A stretch of DNA of 64,000 nt. It comes from Hanleya hanleyi. Taxonomy: Eukaryota; Mollusca; Polyplacophora; Lepidopleurida; Hanleyidae. A program made the translations under genes and the position numbers. Below, piece after piece: positions 1 to 64,000 of this stretch (its first letter is position 1; every line of letters begins with the position of its first letter). The notes under the pieces are model-generated. The model was given only the letters and a program-made list of their open reading frames with translations. It searched no databases and was not told where the DNA came from. Location: the NCBI GenBank assembly GCA_036873755.1, contig JAVTVY010010452.1:310001-374000 (forward strand). The letters are read 5' to 3'.

Positions 1-9
1 CTTGGGTCA

Positions 10-2279
10 GTGTTTCCGTTTGGTTTAAATGATAAAGTCAGTGGGTTCGGCAATGCTACAAACCGCCGTTCAAATATATCCAACATTACCCAACTATTTA
101 AACCCCATCAACGGAGACAACGCAGCCATGGTTGGAGAAAGTTTAATAGTTCGATGATTCACGATCATATCACTTTAAATTACTTAGTGGGTTTAACTAA
201 CGCACCCAATAGTATACATAGCTTACGTACAGTTCTGTATGCGTTACCTCTGAGAGCTATAAATCAAATAGCCAGAGATATACAACAATCTGCGTCTCCA
301 GGAAATATAATACCACCAAAAATCAGTAAAGTATGTCAAGATATAGCGTATTTTCGGTTGTATCGTCCAGTGAACATAATCGAAACATCTCAAGATCGGC
401 CTTTCTTGAAACTCAACTACTTAGATAAAGGACTGGACATCATTAATTTACCTCGAATCCTGAATGATCCAGAGGTACGCAACGCTGTACCAAACTATTT
501 CAAGTTCACAGAACCTCCTTGCATTTCATATAAGTATACTAAATCTATAGCCACCAAAATATTCAATTACTCCAATGCTGTCAAGGAGTTTGACTGGAAC
601 TTATACACGTCAGGAGGCTATAGTTGTGATTGTGAATCGTCGAACTTTATCTATACACCATGCAAACATATTGTGACTGGTGAGTGTGGTGAGTGATAAG
701 GATCTGAAATTACTCCTGATGAAAGGACCTAAATACAGAGAGCCAAGAAGAATAAATCTGAAGGCCGATCAGAAGATAGTCCTGTCTGCATTAGAATAGT
801 ACGTTAATGATTGGTCTAAGCGAGAAAAAGTTGAACCTACAGTACTCGCTGATTGGCTGGACCTCACCAAGAGCATTGTCGTTGAAACAATCCGCCATAT
901 TGACAGAAGTACTCTTCCCCAAGCAAAACAAGTACTGAGAAACCTCAATTCGCAAGAAGCTAGCAAATCTCCAGAGTAAATTAGTCATAGTCCCAGCAGA
1001 CAATGCTCCGAATAATATAATATTCATATGTGAATATTACTATTACCAGGTGCTGGTTAAAGAATTGAGTGTAGACATATCTTCATCGAATACGTCTACT
1101 TACTCCCAAACTGCATTTACTCTGGAAGATTTATTTAACAATCACAAAAAGTTTCTCAGGGAAAGAGGTATTTGTCTTCCAACCAATCATAACGACATAC
1201 CAAAACTATACTGGACTCCCAAAATGCATAAATCACCATACAAAGCTAGATTCATAGCTGGTTCTAGAAGCTGCACCACCAAGCTTCTTTCAACCCTATT
1301 GACGAGGGCCCTTCAGGAGGTAAAAGCATTTTTGGGAAAGGTATTGCGCCACTATTTCTAAGAACTCTGGCGTTGAATGTATGTGGATATTGAAAAACTC
1401 AAAATGTCTTACGGAAGAACTTGATGCTAAAGGTCACATACCGTACAGACATGTATCCACATGGGATTTCTCGACTCTCTATACTACAATCCCTCATCAG
1501 GACCTTATTGACCGTATAAGTTCATTAATAGTATCTGTGTTCAAGAAAACTGATCGTAGATATATTAATGTCGGAAGCCATAAAGCATTCTTTAGCTCGA
1601 CTACATACAAGAGATATCATTCATGGGATGTTTCTTTGTTTATAGAGTTGCTTGAATTTCTCATTAAAAATATCTACGTGAAATTTGGCAACACAATATA
1701 TCAGCAGCATATAGGTATTCCAATGGATACTAATTGTGCACCCCTGTTGGCTGACCTGTATCTGTTCTCTTATGAATATGACTATATGCAGGCGCTTTCA
1801 AAAACCGATCCATTCAAAGCCCGTTGCTTCTCATTCACCAAACGCTATATAGACGATCTTCTCGCTGTGGATAATCGCTATATAAATGATGCAGTGAAGG
1901 ATATATATCCACCTTCACTGGATTTGAAGGAAACTATAGATAGCCCTACAGGCACATCATATTTAGATCTATATCTCTATAAAATGAAGCGGGCATTCTC
2001 TCTCGTCGACTTTATGACAAAAGAGATGATTACAATTTCGACATCGTAAACTATCCCTTTCTGGACAGTAATATTCCAGTGGGATCTGCATATGGCGTAT
2101 ACATATCTCGCTTAGTAGCATTTGCTAGATCCTGTGTTAAATGTGACGATTTTAATCAACGTCACAAAACATTGTTGCAGAAACTTATAAATCAGGGCTA
2201 TTCCACCAAGCGCCTCCACGTAAAAGTTTCTCAAATTTGGCGATACATATCGCATGCTGATAGCAAAATACGAACGTAG
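10..2279 (+). pseudogene. Decayed retroelement with Penelope-like reverse transcriptase
   Basis: Several plus-strand ORFs (10-696, 1050-1361, 1381-2049, 2079-2279) read as one broken polyprotein. The first has a Cys/His cluster near its end (CDCESS, then CKHIVTG). The region after its stop still encodes KGPKYREP in another frame. The later ORFs carry reverse-transcriptase blocks: PKMHKSPYKARF, DFSTLYTTIPH, a GIPM-type B motif and the catalytic RYIDD. After a frameshift near 2040 the C-terminal block continues (AYGVYISRLVAFARSC). The YIDD core and IPM block fit Penelope-like or related elements better than LINEs, but no GIY-YIG domain is visible, so the clade is uncertain. The left end lies outside the window. 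At least three frame breaks make it inactive. Confidence 0.72.
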
Positions 2280-2745
2280 CGTGCAAGATCTATGGCGCTA
2301 CGTTTCGTAACTCGTGTCTAATTCCGCCTAACCCGGGGCTAGGGGCCGTATGACCCCATGTACTTCAAGATCTTCATGGTACTCATATGAACAGTCACAA
2401 TCAAAGCGTGACTGAGATACATCATTCTTTAGATGACGACTTTACAACGAATATTATGGATTAAGAATACTGATCAGCGATACGGATTTGATATTTTTGG
2501 AACATCATGATGTCTTGCCGGCATCATTGAAAACTGTTGACCGCTTCTCTCTTGCAGGAAACAAGCCTATGTTTATGTATACTATGATTGTCTTTTTGAA
2601 TTTGGTGCTAATACTGTTATATGGAATATGGAATAGGTCTTTGGATTATGGGCGCGGATATTCTCTAATGGACGACGGCTGGATTATGAATGACGGACTA
2701 GACGCTTGTAACGAAATCCCTTCTCAGAGGCATTTCTACCAGTGA
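2273..2745 (+). mobile_element. 3' part of the same retroelement
   Basis: Non-coding tail downstream of the reverse transcriptase. Most of 2273-2640 recurs almost identically at 19821-20155 inside the DNA polymerase gene of Polinton 2, which shows it is element sequence and not host DNA. The copy at 19.8 kb lacks about 34 bases present here near 2539-2572. The 85-codon ORF at 2488-2745 resembles nothing known to me. Confidence 0.6.
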
Positions 2746-3237
2746 TGATTCCTGATTGCTCATCCTCCAGGGGTATGTGCCCCACACTCTGTCCCATCCT
2801 AAAGAAAATTGCCACCCCTAATAGGGGGTGTGCCCAAATTGGGGAGATCTAAAGCCCTGTGACTACCAAATTATATTTTACAAAATTATCTGGGGAAATA
2901 CCCTTCGCCCGTTTTTCAAACGAGCTTTCATTCCAACATGGGCCTTCTTGTGGTAAGTTTCTAAAATCTAATGGTGGTCAAATCATTTACTTAATAATTT
3001 CCCTGTATTCAGAAATGTTTTCTTTCCATTCTACTTCCAAAATATTCATGGAATATTGCAAGCGTTTTACCTGATCTCATAAATCCACATTTTGCATGCA
3101 CCATTTTTCTGCAGGTACATGTGGTGGACAGGGGAGATAACCACATAGAGAATTGCGTTGTATAATGTACTGTGTAAGTTTAAATCTCCACAACTGTTTC
3201 TGCTTGTGAATTACCATTTACCAATTACTAAGTTGCC
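2746..3237. other. Spacer without recognisable gene
   Basis: About 490 bases of AT-rich DNA between the retroelement and Polinton 1. I see no coding, RNA or repeat signal. It ends with GTTGCC (3232-3237), the left target-site copy of Polinton 1. Confidence 0.6.
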
Positions 3238-3357
3238 AGTAGTATACAGCGAGCATTTCGAGTTAACTTGACCTCAGAAATTTGCATATGACCTCTGTGA
3301 CCTCTGTGACGTCACAGCGACAGCCAATCAGAAGCGAGTATTCTGTCACATGGGGTC

Positions 3358-3683
3358 ATTGTGGGAGGTGGTGGTGGGTGGTGGGTTTAAGATGGCGGCC
3401 TGTGGGAGGTGGTGGTGGGTGGTGGGTTTAAGATGGCGGATGTGGGAGGTGGTGGTGGGTGGTGGGTTTAAGATGGCGGATGTGGGAGGTGGTGGTGGGT
3501 GGTGGGTCTAAGATGGCGGCTTGTGGGAGGTGGTGGTGGGTGGTGGGTTTAAGATGGCGGATGTGGGAGGTGGTGGTGGGTGGTGGGTTTAAGATGGCGG
3601 ATGTGGGAGGTGGTGGTGGGTGGTGGGTTTAAGATGGCGGCCTGTGGGAGGTGGTGGTGGGTGGTGGGTTTAAGATGGCGGAT
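3358..3683 (+). repeat. 40-bp tandem array with YY1-like sites
   Basis: Eight tandem units of about 40 bp, each built from GTGGGAGGTGGTGGTGGGTG followed by GGTTTAAGATGGCGG. AAGATGGCGG matches the consensus YY1 site of animal promoters. Some units have an extra C or CT after GATGGCGG. The mirrored array is at 15133-15457. Confidence 0.85.
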
Positions 3684-3876
3684 TGTAGAAAAACGTAGGA
3701 TCAGTCTAGCATCTGTACCACCCTAGGGTCGAGCGTTTATTGTCCCGTGTATCTCCGCAGAAAATCAACAAACAAAATGGCGTTCCAGGATGGTGTGGGG
3801 ACGCCCTTTCCACATCACGGCGTCGATCATAGCGCCATCTGCACACACTGACGCAAGGGAGACAACTCGTGTGGCC

Positions 3877-4930
3877 GAAGGGTATGGAAATAGCCGTTTT
3901 GCAGCTAGGGGAGTTACTACTGGTCCAGTGGGGTCGAGTGATGTATCAATGTGAAGCCTATGTGAGGGGGCATCTGATGGGCTGGGTGTGGGGTTGAACT
4001 AGCGTCATTCTGCGCATGTGCGGTGGCCCAAGGGTATGGAAATAGCCGTTTTGGAGCTAGGGGAGTTACTACTGGTCCAGTGGGGTCGAGTGATGTATCA
4101 ATGTGAAGCCTAGGTGAGGGGGCATCTGATGGGCTGGGTGTGGGGTTGAACTAGCATCATTCTGCGCATGCGCGGTGGCCCAAGGGTATGGAAATAGCCG
4201 TTTTGGAGCTAGGGGAGTTACTACTGGTCCAGTGGGGTCGAGTGAGGTATCAATGTGAAGCCTAGGTGAGGGGGCATCTGATGAGCTGGGTGTGGGGTTG
4301 AACTAGCGTCATTCTGCGCATGCGCGGTGGCCCAAGGGTATGAAAATAGCCGTGTTGGAGCTAGGGGAGCTACGAATGGTCCAATGGGGTCCAGTGAGGT
4401 ATCAAAGTCAAGCCTATGTGAGGAGGCATCTGACTGGACTAGTGGCTCGGCCGTTGTCACCATTCTGCGCATGCGCGGTGGCCCAAGGGTATGAAAATAG
4501 ACGTTTTGGGATCGAGCGGGGTTTCTAATGGGCCGATGGGGTCGAGTGAGGTATCAAAGTAAAGCCTATGTGAAGGGGCATCTGATGGGCTGGGTGTGGG
4601 GTTGAACTATCGGCATTCTGCGCATGCGCGGTGGCCCAAGGGTATGAAAATAGCCGTGTTGGAGCTAGGGGAGCTACGAATGGTCCAATGGGGTCGAGTG
4701 AGGTATCAAAGTCAAGCCTATGTGAGGAGGCATCTGACTGGACTAGTGGCTCGGCCGTTGTCACCATTCTGCGCATGCGCGGTGGCCCAAGGGTATGGAA
4801 ATAGCCGTGTTGGAGCTAGAGGAGTCCCTAATGGTCCAATGGGGTCGAATGAGGTATCCATGTGAAGCCTAGGTGAAGGGCCATCTGATGGGTTGGGTGT
4901 GCGGTAGGAATATCATTCTGCGCATGCGCA
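3877..4930 (+). repeat. 151-bp tandem array with NRF-1-like palindromes
   Basis: About seven imperfect units of about 151 bp. Each carries GCGCATGCGC (six perfect, one with T in place of C near 4014), the palindromic NRF-1 site, followed by GGTGGCCCAAGGGTATG and a conserved GTCGAGTGA(G/T)GTATCAA block. Two sub-types alternate: one with GAACTAGCGTCATTC and one with GGCCGTTGTCACCATTC. Short reading frames running across the units are repeat shadows, not genes. Confidence 0.85.
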
Positions 4931-5295
4931 GACGCAATGCGGAGCTCTCGTCCAATCAGAAGCGAGTATTTCAAATCCGTCACAGAGCTCTCAGCCAATC
5001 AGAAGCGAGTATTTTGACCCGGTGCATTATGAGCCATATCCAAGATGGCGGCCCGTATGTTCAAGATGGCGGCACATTCGGTGTCGAAAACTGGCCATTT
5101 CGTCGGGATGTGGTCACCGGGGCGTGACCTTTGGCCATGTCTAGACTTGTCTGTGTCTGTCATGTACTGGGGGTTTTTTCTCTACAATGGCGTTCACGTG
5201 GTGTGGTGGGTCTGCGCAAGTGTGTGACGTCACTTCCGGTTTTCACTAAAACGATCTCCAACTTTTCCGGCCCCCCACCGCAGCGCGCGCGTCAA

Positions 5296-5612
5296 TGTAG
5301 GGAGAGGTTAAATCGACAACATAGAACTTATAGTCATCAACTTCATCTATACGTGTTGGACGAGTCTTCACTCACCGTATACACGTACCTCAATGAAATG
5401 CCCGCTCCAAACCTAGACCAAAAACACGTACTTGGTCTGTGGGCTGATTTCATTGGCCTCTCTATTTTTACTATAGTGCGCTTGCATTCTAACCTTGATG
5501 GGTTACATTTTGGCCCCATCCTACACCACTGATTTCAGTTTGACTGAATCTCCACAATGGGCATTGATGCATTATGAATAATACACACAAGACAGGGTTT
5601 TTTGGTGAGATC
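5296..5612. other. Unique stretch replacing the polymerase
   Basis: About 320 bases between the left TIR and the end of the protease gene. In Polinton 2 the corresponding interval holds the roughly 4.3-kb DNA polymerase gene. Here only an open frame of about 75 codons, without similarity I recognise, is seen (end of the 5131-5532 frame). It probably marks the deletion that removed the polymerase. Confidence 0.5.
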
Positions 5613-5618
5613 TCATTT

Positions 5619-5624
5619 TTTATT
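5619..5624 (-). terminator. Poly(A) signal of the protease transcript
   Basis: AATAAA on the minus strand, downstream of the last gene of the virion cluster. The same position relative to the protease is kept in Polinton 2 (23020-23025). Confidence 0.55.
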
Positions 5625-5655
5625 CAGTGAACAACAACAACGTGAGAACAACCAC

Positions 5656-5815
5656 GTGAAAACTGAAGCCCAGAACAAGGGGCTTGTAAACTGAAGCCCA
5701 GAACAGGGGGGCTTGTACACTGAAGCCCAGAACAGGGGGCTTTTAAACTTAAGCCCAGAACAGCGGGCGTGTGTACATTGAAAGAATTCAAGCCCAGAAC
5801 GGGACTTGTACATTG
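5656..5815 (-). repeat. 28-bp minisatellite in protease 3' region
   Basis: Five to six imperfect copies of a unit containing AAGCCCAGAACAGGGGGCTT, separated by AAACTG or ACACTG. It overlaps the last codons of the broken protease frame and its 3' flank. Polinton 2 lacks it. Confidence 0.7.
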
Positions 5816-6260
5816 AAATGATGGGCGGCCCAGTCATATACGAGTACATCGCGGTCCTCGGCCTTGGGGTACTCGTCAAACATCTGTACGATGGTAGATA
5901 AGGGTCTTCCCCGGCATCGATGGTACAGGTAAAACAAGCAATATTGTCCGCACACGCTACTGGTCAGGCTTTGCAACGTTTGACTGTTCCAACACCACGT
6001 CTCTGTGCCTTGATCCATGAAGTCTGTTAAATCGGGATGGAGGGTGGCAGGCCGTACGGGTCAAAGTATTCGCCCTGCTGTTCTGTCAAGTACACGGCCA
6101 CCCAGTGTTCACCGGGTCGCTCCATCGGGTCCGTGTTGAGAACGTAAGCAGCAGGATACACACGGTCTAATGGGAACACATCTCGGCCGAACACCCCTTG
6201 AAACATCATACGTGTCTCTGGGTCATTCTCCAGCACGGTGGTTATCTGCTCTGTATCCAT
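5788..6260 (-). pseudogene. Adenain-like cysteine protease, frameshifted
   Basis: Maturation protease of the adenovirus type (peptidase family C5), which cleaves virion precursors. The N-terminal part (6260-6027, start MDTEQ) has the catalytic His in GEHWVAVY and the acidic residue in YFDPYG. The C-terminal part lies in another frame (6018-5788) and has the nucleophile in VCGQYCLFYL. A frameshift near 6020-6030 separates His from Cys, so the enzyme cannot be made. The MDTEQ start is supported because it lies one base after the capsid stop (TAACATG) and is conserved in Polinton 2. Homologue: 23070-23534. Confidence 0.85.
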
Positions 6261-6261
6261 G

Positions 6262-7574
6262 TTAGGTGGAGAAGTCACACAGCACGTTGCGCGCCTTGTC
6301 CACTTGAATGATGTTGTCAAACTCGGCGTAGCAGATCACATTGACGGTGCTCCGGAGGGCTCGTTGAAAGTGGATTTCCAACCGTAAATTGCCTTGCTTG
6401 GCCAGGGCCAGCTGATGGTCGTTCTCTAAGGTGGGGGTCAGATCGAAACAGAACAATGTGTATCCGTTCCCGTAGTCCTCCCGACTGATGAAATTCCCTT
6501 CGTCCTGGTTGATTTGATCGGTGGCTGTAAACAGGCTCTGATAGGCTCGAATGAAATTCGCGCGCCCAAAGTTCGGGGTTAAGGCGGTGGCTGGCACCTG
6601 TTGTCCATCCACATGCAGGGCCACAAAATTGATGCCGAAATGTTTAAAGTCAAACGGATTCTCTGGGTAGGCTCCACTGAAACTGGTATTTTCCACACAG
6701 GCCAGGATCAATCGCTTGGGTAGTTCCCCCAGGAACAGGTTGTCTTTGTTGGTGCTCATATTTCCAGCAGACACAGAGAACACTTTGGTTTGCACACGTC
6801 GGATAGGGTACTGGGCTGGTTTTGTTTCCAATGCTTTCATGTGTCCCAATTGAACGGCTGGATTCGGTTTCACTTTTCGGACATACAGGACTGCGTCTTC
6901 GATGACAATCTTATAGTCAGCTACATGCGCCTCTACGTTAGTGGCCATCAAGGCGAAGGTCGGAGGCGCCCGTATCAGTCGGATTTTGATGGGAACCTTG
7001 TTCAAGAGGTATCGGTCTTGCATGAACATGTCTGCGTGCAGTCGACCGATCATATCCACCGAGACGCCGTTCGCGGTCAAAGCCTTCCGTTTGCTATATC
7101 CCGTATTGTCGTTCTCTGCGCCCATGTGCTCGGCTTTGTCCTGGTAGAATAAAGCGGCTGTCAGTTGAGATTTTTTAGCCTCTCGCCCATGCGACAACAG
7201 CGTCTCGATGTAGGCTCGATAGGGGTACGTGTTGGTCGAGTCACTGATGAGTTTGTCGCTGAGAAATATATCCACCTGTTGAAACATCGAGTGCAGCCAG
7301 AGATTCGTGGGGCCCACCGTTGCTTGGTCGGCGATTCTGGTGCCATCTCCATTGGTGATCTTGGCTTTCACATACAAGTATGTATGGGCTAAATCCACAT
7401 AGGTCGTATCCGCATTACTGATGGTGAACTCGATGGGCCCTGTTGCGTTGATGCTGGACAGCGGGAGATGCTCCACCCATAATCCTTGTTCGGCACTGGT
7501 CTGTGTGGGCGGACGGTCCACAAATCAAATTCACTGTTGGTGGAGGGGCAGGACTCGGCGTGGATCAAGGACAT
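6262..7574 (-). pseudogene. Major capsid protein (double jelly roll), one frameshift
   Basis: Polinton hexon-like capsid protein of about 437 codons. The start MSLIHAESCPSTNSE lies at 7574, in a different frame from the main body (7521-6262). Comparison with Polinton 2 indicates a single extra base near 7510. The body contains the strongly conserved block TYPYRAYIETLLSHG and ends VLCDFST. The family forms the capsid shell. The gene ends one base before the protease ATG and starts three bases after the stop of the core-like gene. Apart from the frameshift it looks well preserved and aligns along its whole length with 23539-24848. Confidence 0.88.
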
Positions 7575-7577
7575 GTT

Positions 7578-7982
7578 TTAAGAAAAGATATCCTGGGTCT
7601 TCGATGTGCGTCGTCGCTGGGTCGGTCGTCGACTGGTGCGTGGTCTCGGTGGGGCAGCTCTTTTATTCCCTACGGTGCGTTGTGCTTTGGCCACCAAGAC
7701 GCCTCCCGCTTCTTTGGCCCGCCGTTTCAAGGCTTCTTTGGGTGCCGTACCCCCCAAGACATCACCGGCCACTTGCAGTCCACTGCGTACCGCTTGTTTG
7801 CCGATTGCTTTCACCCCACGCGTCACCAAGGGCAGGAACGTTTTGACGATGCTGCCGAGTATGTTCCCCAGTCCATGTCCACGTTGCATGCGTGCACCAC
7901 TAAACACCGGAAAGCCACCCCCGGCCTGTTGGGCATAATAGTCCATATAGCTGCGTGCATCGCACTCGTAAGGCACCTTCAT
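7578..7982 (-). CDS. Basic core-like virion protein (pX/pVI-like)
   Basis: An intact 134-aa ORF. The N-terminus is Gly-rich around a GGGFPVFSG segment. Residues about 33-75 are an amphipathic or hydrophobic region (GLGNILGSIVKTFLPLVTRG). The C-terminus is strongly basic (RRPTQRRRTSK). This layout resembles small adenovirus-like core or membrane-lytic proteins encoded next to the capsid gene in Polintons and adintoviruses; the exact role is inferred. Its ATG overlaps the stop of the penton gene (TAATG). Homologue: 24848-25238. Confidence 0.75.
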   Translation of the reverse strand: MKVPYECDARSYMDYYAQQAGGGFPVFSGARMQRGHGLGNILGSIVKTFLPLVTRGVKAIGKQAVRSGLQVAGDVLGGTAPKEALKRRAKEAGGVLVAKAQRTVGNKRAAPPRPRTSRRPTQRRRTSKTQDIFS

Positions 7983-8770
7983 TATGCAAAGTGGGGAGCA
8001 CGTGCTTGTCGAAAATGAAGTGTCAGCACCACTTTTCCTCGTTCGAATGCCACCGGTCGTCCCGTGTCATCTCTTATATCCACCGTGATCGTGTTGATGT
8101 CAGTTTGTCGTACGGGCAGGTAGAGCATGTGGGTGAAACTGTGGGTGACTTGATCGCCATACTTATTTTTAATGGGGACCACCCGTAACAGAGGTGTGTT
8201 GATATCGCCCACGATGTGGCTGTCCACCACGTCCGAGTAGACGTAGAGTCCGTACATACCCGACTTCATATCCATCGGGATCTCGCCTTGGTGGGCGGTG
8301 GGACCAGCGAACGTCTGTAGATCGAAACCCAGCATTTGCTGTAGGATAGGACTCAGTACGACACTCGCGTTGGCGGTGACGGTGAGCTGTGCCTTGTCGT
8401 TGTGTGCGTTGTAATCGAAGTCCACGTGATTCTTGAAGGGATAGGCTTGGATGGGTTTTGAACTATTCGTGACCTGCCGTAGAGCCTTATAATGCAACAG
8501 TCTTGACAGCCCACCGATGAACTCCTTGGGAGTATCGTATTGGCCTTCGGGGAGGGTGAGTCGGGTGTCTTTTCCTTCGTAGGTCACCTCGTACCACACT
8601 TCATTGGCTCGCACGTTGTACCACGAGTCAGGGTATTGGATATCCACGTGGCCACATTCCCATCGTCCAGGTAAATGCAACGGTTGTGGTAATTGAGTCA
8701 CATACTTGGCCACGGTGTTGTCAGGAAACACATCCAGCGAACTGTTACTGGGTAGGGTGAGGTAAAATAT
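7982..8770 (-). pseudogene. Penton-like minor capsid protein, start codon lost
   Basis: Homologue of the Polinton single-jelly-roll minor capsid protein that forms capsid vertices. The frame begins with the codons for FYLTLPSNSS, but the initiator is ATA (8768-8770) where Polinton 2 has ATG (26015-26017). The next methionine (8731, MFPDN) would drop about 13 residues. Typical blocks are PGRWECGHVDIQYPDSWYNV and the C-terminal RDDTGRPVAFERGKVVLTLHF. No other damage is seen, so weak use of the second ATG cannot be excluded. Confidence 0.85.
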
Positions 8771-8803
8771 GGCGACTGAGCTGTCCTGCTGCTGCTGTTG
8801 ATT

Positions 8804-9673
8804 TTAATAGGTGTTCCAGACCTTGGGTGGTTGTGTCCGGCGTCGTGTTCGTCGCGTTGACTTGCTACGTGTCACGGCTCTGGAGATGTGCGGTGTCCTG
8901 ATCAAGGGTGGTTTTTTAAAGGTTTGAAAAGAAGGTGCCCGTTGTGGTGGTGGAGTTTTGGGAGGTGACTCCGGTTGCCATTCGGATTCCCAAGGTTGTG
9001 GAATCTGTCGTGGTGCACGACTCGGCGATTGCTGGGTTCGCTGCATAAAGGCCCAGCGGTGGGGGTTCCCCACCAATTCCTGTGGTACATGCATGTCTTT
9101 CAAGCCTTGAGCAAAGACCTCCCATCCTCGAGGATCCGTGTGCGATCTGCGTTTACGCATCAGGTCATTCACTAAATCCGTCATGTGGGTGCCGGGGACC
9201 ACCTGATTCTGTACCAGGAGTTCGCCTTTATCATTCCAAGTCATGTTAGGATTCTGTTTCATCCGTTGTAATACCAGGCCAGCTTGTTTCTTGAACGAGG
9301 CAGGTACACTCTTCAGCACTTCGTCTTCCACCCACTGTGGGGCTGTGGGGGCTACCCCTGGTAATGGCGGCTGTTGGAACGGTGCTGAGGTCGGCGGTCT
9401 GTCACGTGGTGGTGGTGGTGGTGGTGGTGGTGGTGGTGCTGTTGCTGGGGTAGACAGGGGTTTGTATTGGTCCATGAACGTCATGTACCGTTGAAGCGTC
9501 TCATTGTACCGTTGTACTTTCTCACTGTCGCTTAGCCCCGGTCTCTGTAAGATCTGTTGCATCTCTCCATCGAGGGTGTTTATGGTCTTCACCGTAGGTG
9601 GCACAGGGTAGGGTGATTGGAGGTTTTGAAGCAACCGAGGTTCGACGAGGACCATTTTTTTCGTGTGGTTCAT
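8804..9673 (-). CDS. Conserved Polinton protein of unknown function (289 aa)
   Basis: An intact ORF. The N-terminal 75 residues (MNHTKKMVLVEPRLLQNLQ onward) and a central domain (about 105-205; APQWVEDEVLKSVP, NQVVPGTHMTDLVNDLM, GWEVFAQGLKDMHVP) are conserved in Polinton 2. They are joined by a Pro-rich linker containing an eleven-proline run (encoded by the GGT/GGC array near 9410-9440). The C-terminus is basic (RSKSTRRTRRRTQPPK). It is probably a virion or packaging accessory protein, judging from its place in the cluster. Its ATG overlaps the preceding stop (ATGA). I do not know a function for the family. Confidence 0.75.
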   Translation of the reverse strand: MNHTKKMVLVEPRLLQNLQSPYPVPPTVKTINTLDGEMQQILQRPGLSDSEKVQRYNETLQRYMTFMDQYKPLSTPATAPPPPPPPPPPRDRPPTSAPFQQPPLPGVAPTAPQWVEDEVLKSVPASFKKQAGLVLQRMKQNPNMTWNDKGELLVQNQVVPGTHMTDLVNDLMRKRRSHTDPRGWEVFAQGLKDMHVPQELVGNPHRWAFMQRTQQSPSRAPRQIPQPWESEWQPESPPKTPPPQRAPSFQTFKKPPLIRTPHISRAVTRSKSTRRTRRRTQPPKVWNTY

Positions 9674-10011
9674 TGTCGGCCGAAGAGTCCACCCAATACT
9701 GGACCCAACACGGAAGCGGCCAACAGTGCTAAGATGGCCCCGAGAAAGCCGCCTTTCTGTAACACCTTTTTCTTTTGTGTTTGTGGGACCCGCTTCTGAT
9801 CTAGGGTTCGGAGACCTGTCTTATGCTTGGCCAACTTGGTCTTCTGAGCCGGAGTCAGTGGTACGTTGCCTTTTAACAGGTTGTACCCGATCTCGCACAG
9901 ACGGCGTACAAGGTCAGGGTCCGCACCGCGTACAATGGTTCGGACCAACTCGGGTGGGGCCGTCTTCAATACACGGAGCGTGGGAGCGTGCTTCCGTACT
10001 CGCGCAGACAT
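9670..10011 (-). CDS. Small conserved protein with C-terminal hydrophobic tail
   Basis: About 113 aa if started at MSARVRKHAP; an upstream in-frame ATG at 10020 adds three residues. The domain has LLKGNVPLTPAQKTKLAKHK and a Lys-rich stretch, followed by KGGFLGAILALLAASVLGPVLGGLFG, a single hydrophobic segment of about 22 residues that could insert into a membrane. The family is widespread next to capsid genes in Polintons and adintoviruses and has no assigned role I can vouch for. The homologue at 26757-27092 is intact. Confidence 0.78.
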   Translation of the reverse strand: MSARVRKHAPTLRVLKTAPPELVRTIVRGADPDLVRRLCEIGYNLLKGNVPLTPAQKTKLAKHKTGLRTLDQKRVPQTQKKKVLQKGGFLGAILALLAASVLGPVLGGLFGRQ

Positions 10012-10097
10012 CATGTACAACTAATGCCAGAACCCACAACTCTGCCCTTTTAATCCACCTCAGAGACAAAGGCAACCCTGCTGTGGTATTCATTCTT

Positions 10098-10103
10098 TTT
10101 ATT
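10098..10103 (-). terminator. Poly(A) signal after ATPase
   Basis: AATAAA on the minus strand between the ATPase stop (10162) and the next gene. It suggests the ATPase transcript ends here and the genes from 10011 downward have their own promoter. Confidence 0.5.
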
Positions 10104-10161
10104 ATCTCCATCATCAAACACAGACACTCCAGCTGGGGGCGCCACTGTGGGTGTGTTTACA

Positions 10162-10770
10162 TTATTTTTGCAAGTACACGTGGTGGGTCTCTCCGGGAAA
10201 GATGCCGGTCCGTAGTCGAAGGTGGTCGGGGGTGGCTTGCTTGAGGTCGAAGAGCATATACCCGTGCTGAGGGGTTGTGGCATCTTTAAAGGCTTCCAAC
10301 GCAAACGGTGTGCGGCCGGGACATATCTGTCTCGCCAGGTGCAGCAGTTGAGTGGTATCTCTCGGGTTTTTGAAGACCACCAGGTAGTGGGCATTTAAGC
10401 TGATGTTCCGATGTTCTTTGTTTTTACTGAACAGATTATGCACAATGTAGATGATGCTGAGCCGTCGATGATGGCTGCCTTTGGTAAAGAGTTGGGTGAC
10501 CCGCGCATCCGTCTCCGCCATGAGATCATCCAGAACCACCAAGGTGTCAGGTTCCAAATCGGCCAGGTTGGGTAGGCCTTCCACGAACGTGATGTGGGGC
10601 ATTGCTGCATACGCTGCCTGCCATTCTCCGTAACGCCACACGACTCGGACAATAGGTGGGGTGATCATGCTGTCGGCGTGTTGAAGGAGCTTCCGGACGA
10701 AGTGCGTTTTGCCGGAGCCCGTCGGTCCTGCGATGAGACACGTGAAGGGATGCTGCCACCGTGGGTCCAT
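10162..10770 (-). CDS. FtsK/A32-type DNA packaging ATPase
   Basis: An intact 202-aa ORF that starts MDPRWQHPFTCLIAGPTGSGKT: the Walker A motif is at residues about 14-21. Walker B is DTLVVLDDLM (about 74-83). It ends HHVYLQK. The family, related to poxvirus A32 and adenovirus IVa2-like packaging motors in function, pumps the genome into preformed capsids. It is the least damaged core gene of Polinton 1. The copy in Polinton 2 (27132-27665) has lost about 75 bp after Walker B. Confidence 0.9.
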   Translation of the reverse strand: MDPRWQHPFTCLIAGPTGSGKTHFVRKLLQHADSMITPPIVRVVWRYGEWQAAYAAMPHITFVEGLPNLADLEPDTLVVLDDLMAETDARVTQLFTKGSHHRRLSIIYIVHNLFSKNKEHRNISLNAHYLVVFKNPRDTTQLLHLARQICPGRTPFALEAFKDATTPQHGYMLFDLKQATPDHLRLRTGIFPGETHHVYLQK

Positions 10771-11258
10771 GGTTCGAGGTGTATCCGTTGTCGCGGTAAC
10801 CCGCTCTTGTAAATCTCGTACGAGTGAACTGGAGTGGTGGTGGGTACAACGTCGGTCGTCGTTGTCTGTACACTGTCAGGGATGATGATGGGGGTGGGTA
10901 CAACGTCGGTGGTCGTTGTCTGTTCACTGTGAGGGATGAAATCCGGTGGGTCTTGAGACGTAGTGGGTGTTCTTGGTGTAGGTGTAGAGCTTGGTGTGGA
11001 GCTCGTTGTGGCTTGTACACGGGGTGTGGTGGTGGTGGTGACTGGGCTCGATACGGGGTTGACTGGTGCTCTCTGTAGACCGGTTTCGCTGGTGGCTGGT
11101 GTTCTCAATTGGTTAAGTAACGTGCTGACATAGGCTACGTCGTAAAACACACCTCCGTACAGCACACTCAGCAGGGTTAGCACTATCACCACAAAGCCCA
11201 CTTTCGCTTTGCGCGTTTTGGGAGACGCTGTGTTCAGAGACAGCTGCTGTTGGTCCAT
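10771..11258 (-). CDS. Type II membrane protein with Thr/Pro-rich stalk, in frame with integrase
   Basis: Starts at an internal methionine (MDQQQLSLNTASPK) right after the integrase C-terminus and is in frame with it. About 20 residues follow, then a membrane segment (VGFVVIVLTLLSVLYGGVFY). The ectodomain is Thr/Ser/Pro-rich with two near-identical repeats of TTTTDVVPT. The composition resembles a mucin-like stalk. The open frame runs on to 10665 across the ATPase start in another frame, which is probably fortuitous. It may be a separate protein made by internal initiation, a fusion after loss of a stop, or a real integrase extension. Confidence 0.5.
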
Positions 11259-11845
11259 AGCACTGTGGTCGACAGGCTGTAATTCCGTCTCGTAAAACGT
11301 CCCTAGCAACGGTTCCCCTTGAAGATCTTCCAGTTCATAGACTCGCCGCTGTCGGGGTAGGCGCCGTTTAATCAGGAAGTGCTCATCGCTCCAGTTGGGC
11401 AAGTAACTTTTCTCGAACTTTCCCTTGACTGTACTGATCCGTACAGGGTCCCCGACCTTGTACACCGCCTTCGTCGTTCGCTGCGATGGCCTGGGGTACA
11501 ACACACGCCGGACTTGGGCTTCATTGCGTTGGGTGACGGTAATGGGGGCTCTCTCTATACTCCGGTGATAGGCTCGATTGTAACCCCTCACCAGTTCCGG
11601 GAGAACATCGATGTACCGCCTTGTATTCTTATAGGTGAAATATTTATACATGCGGCCTTTGAATGTCCTGTTGAACCTTTCCACCACGGAAGCCTTGGTC
11701 TCGTTGTACGTATGGAATAAAAACACCTTCTGGGCTTTCAGAAACTGTTGGAACGGTCTGTTGAGGAATTCCGTGCCTTCGTCGGTTTGCAAATACAAAG
11801 GTTTGCGCCCGGTCTTGAAGATGTCTTTGAACGCCGCTATGAGAC
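11259..11845 (-). pseudogene. Retrovirus-type integrase, N-terminal half missing
   Basis: Polinton integrase (DDE, rve type) that joins element ends to target DNA. The remaining part has the second Asp in YLQTDEGTEF and the Glu in SVVERFNR (34 residues between), then the C-terminal SH3/chromo-like region (VGDPVRISTVKGKFEKSYLP, EPLLGTFYETELQPV). The first catalytic Asp, present in Polinton 2 as WQADLVD, is absent: a deletion of about 0.5 kb joins the frame near 11845 to the upstream module gene. The ATG at 11885 lies in the neighbour's sequence and is not the original start. Confidence 0.85.
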
Positions 11846-12150
11846 CATAGATCAGGGTGAAGGGTAAAATGCACTGTACCTCCATCTAGCCGAGCCAATT
11901 GAGCAAAGAAAGGGCCGCGTCGGATGTACACATCGTGACACAAGTGGATGAGGTCGCCGTCCAGTTCACCAGACAACACCCGTTTGAATTTGGTCCAGCC
12001 CTCCCGGGACAGGCGAATGTGAGCCGGGCACGGTTGTGTAGGGTCCGTGTCTCCCACCACCTCCTCCATGATATCGACCTTATCCGCATACACGTGCAGG
12101 AAAACCTCGGGGGTCAAGCTGAAATACGCCAGTATTATATGCTCCGTCAT
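11846..12150 (-). pseudogene. Module-family protein A, 3' truncated
   Basis: Start MTEHIILAYFSLTPEV (12150). It carries the recurrent module described in the findings: LTPEVFLHVYADKV, then GWTKFKRVLSGELDGDLIH, a VYI strand and FTLHPDLW. After PDLW the frame runs out of phase into integrase sequence, so the C-terminus is lost in the deletion. A TATA-like CTATAAATACGAG lies about 45 bp upstream (12185-12198). Function unknown. Confidence 0.65.
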
Positions 12151-12184
12151 GGTCAGTACGTGAATGGTACCAGATTTCACTGTC

Positions 12185-12198
12185 TCTCGTATTTATAG
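12185..12198 (-). promoter_or_regulatory. TATA-type promoter of module gene A
   Basis: Minus-strand CTATAAATACGAGAGACAG. The same TATA plus CGAG(A/G) core occurs upstream of module gene B near 12771-12785 (CATAAATACGAG) and 12851-12864 (CTATAAATACGAGGG), so these genes share a promoter type. Confidence 0.6.
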
Positions 12199-12221
12199 GA
12201 GAACCCCGTGAGATCAAAGGA

Positions 12222-12725
12222 TCAGGTGGTCATGTCATTGGGCTGACTGAGTCTAGCGGGGTAATCAATGGCATCGTCGTCGGGTTCATGGCTAGACAGT
12301 TGTTCATGGGGTTCAGCCAGCGCGTCCTCAATAGCACGAGCCCACCCCAACTGGTGTGATGATCGCTCGTCCGGTGTAAACAGCTGGTCCACAATAGGCA
12401 CCACTTTCTCCAAGGCTGACCACAGATCGGGGTCTAGGGTGAAGCCTCGCGTAGGGTCTTGGTAGCGGCCCAGGCGTAGGAAGAAGGTGGCACGGTATAC
12501 GTAGATGGCATTGTCTATGTGGATGAGGTTTCCGTCGAGCTCGCCGCTCAACACCCGTTTAAATTTGGTCCAGCCGTCACGAGGTAGCGTAACCGTATTC
12601 GATACGGTCTCAGCGGGCGCCCAGCAAATATCTCCACGGTCTTCCGCCAGGGTGACTTTATCTTCATAGACGTGTAACCCCACCCGGGGTGTAAGGGGCA
12701 GAATGGCTCGTAGGACGGGTGACAT
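12222..12725 (-). CDS. Module-family protein B
   Basis: 167 aa from MSPVLRAILPLTPRVG. A longer frame to 12836 exists, but the two TATA-like motifs lie inside or just above it, so the inner start is preferred. It has the complete module: LTPRVGLHVYEDKV, GWTKFKRVLSGELDGNLIH, IYVYRATFF, FTLDPDLWSALEKVVPIVDQ. An acidic C-terminal tail of about 50 residues follows. The match to gene A in GWTKFKRVLSGELDG is exact, including most codons, which points to a recent tandem duplication. Function unknown. Confidence 0.65.
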   Translation of the reverse strand: MSPVLRAILPLTPRVGLHVYEDKVTLAEDRGDICWAPAETVSNTVTLPRDGWTKFKRVLSGELDGNLIHIDNAIYVYRATFFLRLGRYQDPTRGFTLDPDLWSALEKVVPIVDQLFTPDERSSHQLGWARAIEDALAEPHEQLSSHEPDDDAIDYPARLSQPNDMTT

Positions 12726-12770
12726 GCTTGCTCCAATGTCGAACGGTGAATGACACACACTCTGTCTGTC

Positions 12771-12864
12771 TCTCGTATTTATGGGTAGGTCTCTCGGTGA
12801 CACGGTTGACCCAATGACTAAGGGTAAATGACACACACTCTGTCTGACCCTCGTATTTATAGTC
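12771..12864 (-). promoter_or_regulatory. Duplicated promoter block of module gene B
   Basis: Two copies of a roughly 35-bp block (AATGACACACACTCTGTCTG followed by a CTCGTATTTAT core on the plus strand) about 78 bp apart. Each provides a TATA-like element on the minus strand. The 204-codon reading frame across it is explained by chance openness. Confidence 0.5.
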
Positions 12865-12870
12865 CCACTG

Positions 12871-13197
12871 TCAATACCACAGCACCAGGGTCAATAGGGC
12901 ACAGACTAGTGTGAGGCCAACCAGTCGTCGCTGGTTCGGGCGTGAGCGCTCGTGGTCCATAGCCCGAGCATCAAGGATGGCTGTCATAGTCCAGTAGTGG
13001 TGAGTGATGGCACGCCTCTCCATCGAGTGCACTCTTTCGAGGACCGCTTCTGTGAACTCGTTGAGAATCTGGCGTCGTCCCTCGTTGTCGTCGCCATCTG
13101 CAAACATGGACCGGACCACTGCTCGGTAACCCGTGAATGAATTCACCACGGTGGCATGCTGTAAAATGCGAGTCGCATAGGGCTGGATCTCCGCCAT
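12871..13197 (-). CDS. Small tail-anchored membrane protein
   Basis: 108 aa, start MAEIQPYATRILQ. Mostly helical in appearance, ending with a hydrophobic segment (LVGLTLVCALLTLVLWY) at the very C-terminus, as in tail-anchored proteins. A TATA-like CTATAAAAC lies about 45 bp upstream (near 13242-13250). No counterpart is seen in Polinton 2. Function unknown; a BCL-2-like architecture cannot be argued from sequence alone. Confidence 0.5.
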   Translation of the reverse strand: MAEIQPYATRILQHATVVNSFTGYRAVVRSMFADGDDNEGRRQILNEFTEAVLERVHSMERRAITHHYWTMTAILDARAMDHERSRPNQRRLVGLTLVCALLTLVLWY

Positions 13198-13516
13198 GGC
13201 TCTGCAACCGTAGAAATGAAGGTGTAGGATACAGAGAGACGTGTTTTATAGACCAGGTCACACATGCGCGCCTAGACGTCGGGTGTAGTCCGTGATACGT
13301 ACTATTCTGATGGGTTAGTTCAAAGAAGAGAGCAACAACAACAACAACAACACAGATTACAGATCAATCCTTTTATTATGCGTGAACATCATAGGAATGC
13401 ATGTACTGACCTGTCTGTGGGGGTTTTCCACAATGGCATATGCATCCGCGCGCTGCCGGTGATGCCGCGCACTGTCGGAGAACCCGCGCGCGCGCGCGCT
13501 GCGGCCGGAGAACCCG
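13198..13516. other. Promoter region and alternating CG tract
   Basis: Holds the TATA of the 13197 gene, a (CAA) run (about 13333-13352) and two copies of GGAGAACCCGCGCGCGCG (about 13478-13533), an alternating purine-pyrimidine tract able to form Z-DNA. A short stretch near 13396-13415 (GAATGCATGTACTGACCTGT) is shared with the TIR of Polinton 2. Confidence 0.6.
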
Positions 13517-15581
13517 CGCGCGCGCGCTGCGGTGGGGGACCGGGGCCGGAAAAGTTGGAGATCGTTTTAGTGAAAACCGGAAGTGACGTCACACACTTGT
13601 GCAGACCCACCACATCACGTGAACGCCATTGTAGAGAAAAAAATCCCAGTACATGACAGACACAGACAAGTCTAGACATGGCCAAAGGTCACGCCCCGGT
13701 GACCACATCCCGACGAAATGGCCAGTTTTCGACACCGGATGTGCCGCCATCTTGAACATACGTGCCGCCATCTTGGATATGGCCCATAATACACCAGGTC
13801 AAAATACTCGCTTCTGATTGGCTGAGAGCTCTGTGACGGATTTGAAATACTCGCTTCTGATTGGACGAGAGCTCCGCATTGTGTCTGCGCATGCGCAGAA
13901 TGATATTCCTACCGCACACCCAACCCATCAGATGCCCCTTCACGAATGCTTCACTTTGATACCTCACTCGACCCCATTGGACCATGAGGGACTCCCCTAG
14001 CTCCAACACGGCTATTTCCATACCCTTGGGCCACCGCGCATGCGCAGAATGGTGACAACGGCCGAGCCACTAGTCCAGTCAGATGCCTCCTCACATAGGC
14101 TTGACTTTGATACCTCACTCGACCCCATTGGACCATTCGTAGCTCCCCTAGCTCCAACACGGCTATTTTCATACCCTTGGGCCACCGCGCATGCGCAGAA
14201 TGCCGATAGTTCAACCCCACACCCAGCCCATTAGATGCCCCTTCACATAGGCTTTACTTTGATACCTCACTCGACCCCATCGGCCCATTAGAAACCCCGC
14301 TCGATCCCAAAACGTCTATTTTCATACCCTTGGGCCACCGCGCATGCGCAGAATGGTGACAACGGCCGAGCCACTAGTCCAGTCAGATGCCTCCTCACAT
14401 AGGCTTGACTTTGATACCTCATTCGACCCCATTGGACCATTCGTAGCTCCCCTAGCTCCAACACGGCTATTTTCATACCCTTGGGCCACCGCGCATGCGC
14501 AGAATGACGCTAGTTCAACCCCACACCCAGCCCATCAGATGCCCCCTCACCTAGGCTTCACATTTATACCTCACTCGACCCCACTGGACCAGTAGTAACT
14601 CCCCTAGCTCCAAAACGGCTATTTCCATACCCTTGGGCCACCGCGCATGCGCAGAATGATGCTAGTTCAACCCCACACCCAGCCCATCAGATGCCCCCTC
14701 ACCTAGGCTTCACATTGATACATCACTCGACCCCACTGGACCAGTAGTAACTCCCCTAGCTCCAAAACGGCTATTTCCATACACTTGGGCCACCGTGCAT
14801 GCGCAGAATGACGCTAGTTCAACCCCACACCCAGCCCATCAGATGCCCCCTCACATAGGCTTCACATTGATACATCACTCGACCCCACTGGACCAGTAGT
14901 AACTCCCCTAGCTCCAAAACGGCTATTTCCATATCCTTGGGCCACACGAGTTGTCTCCCTTGCGTCAGTGTGTGCAGATGGCGCTATGATCGACGCCGTG
15001 ATGTGGAAAGGGCGTCCCCACACCATCCTGGAGCCGCCATTTTGTTTGTTGATTTTCTGCGGAGATACACGGGACAATAAACGCTCGACCCTAGGGTGGT
15101 ACAGATGCTAGACTGATCCTACGTTTTTCTACAATCCGCCATCTTAAACCAACCACCCACCACCACCTCCCACAGGCCGCCATCTTAAACCCACCACCCA
15201 CCACCACCTCCCACAGGCCGCCATCTTAAACCCACCACCCACCACCACCTCCCACAAGCCGCCATCTTAAACCCACCACCCACCACCACCTCCCACAAGC
15301 CGCCATCTTAAACCCACCACCCACCACCACCTCCCACATCCGCCATCTTAAACCCACCACCCACCACCACCTCCCACATCCGCCATCTTAAACCCACCAC
15401 CCACCACCACCTCCCACAGGCCGCCATCTTAAACCCACCACCCACCACCACCTCCCACAATGACCCCATGTGACAGAATACTCGCTTCTGATTGGCTGTC
15501 GCTGTGACGTCACAGAGGTCACAGAGGTCATATGCAAATTTCTGAGGTCAAGTTAACTCGAAATGCTCGCTGTATACTACT
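13517..15581 (-). repeat. Right terminal inverted repeat of Polinton 1
   Basis: Mirror of 3238-5295, with the same order of octamer (15532-15539, 43-50 bp from the end), CRE, CCAAT, eight 40-bp units and about seven 151-bp units. Copy numbers equal those of the left arm, so the arms have been homogenised or are young. Small differences include one T-to-A change in the GCGCATGCGC flank. Confidence 0.9.
15133..15457 (-). repeat. Mirrored 40-bp array with YY1-like sites
   Basis: Eight units of CCGCCATCTTAAACC plus ACCCACCACCACCTCCCACA, the reverse complement of the array at 3358-3683. Confidence 0.85.
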
Positions 15582-16764
15582 GTTGGCTTTAACTATGCTT
15601 CAGTTGTAACTTGTGAAATTTCCACATCTTGGGACCACTTATAAATATCCATTTGGGCCACTATCAGCATTGAACCTTATAGACGTTCGTTTATAGCATA
15701 CAGAGGCTTATTTTTGAATGATACACTGAATAGAGCTGATGTTTACTTGCTATATCTTCTGAATAAATCTATGAAACTTCAAGATGTATTAGGTGTGCAT
15801 GAAATGAATCTGTGCAACTTGATAACGAAAGTAATTTGTATTAAATGTACAACAATAAATTGTATTACATCAACAACAACAATATATTCACCCCCGATAA
15901 ATGATAGCTATTCTATAGAAATGATGAACAATATGAGAACAATACAGCATTCTCTTTGGGATTTGCACAAAAGCGCCAGCGAAATGAAAAAACTATGGAC
16001 AAAAGCCCCAATGGAGAAAAGCCCCATCAAACGTTTAGTTTCAATGAGATCACAACTTCACCAATTTACCAATATATACCCTGTACATAGTAGGGAGCTA
16101 TATTGGATTCCGATTATCCATCAATCCGTCCGTCTGTGTGTCAGTGCATCCATCTGTTTGCTCATCTGAAATTCGTTTCCGGGCAATAACTTGAGAATCA
16201 TTCAGCGGATTCTTCTCAAATTTGGTATTCATATACCATCCCATGAGGTGTCGTCTGGGATTGCATTTCAGCGGATTGCCCTAAAATATAAACTTTCCCA
16301 GACTAACAGTGCATAAAATAACCACTTAGCACGCCTATGAAAACATTATTTCTTAATTTTGGGGCAAGGGCAAAGCCCGCGCCCTACAATTTATAAACTT
16401 TCCCACACTAACCGTGCATAAATTAACCATTGAGCATGCCTATGAAAACATTATTTCTATTCTATTTCATTACTCGAATTGATTATCAACAAAGATTATA
16501 ATGAAAGGTTGAAACATATTTTAAAGGAGAAGGAAACATGCGACTAATGTATACGCTGAATGAAAGATCTATCTCCCTCGTATCCAAAGATGTAAGCAAA
16601 TATTTTTTGCGATATTTCCACTGGATTAAATCGGCGTTCAACCTGTGCATCGTTGTCTCACAAGCGTGCTATCATTTTGGCTCGGGTCGTCTAAGCGTGC
16701 GACGTCACCCGGGCCTCGCCGCTTTCTAGCGGGATAGGCGAAAATATAATGACATTGCATGGAG
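15582..16764. other. Inter-element DNA with dispersed repeats
   Basis: Begins with GTTGGC, the right target copy of Polinton 1. No gene is supported; the 151-codon frame at 15714-16169 has low-complexity composition and no recognisable domain. Around 16100-16400 there is sequence typical of dispersed invertebrate repeats (a CCGTCCGTCTGTG run and AAACTTTCCCA(G/C)ACTAAC-(A/C)GTGCATAAA repeated twice). About 95 bp at 16520-16615 recur inverted at 36735-36840 on the other side of Polinton 2. Confidence 0.5.
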
Positions 16765-17808
16765 ATAATCCGTACCAAACAGTCTCATATAATCTGACGT
16801 GTTTCTAGTATGATTCTTATGAGATTCTGGTGAGATACTCTTCTCAACTAGTAAGACACATATGAGACGAGGCAAGGTTTTACTTTTCTCACTTAAATCT
16901 CTTGTGAGGAAATGAAATCATACGAGGAACGAAGTGAGAAAATATATCTTGTGAGGTTTTCTATTCTGACCAGAAGAAATATATGGGAAAACAACTGAGT
17001 CCCTTTTTCTCACGAGAGATCATGAGTTTCAGGACTTTGACAAAATCTTAAGAGAAAGTGTTCAATATGAACAGAGTCCAAATACTCACAAGAGATCTCT
17101 TATGGGATTAAAGTCTTGGTATCCCTTTACTGACTGGGACCCTTTGTGTAAGTTTTGGAGGGAAAATTGAACCTTTGGAGGGAAATACATGTACTGTCAC
17201 ACAAGGGGATATGGTTGGTGTGTCCTCACTCAGGAACTTACAAGTTTTAGATGGTTTACTGGTGAAATACATCTGCTATAGTATTGAGAAAAGGAACAGT
17301 TATTGAGGTAGGTTTATTGGGATCATAGGGATATTTCAGAAACTATGTTTACTGGCTATTATCCTGCAAGTTTGAAAAGATCACACTGGACAACAACAAC
17401 AACATGTTCTGTGAAATTTTGTGAAGAATGAATCATCTTGTAAACAGGTTTTACTCTTTGTTCCTGTATGTATTTAAAAATTTTAAACTTATAACAAATT
17501 GAGGCTTATGTATACCAAGCTTACATCTCCTGTACCATGCTTCACTAATTGTAGACAAAATTGAAGCATTGGAACGGATGGTCCAATGGTTTAGCTATCT
17601 TTTGTTGAAATAAGTGCTTGAGTTCTAAAATCTCACGAGAGATCTCATATGAGGTTTTGACAAGAATTCCCGGGCTCCATGTAGGAATCTCATAAGAGAT
17701 CTCACAAGATTTAGGCAAGATTTCACAAATTTCACCTCATTTGCATGTTAAATTTCACGTAAGTTTCTGGCTAGTTTCTCACTAGTTCTCACCTCAGTTT
17801 CACATGTG
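16765..17808. mobile_element. Left part of a TIR element into which Polinton 2 inserted
   Basis: Starts near CCGTACCAAACAGTCTCATA. The reverse complement of this end, CCGTACGAAACTGTCTCACA, is at about 36130-36150, after Polinton 2. Removing Polinton 2 and one CATGTG leaves an element of about 1.1 kb rich in TCTCA(C/T)GAGAGATCTC-like palindromes. No ORF; a non-autonomous DNA transposon is the likely identity. Confidence 0.5.
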
Positions 17809-18265
17809 AGTAGTATACAGCGAGCAGATCGGGTCCCGGTCTGCGTGCATCGGGCGTGACCTGGGACTATGGGATGCATGTACTGACTTGTATTTGGGGT
17901 TTTTCCATCACGGGGAGATCACGTGATAGTTCAAGGTTATATTGAATGATAGGAATGCATGTACTGACCTGTTCATCCGGGGTTTACATCCGGGGACTTA
18001 TATCCGGGTCCTTTAGCTGTGTATGTTGTTCCATACGGGTTCTTGTACATCCGGGTTCACACGGGTGGAGGGGAACAGCCGGGTATTTTAGGATTGACCT
18101 ATATCCGGGTCCCTGTAGTGTGTAGCATTACATACGGGTTCTTGTACATCCGGGTTCTTTGTACATCCGGGGTCTATCAGGGTGGTGTATAAAAGTGGGG
18201 ATTTTCATGGTATGGTTTCATTCATTGGCCTGCCTACTTCACCAGAGCTACCTGACCAGCCTGAG
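17809..18265 (+). repeat. Left terminal inverted repeat of Polinton 2
   Basis: Pairs with about 35280-36080 but is about 340 bp shorter. One loss of about 138 bp lies right after AGATCGGGTCC and removed the octamer, CCAAT, CRE and E-box cluster that the right arm keeps. The rest consists of irregular repeats of TCCGGGT, TACATCCGGGT and CATACGGGTTCTTG. The inner end includes the TATA box. Confidence 0.88.
18188..18195 (+). promoter_or_regulatory. TATA box in left TIR, polymerase promoter
   Basis: TATAAAAG followed by TGGGGATTTTCATGG, about 160 bp before the first polymerase ATG. The identical inverted sequence at 35349-35363 in the right TIR points at the CARD gene, so each TIR carries an inward promoter. 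Confidence 0.7.
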
Positions 18266-18353
18266 CCTAACTGAGGAACGACCTGACCAGCCTACCTGAG
18301 GAGTTACCTGACCAGTAGGCGATACCAGTGGAGCCTGAAGCCAGACCGATAGC

Positions 18354-21300
18354 ATGAGACGTGGAGAAGATTTTCCAGAGGATCCAGGAGCACCTCCGGC
18401 TGAAGTCTTTCCCGAAGACGAACGTGTGAGTGCGTTGTACCGCCGTCACTGGAACACAATACGTCGTTGTTTCCACCGTCACCGTCGCCTGTTGGATTTG
18501 TATAATTTTCGGTTGGAGGACCTCACGCATCTTCCTACTTACGCCGAGAACATTTTTACAGATCAGGTGACAGCCTTCAAATTGAATATGACATTTGGGT
18601 ATATCTTACGGCACAAAGAGACGGATCAACTGCGGTATTTTTAACCCAGTAATAATTCCTATGTGTTTGACCAGCCGTTCACGGTGACGGATGCTATTTC
18701 TCTGGAGCCACTCATCGACCAACTGACTACGTTGGATCCATTGGAATGGGCCCGGTTGCAACGTCCCAACACCAAATGGACTGTAGAAATGGTGACGAAC
18801 GTCACATTTTTCGTCACGAAAATGAGAGATCACCCCATCGGCGCTCCTGTTATTCTTCCGCCTTGGCTGCTCCATCGAAACGGCCTGTATGCGTTAACGG
18901 AAGGCAACCATGGGCCCTACAAAGACCGGAAATGTCTGCTTCGGTGTTTGGCCGTTCATTTGGACCAGTGTAATCCCCAAAAATGTGATAGAAATGCAAC
19001 TATGTATTGGGAAGAGTATCTACAGGCGCAAGACATTGACCCGCGGCAGTTCCGGGGAGTCCCATTCAAGTATTTGGATGTCGTGGAAACACTGTTCCAC
19101 GTGAATATCTTTGTATACCGTTTACTACCGAAGGAGGAGGAGGAGGAGGAGGAGGAGGATACATTTGTGGCTGAATTGTTTCATCGTTCAACAGAACGGT
19201 ATGCCTCTACGATTAAAGTCAATGTCTTCGACAACGGAGGGGTGAGTCATTTTTCCCTGATCCACGATATGAGCCTGTACGCGCAATCCTACAGTTGTTC
19301 TCAATGTCATCGGGTGTTTGACCGTTCCTCCAACTTACATCGGCACGAGAAGATTTGTGACAACGCTGTGAAACGCAAATTTTCTGGTGGAGTGTATCAT
19401 AACACGCCTACTATTTTCGAAGACCTGGCTGATGAGGGGATTGTCATACCACTAGAGGACCGTTATTTTCCTTACCGGGCGTGTTATGATTTCGAGGCCA
19501 TTTTGGAACCCATGGACATTTTCTCAGCCAAAACGCAGTGGATACAGCGCCATATTCCCCTGAGTGTCAGTATTTCCAGCAACGTACCCGGCTATGACGC
19601 TGCACCCGTCTGTTTCGTGTCCACTGGGGACTCCCATGAGTTGATTACTCGGATGATGGAGTATTTAGAGGCCGTGAGTGCGGCCAGTACAGAACTGTTG
19701 GTGTCCAAGTTCCAGGACGTGCTGGACCAACTCGACGATCGTATTCCTATATCTGGTGTGGCCTTCAGCGATGATGAAGAGTCGGAGTCGGAATCGGAGT
19801 CGGAGTCGGCGTTGCAGTAGCGAACGTAGCGTGCAAGATCTATGGCGCTACGTTTCGTAACTTGTGTCTAATTCCGCTTAACCCGGGGCTAGGGGCCGTA
19901 TGAACCCATGTACTTCAAGATCCTCATGGTACTCATATGAACAGTCACAATCAAAGCGTGGCTGAGATACATCATTCTTTTAGATGACGACTTTACAACG
20001 AATATTATGGATTAAGAATACTGATCAGCGATACGGATTTGATATTTTTGGAACATCATGATGTCTTGCCGGCATCATTGAAAACTGTTTATGTATACTA
20101 TGATTGTCTTTTTGAATTTGGTGCTAATACTGTTATATGGAATATGGAATAGGTCTCTCGTCGACTTTATGACAAAAGAGATGATTACAATTTCGACATC
20201 GTAAACTATCCCTTTCTGGATAGTAATATTCCAGTGGGACCTGCATACCCTTACCCAAGCCGTATGCGGAGAAATTGAAGTTGCGGTTCCTACAATACCT
20301 AGGCCAGTTACCTGTGTTCGGCTTCAATTCCAGGCGTTACGATTTGAACATGGTGAAGGAATTTCTCTACCCTTACTTGGCCCAGTCCGATACCATCAAG
20401 TCTGTCATCAAAAAGATCAACAACCACATGGCCCTCACCACCACATCACTCCATTTCCTGGATGTACGCAACTACTTAGCTCCAAATTACAGCTACGATC
20501 AGTGGGTAAAGGCCTATGACTGTGCACAAACCAAAGGGAGGTTCCCTTACACCTATATGTCAACGCTCGACCGCTTGGAGGAAACACAGTTACCACCCCG
20601 GGACGCTTTCATCGACGATCTGAAGCAGGTGGAATGTTCGGAAGACACGTACCGGGAACTACAGCAAGTATGGAACGACCAACATATGCAGACCTTGCGA
20701 GATTTCCTGGTGTATTATAACAACTTAGATATGGTTCCATTCCTCGAGAAAATGGCCCAATTCTTTCGGGATCAAATGCACGTGGACATATTCAAGGAGT
20801 GCTTGAGTTTACCGGGTCTTGCGCTTCGCCATCTTTTTCAAGATTGTTCCACGTACTTTTCACTCATGCAACAAAAAGACGAGGACATGTATGATTGTTT
20901 ATTATATAAAAGCAGAACATCGTCGGCGGACCCAGTCTTATTTTTCATCGTTATCACGAGAAGGACGTCACCACCCTTCCAGGTGGGAAACCCTGTGCCA
21001 AAATCATTGGATTCGACGCCAATGCCCTGTATCTGTGGTCTCTCGCCCAACCCATGCCCAGTGGTCATTATACACGCTGGTTGGCGGAAGGTCAGCATTT
21101 CCGACCTGAACGTACGCCGTACAAGCATCTGGCTGACCAGTGGTTGGACTGGGAAGCCGATCGACGGGGAATTTTTATACGACACCAAACCAACGGCACA
21201 GAGAAGCGGATAGGAGATCGTCGACTCCCCGTCGATGGGTTTGCTATACCACCGTATTCCAATTTTACGGGTGTTACTGACACCGCCACCAATGCCATTT

Positions 21301-22660
21301 CAGCGCTGGCCGCTTCAACGAACGACGTGGAAAATCGGCGGAAGAACTACGGGCAGAAGTGGTGGAGAACGGGGATTACGTGAAAGAGATGGGGTACCAG
21401 CTCATCGAAATGTGGGAGTGTGAATTTCACACCATGTGCCAGGCCCTCCCATACTTACGTCGCTTCCTTAAAGCACGAGAGTACCCCCTCAGTCGCCGGC
21501 GACTCCTAACCCAGCCACAGTTTCTCGACGCCGTTCGTTCCGGGGACCCCTACGGGTTTGTAGAAGGCGATCTGCATGTTCCCGACAACCTCAAGCCACT
21601 ATTCGCCCAGTGCCCACCCATCTTTAAAAAACACGCTGGTGAGTCGGGATGACATTGGAGACACCATGGGTGCCTATGCTGAGCAACACGAATGCCTGCC
21701 TCGTCCTCGTCGGATGCTGATCGGGAGCATGTGGGGAGAAAAAATCTTGCTGGGTACCCCGCTACTACAGTGGTACATGAGCCACGGCCTCGAAGTGACG
21801 CGAGTGTACCAAGTCCTTCAGTACGTACCGAACGACTGTTTTGCGGGGCATGCCGACATCGTCACACCTGCCCGTCGTCAAGGCGATAAAGATCCCAGTC
21901 AGGCCATTATCGGCGAATCCTGGAAACTCACGGGCAATGGCTACTATGGAAAAACGGTCACCAACCAAGACAAGCACGTCAACGTGAATATCTGCACTAC
22001 CAAACAAGCGCGCAAAAAGTTCAACTCGCCTCTGTTTCGGTCCGTGGACGTCATCGATGATGATACGTATGAAGTCAGTTCAGCCAAGAAGACCATTCGT
22101 TACAACCTTCCGCTCCAAATTGGATGTATGGTATACCAGGTGGCCAAGCTGAGGATGCTGCAATTTTTATACGATTTCATGGCGGTGTATTTCAATCCAT
22201 CAGACTGGCAACTATGGAGATAGACACAGACTCTGCCTACATGGCCGTCTCTAATTCATCAAACCCGAATTACGCACGCAGTATGAGGCGGAACGAGACC
22301 AGTGGCTACCTCGACGCGACCGTTACCAGTACGACAAGCGGACGCCAGGTCTCTTCAAGTTAGAGTGGAGTGGAGATGCCATGATCGCCCTGTCGTCCAA
22401 GACGTACTATTGTTACGGAGGTGATGGAAACAACAAGTTTAGTTGTAAAGGCTTCAACCGACGTGACCCTGCCATTGACAAAGCCCTCTACCGTGGGCGT
22501 GCTGCAAAGCCAGGCCAGTGCGAGTGGCACTAACAGAGGATTCCGGGTCGTCGACTACCAGATGCGAACGTACATCCAGAAACGAGATGCCTTCATATTT
22601 TTCTATCCGAAACGGAAAGTCCTTCCCGATGGAGTCAGTACCACCTACCTGGACTTGTGA
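18354..22660 (+). pseudogene. Protein-primed-type DNA polymerase B, multiply broken
   Basis: Replicative polymerase of the Polinton family. Visible parts in order: N-terminal region (18354-18644), an in-frame TAA (18642-18644), then 18663-19820 with a C2H2-like finger (CSQCHRVFDRSSNLHRHEKIC), exonuclease motif I (CYDFEAIL) and an acidic Glu run; a retroelement insertion at 19821-20250; exonuclease II (VFGFNSRRYDLNM) and III (YNNLDMVPF) at 20270-20920; a frame change, then polymerase motif A (DANALYLWS, near 21017-21045); a TGA near 21280; further frame changes near 21640; motif B (KLTGNGYYGKT, near 21930-21960); and motif C (IDTDSAYMA, near 22220-22245). The C-terminus ends near 22660 (YPKRKVLPDG). 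At least five breaks make it clearly non-functional. Confidence 0.92.
19821..20250 (+). mobile_element. Retroelement fragment inserted in polymerase
   Basis: Same sequence as the element at the window start, in permuted order: first the 3' tail (matches about 2273-2640), then directly an internal coding piece (matches about 2003-2095, the LVDFMTKEMITIST region). Tail joined to internal coding is what tandem, head-to-tail Penelope-like copies produce. The insertion replaces polymerase codons between exonuclease motifs I and II. Confidence 0.75.
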
Positions 22661-22743
22661 AACTATGACTTTTTATAGTACGAGTTAAACTAGTACTGTA
22701 AGAGTTAAACTAGTACTGTAAAAATTAACATACACCTGTAAAA

Positions 22744-22828
22744 GTCGGGATGGCCGAGTGGTCTAAGGCGCCAGTCCTAAGTGCTGGTCTGCGCAATGCA
22801 GGTCGTGGGTTCGAATCCTACTCCTGAC
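22744..22828 (+). tRNA. tRNA-Leu-like gene (anticodon UAA by fold)
   Basis: 85 nt fold into a class II cloverleaf: acceptor GTCGGGA/TCCTGAC (one G-U), D stem GCC/GGC, anticodon stem CCAGT/GCTGG, long variable arm (CTGC/GCAG), T arm GTGGG/CCTAC. Internal A box (TGGCCGAGTGG) and B box (GGTTCGAATCC) are intact and TTTTT (22831-22835) follows as a Pol III terminator. The anticodon loop CCTAAGT puts UAA in place but has C, not U, at position 33, which would hurt decoding; it may be a pseudogene. It sits between the converging polymerase and protease genes of Polinton 2, with no counterpart in Polinton 1. Confidence 0.8.
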
Positions 22829-22848
22829 AGTTTTTACAACTGTATTCT

Positions 22849-22983
22849 TTATAACTCTACTGTATTGTTCACATTCTTTGTACATATTCAACCATTCTTG
22901 TTCGCCTGAATATAATTGTAACTCTACTGTATTGTTCGCATTCTTTGTACATATTCTAACCATTCTTGTTCGCCTGAATATAA
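22849..22983 (+). repeat. Two direct 65-bp repeats
   Basis: Two near-identical copies containing CTCTACTGTATTGTTC and CATTCTTGTTCGCCTGAATA. They lie in the intergenic space between the tRNA and the end of the protease gene. Confidence 0.8.
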
Positions 22984-23019
22984 AAAAAGTCAAAACGTCA
23001 CTTGTGTTTTCATGAATTT

Positions 23020-23025
23020 TTTATT
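23020..23025 (-). terminator. Poly(A) signal of the late cluster
   Basis: Minus-strand AATAAA about 45 bp after the protease stop. Confidence 0.55.
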
Positions 23026-23069
23026 GAACATCAATGAACGTCAGAACAATAAGAACGCATTTAAGACAA

Positions 23070-23534
23070 CTAGAGAAATGGAGCATGCACATTAAAACGA
23101 GAGGCAGCCCAGTCGTACACTAAGACATCACGGTCTTCGGCTTGAAAATAATCATCAAACATCTGTACAATCGTTTGCATAGAATGTCCTCTACTCCGGT
23201 GAGTGAGATAAAACACACAGTACTGTCCGCATACACTACTCAAAGGTCCTTGTAACCTTTTAGTATTCCAACGCCAGAATGTAGTAGATTCGTCCATGAA
23301 CTGGGTCAAATCGAGATGCACGGGTGCAAGTCCGTAGGAATCAAAGTATTCTCCTTGGCCCAGGGCGTCCACGTATACAGCCACCCAATGTTCACCCGGT
23401 CGAGTACCAGGATCTGTATTCAGAATGTAGGCCGCATGAGTGGATGGGGTGGTAAAGACATTGCGTGGAAACACACCTCGAAAGGGTACCCGGGGATCCC
23501 GCTGAAGTATGGCCATGAGCTGCTCTGTATCCAT
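23070..23534 (-). CDS. Adenain-like cysteine protease, intact
   Basis: 154 aa from MDTEQLMAIL; a longer frame to 23597 enters the capsid gene and is not used in my view. Catalytic His in GEHWVAVY, acidic partner in EYFDSYG, an oxyanion-type Gln and nucleophilic Cys in SSVCGQYCVFYL, and the C-terminal VLVYDWAASRFNV. Virion maturation protease of peptidase family C5. Unlike the copy at 5788-6260 it has no frame break. A poly(A) signal follows at 23020-23025. Confidence 0.88.
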   Translation of the reverse strand: MDTEQLMAILQRDPRVPFRGVFPRNVFTTPSTHAAYILNTDPGTRPGEHWVAVYVDALGQGEYFDSYGLAPVHLDLTQFMDESTTFWRWNTKRLQGPLSSVCGQYCVFYLTHRSRGHSMQTIVQMFDDYFQAEDRDVLVYDWAASRFNVHAPFL

Positions 23535-23538
23535 GACT

Positions 23539-24848
23539 CTAGCTGGCGTAGTCACACAGGACGTTTCTTTGCTGATCCACGGTGATGACGTTATCAAACT
23601 CGGCGTAGCAAATAACGTTAATGGTATGGGGTAGAGCTACCGAGAAACGCAGTTCCAACCGTAAGTTTCCTTTCTTGAGCAAGGCCAGTTGATGATCGTG
23701 TTCCAAGGTAGGGGTGAGGTCGAAGGCGAACAAAGTGTACCCACGGGCAAAGTTTCGTCGAGTGATGGTATTTCCTTCGTCCTGATTGTTTTGTCCTGTG
23801 GCTGTAAACAGGTTCAGGTAGCTCCACACATAGTGATGGTTACTAAAATCTGGTTGTAACGGCCGGGCTGGGATTTGATGTCCGGCTACGTGCAGTGCCA
23901 CAAAGTAGTTGATGTTGAAATGTTGAAAGTGGAACGGATTCTCTGTCCACTGGCCATTGAAACTGGTATTGGTGACACACGCCAGGGTAAGACGTTTAGG
24001 CAGATCCCCTAGAAATAAATTTTCACGATTGGCCATCATCGTACCTGCTGGCACAGAGAACACATTGGTCTGTACGCGTCGGACGGAGTACAGGGCTGGT
24101 TTTTTCGATAAGGCTTCCATGTGACTCACCAACACCCCCTGTTGCAAATCCACCGTACGGACAAACAGGGCTGCATCTTCTATGATGATCTTGTAATGGG
24201 CGGGATCTCCACCGGCCATCAAGGCGAAAGTGGGTGGGGAACGGATCAACTTGATCTTGATGGATACGCCGTTCATCATGTAGCGGTCTTGCAGGAACAG
24301 ATCGGCGTGCAGTCGTCCCATCATATCGACGGACCGGCTACCGGCTGTAAACTGTCTGCGATGGCCGAACCCGGCATTGGCAAGGGTGGTCGCATTCATT
24401 GCTCCGGGTGTATCTCTGTAGCACAGTGGGACTACAAGTGTGTTTTTTTGGCATCTTCTCCGTACGACAACAGCGTCTCGATGTAGGCTCGGTACGGGTA
24501 CGTATTGGTGGACGAACTGATGAGTTTATCGTTCAGACTGATATCCACCTGTTGGAACATTGAGTGCAGCCAGAGACTCACCGGGGTTACGACCGCATCG
24601 GCCGCGATGTCCGTCCCGTCTCCGTTCACCACTTTGGCTTTCACGTAAAAGTACGTGTGAGCTAAATCCAGGTAGGCAGTATCTTTGTTTTCAATGGTAA
24701 ATTCCAGCGGTCCCGTTCCCGTCAGGCTAGCCAGGGACCGATGTTCTACCCAACGACCCTCGGCGACACTGGTCTGTGTGGAGGGAATAGTCCACAAATC
24801 CAATTCACTGTTGGTAGACGGACACGACTCGGAATGAATGAATGTCAT
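23539..24848 (-). pseudogene. Major capsid protein, frameshifted mid-gene
   Basis: Double-jelly-roll capsid protein, homologous end to end to 6262-7574. The 5' part (24848-24432) starts MTFIHSESCPSTNSELDLWT and includes TYPYRAYIETLLSYG. The remainder (24399-23539) is in another frame. The break is near 24405-24435, where Polinton 1 keeps an open frame. The T-run TGTTTTTTTGG near 24441 is a plausible slippage site. The gene is preceded directly by the core-like gene (the stop and the ATG region adjoin at 24848). Confidence 0.88.
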
Positions 24849-25238
24849 TATGCGAAGATGTCTCTCTTCTTCTTCTTCTTCTGGGGTGTGCGTCGTCGGT
24901 GTGTTGGCTGTCGAATGACTCTCCCCTGTGACGGGGGTTGTCTTTTAAGGCCTTTGGCCACCAAGACGCTGCCTGCTTCTTTAGCCCCTCGTTTCAAGAC
25001 TTGTCGGGGTGCCGACCCACTCAAGACATCACCGGCCACTTGCAGTCCACTGCGTACCGCTTGTTTGCCCACCGCTTTTACGCCACGTGTCACCAGAGGT
25101 AAGAACCTTTTGACGATGCTTCCCAGTATGTTTCCCAGCCCGTGACCTCGTTGCATGCGTGCACCGCTAAAGACCGGACCTCCACCTCCCGTTTGTTTCT
25201 TGTAATAGTCGGCATAGCTGGCCGTATGGCACGTACAT
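24848..25238 (-). pseudogene. Core-like virion protein, broken near the start
   Basis: Homologue of 7578-7982. The main frame from MQRGHGLGNILGSIV (25156) is intact to a Lys-rich end (KKKKKKRDIFA). The N-terminal 30 codons before it are in another frame because about ten bases are missing after the ATG (25236-25238). The ATG overlaps the penton stop as TAATG, as in Polinton 1. Use of the internal Met could still give a shorter product. Confidence 0.72.
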
Positions 25239-26017
25239 TATACGAAGTGGGGAGAACGTGCTTGGCGGAAATGAAGTGTCAGCACCACTTTCCCTCGTTC
25301 GAATGCCACCGGGCGTCCCGTGTCATCTCTTATATCCACCGTGATCGTGTTGATATCGGTGTGTCGGACGGGTAGGTGGTTGAAACTCTGGGTGACTTGA
25401 TCTCCATACTTCTTTCTAATGGGGACCACCCGTAACAGAGGTGTGTTGACATCTCCCACAATGTGGTTGTCGACCACGTCCGAGTAGACGTAGAGTCCGT
25501 ACATACCCACTTTCATATCCATCGCAATGTCGCCTCTGTCGGTGGTTGGGCCCGGGTAGACGGAATAAGGGAGACCTAACATTTGCTGTAGGCTAGGACT
25601 GAGTTCGACACTCACGTTGGGGCTGAGACGGATACAGACCGTGTCGTTGTGTGTGTTGTAATCGAACTCCACATGATTCTTGAAGGGATAGGATTTGATG
25701 GGTTTTGAATTATTCGTGACCACCCGTAGAGACTTATAATGCATCAGTGTTCTCAAGCCCTCCATGAACTCTTTGGGGGTATCGTATTGGCCTCCGGGTA
25801 GGGTCAGCCGGGTTACTTTGCCTTGGTAGGTCACCTCGTACCACACGTCCTTGTTTCGCACGTTGTACCACGAGTAAGTGTATTGAATATCCACGAGTCC
25901 GCATTCCCACCGTCCAGGTAAATGCAACGGTTGCGGTAACTGGGTCACGTACTTGGCCAAGGTGTTGTCAGGAAACACATCGAGCGAACTGTTACTGGGC
26001 AACGTGAGGTAAAACAT
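25238..26017 (-). CDS. Penton-like minor capsid protein
   Basis: An intact 259-aa frame from MFYLTLPSNSSLDV (ATG at 26015-26017). An in-frame upstream ATG at 26176 lies inside the preceding gene and is not preferred. Same blocks as the Polinton 1 copy: PGRWECGLVDIQY, LTLPGGQYDTPKEFM and the C-terminal DDTGRPVAFERGKVVLTLHF. Its ATG confirms that ATA at 8768-8770 is a lost start. Confidence 0.88.
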   Translation of the reverse strand: MFYLTLPSNSSLDVFPDNTLAKYVTQLPQPLHLPGRWECGLVDIQYTYSWYNVRNKDVWYEVTYQGKVTRLTLPGGQYDTPKEFMEGLRTLMHYKSLRVVTNNSKPIKSYPFKNHVEFDYNTHNDTVCIRLSPNVSVELSPSLQQMLGLPYSVYPGPTTDRGDIAMDMKVGMYGLYVYSDVVDNHIVGDVNTPLLRVVPIRKKYGDQVTQSFNHLPVRHTDINTITVDIRDDTGRPVAFERGKVVLTLHFRQARSPHFV

Positions 26018-26048
26018 GACGACAGCTTTTCTGCTTTCGCTCCCGGCT

Positions 26049-26755
26049 TTAATAGGGTTCCCAGGTCTTGGGGGGTTGTAGCTGCCGTCGTGATCGGCGC
26101 GGTGTGGCGGAATAGGGGTGAAAAGAACGTCCCCGCCGTGAGGGTGTTTTGGGAGGGGTCTGCGCTTCCCACTCACGTTCCCAGGTATGGGGGAATCGAG
26201 AGGGTGCTTACATCCAGGTCCAGCGTTGAGGATTCCCTACCAATTCTCGATGGACGTGTGTGTCTTTCAACGCCCTAGCAAAGGCTTCCCATCCCGGTGG
26301 ATTAGAGTGTTTGCGAGCACGCACCGTATCGTTGATCAGATCGGTGATATGAGATCCCGGGACCACTTGGTTTCGAATAAGCAGCTGCCCCTGGTCGGTC
26401 CAACCCATATTAGGATTCTGTTTCACCCGGTCCAACAATAAACGAGCCTTGGTCTTGAACGCCTTAGGGACACTGGCCAACACTTCATCTTCGAGCTGAG
26501 GTGAGGAGGAGGAGGAGGAGGAGGAGGGCGGTGGTGGTGGTGGTGGTAGTGGTGATGGTGTTGAACCACCCCTATATTGATCCATTAACGTCTTGTACCG
26601 GTTCAGCGTCTGATGGTAATCGGCGTTGAAGTATGCTATTCATCTCTTCATCGAGGGACTGCAGTTGTTGTACCGTGGCAGGGACAGGGTAGGGTGATTG
26701 CAAACTTTGTAACAGTCGAGGTTCGACCAGCATCAATTTTTTTCGTATGTTGCAT
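26049..26755 (-). pseudogene. Conserved Polinton protein (289-aa family), frameshifted
   Basis: Homologue of 8804-9673. Recognisable pieces lie in different frames: LVEPRLLQSLQSPYPVP near 26700, the central domain (EDEVLASVPKAFKTK, NQVVPGSHITDLIND) at 26208-26510 and the C-terminal QPPKTWEPY just before the stop (26049). A one-base insertion after the initial Lys run and further shifts near 26580-26630 and 26200 break it. Short Glu/Ser- or Pro-coding runs replace the poly-Pro linker. Confidence 0.75.
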
Positions 26756-26756
26756 G

Positions 26757-27092
26757 TTAGCGTCCCAAGATGGACCCTACTAACGGTCCCAGGACGGAGG
26801 CTGCTAATGGCGCGAGTAGTGCCCCGAGAAATCCACATTGCTGTAGCACATGTTTCTTTTTCTTTAAACTCGTCTTCTTCACCAGCGTTCGGAGACCCGT
26901 CTTGTGTCGTTGCAATTTTCCTTTCTGCAGAGGACTGAGGGGAACATTCCCTTTTAACACATTATGAGCGACTTCACACAAGCACCATACCAATCCCGCG
27001 TCCGCCCCGCGCACCAGGGCCCGGACCACCTTCCGTGGCGCGCTGCGTAACATGCGGAGCGCCGGCGCGTGCTTCCGTATCCGCGCAGTCAT
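26757..27092 (-). CDS. Small conserved protein with hydrophobic tail
   Basis: 112 aa from MTARIRKHAPALRML; a longer frame to 27122 exists. Same layout as 9670-10011: LKGNVPLSPLQKGKLQRHK, a Lys-rich stretch, then a C-terminal segment GFLGALLAPLAASVLGPL that can span a membrane. It is undamaged, which makes it one of the few open genes of Polinton 2. The stop adjoins the next ATG (TAACATG). Confidence 0.78.
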   Translation of the reverse strand: MTARIRKHAPALRMLRSAPRKVVRALVRGADAGLVWCLCEVAHNVLKGNVPLSPLQKGKLQRHKTGLRTLVKKTSLKKKKHVLQQCGFLGALLAPLAASVLGPLVGSILGR

Positions 27093-27130
27093 GATGAGAA
27101 AGTGAATGGTTTGAAGTCCCATCTTGTTCT

Positions 27131-27136
27131 TTTATT
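27131..27136 (-). terminator. Poly(A) signal overlapping the ATPase end
   Basis: AATAAA on the minus strand; it includes codons at the stop of the ATPase frame. Confidence 0.5.
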
Positions 27137-27665
27137 TGGGTGTGTACACAGTCTGGAACTCCCCGGGGAAAATGTGGGTCCGCAATCGAAGTGCGGAAGG
27201 TGTCCCTTGTTTCAAGTCGATGAGCAGGTAGCCGTGGGCCTCCTGGGTGGCATCTTCAAAGGCTTCCCGAACAAAGACCGGGTTTTTAGGGTACATCGGT
27301 TTCGCCAGGTGCATAATTTGTGACGCGTCTGTGGGGTTTTTGAACAACACCACATACTGTGCATTCAAAGTGCTGTTCCTGTGCTCGGGTGACTCGACTA
27401 TCCGTTTCGGCCATCAGATCATCCACGACCACCAACGTGTCTTCTGGGGTATCCTCTGGGGTAATCCTTCCACCAAGGTGAGTCCAGGCCTCCGTGCCAG
27501 TTCCTCGTAGGCAGGCTGCCAAGCTCCATAACACCAAAGGATGCGGGCCACGGGAGGAGAAATGAGGTCTGGCTCCGCGATGAGACGTTGAACGAAGTGT
27601 GTTTTTCCCGAGCCGGTCGGTCCAGCGATGAGACACGTGAAAGGATGCTGCCACCATGGATCCAT
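27132..27665 (-). pseudogene. Packaging ATPase with internal deletion
   Basis: Starts MDPWWQHPFTCLIAGPTGSGKT with Walker A intact. The frame is lost near 27420. Walker B (TLVVVDDLMAETDSRVT) is in another frame, and after RVT about 75 bp corresponding to the sensor/arginine-finger side are missing before HRNSTLNAQYVVLFKNP. The C-terminal part (27368-27132) is open again. Non-functional; compare the intact 10162-10770. Confidence 0.85.
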
Positions 27666-27694
27666 GCAGTTATTTGGTGTTTTGGGCTAAGCGT

Positions 27695-28145
27695 TCAGAG
27701 GCCCACCACCATTGTTGCGGATCCCACCGTGGATCGTAGTCCGGAGGATTCCGTTGCCGTGGTAATCGCGGTACAAGACCTATTACAGGATATGTCTCCC
27801 TGCTCCCGGCTCCCGGAGCTCCCCTCGTGATGGGTGTACTCTTCGTGAGTAGAGTAGTGGTTGCGATGATCGGTGTTACCCTGCTGAACGGAGGTGGTTC
27901 CCTGGTTGGTAATCATGGTACAAGACCTTTTACAGGATATGTTTCCCTGCTCTCGGCTCCCGGAGCTCCCCTCGTGATGGATGTACTCTTCGTGGGTAGA
28001 GTAGTGGTTGCGATGATCGGTGGTACCCTGCTGAACGGAGGTGTCAGTTTGACTTTACTGAAGACCCTTCTTCAGGAGGTGAGTAGAGCGTACGGCGCAC
28101 TTGATGTTGCGTTCCGTCACATCGATGGGCGCCCGTTGGATACTG
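27695..28145 (-). pseudogene. Repeat-containing ORF in place of the stalk protein
   Basis: Two copies of a 147-bp (49-codon) unit, about 27772-27916 and 27919-28063, read in one frame with DHRNHYSTHEEY and HHEGSSGSREQGDISC. It lies where Polinton 1 has the membrane/Thr-rich protein, between integrase and ATPase, but no membrane segment is visible. The unit length is a multiple of three and the frame is kept, which suggests it was coding when it expanded. Confidence 0.45.
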
Positions 28146-28806
28146 CGATGATAGGCTCGATTTACCGTCGGGTGTTTTTGGCTGTAAAATACTTGTACAT
28201 CCGACCTTTCAAGGTCCGATTGAACCGTTCCACCACAGAGGCTTTGGTTTCGTTGTACGTATGGAAGAAAAACACCTGTTTCTTGAGAAAGGCTTGAAAA
28301 TGTCGATTGAGAAATTCTGTGCCTTCATCCGTTTGCAAATAGAGGGGTTTGCGACCGGTCTTGAAAATCTGCCGGAACGCCTGTACAAGATTCTCCCCTG
28401 TTTTGGTCCGGATGGGTACCACCCATGCGACCTTGGATAAAATATCGATACAGGTCAACATGTACCGATGTCCATCATTGTGGGCAGCAAATCGACTCAG
28501 ATCGACCAAATCTGCCTGCCATTGTGCGTCTATGCCTCCTACGATGACTCGGTTACGGCGAAAATGCCGTCGGACTGCTCGATGTAAGCTATAAGTGTCT
28601 TGGGTTTTTAACCATTCGCGAACTTCAGCTCGACTGATGCCTTGGGACTGCGCAGCTCGAGTGAGCACTCCCACAGCCCTATAAGCGGCTGGACTGTCTG
28701 GACTGTAATACAATTCCATTAACACCTTATCCACATGTTTTGTACCCTTATCCTGCCGAGTCGCCCTACGGGTCTCCCGCCGGGTGTCCCACCGGGTTCG
28801 CTTCAT
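28146..28806 (-). pseudogene. Integrase, N-terminal and catalytic part, C-terminus lost
   Basis: Starts MKRTRWDTRRETRRATR (28806), very basic. The catalytic triad is complete: Asp in WQADLVD, Asp in LQTDEGTEF and Glu in SVVERFNR with 33 residues between the last two. Soon after KNTRR a stop follows; beyond it, in another frame, AYHRSIQRAP can be read, so about 12 codons were deleted and the SH3/chromo-like C-terminus is gone. Together with 11259-11845 the two copies show which parts each has lost. Confidence 0.85.
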
Positions 28807-28837
28807 GATGCGACTGACGCTCTAGACTGTGTGGCCC

Positions 28838-29523
28838 CTATAAATATAGTACCTTATCGACAATGGGGACTACTTGTTCCAAAGCCGTCCATAGATCGGG
28901 GTCCAGGGTAAAACCACCTTCGTTCAGACAGAGGAGTCCAGCGAAAAAGGAACCGCGGAAAATGTAGACGTCGTCACACAGGTGAATGCTATCGCCGTCG
29001 AGGTCACCCAACAACACCCGTTTCAAGTAGTCCATCCTTCCTGTGACAAAGAGACGTGCGCTTTGGGTTCAGGCGTACACCAACACCTAAGTCCCCTATC
29101 GATGAGGTCCACTCGTTTGGAGTACAACAATAGGGTGCAGCCAGGTGTAAGCCTCCGGGTAGCCACAGTCCCTTCTTTCACCTCGGTGTGTTGTAAGTCA
29201 TCCACCTCGGGGAGTACATCTTTCAGTGCCATCCATAAGGGTGGGCAGAGTGTGATATGGGTACCCCCACACTGTTCCAACCGGGGAAAAAAGGAATCCT
29301 CTCCAGCAGTGCGTATGTGCACACCGACTTCCACGTGCATGAAATCCATTTCGGGCTCTTTTCCCTGTAACAACCGTGTCAATAGAGTCCAGCCTGATAG
29401 CGATAACAAAATCTTCACCTTCTGCAGTGCGTCTTGGACTAGCTCCAGGTGATCATCATTGACGATGAGGTAGACGTCGGACGTCAGTTGGAATAACGCA
29501 AGCTCTGTGCCGTTCGCTGCCAT
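28838..29523 (-). pseudogene. Two-module protein, one frameshift
   Basis: Start MAANGTELALFQLTSDVYLI (29523), just below a TATATAGACAG-type TATA near 29556-29564. Two copies of the recurrent module: the first (LTSDVYLIVNDDHLELV, GWTLLTRLLQGKEP, CPPLWMALKDVLPEVDDL) and the second (LTPGCTLLLYSKRVDLI, LSQEGWT, then in the other frame LKRVLLGDLDGDSIHLC, FTLDPDLWTALEQVVPIVD). The frame changes near 29030. The second module is the closest relative of genes A and B of Polinton 1. Function unknown. Confidence 0.65.
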
Positions 29524-29579
29524 GGTGGTGAATGAAAAGAAACGGCTAGAGAGGTCTGTCTATATAGAGTAGTACAGGT

Positions 29580-29895
29580 TAAGGGACAATAGGGCTCGAA
29601 ATTCACTTGTACACAGTGTGAGTCAATAGTTGCTGCGCATTGCCCCGCAAGGTCAATAGGACTCGAAATGCGCTTTTATACTACTCCATGTGAAGACGAA
29701 TAGTCCTCTTGGTATAATTAGTCCGTGTCCGTACACGTTATACCTTTTTCCGTTCACCTTCGTGAAAGTCCGTGATCATTCGGTGGTGTAATGTTATTGG
29801 GGTAGGAATTCATTTAACCTAGGATATTTGGTATACGCACCTTGGTCCAAAAAATGGGATTCTGGCGTTCACCCAGCAAGGATGTAGCCAACCCT
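29580..29895. other. Intergenic DNA, no gene seen
   Basis: Contains two copies of AATAGG(G/A)CTCGAAAT about 60 bp apart and a minus-strand TATAAAAG near 29668-29675. No coding signal. Confidence 0.4.
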
Positions 29896-30167
29896 TTGGA
29901 CCAATGAACGTCCATTATTTCAACCAATGGCTAAGCCTGAACAAGAGCCAATGAGTGGGCTAAGCCGGTCTTAAACAGCCAATCGATATGATCCTGGGTT
30001 ATTGTATGGGACTTCAATTTAACCTAGGAAATTGCTATTGAAAGCTTGGTAGGATTCTAGCGTAATGGTGGGCCGGGTGCAACTACTGCATTTGGACCAA
30101 TCAGAACCCATTATTTCAACCAATGGATTTGCCAATCGATGAGGTTCGCGCCTTTTAGACAGCCAAT
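29896..30167 (+). promoter_or_regulatory. CCAAT-dense promoter region with E2F-like site
   Basis: Eight plus-strand CCAAT boxes (29901, 29924, 29948, 29979, 30097, 30120, 30132, 30163), most followed by G or C as in NF-Y sites, inside two diverged direct repeats of about 190 bp that each begin TTTAACCTAGGA. TTCGCGCC at 30145-30152 matches an E2F-type site. The block lies directly upstream of the 30273 gene. No TATA is obvious. Confidence 0.55.
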
Positions 30168-30272
30168 GGATATCCATCACATTCAGCATATCAACCCCGA
30201 GCCAGACGGACAAGAGCACATTCTATCACAATATTTCCATGTGTGAAGATCGTATTATCACCAGCAAGAAAA

Positions 30273-30623
30273 ATGAGTGGAGTTGCCAAAATGTCTACAA
30301 CAACAGGTGCGGCGAGGTGGGCCAGAGAGAGGCGAGAAAGAACAGAACTGGCGAGAGCAGTGAAAGCCTTCTGGATGGAAGAAGTGAAAAGATGGACCCG
30401 GGAAAATACCAATATGACGCCGCTAGCCCGGTCCGATTTACACCACCTCGTAACCAGAGCGCCCACGGACTTAAATGGCGAGGACTTGTTGGCCGCCTTA
30501 GAGGATGTGTTACAACAACAACACCCCCAACCAGTCGTCCCCGAGTTTATAGACGTGGACGCCCTGGAGGAAGAACGCCAGGCAACTCCCTCCCAACAAC
30601 AACAACAGCCCGGGGGCAGATAG
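30273..30623 (+). CDS. Accessory protein of unknown function (116 aa)
   Basis: Starts at MSGVAKMSTTTGAARW; the frame is open from 30243 but with no earlier ATG. A basic helical segment (WARERRERTELARAVKAFWM) is followed by an acidic half and a Gln-rich end (PSQQQQQPGGR). No domain is recognised. It is flanked by the CCAAT-dense region and, 45 bp after the stop, by a perfect histone-type stem-loop (30668-30683), so it is very likely an expressed gene. Confidence 0.6.
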   Translation: MSGVAKMSTTTGAARWARERRERTELARAVKAFWMEEVKRWTRENTNMTPLARSDLHHLVTRAPTDLNGEDLLAALEDVLQQQHPQPVVPEFIDVDALEEERQATPSQQQQQPGGR

Positions 30624-30667
30624 ACAAGCCCCCCTCCAGAGACAACTGGATAAAAAAACATCTGAAC

Positions 30668-30705
30668 GGCCCTTTTCAGGGCCAACCCAGTCCTTCGAAA
30701 GGGGA
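30668..30705 (+). terminator. Histone-type 3' stem-loop
   Basis: GGCCCT-TTTC-AGGGCC (30668-30683), a perfect 6-bp stem with the UUUC tetraloop of animal replication-dependent histone mRNAs, then AACCCA (30684-30689) and a purine-rich CGAAAGGGGA (30696-30705) at the place of the U7 snRNP target. 45 bp after the stop of the 30273 gene. No AATAAA nearby. Confidence 0.8.
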
Positions 30706-30827
30706 CCTTCTAATCTGGCACATTTCAATTCAACATCAGACTCACCATGTCAATCTCCTCTCCTCCTCTCCTCTATGCTTACCAATCTCCACCTCCTCAC
30801 TCCAAGAAAAAAAACAATTACCCTAAA

Positions 30828-30848
30828 GTCCCTTTTCAGGGCCAACCC
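30828..30848 (+). terminator. Second, decayed histone-type stem-loop
   Basis: GTCCCT-TTTC-AGGGCC followed by AACCCAGTCCTTC. It duplicates the element at 30668, but the second base pair is T-C and the purine-rich element is missing. Probably a relic of a local duplication; it serves no visible ORF. Confidence 0.6.
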
Positions 30849-31160
30849 AGTCCTTCTACCGTCCTCCATATTCGATGATGATTGCCAATCTCCAGCACCT
30901 CAAAAAATACACATTCAAATAGAGTGCATTCTATGACAATCCCAACACCTCATACCCTTCAAAGTGTACCATGACCCATGTGGTACGACCGTGTGGGCGT
31001 TTACACTCGGTTTTTTCCGGGACTACTCGGTGTATCTATTAGACTAGTATATTACTGTGTAACTTATACATTCATACTAATAGTGGGTGGTAGTGTTAGT
31101 AGGAAGTTCCCATTCACTAGGGGTGTATGCAAGGTGTAGGAGCTTGTGCTTTTTAGTTAG

Positions 31161-31204
31161 AAAGCTCCTCTTTCGGGAGGTATTGGGTGGCCCTGATAAG
31201 GGCC
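31161..31204 (-). terminator. Histone-type stem-loop plus U7-like element of RING gene 1
   Basis: Minus strand: GGCCCT-TATC-AGGGCC (31204-31189), perfect stem, then ACCCA (31188-31184), 8 bases, and CGAAAGAGGAGCTTT (31175-31161). The order stem-loop, ACCCA and purine-rich AAAGAG element is that of animal histone genes. It begins 17 bases after the stop codon at 31221. Confidence 0.85.
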
Positions 31205-31220
31205 GTACGAGTTGTAATGA

Positions 31221-31769
31221 TTACAACGATTGGAGCAGTTGTCTCTTGGCGCATAGGGGACATCTCAGCGGGACGAGTGCACACGGAACGGGTATGCAAC
31301 ATGGTGGACTTGCTCTCCCTGCAAGTTTGGTGATACAGCAGGCACACAACGCCTGGTGTCCACAGGGAAATAAGGCGAATTTGGCGTAGTGGGTAAAACA
31401 TTTGACACATGGTAATTGCTTTACCACCCCCAGTGTTGTGTCCCTCTGCAGTCGTGTTATTTCCGTGCAGTAGTCGTCAAGATATTGCTGCTGTTGCTCC
31501 TGCTGCGGCACTTTCGTCAAATGACCCTCTACCGTCTGTTCTTTGTCTTCTTCTTTTACTTCTTCTTCTCTCAACAGATTGTCTATAATCTCCTCCAGCC
31601 AACCCTCGTTGGTACTATTGTCTTGTGTAGTCACTTGGATGTCGATGAATTCACCTGTTGTGTCGTCAAGATATTGCTGGTGTTGTTGCGAAACTTCGAT
31701 ATCGATCAATTCACCCGTTGCTTCGTCAAGATATTGCATGTTGAAGAGTACACGTCTAGCATCAGTCAT
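31221..31769 (-). CDS. RING-finger protein 1 (probable E3 ubiquitin ligase)
   Basis: 182 aa, intact, start MTDARRVLFNMQ. The N-terminal half has repeats of about 20 residues (QYLDEATGELIDIEV, QYLDDTTGEFIDIQV, a shorter third QYLDDY) separated by acidic or Gln-rich linkers. The C-terminus is a C3HC4 RING with ligands Cys121, Cys124, Cys136, His138, Cys142, Cys145, Cys170 and Cys173; the FPCGH core and C-terminal position resemble RINGs of IAP and MDM2-type proteins. Likely role: ubiquitination of host or viral targets. Its promoter is the left arm of the palindrome and its 3' end is a histone-type stem-loop. Confidence 0.8.
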   Translation of the reverse strand: MTDARRVLFNMQYLDEATGELIDIEVSQQHQQYLDDTTGEFIDIQVTTQDNSTNEGWLEEIIDNLLREEEVKEEDKEQTVEGHLTKVPQQEQQQQYLDDYCTEITRLQRDTTLGVVKQLPCVKCFTHYAKFALFPCGHQALCACCITKLAGRASPPCCIPVPCALVPLRCPLCAKRQLLQSL

Positions 31770-33030
31770 GAAGTGGTTGGCATGAATGTGTGTAGCAGAC
31801 GACCGACAGCCCGCTTTTTATTCTCTACCGTAAAGAACCCGGCTGAGGGCGCGCGGACGTCAGCGAAATCTGTCTGGACATCATGGCCAGAAAGAAAAGA
31901 CAAAATGATCTGTGCTTTCTACAAGATTTGGAAGCGGGCTAAATTTTTAATAAACACGAGTTGAGATCTAAAACAACTTTAAATTTATACCTTGGCATGT
32001 TATCGTGTAACCTGAAAATTTCATAGAGCTAACGGCTGCATAAATATATATTTTTTTCATTTTCCACGTTTCAAAAGCCCAATTTCACCTGCACGACTGT
32101 GTTAAAAGTACGGTAAACTTGAAATAAATGGACTTACGGCTCTTAAAACACTTTAGGTTTCTACCTTACCACGTTAGTGTGTCATTATAAAAAAAAATTG
32201 AGAGGTTTATAGATGAAGAAATGTGAATTTTTTATTTCCAACCCTCTAGTGTGAAAACAACCATTGACACCCATAGCTGTATTCGGTCCCATACTCTAAA
32301 CAGTTTCCATCACGCAGCGAACACGTGAACACTACATGTACAAGGGCCCGTATGTACACGGATGTAAACAAGTCCCCGGATGAATAAACAGATACATGCA
32401 TTCCTATCATTCAAAATGACCTGTACATGTAGTGTTCACGTGATCGCTGCGTGATGGAAACTGTTTAGAGTATGCGACCGAATACAGCTATGGGTATCAA
32501 TGGTTGTTTTCACACTAGAGGGATGAAAACCCAAAAATTCACATTTCTCCATCTATAAACCTCCCGATTTTTTTTACAATGACACACTAACGTGGTAAGG
32601 TAGAAACCTAAAGTGTTTTAAGAGCCGTAAGTCCATTTATTTCAAGTTAACCGTACTTTTAACACAGCCGTGCAGGTGAAATTGGGCCTTTGAAACGTGG
32701 AAAACGAAGAAAAAAATATATTTATGCAGCCGTTAGCTCTATGAAATTTTCAGGGTTACACGATAACATGCCAAGGTATAAATTTAAAGTTGTTTTAGAT
32801 CTCAACTCGTGTTTATTAAAATTTAGCCCGCATCCAAATCTTGTAGAAAGCACAGATCATTTTGTCTTTCTTTCTGGCCATGATGTCTAGACAGATTTCG
32901 CTGACGTCCACGCGCCCTCAGCCGGGTTCTCTACGGTAGAGAATAAAAAGCGGGCTGTCGGTCGTCTGCTACACACATTCATTTCAACCACATCATGGTT
33001 GCTAGACGTGCACTGTTCGACGTAATGAAC
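31738..33030. repeat. Large palindrome driving two RING genes
   Basis: Arms of about 600 bp (31738-32341 and about 32423-33030) are inverted copies with scattered differences; the central spacer of about 80 bp (32342-32422) is unpaired. Each arm includes the first codons of its RING gene, a CTACACACATTCAT start-like motif and AATAAAAAGCGGGC about 30 bp upstream (TATA-like), so the arms are matched divergent promoters. The spacer resembles right-TIR sequence (TGCATTCCTATCATTCAA, also at 35793-35810; GGATGTAAAC; CACGTGATC). Confidence 0.85.
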
Positions 33031-33685
33031 ACGACTGATGAAGCTTTGGCGAGGGAACTAAGCCATAACGCTTTGAGGGAACAGGCTGAAGCTGTGAGGG
33101 ACCAAGCCATGGCGCAGGGACTACAAGATCCTAGACTAATGCCCCCGATCAATCGAGTACTCACTCGGGAGATGGCGGGAGAATTGCAGGAACTCAGCAG
33201 ACGACAAGATATACAGATAGCCAACACTCGGGATGCGGACGACAATGATATTACAGACATAGATGAAGACGAAGAAGATGTACAGACGCCACATCGTCCA
33301 CAAATAGGGTGGTTAAACACACGCAGCATGGGCCCACCAGCAACTACAGCTGCTACCACAACGACGGCTACCACATCACCACCCGAGGGGACCCAGTTGG
33401 TACAGCTAAGACATCTTCAAGAAGTGGAAGAGGAAGAAGGCTAAACTACGACTCCGACTGGATAACGAGATATGGAAATCCACATGCACCATCTGCCAGG
33501 ACGCCGAGACGGGGTACGCCTTTTCCCCGTGTGGACACCTAGCCGTATGTGGTCCTTGTCTTCTAAGCTTCTTAACCAATGCGGAGTGCTGCGACTGCCC
33601 GGACACAGGAGACTTTCATGTGGCTTTACGGTGCCCTGTGTATCGGGGAAACGTATGTAGAGTGAAAAGAATCTACCGGTCGTAA
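32995..33685 (+). pseudogene. RING-finger protein 2, frame change before the RING
   Basis: Start MVARRALFDVMN, paralogous to RING protein 1 only in the first residues. 32995-33444 encodes 149 aa with a helical part, an acidic stretch (DADDNDITDIDEDEEDV) and a Thr-rich part. The RING lies in the next frame, open from 33410 to the stop at 33683: CTICQDAETGYAFSPCGHLA and onward, with the last CPxC read as CPVY, so the eighth ligand is Tyr. The frames overlap by 35 bases. A mutation, an intron or a frameshift event could explain it; I favour mutation. A histone-type stem-loop follows. Confidence 0.65.
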
Positions 33686-33719
33686 ACTAACTGATGACCA
33701 ACCCTCTGTACTTCCTAAC

Positions 33720-33763
33720 GCCCCTTTTCAGGGCCAACCCATACTCTCGAAAGAGGAGCTTTC
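33720..33763 (+). terminator. Histone-type stem-loop plus U7-like element of RING gene 2
   Basis: GCCCCT-TTTC-AGGGCC (33720-33735) has one C-C mismatch in the second pair, then AACCCA and CGAAAGAGGAGCTTT (33749-33763), which matches the element of RING gene 1 in 15 of 15 bases. It starts 35 bases after the stop. Confidence 0.75.
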
Positions 33764-34059
33764 TAACTAAAAAGCACAGCACCAACTCCCACACCTTCCC
33801 CTGCATTGAGTGAACACTGACACACATTAGTTGAATTTCTAATATTTATTAACAACACAGTAGAATGAACATAAGAGTTTCACCACGGTAGGCTCTTTGC
33901 GTTAAATTTTCTAATAGCGTTATACGGTGTCACCATGATGGTAGAATGAACAGAGAATGAACATAGAATGTAGGAATACGGTAATGTCTGAATGTTCAAT
34001 ATTTAGTCAACAAGACTTGTTTGAAATCATGTCTTTCTTGCCAGGTCATTTCTGAATGT
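33764..34059. other. 3' flank of the CARD gene
   Basis: No ORF. It contains the minus-strand AATAAA (33845-33850), the likely poly(A) signal of the CARD gene, and two copies of TCTGAATGTTCAATATTTAG about 60 bp apart near 33992 and 34051, plus two GTAGAATGAACA copies. Confidence 0.5.
33845..33850 (-). terminator. Poly(A) signal of CARD gene
   Basis: Minus-strand AATAAA about 210 bp after the stop. This gene therefore uses ordinary polyadenylation, in contrast to its three stem-loop neighbours. Confidence 0.5.
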
Positions 34060-35244
34060 TCAATATTTAGCCAACAAGACTTGTTTGAACCCTTCCGTGT
34101 CTTTTTGCCCCCGGTGCACGAACATGAAGGTCGCAATCTGCTCAAGAGGAATTCTCGGTGGACAGGCCGCTTCCAATGCCTCTGCGATTTCCGTCTCGTT
34201 CATGTCGTGTAACGCCTCCGTCATCAGCGCGTCTGACGGTGCCGCCAACACCAAAGGATGCGGGCCATCCAGACACGTATGCATGTCTAACGATCCGACA
34301 CAGCCTGCACATTGTTGGATACGCTCGCCTTCAATGCGAGGTTTAAGATGATTCAGGAAGGTTTCAATGTACTTTTTATAGATATACTCAGACAGCTGGT
34401 CATGCAGAGCTTCAGAAATCATGTGTGCGAGGCGCCGAAGCTTCCGCCACGCAGGTATTTGCAGGGCGACTCCCTCGGGTAAGGGAATATGCGTAGTATC
34501 TTTCTTCAACTTCCATTTACGAATATGTACCAGCAGGTCGTTGAACATAGAACAGGTGAGGAAGACATCGTCTCCACAACAAAATTTATGTTCGATGTGC
34601 CCCTGGTTCTCAATGACCACCTCGACGACTTGACTTTGTGTGTATCTCTGTACTCTTTTCCATTGCTCAAACGTCAAGGCAATATGCTTAGGTGGTTTAT
34701 CATCCCAGGCTGATGCATTAAAGTGCACTTGCTCATCTTTCACGGTTACAGTTAAATAGGGCGTGAGCTCCCAACTGGTGATCTGGGCCGCCTGGTAGGC
34801 CTGCTGGATGATGTCATTCATCTGCTCCACAGACAAAGGGAGTAGCATCTCTTCCTCCGCTTGCTGAAGCTCTTGCTGAGGCATTATTAAAGGTGTTAGT
34901 TGGGGACGTTTGGCGGGTGGATAGGACTCTTCCGGGTCTTCCTGGGTACGTTTGCTACCTGTACTCTCTTCGGGGATGTCTATGACTAAGGTGTGTTTCT
35001 CGGGTTGAAGTAGAGAGGCTATTCCCGCATTCCCCGTCTCTCTCAGCGCCTCCAAGAAGGCCTGAAATGCTAAAGGACCTCGACGTGGTAGAGTGTCCAT
35101 GAGGGCTCTGTTTCATGCCGTATTGGTATTCTGTGCCATGATGTCATCTTCCATGTATGTAGTGATTACGTTTCTCACCAGAAGCAGATCACATAGTTCG
35201 GCCACATTCATCAGCTCACTAATGATCTGGACACGGTGCTGCAT
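34060..35244 (-). pseudogene. CARD-domain protein with recurrent module, one in-frame TGA
   Basis: The frame starts at 35244 (MQHRVQIISELMNVA) and is open to 34060 except for a TGA at 35113-35115. The first ~75 codons on both sides of the stop look like a CARD (death-fold adaptor domain): a short helical first part with LLLVRNVITTYMEDDI, then LPRRGPLAFQAFLEALRETG. A downstream ATG (35100) gives 346 aa with only the last CARD helices. A Pro/Glu-rich linker with KRTQ and PPAKRP (possible nuclear signal) follows, then the module (LTPYLTVTVKDEQVHF, LTFEQWKRVQRYTQ) and a C-terminal Cys-containing domain. CARDs act in apoptosis and innate signalling. Confidence 0.7.
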
Positions 35245-35279
35245 CAGCTTAGCTCGGCTGTGGCTGTTGGCTCAGGTAA

Positions 35280-36080
35280 GTGCTGTTCAGGCAGGTCAGG
35301 TAGCTGCGGTCAAGTAGGCAGGGAAATGAATGAAGCCATTCCATGAAAATCCCCACTTTTATACCACCCTGACAGACCCCGGATGTACAAGAACCCGGAT
35401 GTACAAGAACCCGGATGTACAAGAACCCGTATGTAATGCTACACACTACAGGTATTGCTAGAGGACCTGGATATAGGTCAATCCTAAAATACCCGGCTGT
35501 TCCCATCACTGGGAAACCCGGATGTACAAGAACCCGGCTGTACAAGAACCCGTATGGTGTGGAAAAAACCCACACTACAGGTATTGCTAGAGGACCCGGG
35601 TATAGGTCAATCCTAAAATACCCGGCTGTTCCCCCACCCGTGTGAACCCGGCTGTACAAGAACCCGTATGTACAAGAACCCGTATGGAACAACATACACA
35701 GCTAAAGGACCCAGATATAGGGCAACCCTAAAATACCCGGCTGTAAGACCCTCTACAAGGATGTAAACCCCGGATGAACAGGTCAGTACATGCATTCCTA
35801 TCATTCAATATGACCTTGAACTATCACGTGATCTCCCCGTGATGGAAAAACCCCAAATACAAGTCAGTACATGCATCCCAATCCCAGGTCACGCCCGATT
35901 CACGCAGACCGGAAGTGACGTCATACACATGCGCACTTCCCGTCATGGAAAAACCCCAGAACCACGGCATACGAAGAGGTCAAAATACACGCTTCTGATT
36001 GGCTGACGCAAAGGTCAAAGGTCACGTGATATGCAAATTTTTGAGGTCAATGGGACCCGATCTGCTCGCTGTATACTACT
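35280..36080 (-). repeat. Right terminal inverted repeat of Polinton 2
   Basis: About 800 bp. From the end inward: terminus AGTAGTATACAGCGAGC, octamer ATGCAAAT (36031-36038, 43-50 bp from the end), CACGTG E-box, a direct AGGTCA pair (AGGTCAAAGGTCA, DR1 type), a CCAAT box (inverted ATTGGCT), TGACGTCA with an adjoining CCGGAAG (ETS-like), then many copies of CCCGGATGTACAAGAACCCG-type repeats and the TATA box. Confidence 0.9.
35349..35363 (-). promoter_or_regulatory. TATA box in right TIR, CARD-gene promoter
   Basis: Minus-strand TATAAAAGTGGGGAT, identical to 18188-18202 in the left TIR. It lies about 110 bp upstream of the ATG at 35244. Confidence 0.7.
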
Positions 36081-36268
36081 CATGTGAGATTCTTACGAGG
36101 AACTTATGTGAAACACACAAGATCTTATGTGAGACAGTTTCGTACGGGGGCCGCCCCGGACAAACCAAGCCTTTCTTACATTGGAATGATTACAATTCGA
36201 CACGAATAGGAACCGAACGTCGTGATATGACTAAAATAGTGTTGAAAGACTAATGAACTCACTCCAAT
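36081..36268. mobile_element. Right end of the element invaded by Polinton 2
   Basis: Starts with CATGTG, the target copy. GTGAGACAGTTTCGTACGG near 36130-36150 is the inverse of the end at 16765, closing the disrupted repeat. The remainder has no gene. Confidence 0.5.
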
Positions 36269-36487
36269 TTATTGCATCAGCCTCACTGTGCAAAAGTTCT
36301 TCTCTGATGCATTTGGAGTAAAATCCTGCCGACTGACATTATGCACCGTTTTCAGTACATCTGGTTTCAACATTGGGTACCGATGAAATGTCACGGTCTT
36401 TGGAGGGTTTGGATTCCCAGTTCTGTTAGAACAGCCAAACGCCACACACTGCGGCATCATGCCCGTGTATTTGCGGAATTTTGGCAA
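36269..36487 (-). pseudogene. THAP-like zinc-finger exon or fragment
   Basis: About 63 residues from MMPQCVAFGCSNRTGNP. The spacing MPQCxxxxC, then TFHRYP and a later DFTPN block match the start and middle of THAP DNA-binding fingers (C2CH), found in P-element-type transposases and their host derivatives. The part with the final Cys-x2-His is missing or degenerate and a stop follows. Probably a transposon remnant; the inverted repeat at 36735-36840 may belong to it. Confidence 0.45.
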
Positions 36488-38585
36488 ACTACCACTATCA
36501 AATTATACTAGTATACAAAATATAAACCTGCAGTCCCGAGTGCTTCTCATACTTTAACGTACAGGGCGGAAGTGAGTATAAGCCCGGCTGACGTCACGCA
36601 GCGATGCGCACAATATGTTTTCGGCATTTCTGATTGGTTAAAGAAGACGCAAGCCCTTGTAATGGCGGCACTTATGAATCTGTCCACAGGCTCCAGTTTT
36701 TGATATTTCAATATGAATAGATCGGCGATAAAAAATCGCAAAAAATATTTGCTAACATTCTTGGATACGGGGGAGATAGATCTTTCATTCAGTGTATACA
36801 TCAGTCACATGTTTTCTTCTCCTTTAAACTTGGATAACCTTTCTTCCCTTTGTTGGAAAAACTCCTCCATTGATTTTGGCATGATGATCCAGTCTTGATG
36901 GATATCGTGCATGTACCAATGTCAGTGAATGAGTTTATGTGGTCTCTCGAATGGAGAGTTATTCTGTCAGCTGAACCAGGCTCTGTGGAATATACTTGGA
37001 TTTAGGTCTATTTGGGTCGCTTTGTTAATCAATTTCACGATGAAACGAAAACCTGAGGGGTTCCAGTCCCCCCCCCGACGTTGAAACAATTGATTTGACT
37101 TGGAACCGTAACTTTCAGTACCCAGCATGCAGAGTAATCCCACGTGAGATCCATTGTACCCAAAATTACTGAATTTGTCCTAATCCGGCCAGGATTTCAG
37201 AAGATATTGTATGAAAACAAAAAAATTTAACTTTGCCCCCAGGTGGCGCCACCTATAGGCGGATCAGTGCGAAAAACAATCCCAAGTGAGATCTTGAGGC
37301 GAGGTACCCATACACTGAATTTGAAAAGAATCCATTCAGTTTTTGAGAAGTTGTCCGGAAACAAAGACGGACGGATGCATGGAGGAACCCCATTACTATA
37401 GTCCCCTCGGGCGTCGGGGGACAATCAGCAGTTATCTTGTAATATATTTGTGTTTATTCGATTGTATGAAGCAGACAACCCCTTCCTCTCCCGCCTTGTA
37501 AAATAGAATCTCCCAATGAACACCTGCACTTCACACATGTACATTTCACACAACTGTGCGGAACACTTTATCATTGCATGATGAGCATGTTGTTATGGTC
37601 AGGGTGGGAGATTGGAGTTGCTACTGTAAGTGGTAAACAAACAGGTTTCAATGAGTGATGGGCCAGTGTCAGTATTGGACAATGATATATGTTCAACTTC
37701 ATGATCATGTCTAGTGGGAATAGTTAAAAGTTCGATTTTGCAGGCAAACTGTAATAATTCAATCACAATACTGCTCTCACAGCTCAAACAATAAGATATC
37801 TTTATACTATTTCTGTAAAACTAACTGTAATCTATCAGTAGGCTTCCAATACATGTAATTAAGCTATCTATTATAATAATATGGTGATAATAAGCAGCGG
37901 GAGAAGAGTGGACGGTCAGTAGGACTGATTTTTGATAAGCTTCTGTTTTAAGACCATATTAATTTGTTAAACAAATAGTCTGGTGCTTTTAGGCAGTCAT
38001 TCTTGATAAATGATTAACAAGCAGTTTATGACAGGGGTTGTGCTCTTTATGAAAGACAAAATTCCAGGACTTTTCCAGGTACATACCTTTTCCAGGATTT
38101 TGAACTGAATTTTCCTGGACGTTATTATCGGTTTTGACATCATGGCCACGTGGGAACTGCTGAACATAATGACCTATGATCATGAGTTTGATAAGGCAAG
38201 TAATTAATCGTCGCAGATATTTTGGGGAGAGAGAAGACAATACTCTTCACAAATATTGTCAGAATTCAAGGAATTCCAGGTCCTGGAATTTCTTTTCTCA
38301 GAATTAACGGAAATCCAGGCCCGTACAAACCCTCTCCTGATGAACTTATGGGTTGACCTCACAGTGGCTTGGTTAGCAGTGGTTGTCTTCGTCGATGGTG
38401 TAATTTTCTTTTCCCCCCATTGAGAATATAATTATTTCCCACCTTTTCATATACCACAATGATAGTGGATATCACAAAAATGAGTTTTATACGACCTCCA
38501 CCGATCTACATACCCCTTCTCTACTATGTCCCAAAAGATAAAGATACAGTAGAGGGGTATGCAGCTGATTGAAGGTCGTATAGAA
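36488..38585. other. About 2.1 kb without a supported gene
   Basis: 36735-36840 is an inverted copy of 16520-16615. Around 37200-37420 lies a dispersed repeat of the type AGGTGGCGCCACCTATAGGC with GACGGACGGATGCATGG. 38030-38110 has diverse TTCCAGGA-containing repeats. The small ORFs here show no recognisable domain. Confidence 0.45.
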
Positions 38586-38814
38586 ATTAAACATTTATAA
38601 ACAGTGTTAGTATTTATTATCAAATCAAACCTGCTATTGCTATGGCCTTATCTCCCTTTGGAGAATCCTTTGCAAAATAATTAAAACGAAAGTTGTCTCC
38701 CCTTAGGGAGCTCAGCTAGGTTACTTAAGCCCCTGCTCTCTCCGGATACTCCCTCTTTCTCACTCTTATGCCCGAGATGTGTGTTGTGCAAGGCCGTGGA
38801 GTGAGGGGCAGGAT

Positions 38815-38925
38815 GGGAGGGTAATCAAAGCAATAGCAGGTTTGATTTGATAATAAATACTAACATTGTTTATAAATGTTTAATATTTATTGCTCAAATC
38901 TTCACCTGCTATTGCTATCACTACC
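38815..38925. repeat. DIRS internal complementary region
   Basis: TTGATAATAAATACTAAC and neighbours complement 38586-38650; ATTTATTGCTCAAATCTTCA onward complements 55893-55928. The junction of the two halves reproduces the circle junction. Confidence 0.75.
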
Positions 38926-39629
38926 AACATATGGAGGTGGGAACCTCGGCCTTGTTGTAGTTCCTATAACAGGCAGAGTAACCGCTGAGATGATCACGGA
39001 CATGGCACACTAGTACTCGACAAGAGGGACCCTGGTTGGTGACGCTGTGGCTAATCATGGAGTAATCATAATAGATTGTTGAATGTGGCCACTAATTACT
39101 CGTCCATGCAAACCGTGATCGTGGATGTGGTGCACAATTTTACCCCCACGAAGGAACTCGGGCCGGTGGCGCTGTGAATATGCAGTGTATAATGAATAGA
39201 AGCGGTCCTGTACATCCTGGCAACATCGTATACAAGGAGCCCACTTTTAAGTCCACAAGCCGTCTTACGTCAACTCTCTGTACTTGTTGCTGACACTAGT
39301 AAACCTGAAAGTAATACTCACAAATGTGTCAGGTCTTGTAAGATGACTTGTGAGTTGACAGCAGCTGACTCTCTTGAGATGATCTTGTAAGTTGGTCATA
39401 ATTGCCCTCATGCATCAACTCTCTGTACTTTAAACCTGAAACTGACACAAAGTATAGCTAAAAACCAATACTCACCATTGTATCAGGCCTTGAAAGATGT
39501 CTTGTGAGTTGGCAACTGGCTGACCTGGTGGACATATGAAATGGCTGATTAGATGTGATGATGCAGCAAGCTGGCTGATTGACTGACTTGCTGCGCTGAA
39601 TGAAGATACCCCCCCCTCTTTTTTGGAAG
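38926..39629. other. DIRS 3' region without ORF
   Basis: Contains two diverged copies of a roughly 150-bp segment (CATCAACTCTCTGTACTT near 39412 and GTCAACTCTCTGTACTTG near 39268; AATACTCACAAATGTGTCAGG near 39315 and AATACTCACCATTGTATCAGG near 39466). No gene. Confidence 0.5.
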
Positions 39630-40715
39630 TTACTGGACCACGTGCTGGGCAGCCACCAGCGGCCCAAGCGTGGTCACTCTATCTGATTGTACTGACATAT
39701 CTCTCAGATGGAAATCGGTAAAAGTTGAATTGGCACTCCATGCACAGGACTGGACAATGTCATGAAGGGATAGGTTCTTCCATAAAGGCCATGATGTAGC
39801 GATCGCACAAATTTCATGGGAAGAAGCAGAGGCCAGAAGTGGGGGAGCGTCAATGGCAAGTTGATATGTCCACTGAATGGTCTTCTTCAACCAAGAAGCA
39901 ATAGTATTCTTGGTGATGTCATGCACTGCCGTTGGCTGAAGAGACAGGAATAACAGACGAGAACCCCGACCAGGGTCGGTACGAGTGAGATAGTGACGTA
40001 TGGCTCGTACAGGGCATAACAGGATGTCGTCCTCAAGGTCACGAACAAAGTCTGATAAAGCAGGGATGGAGTACAAACGTTGAGCACAAGGACCTTGGCG
40101 CACAGCCTCATTCTTGGCGATGAACTCAGGAACGGGACGAAAAGAAATGCGAGACCAATTTGACGTCCAGGTCAAAGACGACCTCTCCAGAGCGTGAAGC
40201 TCGGAACCTCTAGACGCCAAAGCGAAAGCCACCAGGAAAGCAGTCTTGTAGGAAACCGCTTTAATAGAGGCGGACTGTAAAGGTTCGAAGGGTGGCCGAA
40301 GCAGGGCACTAAGAACCTCACTAATATCCCACTTCGGTAACAGCTGGCGAGTACGGCGAGACTGCAAGGCGAAAGCACGTAGGAGAGCAGAGATATTGTC
40401 GTTCAGTCTAATGTCGATGCCGGTCGAAAGACGTCAAACCCCAGCCAAAGCAGACCGGTACCCCTCAATGGTGCTGATTTGAAACTTCTTATCACGATGT
40501 AGGTAAAGGAGGAAGTCCGCTACTAAGGAAAGAGAGGCAGAGTCGGGATCAGAATCACGTTCTCGGCACCAGGAGACGAAATAGGCCCATTTCGATTGAT
40601 AGAGCTGCGATGTGGAAGATCGATTAGCTGAAACCATCGTCTGTGCAACTTCTGCTAAAAATCCTTGGACTGTAAGTGCACTCTGGATAGTCTGCAGACG
40701 TGTAAGTTGAGCCAC
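39630..40715 (-). pseudogene. DIRS tyrosine recombinase, catalytic residues lost
   Basis: Two ORFs: 40715-40434 (core-binding, SAM-like domain; STSQLYQSKWAYFVSWC) and 40367-39630 (catalytic domain; PKWDISEVLSALLRPPFEPL). The first catalytic Arg is present in ASRGSELHAL. The HxxR box reads HEICA (Arg replaced by Cys) and the nucleophile region reads FTDFHLRD, with His where the family has Tyr. With the frame break near 40430 this enzyme is dead. Confidence 0.82.
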
Positions 40716-40731
40716 CGCGGGTTGTGATGTA

Positions 40732-41253
40732 TTATCCGTGAGGTTGACGCAACAGGTTGGGCCAAACTGGAAGACGACGTGGTGGCGCGGTGAGAAGCGG
40801 AACCAGTACCGGAAACCACTGACGACGAGGCCACCACCGAACCACGAGCAGAATTACGCACTCGTGCTGAGTAATCTTTTGAAGAACTTCCTGAATCAGG
40901 GCCATGGGCGGGAAGGCATAAGCCAGGAAGTTGTCCCAGTTGATTGAAAGGGCGTCTATGGCGAAAGCTTGAGGGTCCAGAATCGGACTGACCAAGAGGG
41001 CGAGCTGTGCATTGTTCCTCGTCACAAACAGGTCGATCAAGGGGGTCTCCCAGATGCTGCAGATCGGGCGGAAGACCCCCGGATGAAGTTGCCATTCGGT
41101 CTGAAGCACGGTGTCGGGACGAGAAAGGCGGTCCGCACAGACATTGAGCCGACCCGGGACATGGCGAGCATTGAGATGACAGTGATGAATGAGAGCCCAG
41201 TCATAAAGATCCCACACCAGACGAAATGTTGAGAAAGATTGGGTGGTACCCAT
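40732..41253 (-). pseudogene. DIRS RNase H C-terminal region
   Basis: Residues about 20-50 (LNARHVPGRLNVCADRLSRP) contain the final RNase H block, followed by the conserved linker seen before the recombinase (PLIDLFVTRNN, LAYAFPPMALIQEVLQKI). The reverse transcriptase and most of RNase H upstream are deleted: only about 20 bases separate it from the gag-like frame. Confidence 0.75.
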
Positions 41254-41271
41254 GGAATGGAATACGGATAG

Positions 41272-43133
41272 TCACTTGTTGGAAGCACCTCTTCCTCTGG
41301 AGAATTTCCCACGGGTGGAACGACGGCCATGGGCTTGTGGAGGCTTGTCGAAACCACGAAAATTACCAGGTGGAAAACCCTCACGCTGGGTAGGCTTGGA
41401 TACACGATTCCGGTTAGGCTTCCGGTCAACGGAAAAGGCTGGACGCCGAGCCATGGCAGAAATCAATCTAGAAGTCCTCTCCTCACGAATACTAGGCATG
41501 ACGGACTCGATTGCGTTGTTGAAAACAAACTTAGAGGATAACGGCTGTTGTAACAGTTGGTCTTTAACAAAGTATGGAACGTCACGCTTGACATACATGT
41601 ACTGAAGCAATGCTTTACGCTGAGCTTGAAGAAGCGAAACATAGGAAAAAGCACCAGCCTCAATGACATGACGGATAGATATATTGAGCGTGGCAATAAA
41701 AGCTCGTAAATAGGAAAGACGACCAGGAGAAAAAAGAGCCGAACCATCACGCTGAAGTAAGGCAGGATCTAAAGTAACCGAGATGTAGCCAACAAAAACC
41801 AATCGGTGAAGGATGTAATACGTTGAATTGCCAGCAACATCTCCATAAGATTATCGACAACTTTGGTAGGAACCCCAATAGAAGTTGTTTTAGAAGATTT
41901 CGAAACCTGGCTCAAATCACGATCACGTTTGGGAGGTTTGTCGGGAAGAACGTTATCATGAAGTTGGTAAAATGAAAACGAGGGCTTCTTAAACTTGTTG
42001 TCATCCTCCAACTGATGATCAAAAACAGTACAATTAGACTCCCAAGCCGGAGACGGCGCACACGTAAGAGGCGTCTTAGTAGAACCAGACGTGAATGCGG
42101 AAGAAGCCGCTGTCGGACATTTAACCCGAGAGGATGAAGAGACAGTAGGAACGGGCATGTCCGGAACGAGAGCCAAAAGAGCCACCATCTTGTCTGTAAA
42201 TGACATCGATGACGAATCTTCCGAACTATCCGAAAAAGATGAGGAATCCCGACTAGAGGACGACGACGTCGAAACAGGTTTGGTAGAACAAACGCCGGGC
42301 GAACAACGAGAGGTAGGCAATAAACGATCAAAAGATTGATCAAGAAATGGAGTCTGCGACTGACGAACTTGACGACCCCGACGGTGAGGTGAGGCAGAAC
42401 GACGTGGCAATCGGCGTGGAGGCGTACGGGAACGCCGAACAGGAGTACGAGAATGGTGTACCGGAGAACGGGAAAGCCGTAAAGAAGTACTAGGGCGTAG
42501 AGGTGTACGAGACCGACGAACAGGAGAACGAGAACGACGTACAGGTGTATGAGAACGACGAGACGGCGTAATGGAACGTCGAGGCTGAGTAACAAAACGA
42601 CGTACAGGCGAACGAGAATGGGAACGGCGTTGCGATGTACAAGAACGTCGTTTAGAAGAACGGGAACGACGTAGTGACGGGTTGTGCACATACACGCCAG
42701 ACAAGTCTTTACCAACTGGATCTAAACTGTCTGGAAATTTATCCCTATCTTCTCGTACAACAATCCCACTGGGGGGAATTTTAATAGACGACGATATTGA
42801 CATGGCAGGACTGAGTCTATGCGATAAATCCAAACCACAGCCAGAAAGATCTTCGTTAAATTTGAAATCTCCGACAAGAGCAATTTCATTTTGGTGTCTT
42901 TCATCCGCAGATAAACCAGGGTCTTCCGTAGCCCGTAATAAATACGCTCGTCTAGCCTGGGCATAATTCTTCCAGGCGGTATCATCCCAACTTAGACACT
43001 CCATACACGTGGACTGACGGTAACAAAGGTGACCTTTGCATGAGAAACAGACAGTGTGAGCATCCAAACTAGACCAAAACTGCCGACAAGAAGGGCAAGA
43101 TTTAGAATTTACAGGGACAGATATATCAGACAT
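41272..43133 (-). pseudogene. DIRS gag-like protein with Arg-Ser repeats
   Basis: The frame starting at MSDISVPVNSKSCPSC (43133) runs to 41769 and continues in another frame (41802-41272). The N-terminus has a Cys cluster (CPSCRQFW, CFSCKGHLC). Residues about 155-260 are an Arg/Ser/Pro repeat (RRSRTPxRRSRSP-like). The last part, with YVSLLQAQRKALLQYMYVKR, is typical of the capsid-like end. One frame change near 41790. Confidence 0.75.
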
Positions 43134-43532
43134 AATGTCTACGTAAATACTGCAAGAATACTAGCTTAGATGAAAGTACTCAAAGTACTGATGTCTGGAT
43201 CGCCAATAATGGATTTAAAGTTTCAAAACGTTTCAGCTGGCATGTTTCAGCCGACAGCAGATGTATGGATAAATGTGGACATTTTCTCCAAGTTGTGGAC
43301 GAGTCTGGGCGGCTCATTTCGAAATATGCCAGGTCAGACTATCTGCAGTAATATGCTTAAAAGTGGATCGTCTGCGTCAATGTCTTCTACCAGTTTTTGC
43401 TAGCAGATTTTCATAATTCATGCAATTCTATTGTGACAGAACGAGAAGACAAATTTGCGAGGAGACTGGATAGTTTTATTGATAGTTTTGTGAAGCGCAG
43501 ATATTAGCAAGAGCTGCACGAGTTTGCGTTAA
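43134..43532. other. DIRS 5' leader region, no gene seen
   Basis: The upstream flank of gag. The 77-codon plus-strand frame at 43170-43403 shows no domain. It ends at CTAG, where the next element begins. Confidence 0.4.
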
Positions 43533-44517
43533 GTCCTAGCTAAGATTCATAGCATCTCCCTTCCCTCAACGTTATACCAACGACTAATACATTTCCCTGT
43601 TGGTAACTCGAACATCTCCATCGCACACTTATTATTACCTTTGAGCCCTATTGGACCTTCATTAACTTGAGAAAATGGGCCGCAATGAATAAAAATACCA
43701 TAATCGATGTTGTGATCATCATCCCTACTATACACGGGGTCTATTATGATGGAAATTACAACACATATAAGGGAAGTGGGAAGAGGTGCCGACATACTGA
43801 CTGCGTCACATGACTTCACAGAATAGTCTTCTGGTTAACCTATTCTAAAGCACATACCAAGAATCTAACGATTCGTGATATGTGTTGTATCTCAGGTACG
43901 CTTTTATTGTACCAGTTCATGTGGCAACTTGGATGATATGACCACACGGCCCCTAGCACCGGCATAGCGGTATTAGATACAAATCTAGAGCTATGATGGA
44001 AATGCTCTGACAACTCGTATACTGGTAATTGGTGAGCTGTTTCGCTGTGACAACTCGTACATTGGAGATTGGTGAGCTGTATCGTCGTCAGATGTAAATG
44101 ACGGCATTTAACACAAAAAGACTAGTCTGTAATGCCCGATGTCGACCCAGCATCAACTTCCCACAAGTGCCAACATATATCAAAGACCAAAAGGTCTGTA
44201 CAGGGGGCGGGCCTCGGGGACGAAACGTCCACCAGCAGAATCTCGACCCATCTTCTTGACCCCTCGATTTCAGGTCATTTTGAGGCTCCTTAGGAATAAT
44301 TTTAACGTCTGTAATTAATATATGACCGACATTTAGTCTGCCATTTCGGTATTTTTATTCATCGCGGCCCATTTTCTCAAGTTAATGAAGGTCCAATAGG
44401 GCGCAAAGGTGATAATAAGTGCGCGATGGAGATGTTCGAGTTTACCAACAGGGAAATGTATTTGTCATCGGCATTATAGCGTTGAGGGAAGGGAGACGCT
44501 ATGAATCTTAGCTAGCC
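43533..44517. mobile_element. Non-autonomous DNA transposon with ~165-bp TIRs
   Basis: CTAAGATTCATAGC to GCTATGAATCTTAG. The arms 43533-43700 and about 44345-44517 are diverged inverted copies (both include CATTTCCCTGTTGGTAA and ATGGGCCGC). CTAG stands on both sides, a possible 4-bp target duplication, but the region is palindromic, so TA is also possible. No transposase. It carries one copy of the 150-bp short element (about 43750-43895). Confidence 0.65.
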
Positions 44518-45180
44518 AAGTCCCCAAGATTACTTATATATGCCTGCATGGTGTTTATAGTAAATTTGTTTGTTGACAACGATAGTGCTGGAGAAACAAT
44601 TTGTGCCAAAATTCCTATTGTTGTTGCTACACGATCAGTATGTATATAATTCAGTTTGAAAAAGTTTGAACACCACCAACAACAAATCTTTTCGAAAGCG
44701 GTACATGACAAATTCTGTTGTTTCCGCTTCCGAAAAGTTTCGTTGTTGGTGTTCAAATTTTTTTAAACTAAATTATATTCGGTGAGCAGAGTCCCCCAGA
44801 ATACATAAATTTGCACTGGACAGGATTCGGTCAAGTTCACAAGACGAGAAAAACGAAAATAATATTGTTGTTGCTGATATCTCCTCTGGAAATATATTCC
44901 ATGCAGTATGCGTACACATTAAAATAGTAACGAACGCCGACTTCACCGGAAAGAACGCGACTACGAGTGTTGAAAACTGGGGTCTTCATAATCCCAGAAC
45001 CGGAACCTGTCCAGCGAGAGCTGAACAAGATTTGCAACGTCTGCTCGGCGAATACGCAATGACCGTGCAGCAACAACAACAGGGATTTTCGCACAAATTG
45101 TCTCTCCAACGCTATCGTTGTCAACAAACAAATTACGAACTAAAAACACCAGGCATATATAAGTAATCTTACGGACTTAC
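44518..45180. mobile_element. Foldback/MITE-like element with inner hairpin
   Basis: Arms of about 115 bp (44518-44632 and 45061-45178, both starting AAGTCC(C/G)..AAGATTACTTATATATGCCTG) and a second internal inverted repeat at about 44648-44775 (GTTTGAACACCACCAACAACAA against TTGTTGGTGTTCAAA). Directly abuts the previous element. No ORF. Confidence 0.65.
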
Positions 45181-45795
45181 CGCAATTAAACTCAAGCAGA
45201 CGCAAAACCGCAAAGACGGAAAACACCACGAGGTGAGCAGCTTACCATATTAATTTACATTTACAACGTCTGCAGTGACAGCACATAGCTGGCATGGGTT
45301 AATACAGCCCAATTAATATATTGTTGTTGTTGTAGCGTAAGCTCATAGTGGGCACTGAGAACCGGGTTTGAGCCGATTGCACGGAACCAGACAATGCAAA
45401 GAACAAAAAAATAGTCCACAGATTCAAGCAATGCCTGAGCGAAGAAATGAATATGAAATACACTCAAATTCAGATTTCGTTAAATTTCTAGTTAACATGA
45501 AACGATTACGACTGTTTTTTCTTCATTTTCTGGTTAATACCCTGATATATGACAAACACAAAGTCAAAATCACTGGCGGATTGTTACAGGTCAACACAGG
45601 GTCATTGCCATATAGTGCACGTACACATTTTCAGATATTTCGTGAGTGGCAGCATAGTCTGGTCGACACAGCTACGCGGTGGCGATCCAGACAAAAAATA
45701 CAACCGTAGGTCAAACCAAACTAGCACACTATAAGGAACTCCTTGATAAAACCACTCGCGAGTAGATGCAATGAGAAAGAGGGAGTATCATTGAT
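45181..45795. other. Repeat-derived DNA without a supported gene
   Basis: The ORF at 45368-45709 (113 codons) has no recognisable domain. Two ACTAGCACACTATAAGG-like motifs are the only notable features. Confidence 0.35.
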
Positions 45796-47520
45796 TGATT
45801 GAAATTGCAGTTTAAGGGCCGCTTCCCGTACGGATTTCGCAGCCCATCAACTCAATGTTTTATTTTAATTACACGTTACATTTCTTAGTTTGTTAAAGAT
45901 GTTTACAAGCGCTGTATAATCAAATAAACAATAAATAAGTAAATAAATATATAAATAAATAAATAAGTAAATAATAATAAATGGGCGGATGGAGATATAA
46001 ATAGAATAGAAGAATTGTCTATGTACAGGTTCATCGCTTGGTTTTTGATTAGGTTATATTGGTAAGTATGTGTTCATTGTATATTGTAGTCGCGTGGGTG
46101 ATTCCTTTGTCTTTGTACCCCTCTGTACACACAACGCCGTCCAGAACAAACTGGGAGAACCATAGGCGGGTTCTTCCAGAAATCTGTGCCTGTAACAATT
46201 GCTTGGAGTGGGTATTGGGGTACAGGATGGCAGGTCTACATCCTATATTGGTGAAAGTCAAAGGATCATATTTGCATTAGACAGTCGTTACATCGGTGGC
46301 ATCTCAGGTGTGGCACATCTGATCTGTGTTGTCTTCAGTGAGTATGGTTTCAATTGTCCGTGGTTGTGGTAGGCATTGTGCGATTTGGTTTGAATGTAGA
46401 AGCTGTTCTTGTTTCCGTTGATTGTCCGTGGTCAAGGTGTGGGTTTTGGTGATTCCACTGAAATGGCTAGGTCAGGGTGGTTTCTGGGGTGTTGTCACTC
46501 ACGGTGCTGTTTTATAATATTTGTCGTCATCGGTGTTCTGTTTCATGGCTGGTCTTACTCGTCTGTGGTCTTCAGTGTGCTGTGCCTGTATTACAAAGAA
46601 TAGAAGAGTTTGTAGTTTCTTGTTTTCTGGTGTTATTTTTTGCCCCCGGGTTAGTTTACATTGATTGAAATTGCAGTTTAAGGGCCGCTTCCCGTACGGA
46701 TTTCGCAGCCCATCAACTCAATGTTTTATTTTAATTACACGTTACATTTCTTAGTTTGTTAAAGATGTTTACAAGCGCTGTATAATCAAACAAACAAATA
46801 AATAAGTAAATAAATATATAAATAAATAAATAAGTAAATAATAAATGGGCGCATGGAGATATAAATAGAATAGAAGAATTGTCTATGTACAGGTTCATCG
46901 CTTGGTTTTTGATTAGGTTATATTGGTAAGTATGTGTTCATTGTATATTGTAGTAGCGTGGGTGATTCCTTTGTCTTTGTACCTCTCTGTACACACAACG
47001 CCGTCCAGAAAAAACTCGGAGAACCATAGGCGGATTCTTCCAGAAATCTGTGCCTGTAACAATTGCTTGGAGTGGGTATAGGAATACAGGATGGCAGGTC
47101 TACATCCTATATTGGTGAAAGTCAAAGGATCATATTTGCATTAGACAATCGTTACATCGGTGGCATCTCAGGTGTGGCACATCTGATCTGTGTTGTCTTC
47201 AGTGAGTATGGTTTCAATTGTCCGTGGTTGTGGTAGGCATTGTGCGATTTGGTTTGAATGTAGAAGCTGTTCTTGTTTCCGTTGATTGTCCGTGGTCAAG
47301 GTGTGGGTTTTGGTGATTCCACTGAAATGGCTAGGTCAGGGTGGTTTCTGGGGTGTTGTCACTCACGGTGCTGTTTTATAATATTTGTCGTCATCGGTGT
47401 TCTGTTTCATGGCTGGTCTTACTCGTCTGTGGTCTTCAGTGTGCTGTGCCTGTATTACATAGAATAGAAGAGATTGTAGTTTCTTGTTTTCTGGTGTTAT
47501 TCTTTGCCACCGACTGGCAC
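45796..47520. repeat. 864-bp tandem duplication
   Basis: Two consecutive copies (about 45796-46660 and 46660-47520) start ATTGAAATTGCAGTTTAAGGG and include an AAATAAATAAGTAAATAA tract. Copy differences are few. The short ORFs at 46049/46913 and 46409/47273 are offset by exactly 864 bp and are repeat shadows. Confidence 0.85.
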
Positions 47521-47914
47521 TATCGTGATCTAAGTCACACATGATCAATAGCAATAATTAATTAGGTACTAAATATTATAAATAAAAATATTATTATAAT
47601 TAAAGCCGATTGTGAATGTTTGATATAACCTCCAGTCTTCTGCCCCTGCTAGAAAACCGGACGGTTAACATTCGTTAACGAGGGTTGGAAATAAGGGAAC
47701 ACAATTTGATCGGTGCTCATTATTAGGAGCTTTTAATTTGATCAGTGAATTTGTCTATGTTATTGCTATGGCATTTTGATTGGTTAGTGTCCAAATTTGA
47801 TCAGTCATTTCTGATCACTGACCCTTATTTCCGCCCCTGTAAAATAGTTTTGACTCTAAGCGTGCTACATTTATTTAAATTTGGTCCTAGGTTTCTTGGT
47901 GTAACCATATAGTA
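47521..47914 (-). other. Probable LINE 3' UTR and flank
   Basis: Downstream of ORF2 on the minus strand. Contains two TTTGATCAGT(G/C)A copies near 47737 and 47789, diverged repeats of the type found in the flanks. No poly(A) or microsatellite tail can be fixed with certainty. Confidence 0.4.
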
Positions 47915-50911
47915 TTAAATGGTAGAGTGATAGTCAGTCGATTTGATGTAAGCTAGTAAGATGGAGTATACTTTGTTTATAAGAGGTGGTTTAGGATTTA
48001 ATATAGAAGCCAACGACAGAGGGACATTTAAATTTTTGAGTTCGTTTTCCAGTGTGCGGCGATAGGGGTCATGTTTTGGGCATTTGAGTATAAAATGTTC
48101 TATCGTTTCTTCTTCGTTGTTGCATGAGGTGCATAGTGGTGATGTGTTTTTTATTAGCTTAGAGAGGTGTGATTTTTGTCCTGTTTTGCCTAGTCTTAAT
48201 CTTGTGATGATGCGGTCGTCATGTTTACTGTCTAGCTGGAATCCACAACTTCGTCTTTTCCCCTTATCTAGAATACTATGTAGCCATCTACCTCGGTTTT
48301 CTTCGTTCCATTCCTTTTCCCATTTACTATCTATTCTGGTTTTAATGATAGAATTCAGTTCTTTGGTTCCTAGTCCTATATGCACGTCAGGTGCAGTTTT
48401 GGTGAGGCTGTCTTTGGCTGTCCTATCGGCGGCTTCATTTCCCCTAACGTCCACGTGGGCGGGAATCCAAGCTAAAATGGCGTCAATGTCATTGTCTCGT
48501 ATTTGTGTACATAAAATTTCTATTTCGTGTATGAGGTCAGGTCTGCTGTCGGATTTGGAGTTCTCTATAGATACCAGTCCGCTTAAGGAATCGCTAAGAA
48601 TAACGGTGGAAACCGGTCGATTCTGAAGAACCCATTCGAGGGCCTTGATTATGGCGACTAATTCAGTGGTGTATACAGACATATTGTCTGGTAGTTTGAA
48701 ACCTTCGTGAATGTCAAGTTCTGATATAACGAATGCAGAACCTGTATTGTGACTTGTGTTTTTGGAGCCGTCTGTATATATTTTCAAGCGATTTTTCCAA
48801 TGTGTGTCAATATATTCGAGGGCAGTGACCCTTATATGCTCTGGGTTGTCCTGTTTGGTGATGTAGCTATGTATATTCGTGTCCACGTGTGGTGTGATTA
48901 GTTGCCATGGTGGTCTATTGACCTTGTCAGTGTCAGAGATACAAGAGATAGGAATGTCGTGTTCTTGGAATAATCGTTCTATCGTGTAACCGAGTGGTGC
49001 GGAGTCTTTTTCCCATTTCGTTTTTAGGAATTCGTATTCGATTTTTGGGCCAAATATTTTGTGGCATGGGTGGTTTTCGCCCTTGGCTATTGTTTTCCCT
49101 GCATATTTCATTGACAGCTCTTCTCGTCTTAAATGTAAGGGTTTTTCATTAGTTTCTATTTGTAGACTACATAAAGGAGTTCCTTTGAACGCCCCGATGG
49201 CTATTTTTAAGGCCGAATACTGAATGCTGTCTATTCTTTTTAAATGGGTCTTGCATGCTGATTGGTAGGCGATTGAACCATAGTCTATTTTGGATCTGAT
49301 GAGTGTTTGATATAATTTGATTAAGCTATGTTTATTGGCCTCCCAGTTGGTACCCGATACGCACCTCATAAGGTTCAGGTCTTTGTTACACCGAATAATT
49401 AATTGGTCGATGTGGTCTTTCCAAGTGAGTTTTCGGTCGAAGATCATACCTAGGTATTTGACACTATTCTTAAACTCGATTTTCTGGCCTCCTAGTGATA
49501 GCGTGATGTCTGTGTTTTGTTTATTTGAGAATAGCACACCGGTAGTTTTGACAGCTGAAAATTTGAATCCCCATTTATCGGCCCAGTCGCTGACTGTACT
49601 TAGTACCTTTTGCATTATACTTGTTAATTTTTTTGTCGAGCCAGCACATTTCCACATGGCAGCATCGTCAGCAAAAAGTGATTGTTCAATTTCAGGATGT
49701 TTTGTGTCAATTTCGTTGGCCAGGCCATTAATCAGGATGTTAAAAAGGGTGGGGCTTATGACGCTGCCCTGTGGGGTGCCGTTATCTAGCTGGTGGTCCA
49801 TGGATATGGTGTTACCAATACGAACTTTGAAGTTTCGGTTATGAAGAATTTTTTTTATCCACTGTTGTATCCTGCCCTTAATTCCTAGGTTGTTTAATTG
49901 GGTGATAATCCCGTCCTGCCATACAAGGTCAAACGCCTTTTCTATATCCAAGAAAATGCCTAATGTATATTGGTGTTTGGCATTACCCTTTTTGATAGAG
50001 TGTTGGAGTCTGGCTATGTGGTCTAAAGTACTTCTTTTTTTCCGAAAACCGCTTTGTGTTTTGTTTAACAGGTTGTTGCTTTCCAGGTGATATTCAAGTC
50101 TGTTTTTGACCATGGTTTCCATAATTTTGCATAAATTTGACGTGAGTGAGATCGGCCTATATGACTTACTGTCTAATGGGTCTTTACCAGGTTTTGGTAT
50201 TGGGATAACAATAGATGATTTCCATTTGTTCGGGAGTTGTTTGGTCTTCCAGCTCACATTAATTAGTTTTAGAATTAGTTCCTGAGTGTTGTTTGGTAGG
50301 TGCTTTAGGATTGTATACCCTAGTTTGTCTTCGCCGGGTGAACTTTCTTTTTTAGAGTGTAAAGCTTTTCTGTTTTCATTGATATTAAAGTCTCCGTTAA
50401 GGTAGTTTTCTATATAATCATTTGTGTCATTTTCCAGGATCGTTTCTTGTTTGATTTTTCTGAATTCTGGTTTCAGGTTGCTATCGCTACTGTTTGATGC
50501 GAATGATTCAGCAAGATATTCTGCCTTTTCGAAATTAGTTCTCTTTGTTTTGTTTAGTACGGGTATTGTGTTAGTTGCTTTCCCTTGAATGCTTTTTATT
50601 TTATTCCATACTTTCTTTGAGTTAGTTTTCGTATCTATAGTGTTGCAAAAATCTTCCCAGCATCTTGATTTGGCTTCTTCGACGCTTTTTTCTGCTATTC
50701 TTTTCAGTTCCTTATATCTTTCATGATCACTCTGGAGCCGACTTTTTTTGAATTTTCTGAGTGCTTTTTTCTTTGCCGCGATGTTCTTTCCACACTCTCG
50801 GTCCCACCAAGGCACTGGATTTTTGTTGGGCCGCTTATTCGTAACTGGAATATGTCTTTGTGCTATGTTTAGAAGTTTGCTGGTTATATTTTCATTGAAA
50901 TTACAACACAT
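47915..50911 (-). CDS. LINE ORF2: reverse transcriptase and RNase H
   Basis: 998 codons open. The reverse transcriptase lies at about residues 225-480 with SYRPISLTS, FLDIEKAFD, GTPQGSVISPTLF and the catalytic FADDAAMW. RNase H (about 715-850) has IYTDGSK, TTELVAIIKAL, ILSDSLSGL and WIPAHVDVRGNEAADRTAK with the acidic set in place. A CCHC-like end motif (CTSCNNEEETIEHFILKCP) lies at about 940-960. This domain order (endonuclease, RT, RNase H) and the motifs fit the Nimb/Ingi-Jockey group. The ORF is intact, but its endonuclease is cut off by the insertion at 50897-51047. Confidence 0.9.
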   Translation of the reverse strand: MCCNFNENITSKLLNIAQRHIPVTNKRPNKNPVPWWDRECGKNIAAKKKALRKFKKSRLQSDHERYKELKRIAEKSVEEAKSRCWEDFCNTIDTKTNSKKVWNKIKSIQGKATNTIPVLNKTKRTNFEKAEYLAESFASNSSDSNLKPEFRKIKQETILENDTNDYIENYLNGDFNINENRKALHSKKESSPGEDKLGYTILKHLPNNTQELILKLINVSWKTKQLPNKWKSSIVIPIPKPGKDPLDSKSYRPISLTSNLCKIMETMVKNRLEYHLESNNLLNKTQSGFRKKRSTLDHIARLQHSIKKGNAKHQYTLGIFLDIEKAFDLVWQDGIITQLNNLGIKGRIQQWIKKILHNRNFKVRIGNTISMDHQLDNGTPQGSVISPTLFNILINGLANEIDTKHPEIEQSLFADDAAMWKCAGSTKKLTSIMQKVLSTVSDWADKWGFKFSAVKTTGVLFSNKQNTDITLSLGGQKIEFKNSVKYLGMIFDRKLTWKDHIDQLIIRCNKDLNLMRCVSGTNWEANKHSLIKLYQTLIRSKIDYGSIAYQSACKTHLKRIDSIQYSALKIAIGAFKGTPLCSLQIETNEKPLHLRREELSMKYAGKTIAKGENHPCHKIFGPKIEYEFLKTKWEKDSAPLGYTIERLFQEHDIPISCISDTDKVNRPPWQLITPHVDTNIHSYITKQDNPEHIRVTALEYIDTHWKNRLKIYTDGSKNTSHNTGSAFVISELDIHEGFKLPDNMSVYTTELVAIIKALEWVLQNRPVSTVILSDSLSGLVSIENSKSDSRPDLIHEIEILCTQIRDNDIDAILAWIPAHVDVRGNEAADRTAKDSLTKTAPDVHIGLGTKELNSIIKTRIDSKWEKEWNEENRGRWLHSILDKGKRRSCGFQLDSKHDDRIITRLRLGKTGQKSHLSKLIKNTSPLCTSCNNEEETIEHFILKCPKHDPYRRTLENELKNLNVPLSLASILNPKPPLINKVYSILLAYIKSTDYHSTI

Positions 50912-51047
50912 ATAAGTGAAGTGGGAAGAGGTGCCGACATACTGGCTGCGTCACATGACTTCACAGAATAGTCTTCTGGTTAACCTATTCTAAAGCACAT
51001 ACCAAGAATCTAACGATTCGTGATATGTGTTGTATCTCAGGTATCTC
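50897..51047. mobile_element. 150-bp short element splitting LINE ORF2
   Basis: Begins GAAATTACAACACATATAAG and ends ATATGTGTTGTATCTCAGGT: the terminal ACAACACATAT/ATATGTGTTGT are inverted repeats. A near-identical copy is at 43750-43895. It introduces a stop between endonuclease and reverse transcriptase. No coding capacity; MITE-like. Confidence 0.75.
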
Positions 51048-51846
51048 AAGTCTCTATATCATTACTAAGTAGATCGTCATGAATTAGACTTTGGCAATCG
51101 TTTTGGAAGCTTTCCCAGTCTGCCTTGGAGTATTGGAAGCGTGGGAGAGGGTCTGTCTTTTCAAAATCTGGTTTCATGCTAAATTTAGTTAGGATTGGAA
51201 AGTGGTCGCTGTCTAGTGTATCTGGTAGGACTGCCCATTCTGATTTAACTGCTAGTTCGGGAGAGACTATTGTTAGGTCAATTGCAGTGAGTTTACCGGT
51301 TCGCATATCTATTCTCGTCCCTTCTCCTGAGTTCAGGAATACGAGGTTATTATCATCTAACCATTTTGCTACTGATTTACCCCTATCATCTGACGTGGTG
51401 CAGGTTTCGTCCCAGATTGGATTATGGCTATTATAATCTCCGCAGATTATAATTGGCGAGTCATATTTTGGGGTGATTTTGTTAAGTTCTTTTTGTGATA
51501 TTGTTTTTAGAGTGCCAGGGGAGTACAGGTTCACTATATTTATAGGTTTATTATTTTGGAACACCCGTATAGCTTGCCATTCGAGGTCTTCACTTTCTGG
51601 GCTCTTGTCTAATTCTAGCTGTACGAGTTCTTCCTTAACTAGTGTGAGGTTGCCTCCCTTTGGGCCGTTTAGTCTGTCTTGTCTATATGGCGTATATCCC
51701 TTTATTGCAAATTTATTTTTTCCTGGCTTAAGAAATGTTTCTTGTATACATATGATGTCAGGGCTTATTTCATTTACTAAGATTTTGAGATTGTCTCCGT
51801 GTTTTGCAATGCCATTTGCATTCCATTGTAGTACGGTGAGTTGTTT
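51046..51846 (-). pseudogene. LINE ORF2: AP-type endonuclease, separated from RT
   Basis: The frame is open from about 51846 (LQWNANGIAKHG) to the stop at 51046. It contains the APE catalytic blocks: IICIQETFL, GDYNSHNPIWDE and, near the end, LDSDHFPI. The upstream limit is set by the first conserved block; the first ATG in frame is unclear. It is part of the same protein as 47915-50911 but interrupted by the short element. Confidence 0.8.
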
Positions 51847-51905
51847 ATTGAAAATTGGGTTGTTATGTATTACGCGGTGGGTCTAACCTATTGTCCCAGG
51901 TGTTC

Positions 51906-53051
51906 TCATATAGAGGTGTTGAGGGCGTTATTGTTTTTCTTGGGAGTTGATGTTTTTCTTTTGTATTTTGGATTGAATCCCCATGCTATTATTTCTTTGG
52001 GGTTAAATTTCCAATTCAAGAAGTCTTGAGCAATGCGGGCTATTATGTCAGCTTTGTTCGTTTTAACAATGTTAATAAAGCCTAGGAATTCGATTTTGCT
52101 CATGCTAATTGTTTCGGGTTTGTCCGCGGTTTCTGACTCCATTGTTTGTTCTGTCACTGGTGCCTGATTGTTAGTTGCTACTTCGCTCACAGGTTTTCGC
52201 AGGTCTATTGTTTCTCTGAGTTTTTGATTCACTTTTGTTTCTCTGACTGCTTCTGCGTAGGAGATGCCTTTGTCTGCTCTAATATACTGAACTGCTTTAG
52301 CATTTTTGTAGTAAATACACCCTTTCCAAGCTGAGCTATGATTCTGCTTGCAGTTTGCGCATTTTTTATGGGTTTCTGTGTAGTGCTCGTAGCTATGGGG
52401 CCCTGAACATTTGGGACGTACAACACTGGCTTTGCAGTTCTTAGCTGAGTGAGAAGAAATCTTTTGGCAATTAAAACATCTTTTTGGGGTTTCGTAGAAG
52501 GGCTTGACTGTGATGTTACGAAACCATAGGCAGACAGTATCTGGAAGTTTATTTCCATTGAATACTAACATTATGCTAGTTGTATCCGTTTTGTCCTTTT
52601 GCAGTCTTTTAGCGAATACTACATTTTGTTTCGAGAGAGTAGTTCTAATATCGTCTAGCCTAACACTTAGATCAATTCCATAAATTACGCCTTTGCATTG
52701 CTCTCTTTTTTGTTGATACTGTTTTACTGAGACGGGTTTGCCAGCTAGGAGGTCTAACCGAAGTAGTTTTTCATACTGTGTTTTAGAATGGCAGTGGATT
52801 TTGAGGTCTCCTCCGGGTAATTCATAGACTGTTTTTACGTCTCCGGCTTGTTGTTGGATGTCTTTTGCAACTTTGGCTTTGGGCAAGCTCGTGGCTTTGA
52901 TCTGAGTAAGGCTGTGTATGATCGCCACAAAATTTAAAAGACTAGGCCTTTCGGGTAGGGCTCGTTGTTTTTTGGTGGGTGGGGATTTTTCAGTGTTGAT
53001 TTCTGAGAGCTTCCTTTTAGGTGTTTTCACGGTGGATTGGGAGGCTTCCAT
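51906..53051 (-). CDS. LINE ORF1: nucleic-acid-binding Gag-like protein
   Basis: 381 aa, intact, start MEASQSTVKTPKRKLSE. A basic N-terminus, an RRM/PRE-like middle (YELPGGDLKIHCHSKTQY) and zinc knuckles in residues about 190-245: CFNCQKISSHSAKNC and CANCKQNHSSAWKGC with one more irregular Cys/His group between. Acts as the RNA chaperone and particle protein of Jockey/Nimb-type LINEs. The next gene on this strand is ORF2, about 60 bases downstream. Confidence 0.82.
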   Translation of the reverse strand: MEASQSTVKTPKRKLSEINTEKSPPTKKQRALPERPSLLNFVAIIHSLTQIKATSLPKAKVAKDIQQQAGDVKTVYELPGGDLKIHCHSKTQYEKLLRLDLLAGKPVSVKQYQQKREQCKGVIYGIDLSVRLDDIRTTLSKQNVVFAKRLQKDKTDTTSIMLVFNGNKLPDTVCLWFRNITVKPFYETPKRCFNCQKISSHSAKNCKASVVRPKCSGPHSYEHYTETHKKCANCKQNHSSAWKGCIYYKNAKAVQYIRADKGISYAEAVRETKVNQKLRETIDLRKPVSEVATNNQAPVTEQTMESETADKPETISMSKIEFLGFINIVKTNKADIIARIAQDFLNWKFNPKEIIAWGFNPKYKRKTSTPKKNNNALNTSI

Positions 53052-53394
53052 TGTTTGATTTGGTTTTGTTTAGATCAGGACTAGTTGTTATTTGGTAAGG
53101 AGTGACTTTAGTGATAGGAAATATTAGTCTAGGTGCAAAAATTCAATTCAAAACTTAGCTCTGGCTGGCTGGTTTCTCCCGCTGTTGTTGTAGTTTAGGT
53201 AATCCTGTAACGCCGGGGGAGCAAAGACCGCAGTGGAACACAAAGGCTTGGAAAGCTAGGCTGGTTTGGCAGAACAAAAACACGTCCGTTCACTCTGACC
53301 GCTTCACTGAACTGTTGAGGGAGTATCAGGAGAGAGCCGGGGCTTAAGTAACCTAGCTGAGCTCCCTAAGGGGAGACAACTTTCGTTTTATAAC
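53052..53394. other. LINE 5' UTR followed by DIRS 5' terminal repeat
   Basis: The LINE start cannot be placed exactly (about 53100-53160). 53330-53394 (GAGAGCCGGGGCTTAAGTAA, CTCCCTAAGGGGAGACAACT) is the inverse of 38690-38755 and so belongs to the DIRS terminal repeat. Confidence 0.6.
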
Positions 53395-53735
53395 ACATTT
53401 TATATTTATACAAATGATTAACAAGCAAACAAAGGTCACAAAACAATCATAGTACAATAGGTGCTCCATGAGCTAGTGATGTCAGGTATATAAAAAATAA
53501 TCAAACAGTGAGTGTGACTATTGTAATCTAACTAATCCTCTGAGCTGGGTATAGACAATAGGTGATTGCAGATTAAGTTCGATGTGACCGCATCATTAAA
53601 GGTGACAATAATATTAAATCTATTATGTGTGGGGATATACAATTGCTATGGGATAAACATAGATAAATAGCGTAATGTGTGAGAAGTACATAAAGGATAC
53701 TGAAAAAGATTAACGGTCACGGTGATAATCTCCAT

Positions 53736-54293
53736 CTAAGCTGATAAGGCTGTCATAGGCACTCGGTACAAACTGTCGCCACTGTCTCGGTTGATTGCCG
53801 GCTTGTGTCTTTTGATGTGAATGGCTTCCTGTAGTGTTCTCTTTGTTTGGTCAGTCTGGTGGATAGAAAGTTTGTGAATGTTTTGCCAATTTATCTGGTG
53901 TCCTGGGTGTTCCGTCAGGTGGTCAGAAATGGCTGATTTTCCATCTGTTTTATTGCTGGAGGCCTTATGTTCCTTGATGCGGACGTTGAGGGGTCGCATG
54001 GTTTCTCCGATGTAACTTTCCTGGCAGGAGCAGTCAATTTTGTAGATAATTCCCTTGGGCTGGGGTGGGTCGGTTGGTAGTAGTCGTCCTGTAGCGTTAA
54101 GGTGGATTTCAAGGGATCTGCTGCTGGTGAATACTGCATCGATGTTGGCTTGTTCTTTTAGGAGTCGTTTTATGTGGTGACTGGTCTGCCCTATGCATGG
54201 AATGGCAATGAATACGGGGCTGGGTTCTCGGGGGATTGGATTTTGTTGTGGCTGGGGTTGGAGTGTCTTGTTGATAATTCTGTCTACCATGTC
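53736..54293 (-). pseudogene. Penelope C-terminal GIY-YIG part, inverted copy
   Basis: Same protein region as 54829-55396 in opposite orientation: VDRIINKTLQPQPQQNPIPR to YKIDCSCQESYIGETMRPLN. Lacks the reverse transcriptase; a stop follows RDSGDSLYRV earlier than in the other copy. Confidence 0.75.
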
Positions 54294-55396
54294 TAATTCC
54301 ACCTATTTCACATGGGGTGACAAGTTCTATGAGCAGGTACATGGATTACCTATGGGATCCTCTCTATCCCCGGTGATCAAAAAATTTACATGACGGAACT
54401 GGAAGAAACCGCTCTCCTCACTGCCCCCATTAAGCCTGTGTTGGCACAGAAAAGTTGATGACATTTTCTTCATTCTTCAAGACGGTGATGACCCTATCAT
54501 CTTTCTCAACCATCTAAATGCCCAACATCCGAGAATGGAATTCACCATGGAGAAAGCAGACGACAACAAACTCCCCTTCCTTGATGTCCTAGTCCACAGG
54601 CAGAACCATACTCTCAAAACCAGTGTTTATAGAAAACCCACTCACACCGACCAATATATCCATCCATTTCCTATCCAACCACCCAAGCCAAGTCAAAGCC
54701 GGCATCATATTGACCTTAACCAGACGAGCCAAAAACATATGTTCATCAGGAAGCCTGCCCAGTGAAATAAACCACTTAAAGACGGTCTTCACTGATCAAA
54801 ACAAGTACCCTAAAGCCATGGTAGACAGAATTATCAACAAGACACTCCAACCCCAGCCACAACAAAATCCAATCCCCCGAGAACCCAGCCCCGTATTCAT
54901 TGCCATTCCATACATAGGGCAGACCAGACATCACATAAAACGACTCCTAAAAGAACAAGCCAACATCGATGCAGTATTCACCAGCAGCAGATCCCTTAAA
55001 AACCACCTTAACGCTACAGGACGACTACTACCAACCGACCCACCCCAGCCCAAGGGAATTACCTACAAAATTGACTGCTCCTGCCAGGAAAGTTACATCG
55101 GAGAAACCATGCGACCCCTCAACGTCCGCATCAAGGAACATAAGGCCTCCAGCAATAAAACAGACGGGAAATCAGCCATTTCTGACCACCTGACGGAACA
55201 CCCAGGACACCAGATAAATTGGCAAAACATTCACAAACTTTCTATCCACCAGACTGACCAAACAAAGAGAACACTACAGGAAGCCATTCACATCAAAAGA
55301 CACACGCCGGCAATCAACCGAGACAGTGGACAGTTTGTACCGAGTGCCCATGACAGCCTTATCAGCTTAGATGGAGATTATCACCGTGACCGTTAA
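54294..55396 (+). pseudogene. Penelope reverse transcriptase (partial) and GIY-YIG endonuclease
   Basis: Begins inside the RT palm with FYEQVHGLPMGSSLSPV. Pieces follow in several frames, including VDDIFFILQDGDDP (the VDD motif), FTMEKADDNKLPFLDVLV and VYRKPTHTDQYIH. The frame 54623-55396 then carries the linker and the GIY-YIG nuclease (YKIDCSCQESYIGETMRPLNV, HIKRHTPAINRDSG). The GIY-YIG domain is the enzyme that nicks target DNA in Penelope elements. The 5' half is missing and the RT is frameshifted, so the element is dead. Confidence 0.85.
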
Positions 55397-55928
55397 TCTT
55401 TTTCATTATCCTTTATGTACTTCTCACACATTATGCTATTTATCTATGTATATCCCATAGCAATTGTATATCCCCATACATAATAGATTTAATATTATTG
55501 TCACCTTTAATAATGCGGTCACATCAAACTTAATCTGCAATCACCTATTGTCTATACCCAGCTCAGAGGATTAGTTAGATCACAATAGTCACACTCACTG
55601 TTTGATTATTTTTTATATAACGGACATCAATAGCTCATGGAGCACCTATTGTACTAGGATTGTTTTGTGACCTTTGTTTGCTTGTTAATCATTTGTATAA
55701 ATACCCTCATCTGTACTATGTAGTTCATTAGCTTTGAAAAAGTTGGAAGTATCTCAACGAAACGTCAGCTCCACAGCAATAAAGTTGTTATCCATATAAT
55801 AGCCTTGTGTTATATACGCCGACTTCTAAATGCCTATCAAAGAAACTTTCGTTTCAATTATTTTGCAAAGGATTCTCCAAAGGGAGATAACGCCATAGCA
55901 ATAGCAGGTGAAGATTTGAGCAATAAAT

Positions 55929-56266
55929 CGCAATTTTAGGATATCCACTGCCATTGTGGTGTATGAAAAGGTGGGAGGGAGGGAGGGAATTTGGCTTAAT
56001 GTCACACTCAAGTTTGTTTCACTCATATGGTGACAGTCAGTTTGGTTGGTGGAGGAAGCCGCTAAGGCACTAAGTATCGTTTGCCGTATTATTAAGGCGT
56101 TCATGAGGGAACTGAAGAATAATATAGCATCCAATCAAGTTTGTGATGAAGACTTTAATGCATGATGTGTAAAACAGTTTCATCTTCGCTAACCAAGTCG
56201 ACCAAATACACCGTGTATAGTGAACTTGTTTAGCGAAGATGAACCCGCTTAAGTAATAAATAATTT
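55929..56266. other. Flank, no supported gene
   Basis: A short inverted repeat around 56170-56240 (CATCTTCGCTAA and TTAGCGAAGATG) is the only structure. The minus-strand ORFs here lack recognisable domains. Confidence 0.4.
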
Positions 56267-56845
56267 TCACATAAATAACAAAAACTTGTCCTTCATTAGG
56301 CGATATCCAACCTTCCAGAACTTCATCGTATCCTCCCAATAACACATCTCAGACGTGGTTTCCAACGAAAACCATCTAGCTGTTTCTAGGAATAGTCTAA
56401 AAGCTATGTTATCTGTTGGATACTTCCCTTCAGCAAGAAGCTTGCAGAAACACCTAAACTCGAATAAGCATTTGGCTTCTTTCAGTTTTATGATCATGTC
56501 TGCGATGTAGTCTCCGAGATCATCTGTTCGTTCGTCAATATTTCCAAGTGATCGGATCGTCGTATCGGGCCGTTGATTGTGTTCTATGAGTACTCCTCGA
56601 TGCGCACGGGGTTTCCATATTGCGTTTAGTTTTCTCTTTTTCGGAGCACAAATGTACTTAGTATCATCTATGAAGTCTGTTGTTGGTCTAATGGGGGTTG
56701 TCACCTGCGACGGTCTGCGAAATTTACGTTTAATCCACCGACTTCCTCTTCGCTTTCTTTTTTCACCTTTAAGAATGCTCGAACCTTGTGACTGTTCTTC
56801 ATCACTGGAAGTGGAAAATACTACATTCAGGCCTATCATTTGCAA
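56267..56845 (-). CDS. Unrecognised basic ORF, possible host exon
   Basis: 192 codons from MQMIGLNVVFSTSSDEEQS. The N-terminal third is highly basic (KGEKRKRRGSRWIKRKFRRP, PKKRKL), as in nuclear proteins. The rest has a regular pattern of aromatic and hydrophobic residues (YIADMIIKLKEAKCLFEFRC, FLETARWFSLETTSEMCYW) that looks like a real folded domain. I do not recognise it. It is one of the few candidates for a host gene or domesticated gene in the window. The start could be an exon boundary. Confidence 0.45.
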   Translation of the reverse strand: MQMIGLNVVFSTSSDEEQSQGSSILKGEKRKRRGSRWIKRKFRRPSQVTTPIRPTTDFIDDTKYICAPKKRKLNAIWKPRAHRGVLIEHNQRPDTTIRSLGNIDERTDDLGDYIADMIIKLKEAKCLFEFRCFCKLLAEGKYPTDNIAFRLFLETARWFSLETTSEMCYWEDTMKFWKVGYRLMKDKFLLFM

Positions 56846-57050
56846 AACTTAAACTTAAATAACCTACTTAACTTTATCATCGTATTTTAAAAACCAGACA
56901 TGCAATCTGGAGTTGTCAGTGTCCAAAAGTGGGAGTTGTCAGCTCAAAATATTATACACGTAATTTTGTGAAAAATATGCCAGCTTCAGCCCAGTTTTTG
57001 TTCTTAATCCTTCTGGATTATAATATTCTTGAGATTAACTGCTCGAATAG
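56846..57050. other. Short AT-rich spacer
   Basis: No coding signal. Ends in CTCGAATAG (57042-57050), the left target copy of the next element. Confidence 0.5.
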
Positions 57051-58384
57051 GGGTCGTACTATTGTCTGGCCGGCTGCCAGGCCAGCCAGGGGCCATTACG
57101 CGCAACCTCCTTCCCAGGGGCCATTCCGCTTTTTTTCACCTAGGGACGACGCTGGCTGACAAGGATCGCAGCAATTATTGCGTCCTCGATGTCACACATG
57201 ATCGCAACAGTCTAGAGGATTGCGTCGTCGCATGACTTTGGGGGGATACGGCTTGCGGCTGCGATCACGCAGTCACAAGCTCTGTGTGCACCTACCTTTT
57301 GTTTCAACATCAAACCGCTTCCCTTGAAGTCGGAACTTTACTTTGGCCCCTTTACTTTCGGCTTGGGCCTTGAGCAAGGCTTCTCGACGGGTATTGCGAA
57401 GCTTTTTTGTTTCAATATCAAACTGCTTCCCTTTAAGTCGGAACATTAATTTCGACTTTGGGCAGGGTTTCTCCACAGGTATAGTTCTAGCTGTTTTAAC
57501 ATCTGATCGCTTCCCTTGATGTTATTGAGATTTGTAGTGGAAATATGTTGACAACGTCAAATAACTTGGCGGTTATATAAAAACACGCTTCTACACTAAT
57601 TGCTCCTTTGATGGATTTGATGGTCCATTTGATTACAATTCAATATTAAAAATCGTAATATGTACTCATGCTGGCTTGTACTGATTTTCTGGACAGATCT
57701 CGATCACGGCTATTGACCCGACTTATAGTTTCAGTATCGCAATAATTGACAAACACATATTTCCCAGAAACAATACATGGAAAATACATAATCTCAGTAT
57801 ATTCAATAACGCTAATTATCATTTTATTATAATATATATATAGAACAAATAGCTGTAATTCCGTGAAGATTGCACGTAATAGAGCCGGCCTGACAATGCC
57901 TGGCCGGGCCGTGCACATATAAATGTGGGCCATAAATGTGACAATTTTTTCCCCAGTTTTATTGTCCCGTAAGAAATACATGAAAAATACATTCTCTCAG
58001 TGTATTAAATAACGCTAATTATCATTTTATTATAATATATCTGTGAAGAATGCACGTAATCGAGCCGGCCTGACAAAGCCTGGTCAGGCAATCCCGTTTC
58101 GTATGTGAAAATCTGGTTTTTACATGCACCCCGCCTAGCTGGTCGGCCGCCATCTTGGTTATGCCGGGATTTCCAGCATGGAAGATTAAATCGACTACCA
58201 CGGGCCTTAGAAGTGCCGATATACACCTGAAAATATACTAGATAAAAGCAGAATTGTATAAACATTATAGTAAGATCAACAAATAGCTGTAATTCCCTTT
58301 AGAATGCACGTAATTGAGCCGGCCTGACAATGCCTGGCCAGGCCAGGCACGGCCTGGCAGCCGGCCAGACAATAGTACGACCCC
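57051..58384. mobile_element. TIR transposon with 9-bp target duplication
   Basis: Ends GGGTCGTACTATTGTCTGGC and its inverse (about 35-bp terminal repeats), flanked by CTCGAATAG at 57042-57050 and 58385-58393. Inside are further copies of GAGCCGGCCTGACAA(T/A)GCCTGG (57879, 58060, 58315) and two AACGCTAATTATCATTTTAT copies (57809, 58010), so the element grew by internal duplication. No transposase is readable. An 8-9-bp duplication would fit hAT or MULE-type elements. Confidence 0.75.
57273..57476 (-). CDS. Small ORF with repeated motif
   Basis: 67 codons with the motif FRLKGKQFDIETK and its repeat FRLQGKRFDVETK. Two copies of about 36 residues, with a third trace upstream near 57500 (KGSDQMLKQL-type in another frame). 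It lies inside the TIR element and may be part of a captured coding repeat. No function assigned. Confidence 0.3.
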   Translation of the reverse strand: MEKPCPKSKLMFRLKGKQFDIETKKLRNTRREALLKAQAESKGAKVKFRLQGKRFDVETKGRCTQSL

Positions 58385-58393
58385 CTCGAATAG

Positions 58394-58646
58394 CCTCCAA
58401 AAACATATTTTAGCGCGAAAATGACTTCGCTCAAACAACGCCGATGGTGTCCGATACCAGTTACTTTTTGTAAGCGCTTTTTCATAACCGATAAGATTGT
58501 GCTAGTTACATTCTATAAGATCTCAAGCAGTTAATAAATATGATACGATCTGGTCCCATGTCATACTTACATTGAAACCGAATGATCCATGTCCGAGGTA
58601 ATAAATAATTATAGCGAGTTTTAGACGAATCTTCTACAGCCCTAGC
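58394..58646. other. Spacer, no gene seen
   Basis: AT-rich, without a recognisable signal. Confidence 0.4.
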
Positions 58647-58875
58647 TTGCCCACTATTTTAAAATCTTGAGCACTATTGTGAAATAGTAACGAATATATC
58701 GCCGTCTGAATTTTCCAGTCGAATTCCACTTTAAATGCGCCATGTTAACCATATACAGTGACGTCACCAACATGGCGGCGCAGAGAGTCGAAGTTCACGA
58801 CTGGAAAATTCAGACGGCGATATATGCGTCACTATTTCACAATAGTGCTCAAGATTTTAAAATAGTGGGCAGGAG
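58647..58875. repeat. Palindromic short element (~75-bp arms)
   Basis: GCCCACTATTTTAAAATCTT at one end and its inverse at the other; the arms also share GAGCACTATTGTGAAATAGT and ATATCGCCGTCTGAATTTTC. The centre contains GTGACGTCACCAACATGGCGG. MITE-like. Confidence 0.8.
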
Positions 58876-59679
58876 GGGATAGAGATTAGATGTACGGCAG
58901 TTTCAGAGGTGGGTGATTCGTAATAAAATTATCTAAAACCCTCGCTGGAGGTGACTGGGGCCGACCTATAGCCCTCATACTCTTGAGGGCTATATATTAT
59001 TTAGCTATGTCCGAGGGTGTAATGTTTTCGCAAAATCTATCCAAAGGCCGGATTATTGTCTCCAAAAGCAGGAGAGTAACCACAAAAGGGGAGTAACGGT
59101 TATCACATGTGAAGAAGCTGGTTAAACAAAAAGTTTGGATATTTTAATTCAATAATAGATGTAGTGAAAAAATATTGGCAGCCTTGACCTCTGACCCATG
59201 ACGTCAGTCTGATTATGATCATGTCGTATCATATAGACCCATCAGTTGTGTGGGATGTCCCATTGTGACGTAAGAGGCCCATGTTCATGAGGTCAACAAA
59301 GGCATAACGTTGTAGCTTTGCAATGTTGGCATATTGCATAACATTGGAAATATCGTGTAAAACATTTGCTACATCTGCTCGCTATGATCGAATGTATCCA
59401 ACTCTAAATGTCATGGCTCGACAGGTCTGTCCTTTGCCGTTTTCAAACAGGCATGATACGCGAGGTTTTCAAGTTTATCCTTTTAAACCTTCGAACATTC
59501 TGGAAATGTTAAATGTATTCTTTCAACAGTTTAGCATTAAAGTATGAGAAGTGGAGATCATTTGGTAGGACCTTGAATCAAACGAGATACATCCCCTTAT
59601 GAGACTTTCCAGGGAAGATAATTTTTGTCAATCTTGCCATATCAAATGTCGGTGCTGATGGGTCTTGAGCGAAATAAGC
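58876..59679. other. No supported gene
   Basis: The 74-codon frame at 59323-59547 has no recognisable domain. No repeats seen. Confidence 0.35.
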
Positions 59680-60080
59680 ACTACTGCATGAAAATGGCAT
59701 TAAAATACCATAAATTACTTGGATAAAACCCATCATATGCTTATATATTATTGGAGTAAAAATTTCCAACAAATCCATAAAAAAAACCTCTTAATCCCAG
59801 CCAGTCATAGAGTGAGTGGTCATTCAAATTATGTAACAAATTAATGGAATTAAAAAGTCATTAACCTTTTCACCGACTTCCTTAGTTCGACTTCCCTCCA
59901 CCTTAATTGACGGCATTTTAGTGTTGGAAATCTGTATTAACCTTTTTTTCAAATTAATGTTTTTAATGGCATTAATAATTTCACCACTAATAAATTGCAA
60001 CAAAAATTAATGGTCATTTTAATGGGATTTTCATGATCAATACCTTTTTCAGGACATTTTAATGACATGCATGCAGTAAG
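59680..60080. repeat. TAATGG-rich short element, copy 1
   Basis: Bounded by CACTACTGCATGAAAATGGC and GACATGCATGCAGTAAG, with inverted ends and many TTAATGGCATTAA motifs. A second, diverged copy is at 63150-63645. Confidence 0.65.
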
Positions 60081-61837
60081 GGAGGTGGCTTAAACAGTTT
60101 ACTGATTTCAACGTGTTCAAAGCGAAATATTGTACTTGAGAAGTACATAAAAGTAGAAAAAAAAACAGAATATGAAAAAAAAAAACAGAATATGAAAAAA
60201 AAAAAGGCGGTTGGTAACATAACATCAGTGTTGGTTCGACAACCTATGGTCGTAAAAGAGATATTAGTTTTGCCAAACTTTGACCTTCACCATCTGACCC
60301 CCTAATCAATGGGCTTCAATGGATTCACCTCAACATACCTTTCTCGAATATCGGTGGAGAATAACTCAAAAATATTCCAGGTGAGTTTGGGGTACTGTAA
60401 CAAAGAAGCGCCGGGCAAATACACTATAGTCAGAGGGAGGATAAAAATGAAACAAGACCAATTAAAGGAAACAGTAGAACTTTTATTCTTGACAGGAGCA
60501 TAAAACTGAAGTTGTGTGACAATTATGGCTGAAGACAAAGAGTGATGATAAATGTTAGAGATGTTCAGGCAAAATTAACGTACTTCTATTCAGTGTTCTA
60601 GGCACTTGTTCATTTGTATTGTCTGAAGCATCAATCTTACCATTTCTTGTTACATCTGCTGCTTCATATAGAGACATTGTGCCACTCTGTGATCTTGAGG
60701 AATTCCTATTCATCAATCCTTATAGTTACTGGCCATATAGAATCAGATATAGATATCCGGCTACAAATGGTTATGTCCATGTGACCTCAATAGTTTAGTT
60801 GGCAAACCCGAGAGTAGCAAGTACAAATGTACTAAGGCGGCTGTGGGCAATACATTTTAAGTACATAAAGAGTCTATATTCGACACAAAATAACAGAACT
60901 AAATAGGATATTATATTATCACCATTGGGCACCCAAATGGAATCTGTGTAATTCCCAACACAAACACAGGTTGTGTATCAAATCATCAATACTCTGCATT
61001 GATAATGAAACCTAGCTGCATTGGTTGCCAAGTGATCTGATCAGATCTGATGTACAGTTTTCTCCAATTTAGTAGAACATCTACTCGGGTCATTTTTCAA
61101 AATGCCAGCTCATGTCTCTATTCTGAGAAGAAGATGGAGAAGAAAACCAGAGAGATTGAGCTTGTAAAACAGTTTTAGTGACCAATCTTCATACCACCAA
61201 CAACATGGTGCCAACACAGTCTACTCACTCCTCTCCTAAACCAATCGACTGTGCTCACTATCTGGCCTTGCTTCTCAGTAAAATCAACAGTTCAAGGGAT
61301 ACAAAAACCGTGTAAGCCATATCAGAAATATAAAGTGTGGAATGAGGTTTCATGATTTTGCCATACACTGTTAAAATTGCCCCAATATGGGTACATAAAG
61401 AAGGCACTCGCGATACAATGGAAGACTTGAAATGGTAAAAGTTAAAATCTCCATTCTCAATACCAGTATTCTTAACTAGTACCTTCAAAAAGTGTTCACA
61501 AATGCTAAACAATCATCAAACAACAATAATACAAGGCCTGCATTAATCAACAACGATAAAATCAAACAGGACAGAACAGGTTTTCTTTTATTTCGTCGAT
61601 AATTGTTCGAAAAATCCAGGTTTTCTGTTAGACATCTGAAACTACAGATTGGCTCAAAGTATTACGTACGCAGCGAGGGGGGGAGGTTTAAAAATGACGA
61701 TTTTTTTTCTATGTACTGATACGCTGGGTTAAATTCTGCATATGGGAGGGGGTAAAAAATTAATTCACTTTTCTGCATATGTTATACTTGAATGGCACCT
61801 ATGCAGCCAAGAGGGGAATATGCAAGGTTGCTGAATT
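60081..61837. other. No supported gene; A-rich repeats
   Basis: Two AACAGAATATGAAAAAAAAA copies near 60166 and 60186. Otherwise AT-rich unique DNA without coding signs; ORFs here are below 90 codons and without domains. Confidence 0.35.
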
Positions 61838-62308
61838 TTGTTTTTGGCTGTAGTACAAGATGGTGGAATATTTTTAAACTGTGACCACTTGCCCTGCCAT
61901 TTGAAGACCGGATCATTGAACATTTTGGCACTTCAAATCGTAGATATATGCCAGGCATCACTGGTTACAGATATTCCTCCATGTTTAAGCACAAGGAGAA
62001 ATCGCCTACCCAGGAATGTACATTCAAAGCTTCTTTATGGACCAGATTACATCTACTGTTTGAGATTTCTATCAGAAAACCTGGATTCCTTTAACTGGAA
62101 GATCAAGACACAAATGAAGTTAAAACCTTATTGTAGAACTCATTCGGTCGGTCTTTCGTGCAAGTTTCAGACATTTTTATTACCAAAACGCCATCCTTCA
62201 ACTCCTTATTTTACTCAAAAACTATCCTCCTATGCTCCTTACATGAATGATGGACCAAACATTCTGAATGATCAGTCCCGCCTAGACATATCTATGTTAG
62301 GGAGTTGA
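61838..62308 (+). CDS. Unrecognised 156-codon ORF
   Basis: Open from MFLAVVQDGGIFLNCDHLPC to SRLDISMLGS. The amino-acid composition is unremarkable and no motif is recognised. It may be a chance frame or a decayed exon. No promoter or splice context could be fixed. Confidence 0.2.
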   Translation: MFLAVVQDGGIFLNCDHLPCHLKTGSLNILALQIVDICQASLVTDIPPCLSTRRNRLPRNVHSKLLYGPDYIYCLRFLSENLDSFNWKIKTQMKLKPYCRTHSVGLSCKFQTFLLPKRHPSTPYFTQKLSSYAPYMNDGPNILNDQSRLDISMLGS

Positions 62309-62744
62309 CTTTAATTTCAGGTTATGATTCATTAGAGCATCTATCATCATAGATGTATGTGCACAAAACTATGAAAACTGTCAACAACTATACATGGGAT
62401 AATCATGTATGTATGAATATAAACTCTAATACAGTCTGTCCACCAATAAAATAAACTTCCAAAATTTCAAAGCTAACAGTACAAGGGTTAAGTAACAATA
62501 AATCTTTGTCAAAAGTACAATACAGATTATCATCAATTACAACAAACATGTATAACCAACACCATGGAAAATAAATGTAAAAAAAAAAACTGCACGTAAT
62601 TCTTCAAAAATGGTGTAGCTGAAGTAATACTATTAGCAAAATTGACCGTCAGTAAAGTAGCACCAGGCTAACTTACCCCGTCATTGGTGCATCAGTATCA
62701 AAGTGATCATAGTTTACAATGAAGTTAAATACAGTATGCAATGC
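62309..62744. other. No gene seen
   Basis: AT-rich DNA between the ORF at 61838 and the minisatellite. Confidence 0.35.
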
Positions 62745-63149
62745 CACCCTCCTGACAAAGTTGCCATGTCTCCCACCCTCCTGACAATGCCACCTCCCCT
62801 TCCTGACAATGTTGCCATCTTCCACCCTCCCAATATTGTCAAGCCAAGTTTCCCACCCTCAAGATAATGTTGTCATGTCTCCGCCCTCCTGACAACTGTC
62901 ACCCCTCACCCTTCTGGCAATGTTGCCCAGTCTCCCACTCTCCTGACAATGTTGCCCTGTCTCCAACCCTTCTAACAATGTTTGCCTCTCCCTCCCTCCT
63001 GATAATGTTGCCCGGTTTCCTGACAATGCCATCCAGTCACCCTCCTGACAATTCCCCCCCCCCCCGTCTTCCACCCTCCCAACCTTGTCAAGCTGTGTCT
63101 CCCATTCTCCTGATAAAATTGCTCTGTCTCCCACCCTTCTGACAATGCC
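62745..63149 (+). repeat. CT-rich minisatellite, part 1
   Basis: Irregular units of about 30 bp of the form TCCTGACAATGTTGCCCTGT plus CTCCCACCC. ORFs on both strands across it are repeat shadows. Confidence 0.85.
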
Positions 63150-63645
63150 ATCCACACTACTGCATGCATGTCACTGAAATCCCATAAAATGTCATGAAAA
63201 AGGCATTAATATGACAATCCCAATGACCATGAATTCTTTTCTGCAATTTATTAATGGGGAAATGTTAAGGCCATTAAAAAGACATTAAATTGAAAAAGTG
63301 GAGTTAATACAGATTTCCAGCATTAAAATGCCATTACGTTGGGTGGAATAAAAAATTAGTCCCATAAATTTATTAATGGCCATTAATTTTGTGATGAAGT
63401 CAAATTAAGTGGGTCGGCGAAAAGGTTAATGGCTTTTTGATGCCATTAATTTGTTACATAATTTTAATGACCACTATTCTATAATCAATTAATGGCTTGG
63501 GATTAAGAGATTTTTGATAAATTTAATGGGAATTGTACCCCATTAATAGGTATGCAAATAATAGGGTTTTAACCTAAATAATTTATGGTATTTTAAGGAC
63601 TTCAGTTGAGAGCAATTAATGGCATTTCATGCAGTAGTGACTGTC
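63150..63645. repeat. TAATGG-rich short element, copy 2, inside the minisatellite
   Basis: Ends CACTACTGCATG and CATGCAGTAGTG are exact inverted repeats. The minisatellite stops at 63149 and resumes at 63646, so this copy was inserted into the array. Confidence 0.7.
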
Positions 63646-64000
63646 ACCCCCCTGACAATGTCACCCAGTCACACTCCAGACAATGTTGCCAGGTCTTCCA
63701 CCTTCCTGACAATGTTACCCAGTCAATGTCACCCTCTCACCCTCCCGACAATAAAGCCATGTCTCCCACCCTCCTGGCAATGCCACCCCCTGACAATGTT
63801 ACCCGGTCTTCCACCCTCCCAACATTGTCAAGCTTGGTCTCCCACCTTCTGACAATGTTGCTGTATCTCCCACCAACCTGACAATGCCACCCTCCCACTC
63901 TCCTGACAATGTTGCCCTCTCTCCTACCCTCCTGGTAATGTTGCCCTCTCTCCCACCCTCCTGATAATGTCACCCTATCTCCCTCCATCCCGACGATACC
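63646..64000 (+). repeat. CT-rich minisatellite, part 2
   Basis: Continuation of the same roughly 30-bp units to the window end. Confidence 0.85.

Follow-up and report, generated by a model that had tools for sequence, protein, structure and literature searches.

Can a mobile element end the mRNAs of its own genes in the manner of histones? A stem-loop combined with a U7 target directs SLBP/U7 processing of replication-dependent histone mRNAs, which carry no poly(A) and are restricted to S phase, and to our knowledge this route of 3' end formation is thought to be reserved for histones. The 64-kb stretch of DNA analyzed here (referred to as the window) contains a Polinton/Maverick in which three accessory genes, namely BASIC, RING-A, and RING-B (the latter two being RING genes 1 and 2 of the original prediction), were proposed to have such ends. 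To this rule, a many-copy mobile element with the histone 3' signal on genes other than histones would form a clear exception, and a literature search found no report of histone-type 3' ends on Polinton genes.

The element shares with known Polintons/Mavericks its TIRs, a retroviral-type integrase, an adenovirus-type protease, a packaging-ATPase fragment, PolB-like fragments, and its length of about 18 kb, whereas accessory genes with histone-type 3' ends set it apart from them (Table 1). The two TIR arms (17870-17991 and 35759-35880) are 122 nt each and 99% complementary, the integrase matches rve (PF00665) over the cut-off with an E value of 4e-10, and the protease scores 22.2 bits with PF00770 (cut-off 21.3). 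Among the hallmarks of Polinton membership, TIRs, a size of 15-20 kb, the rve integrase, and the adenovirus-type protease are thus present, and the packaging ATPase only weakly, as a fragment with a likeness to Adeno_IVa2 of 20 bits, under the cut-off of 21. The PolB region (18.4-22.6 kb) is in fragments and broken by stops in this copy; a DTDS motif was read there by eye, and in a Pfam scan of two fragments neither matched PolB. In the place of the double jelly-roll major capsid protein lie two ORFs (23539-24399 and 25238-26017) without a Pfam match.

Table 1. Features of the Polinton in the window (positions are those of the window).
Feature	Position	Strand	Remarks
Polinton/Maverick, ~18 kb	17870..35880		TIRs, integrase and protease genes
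Protease gene (control gene)	23070..23534	-	PF00770; AATAAA 45 nt past stop
BASIC	30273..30623	+	116 aa, predicted to be helical; without Pfam family
BASIC stem-loop	30668..30683	+	GGCCCT-TTTC-AGGGCC, then AACCCA; RF00032 24.6 bits
BASIC HDE-like element	30696..30703	+	CGAAAGGG; 12 nt past stem-loop
Second, degenerate stem-loop past BASIC	30828..30843	+	GTCCCT-TTTC-AGGGCC; one broken pair, no HDE
RING-A HDE-like element	31168..31175	-	CGAAAGAG; 13 nt past stem-loop
RING-A stem-loop	31189..31204	-	GGCCCT-TATC-AGGGCC, then ACCCA; RF00032 26.3 bits
RING-A	31221..31769	-	182 aa; PF13920 E 0.0019, under cut-off
Inverted-repeat region between divergent RING-A and RING-B	31767..32997		31767-31897/32867-32997 and 32051-32196/32568-32713
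RING-B	32995..33685	+	149-aa ORF 32995-33444; RING domain lies in a different frame (33410-33685, stop to stop)
RING-B stem-loop	33720..33735	+	GCCCCT-TTTC-AGGGCC, then AACCCA; RF00032 21.3 bits
RING-B HDE-like element	33748..33755	+	CGAAAGAG; 12 nt past stem-loop
CARD-like accessory gene, without stem-loop	34060..35100	-	CARD PF00619 E 0.0036, under cut-off; AATAAA 210 nt past stop

As originally predicted, stem-loops start at the 45th (BASIC), 17th (RING-A), and 35th (RING-B) base after the stop codons, ACCCA or AACCCA directly follows each of them, and two of the stems (BASIC and RING-A) are perfect over 6 bp, the third having one broken pair (C.C, pair 2). Folding energies are -11.5 kcal/mol for BASIC and -11.4 kcal/mol for RING-A, with 3 and 5 of 200 shuffles being equally good, respectively; for RING-B the canonical loop is not the predicted fold and 26 of 200 shuffles are equally good. 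Both RING-B and its loop are decayed in the window copy, the gene being split between frames, and relatives with an unbroken frame are present elsewhere in the host genome. When the entire window was scanned with cmscan (E up to 10), exactly three RF00032 matches were returned, namely the BASIC, RING-A, and RING-B loops, with E values (4227 families x 64 kb) of 0.015, 0.0036, and 0.26. All three score under the Rfam gathering score of 34, which is exceeded by RING-B relatives (up to 40.9 bits). In the covariance-model test against chance that had been proposed, the model thus picked these three loops only, rather than scoring them no better than shuffled sequence. At all three genes an HDE with the consensus CGAAAG(A/G)G lies 12-13 nt after the stem-loop, and the combination of stem-loop, ACC, and CGAAAG occurred in none of 200 order-1 resamplings of the window. 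The sequence CGAAAGAGGAGCTTT, pointed out before as common to both RING genes, extends in both as the 31-nt CGAAAGAGGAGCTTTCTAACTAAAAAGCACA. One of these two ends may have been copied from the other, as the genes also share the inverted-repeat region between them (which presumably holds both promoters), and within the window they would then not be independent. The second BASIC loop, 160 nt downstream of the first, had been overlooked.

In the host genome the observation is confirmed and proves to extend further than originally noticed. The stem-loop plus HDE pattern has 1291 matches in the 2.48-Gb genome and 0 when read backwards, and of the 30 places that come first by contig order (some assigned by eye), 26 lie behind RING-A, RING-B, or BASIC homologues (95% interval of this share 69-96%) and 4 behind histones. 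When copies were sampled by protein first, stem-loop plus HDE was present in 37/40 RING-A, 19/20 RING-B, and 20/20 BASIC copies and in 0/20 copies of the protease, so the signal is specific to a class of genes, although these counts are not independent because the copies are related. The protease served as the 3'-flank control; the integrase was not used since its window copy is shorter than most of those listed. RING-A genes that adjoin the anchor loop of another gene have a loop of their own in 10 of 10 cases (11-16 of 16 letters, 5-6 pairs).

Position and spacing are conserved as well. The distance from stop to stem-loop is nearly fixed, being 16-22 nt for RING-A (35 nt in 1 of 37; overestimated by up to 6 nt where the match ends 1-2 residues short), 22-26 nt for RING-B in 18 of 19 copies (12 nt in L146), and 52-56 nt for BASIC in 20/20. 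The HDE, CGAAAG(A/G)G or a variant with one letter changed, is found at 11-14 nt: at 12-14 nt in 37/40 RING-A copies, at 12 nt in 20/20 RING-B relatives (with 7/8 letters or better), and at 13 nt in 20/20 BASIC relatives. ACCCA follows the loop in 31 of 37 RING-A copies, and the first BASIC loop is followed by AACCA, AACCC, or AGCCA in 20/20. For loop and identity counts, L083, L109, and L115 were left out of the 40 RING-A copies (n=37).

It might be argued that these ends are neutral remnants of a recently captured histone gene end, kept without selection, since they are identical in sequence to host histone ends and many copies are near-identical. Several results make this highly improbable. 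The signal was kept in 76 of 80 copies, across RING-A proteins that are 50-99% identical and with flanks that have diverged: among 26 RING-A copies no more than 90% identical to the window protein, mean pairwise identity is 0.83 for the stem-loop, 0.88 for ACCCA, and 0.91 for the HDE, compared with 0.73-0.74 between the elements and just after them, 0.55 just upstream, and 0.29-0.36 further downstream. Moreover, the stems covary. Two-sided changes are seen in RING-A (pair 3 from C-G to T-A in 7 of 37 loops), in RING-B (GGCTCT/AGAGCC in 6 copies), in the second BASIC loop (GGTCCT/AGGACC and AGTCCT/AGGACT), and in L041 (AGTTCT/AGAATT, six pairs including one G-U); L041, L055, and L064, whose changed-stem loops were missed by the pattern, had been added to the covariation set by hand. 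Not all six pairs are kept in 16 of the 37 sampled RING-A loops. A neutral remnant would also have to account for a signal found on three gene families and absent from the protease.

The accessory signals are identical in sequence to those of the host. The sampled host H2A, H4, and H2B (L061), H3 (L035, L037, and L046), and H1 (L002) genes have the same stem-loop and HDE arrangement, with an HDE spacing of 11-12 nt and AACCA or ACCCA after the loop; all five types have in their loops the same 16 nt as BASIC, and tails of the form CTTCTAACT..GCACA and variants are common to both groups. With metazoan replication-dependent histone 3' ends in general, the Polinton genes share the 16-nt stem-loop, ACCCA, the spacing of 11-13 nt, the AAAGAG purine core, and a short distance from the stop. 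They differ in being accessory genes of a virus-like transposon and not histones, and BASIC differs further in its extra loops: some copies have tandem first loops, and a second loop lies about 145 nt further on. According to PMC7026596, the AAAGAG core pairs with CUCUUU of U7.

Histone-type ends are also found in the host genome on a tandem gene family unrelated to these genes. By its example, the accessory genes could themselves be host genes with such ends and be located near Polintons by coincidence, a reading to which we give next to no weight: the window genes sit between the TIRs of the element, the order CARD, RING-B, RING-A, BASIC, integrase, ATPase, capsid region, and protease recurs in another contig (C2062), and at least 16 further RING-A copies have a same-strand integrase match 0.49-3.06 kb away (by eye).

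Alternatively, the hairpins could serve as another kind of 3' signal (directing polyadenylation, terminating transcription, or blocking an exonuclease) and resemble those of histones by convergence. Some large DNA viruses have hairpin 3' signals, including mimiviruses, in which the hairpin marks the mRNA 3' end, as the loops would do here, and directs polyadenylation; mimivirus hairpin-ended mRNAs are polyadenylated, whereas the Polinton accessory mRNAs are predicted to lack poly(A). The second BASIC loops, which are without an HDE in 20/20 sampled relatives (194-203 nt past the stop), would fit such a role. However, we regard it as very unlikely, considering that the first loop, ACCCA/AACCA, the 11-13 nt spacing, the HDE, and the tail are all common to the sampled host histones, and a shared loop sequence, spacing, HDE, and tail would not be expected if only a bare hairpin had arisen by convergence.

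We also searched for the host U7. A pattern search of the genome gave 10 matches versus 5 in the control, none of them U7-like, and the best RF00066 score was 27.1 bits (cut-off 34) among the 65 of 530,699 first-look candidates that were scored; at E up to 10, 12 of 14 control genomes likewise give matches in this search. For six weak U7 matches the duplex energy was calculated as well; since the search favours the CUCUUU core, their pairing is no independent evidence. Among viral contigs, a first scan with a histone-loop pattern had 0 matches and a second had 4, which is near chance by a rough estimate; a scan with an integrase pattern found no match.

AATAAA signals had been noted for the virion-cluster genes and the CARD gene. 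This holds only in part: the protease and CARD genes have them, but 8 of the 13 other Polinton ORFs scanned are without any of the four hexamers searched; the five with AATAAA, ATTAAA, or AGTAAA within 400 nt past the stop also include an ATPase-region ORF (AATAAA, 150 nt), ORF 26208 (ATTAAA, 155 nt), and the integrase (AGTAAA, 103 nt). No poly(A) hexamer was found within 400 nt downstream of BASIC, RING-A, or RING-B in the window. In other copies, the loop could be one of two alternative ends, with many copies polyadenylated at an AATAAA shortly past the HDE. Consistent with this, among copies collected by motif first (45 rows, 4 of them duplicates), 13 have AATAAA or ATTAAA within 260 nt past the stop (8/14 RING-A, 5/16 BASIC, and 0/15 RING-B), and in RING-A the first hexamer lies at 72-84 nt, just beyond the HDE; given a RING-A lineage with AATAAA in this position, some copies may use poly(A). 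Human histone pre-mRNA can likewise be polyadenylated if inefficiently processed at the normal site, according to PMC6303110. However, in the protein-first samples a hexamer within 200 nt occurs in only 5 of 80 accessory copies versus 19 of 20 protease copies, and we consider widespread dual use unlikely.

Taken together, the matching host histones, the retention of the signal in 76/80 accessory versus 0/20 protease copies, and the covarying stems support the interpretation of histone-type 3' processing, as far as sequence can tell. Thus, this Polinton family very probably has genuine replication-dependent-histone-type 3' signals on three accessory genes, whose mRNAs would be processed by SLBP/U7 and made in S phase; since both stem-loop and downstream signal match those of host histone genes, these mRNAs are probably without poly(A) and tied to replication. 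We infer that host SLBP would bind the stem-loop and host U7 snRNP would pair with CGAAAG(A/G)G 11-13 nt downstream of it, that the pre-mRNA would be cut a few nt past the stem, at ACCCA/AACCA, and that the mature mRNA would end in the stem-loop. The mRNAs of CARD and of the protease gene that closes the virion cluster would be polyadenylated in the ordinary way, and a single element would produce two mRNA classes, given the ordinary poly(A) signals of these two genes. As with histones, production of the two RING ubiquitin-ligase-like proteins and the small basic protein would depend on the presence of SLBP and would thus fall in S phase (or in oocytes and cleaving embryos), at a time at which the DNA of the element can be replicated; restriction to S phase is suggested by analogy with histone mRNAs.

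Processing by SLBP/U7 might be real and yet serve another use than S-phase coupling, such as storage in the germ line or early embryo (dependent on SLBP or another loop binder) or escape from poly(A) control. The loop alone is silent on when it is used, and an inherited Polinton presumably must act in the germ line; however, among the consequences of a histone-type 3' end, coupling to replication is the best known, and we consider these other uses somewhat unlikely. Under S-phase coupling, an integrated virus-like element could follow the host cell cycle and need no sensor of its own, a hypothesis that is directly testable. If the mRNAs lack poly(A), RNA-seq of poly(A)-selected libraries would also give counts that are too low for the Polinton accessory genes. 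More tentatively, with chances close to even, a large Polinton lineage may divide its transcripts into two sets by 3' end, with poly(A) for virion genes and SLBP/U7 for host-directed accessory genes, sense host replication at the RNA level, and confine its RING ligases to replicating or germ-line cells. Its loops and host histone mRNA may also compete for SLBP, considering the 1291 matches in the genome, the 26/30 share of Polinton genes, and the conserved second BASIC loops.

Window BASIC and RING-A, as well as most of the RING-B and BASIC matches listed, are single open frames, as would be expected of intronless genes. No function could be assigned to BASIC from Pfam, as no family is consistent across 11 aligned members; its AlphaFold2 model (helices 9-44, 50-62, and 69-83) has a pLDDT of 65, too weak for a fold search to be worthwhile. 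In RING-A, the Cys/His positions are invariant across an alignment of 8 sequences (A2), and a protein search found no homologue outside the host genome among 25 candidates; its nearest solved structure is HOS1 (E 0.0084). The second part of RING-B matches PF13920 with an E value of 1.8e-8, and an alignment search outside the host genome retained 4 of 7552 candidates (E 1.7e-7 to 1.8e-4, 28-35% identity), all of which bear RING-type Pfam domains.

The histone-type 3' signal carried by three accessory genes of the Polinton in the window, namely BASIC, RING-A, and RING-B, is real, host-like, gene-class-specific, and maintained. All three genes lie in the right part of the element, where BASIC and RING-A are convergent and RING-A and RING-B are divergent, the region between the latter two being an inverted repeat. 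The element also encodes an rve integrase and an adenovirus-type protease (above Pfam's cut-off), as well as a packaging-ATPase fragment slightly under the Pfam cut-off and polymerase-like fragments interrupted by stops. This copy is decayed, with a fragmented polymerase and a split RING-B. The element further contains a gene for tRNA-Leu (ARAGORN, anticodon TAA; RF00005, 49.5 bits), which separates the polymerase fragments from the protease gene, and its CARD-like accessory gene weakly matches PC4 coactivator as well (E 0.0051, under the cut-off).

Coordinates of the features described (window positions, or host-genome loci where L numbers are given)
Feature	Position	Strand	Remark
Element with long inverted-repeat arms	3237-15582		arms include 3784-5274/13542-15032 (98%)
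Polinton	17870-35880		18 kb; terminal inverted repeats
tRNA-Leu gene	22744-22829	+	
BASIC	30273-30623	+	
Fourth loop	30828-30843		one broken pair
RING-A	31221-31769	-	
RING-B	32995-33685	+	split between two frames in this copy
CARD-like gene	34060-35100	-	
Reverse transcriptase ORF	47915-50911	-	998 aa
Inverted repeat	53403-55703		arms 53403-54294/54814-55703 (97-98%)
Unrelated loop-bearing family	L001, L003, L005, L006, L012-L020, L027, L029, L030		

The stem-loops and adjoining motifs behind the three genes agree with the original prediction. They were the only matches to the histone stem-loop model RF00032 in the window (26.3, 24.6, and 21.3 bits; cmscan, E up to 10), all under the gathering score of 34. 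A fourth loop, absent from that prediction, was also found, and two of the four loops adopt the canonical fold, whereas the RING-B and fourth loops do not. None of AATAAA, ATTAAA, AGTAAA, and TATAAA occurs within 400 nt of BASIC, RING-A, or RING-B in the window. AATAAA signals had been claimed for the virion-cluster and CARD genes, which holds for CARD (at 210 nt) and the protease (at 45 nt) but not generally, as 5 of 13 other Polinton ORFs have one of the four hexamers and 8 have none.

Histone genes in the window's own assembly (2.48 Gb) have closely comparable ends. H2A, H4, and H2B of a tandem array (L061) share one 3' layout, in which GGCCCTTTTCAGGGCC is followed by AACCA, a spacer of a few nucleotides, CGAAAGAG, and a CTTCTAACT/CTTCTATCT..GCACA tail, and H3 (L035, L037, and L046) and H1 (L002) follow it with varied tails. 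The spacing between the loop and the purine-rich downstream element (HDE) is 11-12 nt in these histones versus 11-13 nt in Polinton copies picked by their loop pattern, tandem loops being left out. By eye, BASIC ends resemble those of core histones (CAAC before the loop, AACC after), and most RING ends resemble that of the one H1 gene compared (CCAAA before, ACCCA after). The HDE and its AAAGAG core are described in PMC7026596, and loops with purine-rich elements are described for clam and cnidarian histone genes in PMC6210712 and PMC5011920.

Since selecting copies by their loop was to be avoided, we searched by protein, choosing copies from the match list before the flank was seen and fetching only the ends. 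Match counts are lower bounds because 150 candidates were scored per query: at least 153 for RING-A (window query; 40 sampled, 50-99% identity, all reaching query residue 180 or beyond), 192 for RING-B (query L050; 20 sampled, 83-97%), 151 for BASIC (query L034; 20 sampled, 69-94%), and 150 for the protease control (window query; 20 sampled, 92-95%). A loop (at least 13/16 positions) plus HDE (at least 7/8) within 200 nt was present in 37/40 RING-A, 19/20 RING-B, and 20/20 BASIC copies, whereas none of the 20 protease copies had it. Among the misses, half of the loop is gone and the HDE kept in L083 (RING-A) and L132 (RING-B), the HDE of L115 (RING-A) lies only 3 nt past the loop, and L109 (RING-A) has neither. 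AATAAA or ATTAAA was found within 200 nt in 3/40 RING-A, 2/20 RING-B, and 0/20 BASIC copies, in contrast to 19/20 protease copies (42-94 nt past the stop). Fisher tests for these comparisons gave 2e-17 and 6e-15, values that overstate independence given the shared ancestry of the copies.

Processing of the accessory mRNAs by SLBP and U7 snRNP is the best reading of these ends and, on sequence grounds, probably correct; restriction of these mRNAs to S phase is a likely inference. Pattern and RF00066 searches of the host genome did not find U7 snRNA. No report of histone-type ends on genes of Polintons or other mobile elements was found in the literature searched, a scope that leaves out most subscription papers. 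Among 45 accessory copies picked by loop pattern (including 4 duplicates), AATAAA or ATTAAA lies 260 nt or less from the stop in 8/14 RING-A (L031, L032, L034, L038, L043, L048, L055, and L057), 5/16 BASIC, and 0/15 RING-B copies; thus, the absence of poly(A) signals is true of the protein-selected samples, not of every copy. In the eight RING-A copies the first hexamer comes at 72-84 nt, past the tail that follows the HDE, and some BASIC ones sit upstream of the loop (19 nt). Polyadenylation may serve such copies as a back-up or alternative way of forming the 3' end.

In the host genome, 1291 places match a combined pattern (loop, AMCCA, and CGAAAG), against 0 for its backward control. Taken in contig order, the first 30 of these, assigned partly by eye, comprise 14 BASIC, 6 RING-A, 6 RING-B, 3 H3, and 1 H1-like gene. 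Many later listed places belong to a tandem histone array (contig C3471), so these 30 do not fix the genome-wide share of Polinton genes. With RF00032, 75 of 360,901 candidates were scored, giving 74 matches (72 above cut-off), and 1 of 14 control genomes gave a match, none above cut-off. The 30 best-scoring loci include 12 RING-B, 1 RING-A-like, 1 histone H1, and 16 from an unrelated tandem gene family. Ten RING-A genes adjoining another gene's anchor loop, hence not selected by their own, all have the loop in place.

Conservation was profiled as ungapped mean pairwise identity in 26 RING-A copies whose proteins are at most 90% identical to that of the window. Values are 0.83 for the loop, 0.88 for the ACCCA region, and 0.91 for the HDE, and 0.73-0.74 between and just past these elements. 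Immediately upstream the value is 0.55, and from 30 to 110 nt downstream it is 0.29-0.36, small indels depressing the latter. Pair 3 changed from C-G to T-A on both sides in 7/37 RING-A loops and on one side in one. Other two-sided changes are GGCTCT/AGAGCC in six RING-B loops, AGTTCT/AGAATT in L041, and GGTCCT/AGGACC and AGTCCT/AGGACT in second loops. On the opposing side, sixteen of the 37 RING-A loops are short of six pairs, mostly through pair 2, implying that many copies are decaying.

Comparison with a related copy on contig C2062 shows that the accessory proteins diverge fast: identity is 37% for BASIC, 41% for RING-A, and 46% for RING-B (best stretches) and 53% for CARD, versus mostly 76-88% for the integrase and virion pieces (exceptions: 25238 ORF, 52%; 29023 ORF, 63%; 27286 frame, 45%). 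C2062 has perfect loops on all three genes, and in the 24 kb scanned loops lie only behind these. Its gene order is that of the window (CARD, RING-B, RING-A, BASIC, 29023 homologue, integrase, ATPase, capsid region, and protease). Among the matches listed, judged by eye, at least 16 RING-A copies besides the window's have a same-strand integrase at 0.49-3.06 kb, 15 of these 16 at 2.35-3.06 kb (window, 2.42 kb), and one further copy has it at 7.6 kb (C14534); the remaining contigs are not shared between the RING-A and integrase match lists or have an order misfit (C22330 and C18385).

A second loop without HDE lies 194-203 nt past the stop in 20/20 sampled BASIC copies (L147-L166), and two or three tandem first loops occur in some pattern-selected copies (L042, L052, L058, L059, and L063). 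These additional loops may act as a fail-safe or as further SLBP sites. A T-rich stretch follows the second BASIC loop in several pattern-selected copies.

The unrelated family is a second non-histone user of the histone-type signal in the host genome. It encodes a protein of ~106 aa (MENHAKLYAGLEKAESSFQRACEQI...) with a weak SKA2 match (E 0.037), and its 3' end consists of GGCTCT-TTTC-AGAGCC, ACTCA or ACCCA, and the HDE at 13 nt (15 rows counted). It forms tandem units of ~1.6 kb in L005 and L029, and a TATATAAA-like box lies upstream in L012 and L029.

Elsewhere in the window, we observed an element whose long inverted-repeat arms, built of internal repeats and including further pieces, surround ~8.3 kb, an inverted repeat with ~0.9 kb per arm, and an ORF encoding both a reverse transcriptase and an RNase H domain.
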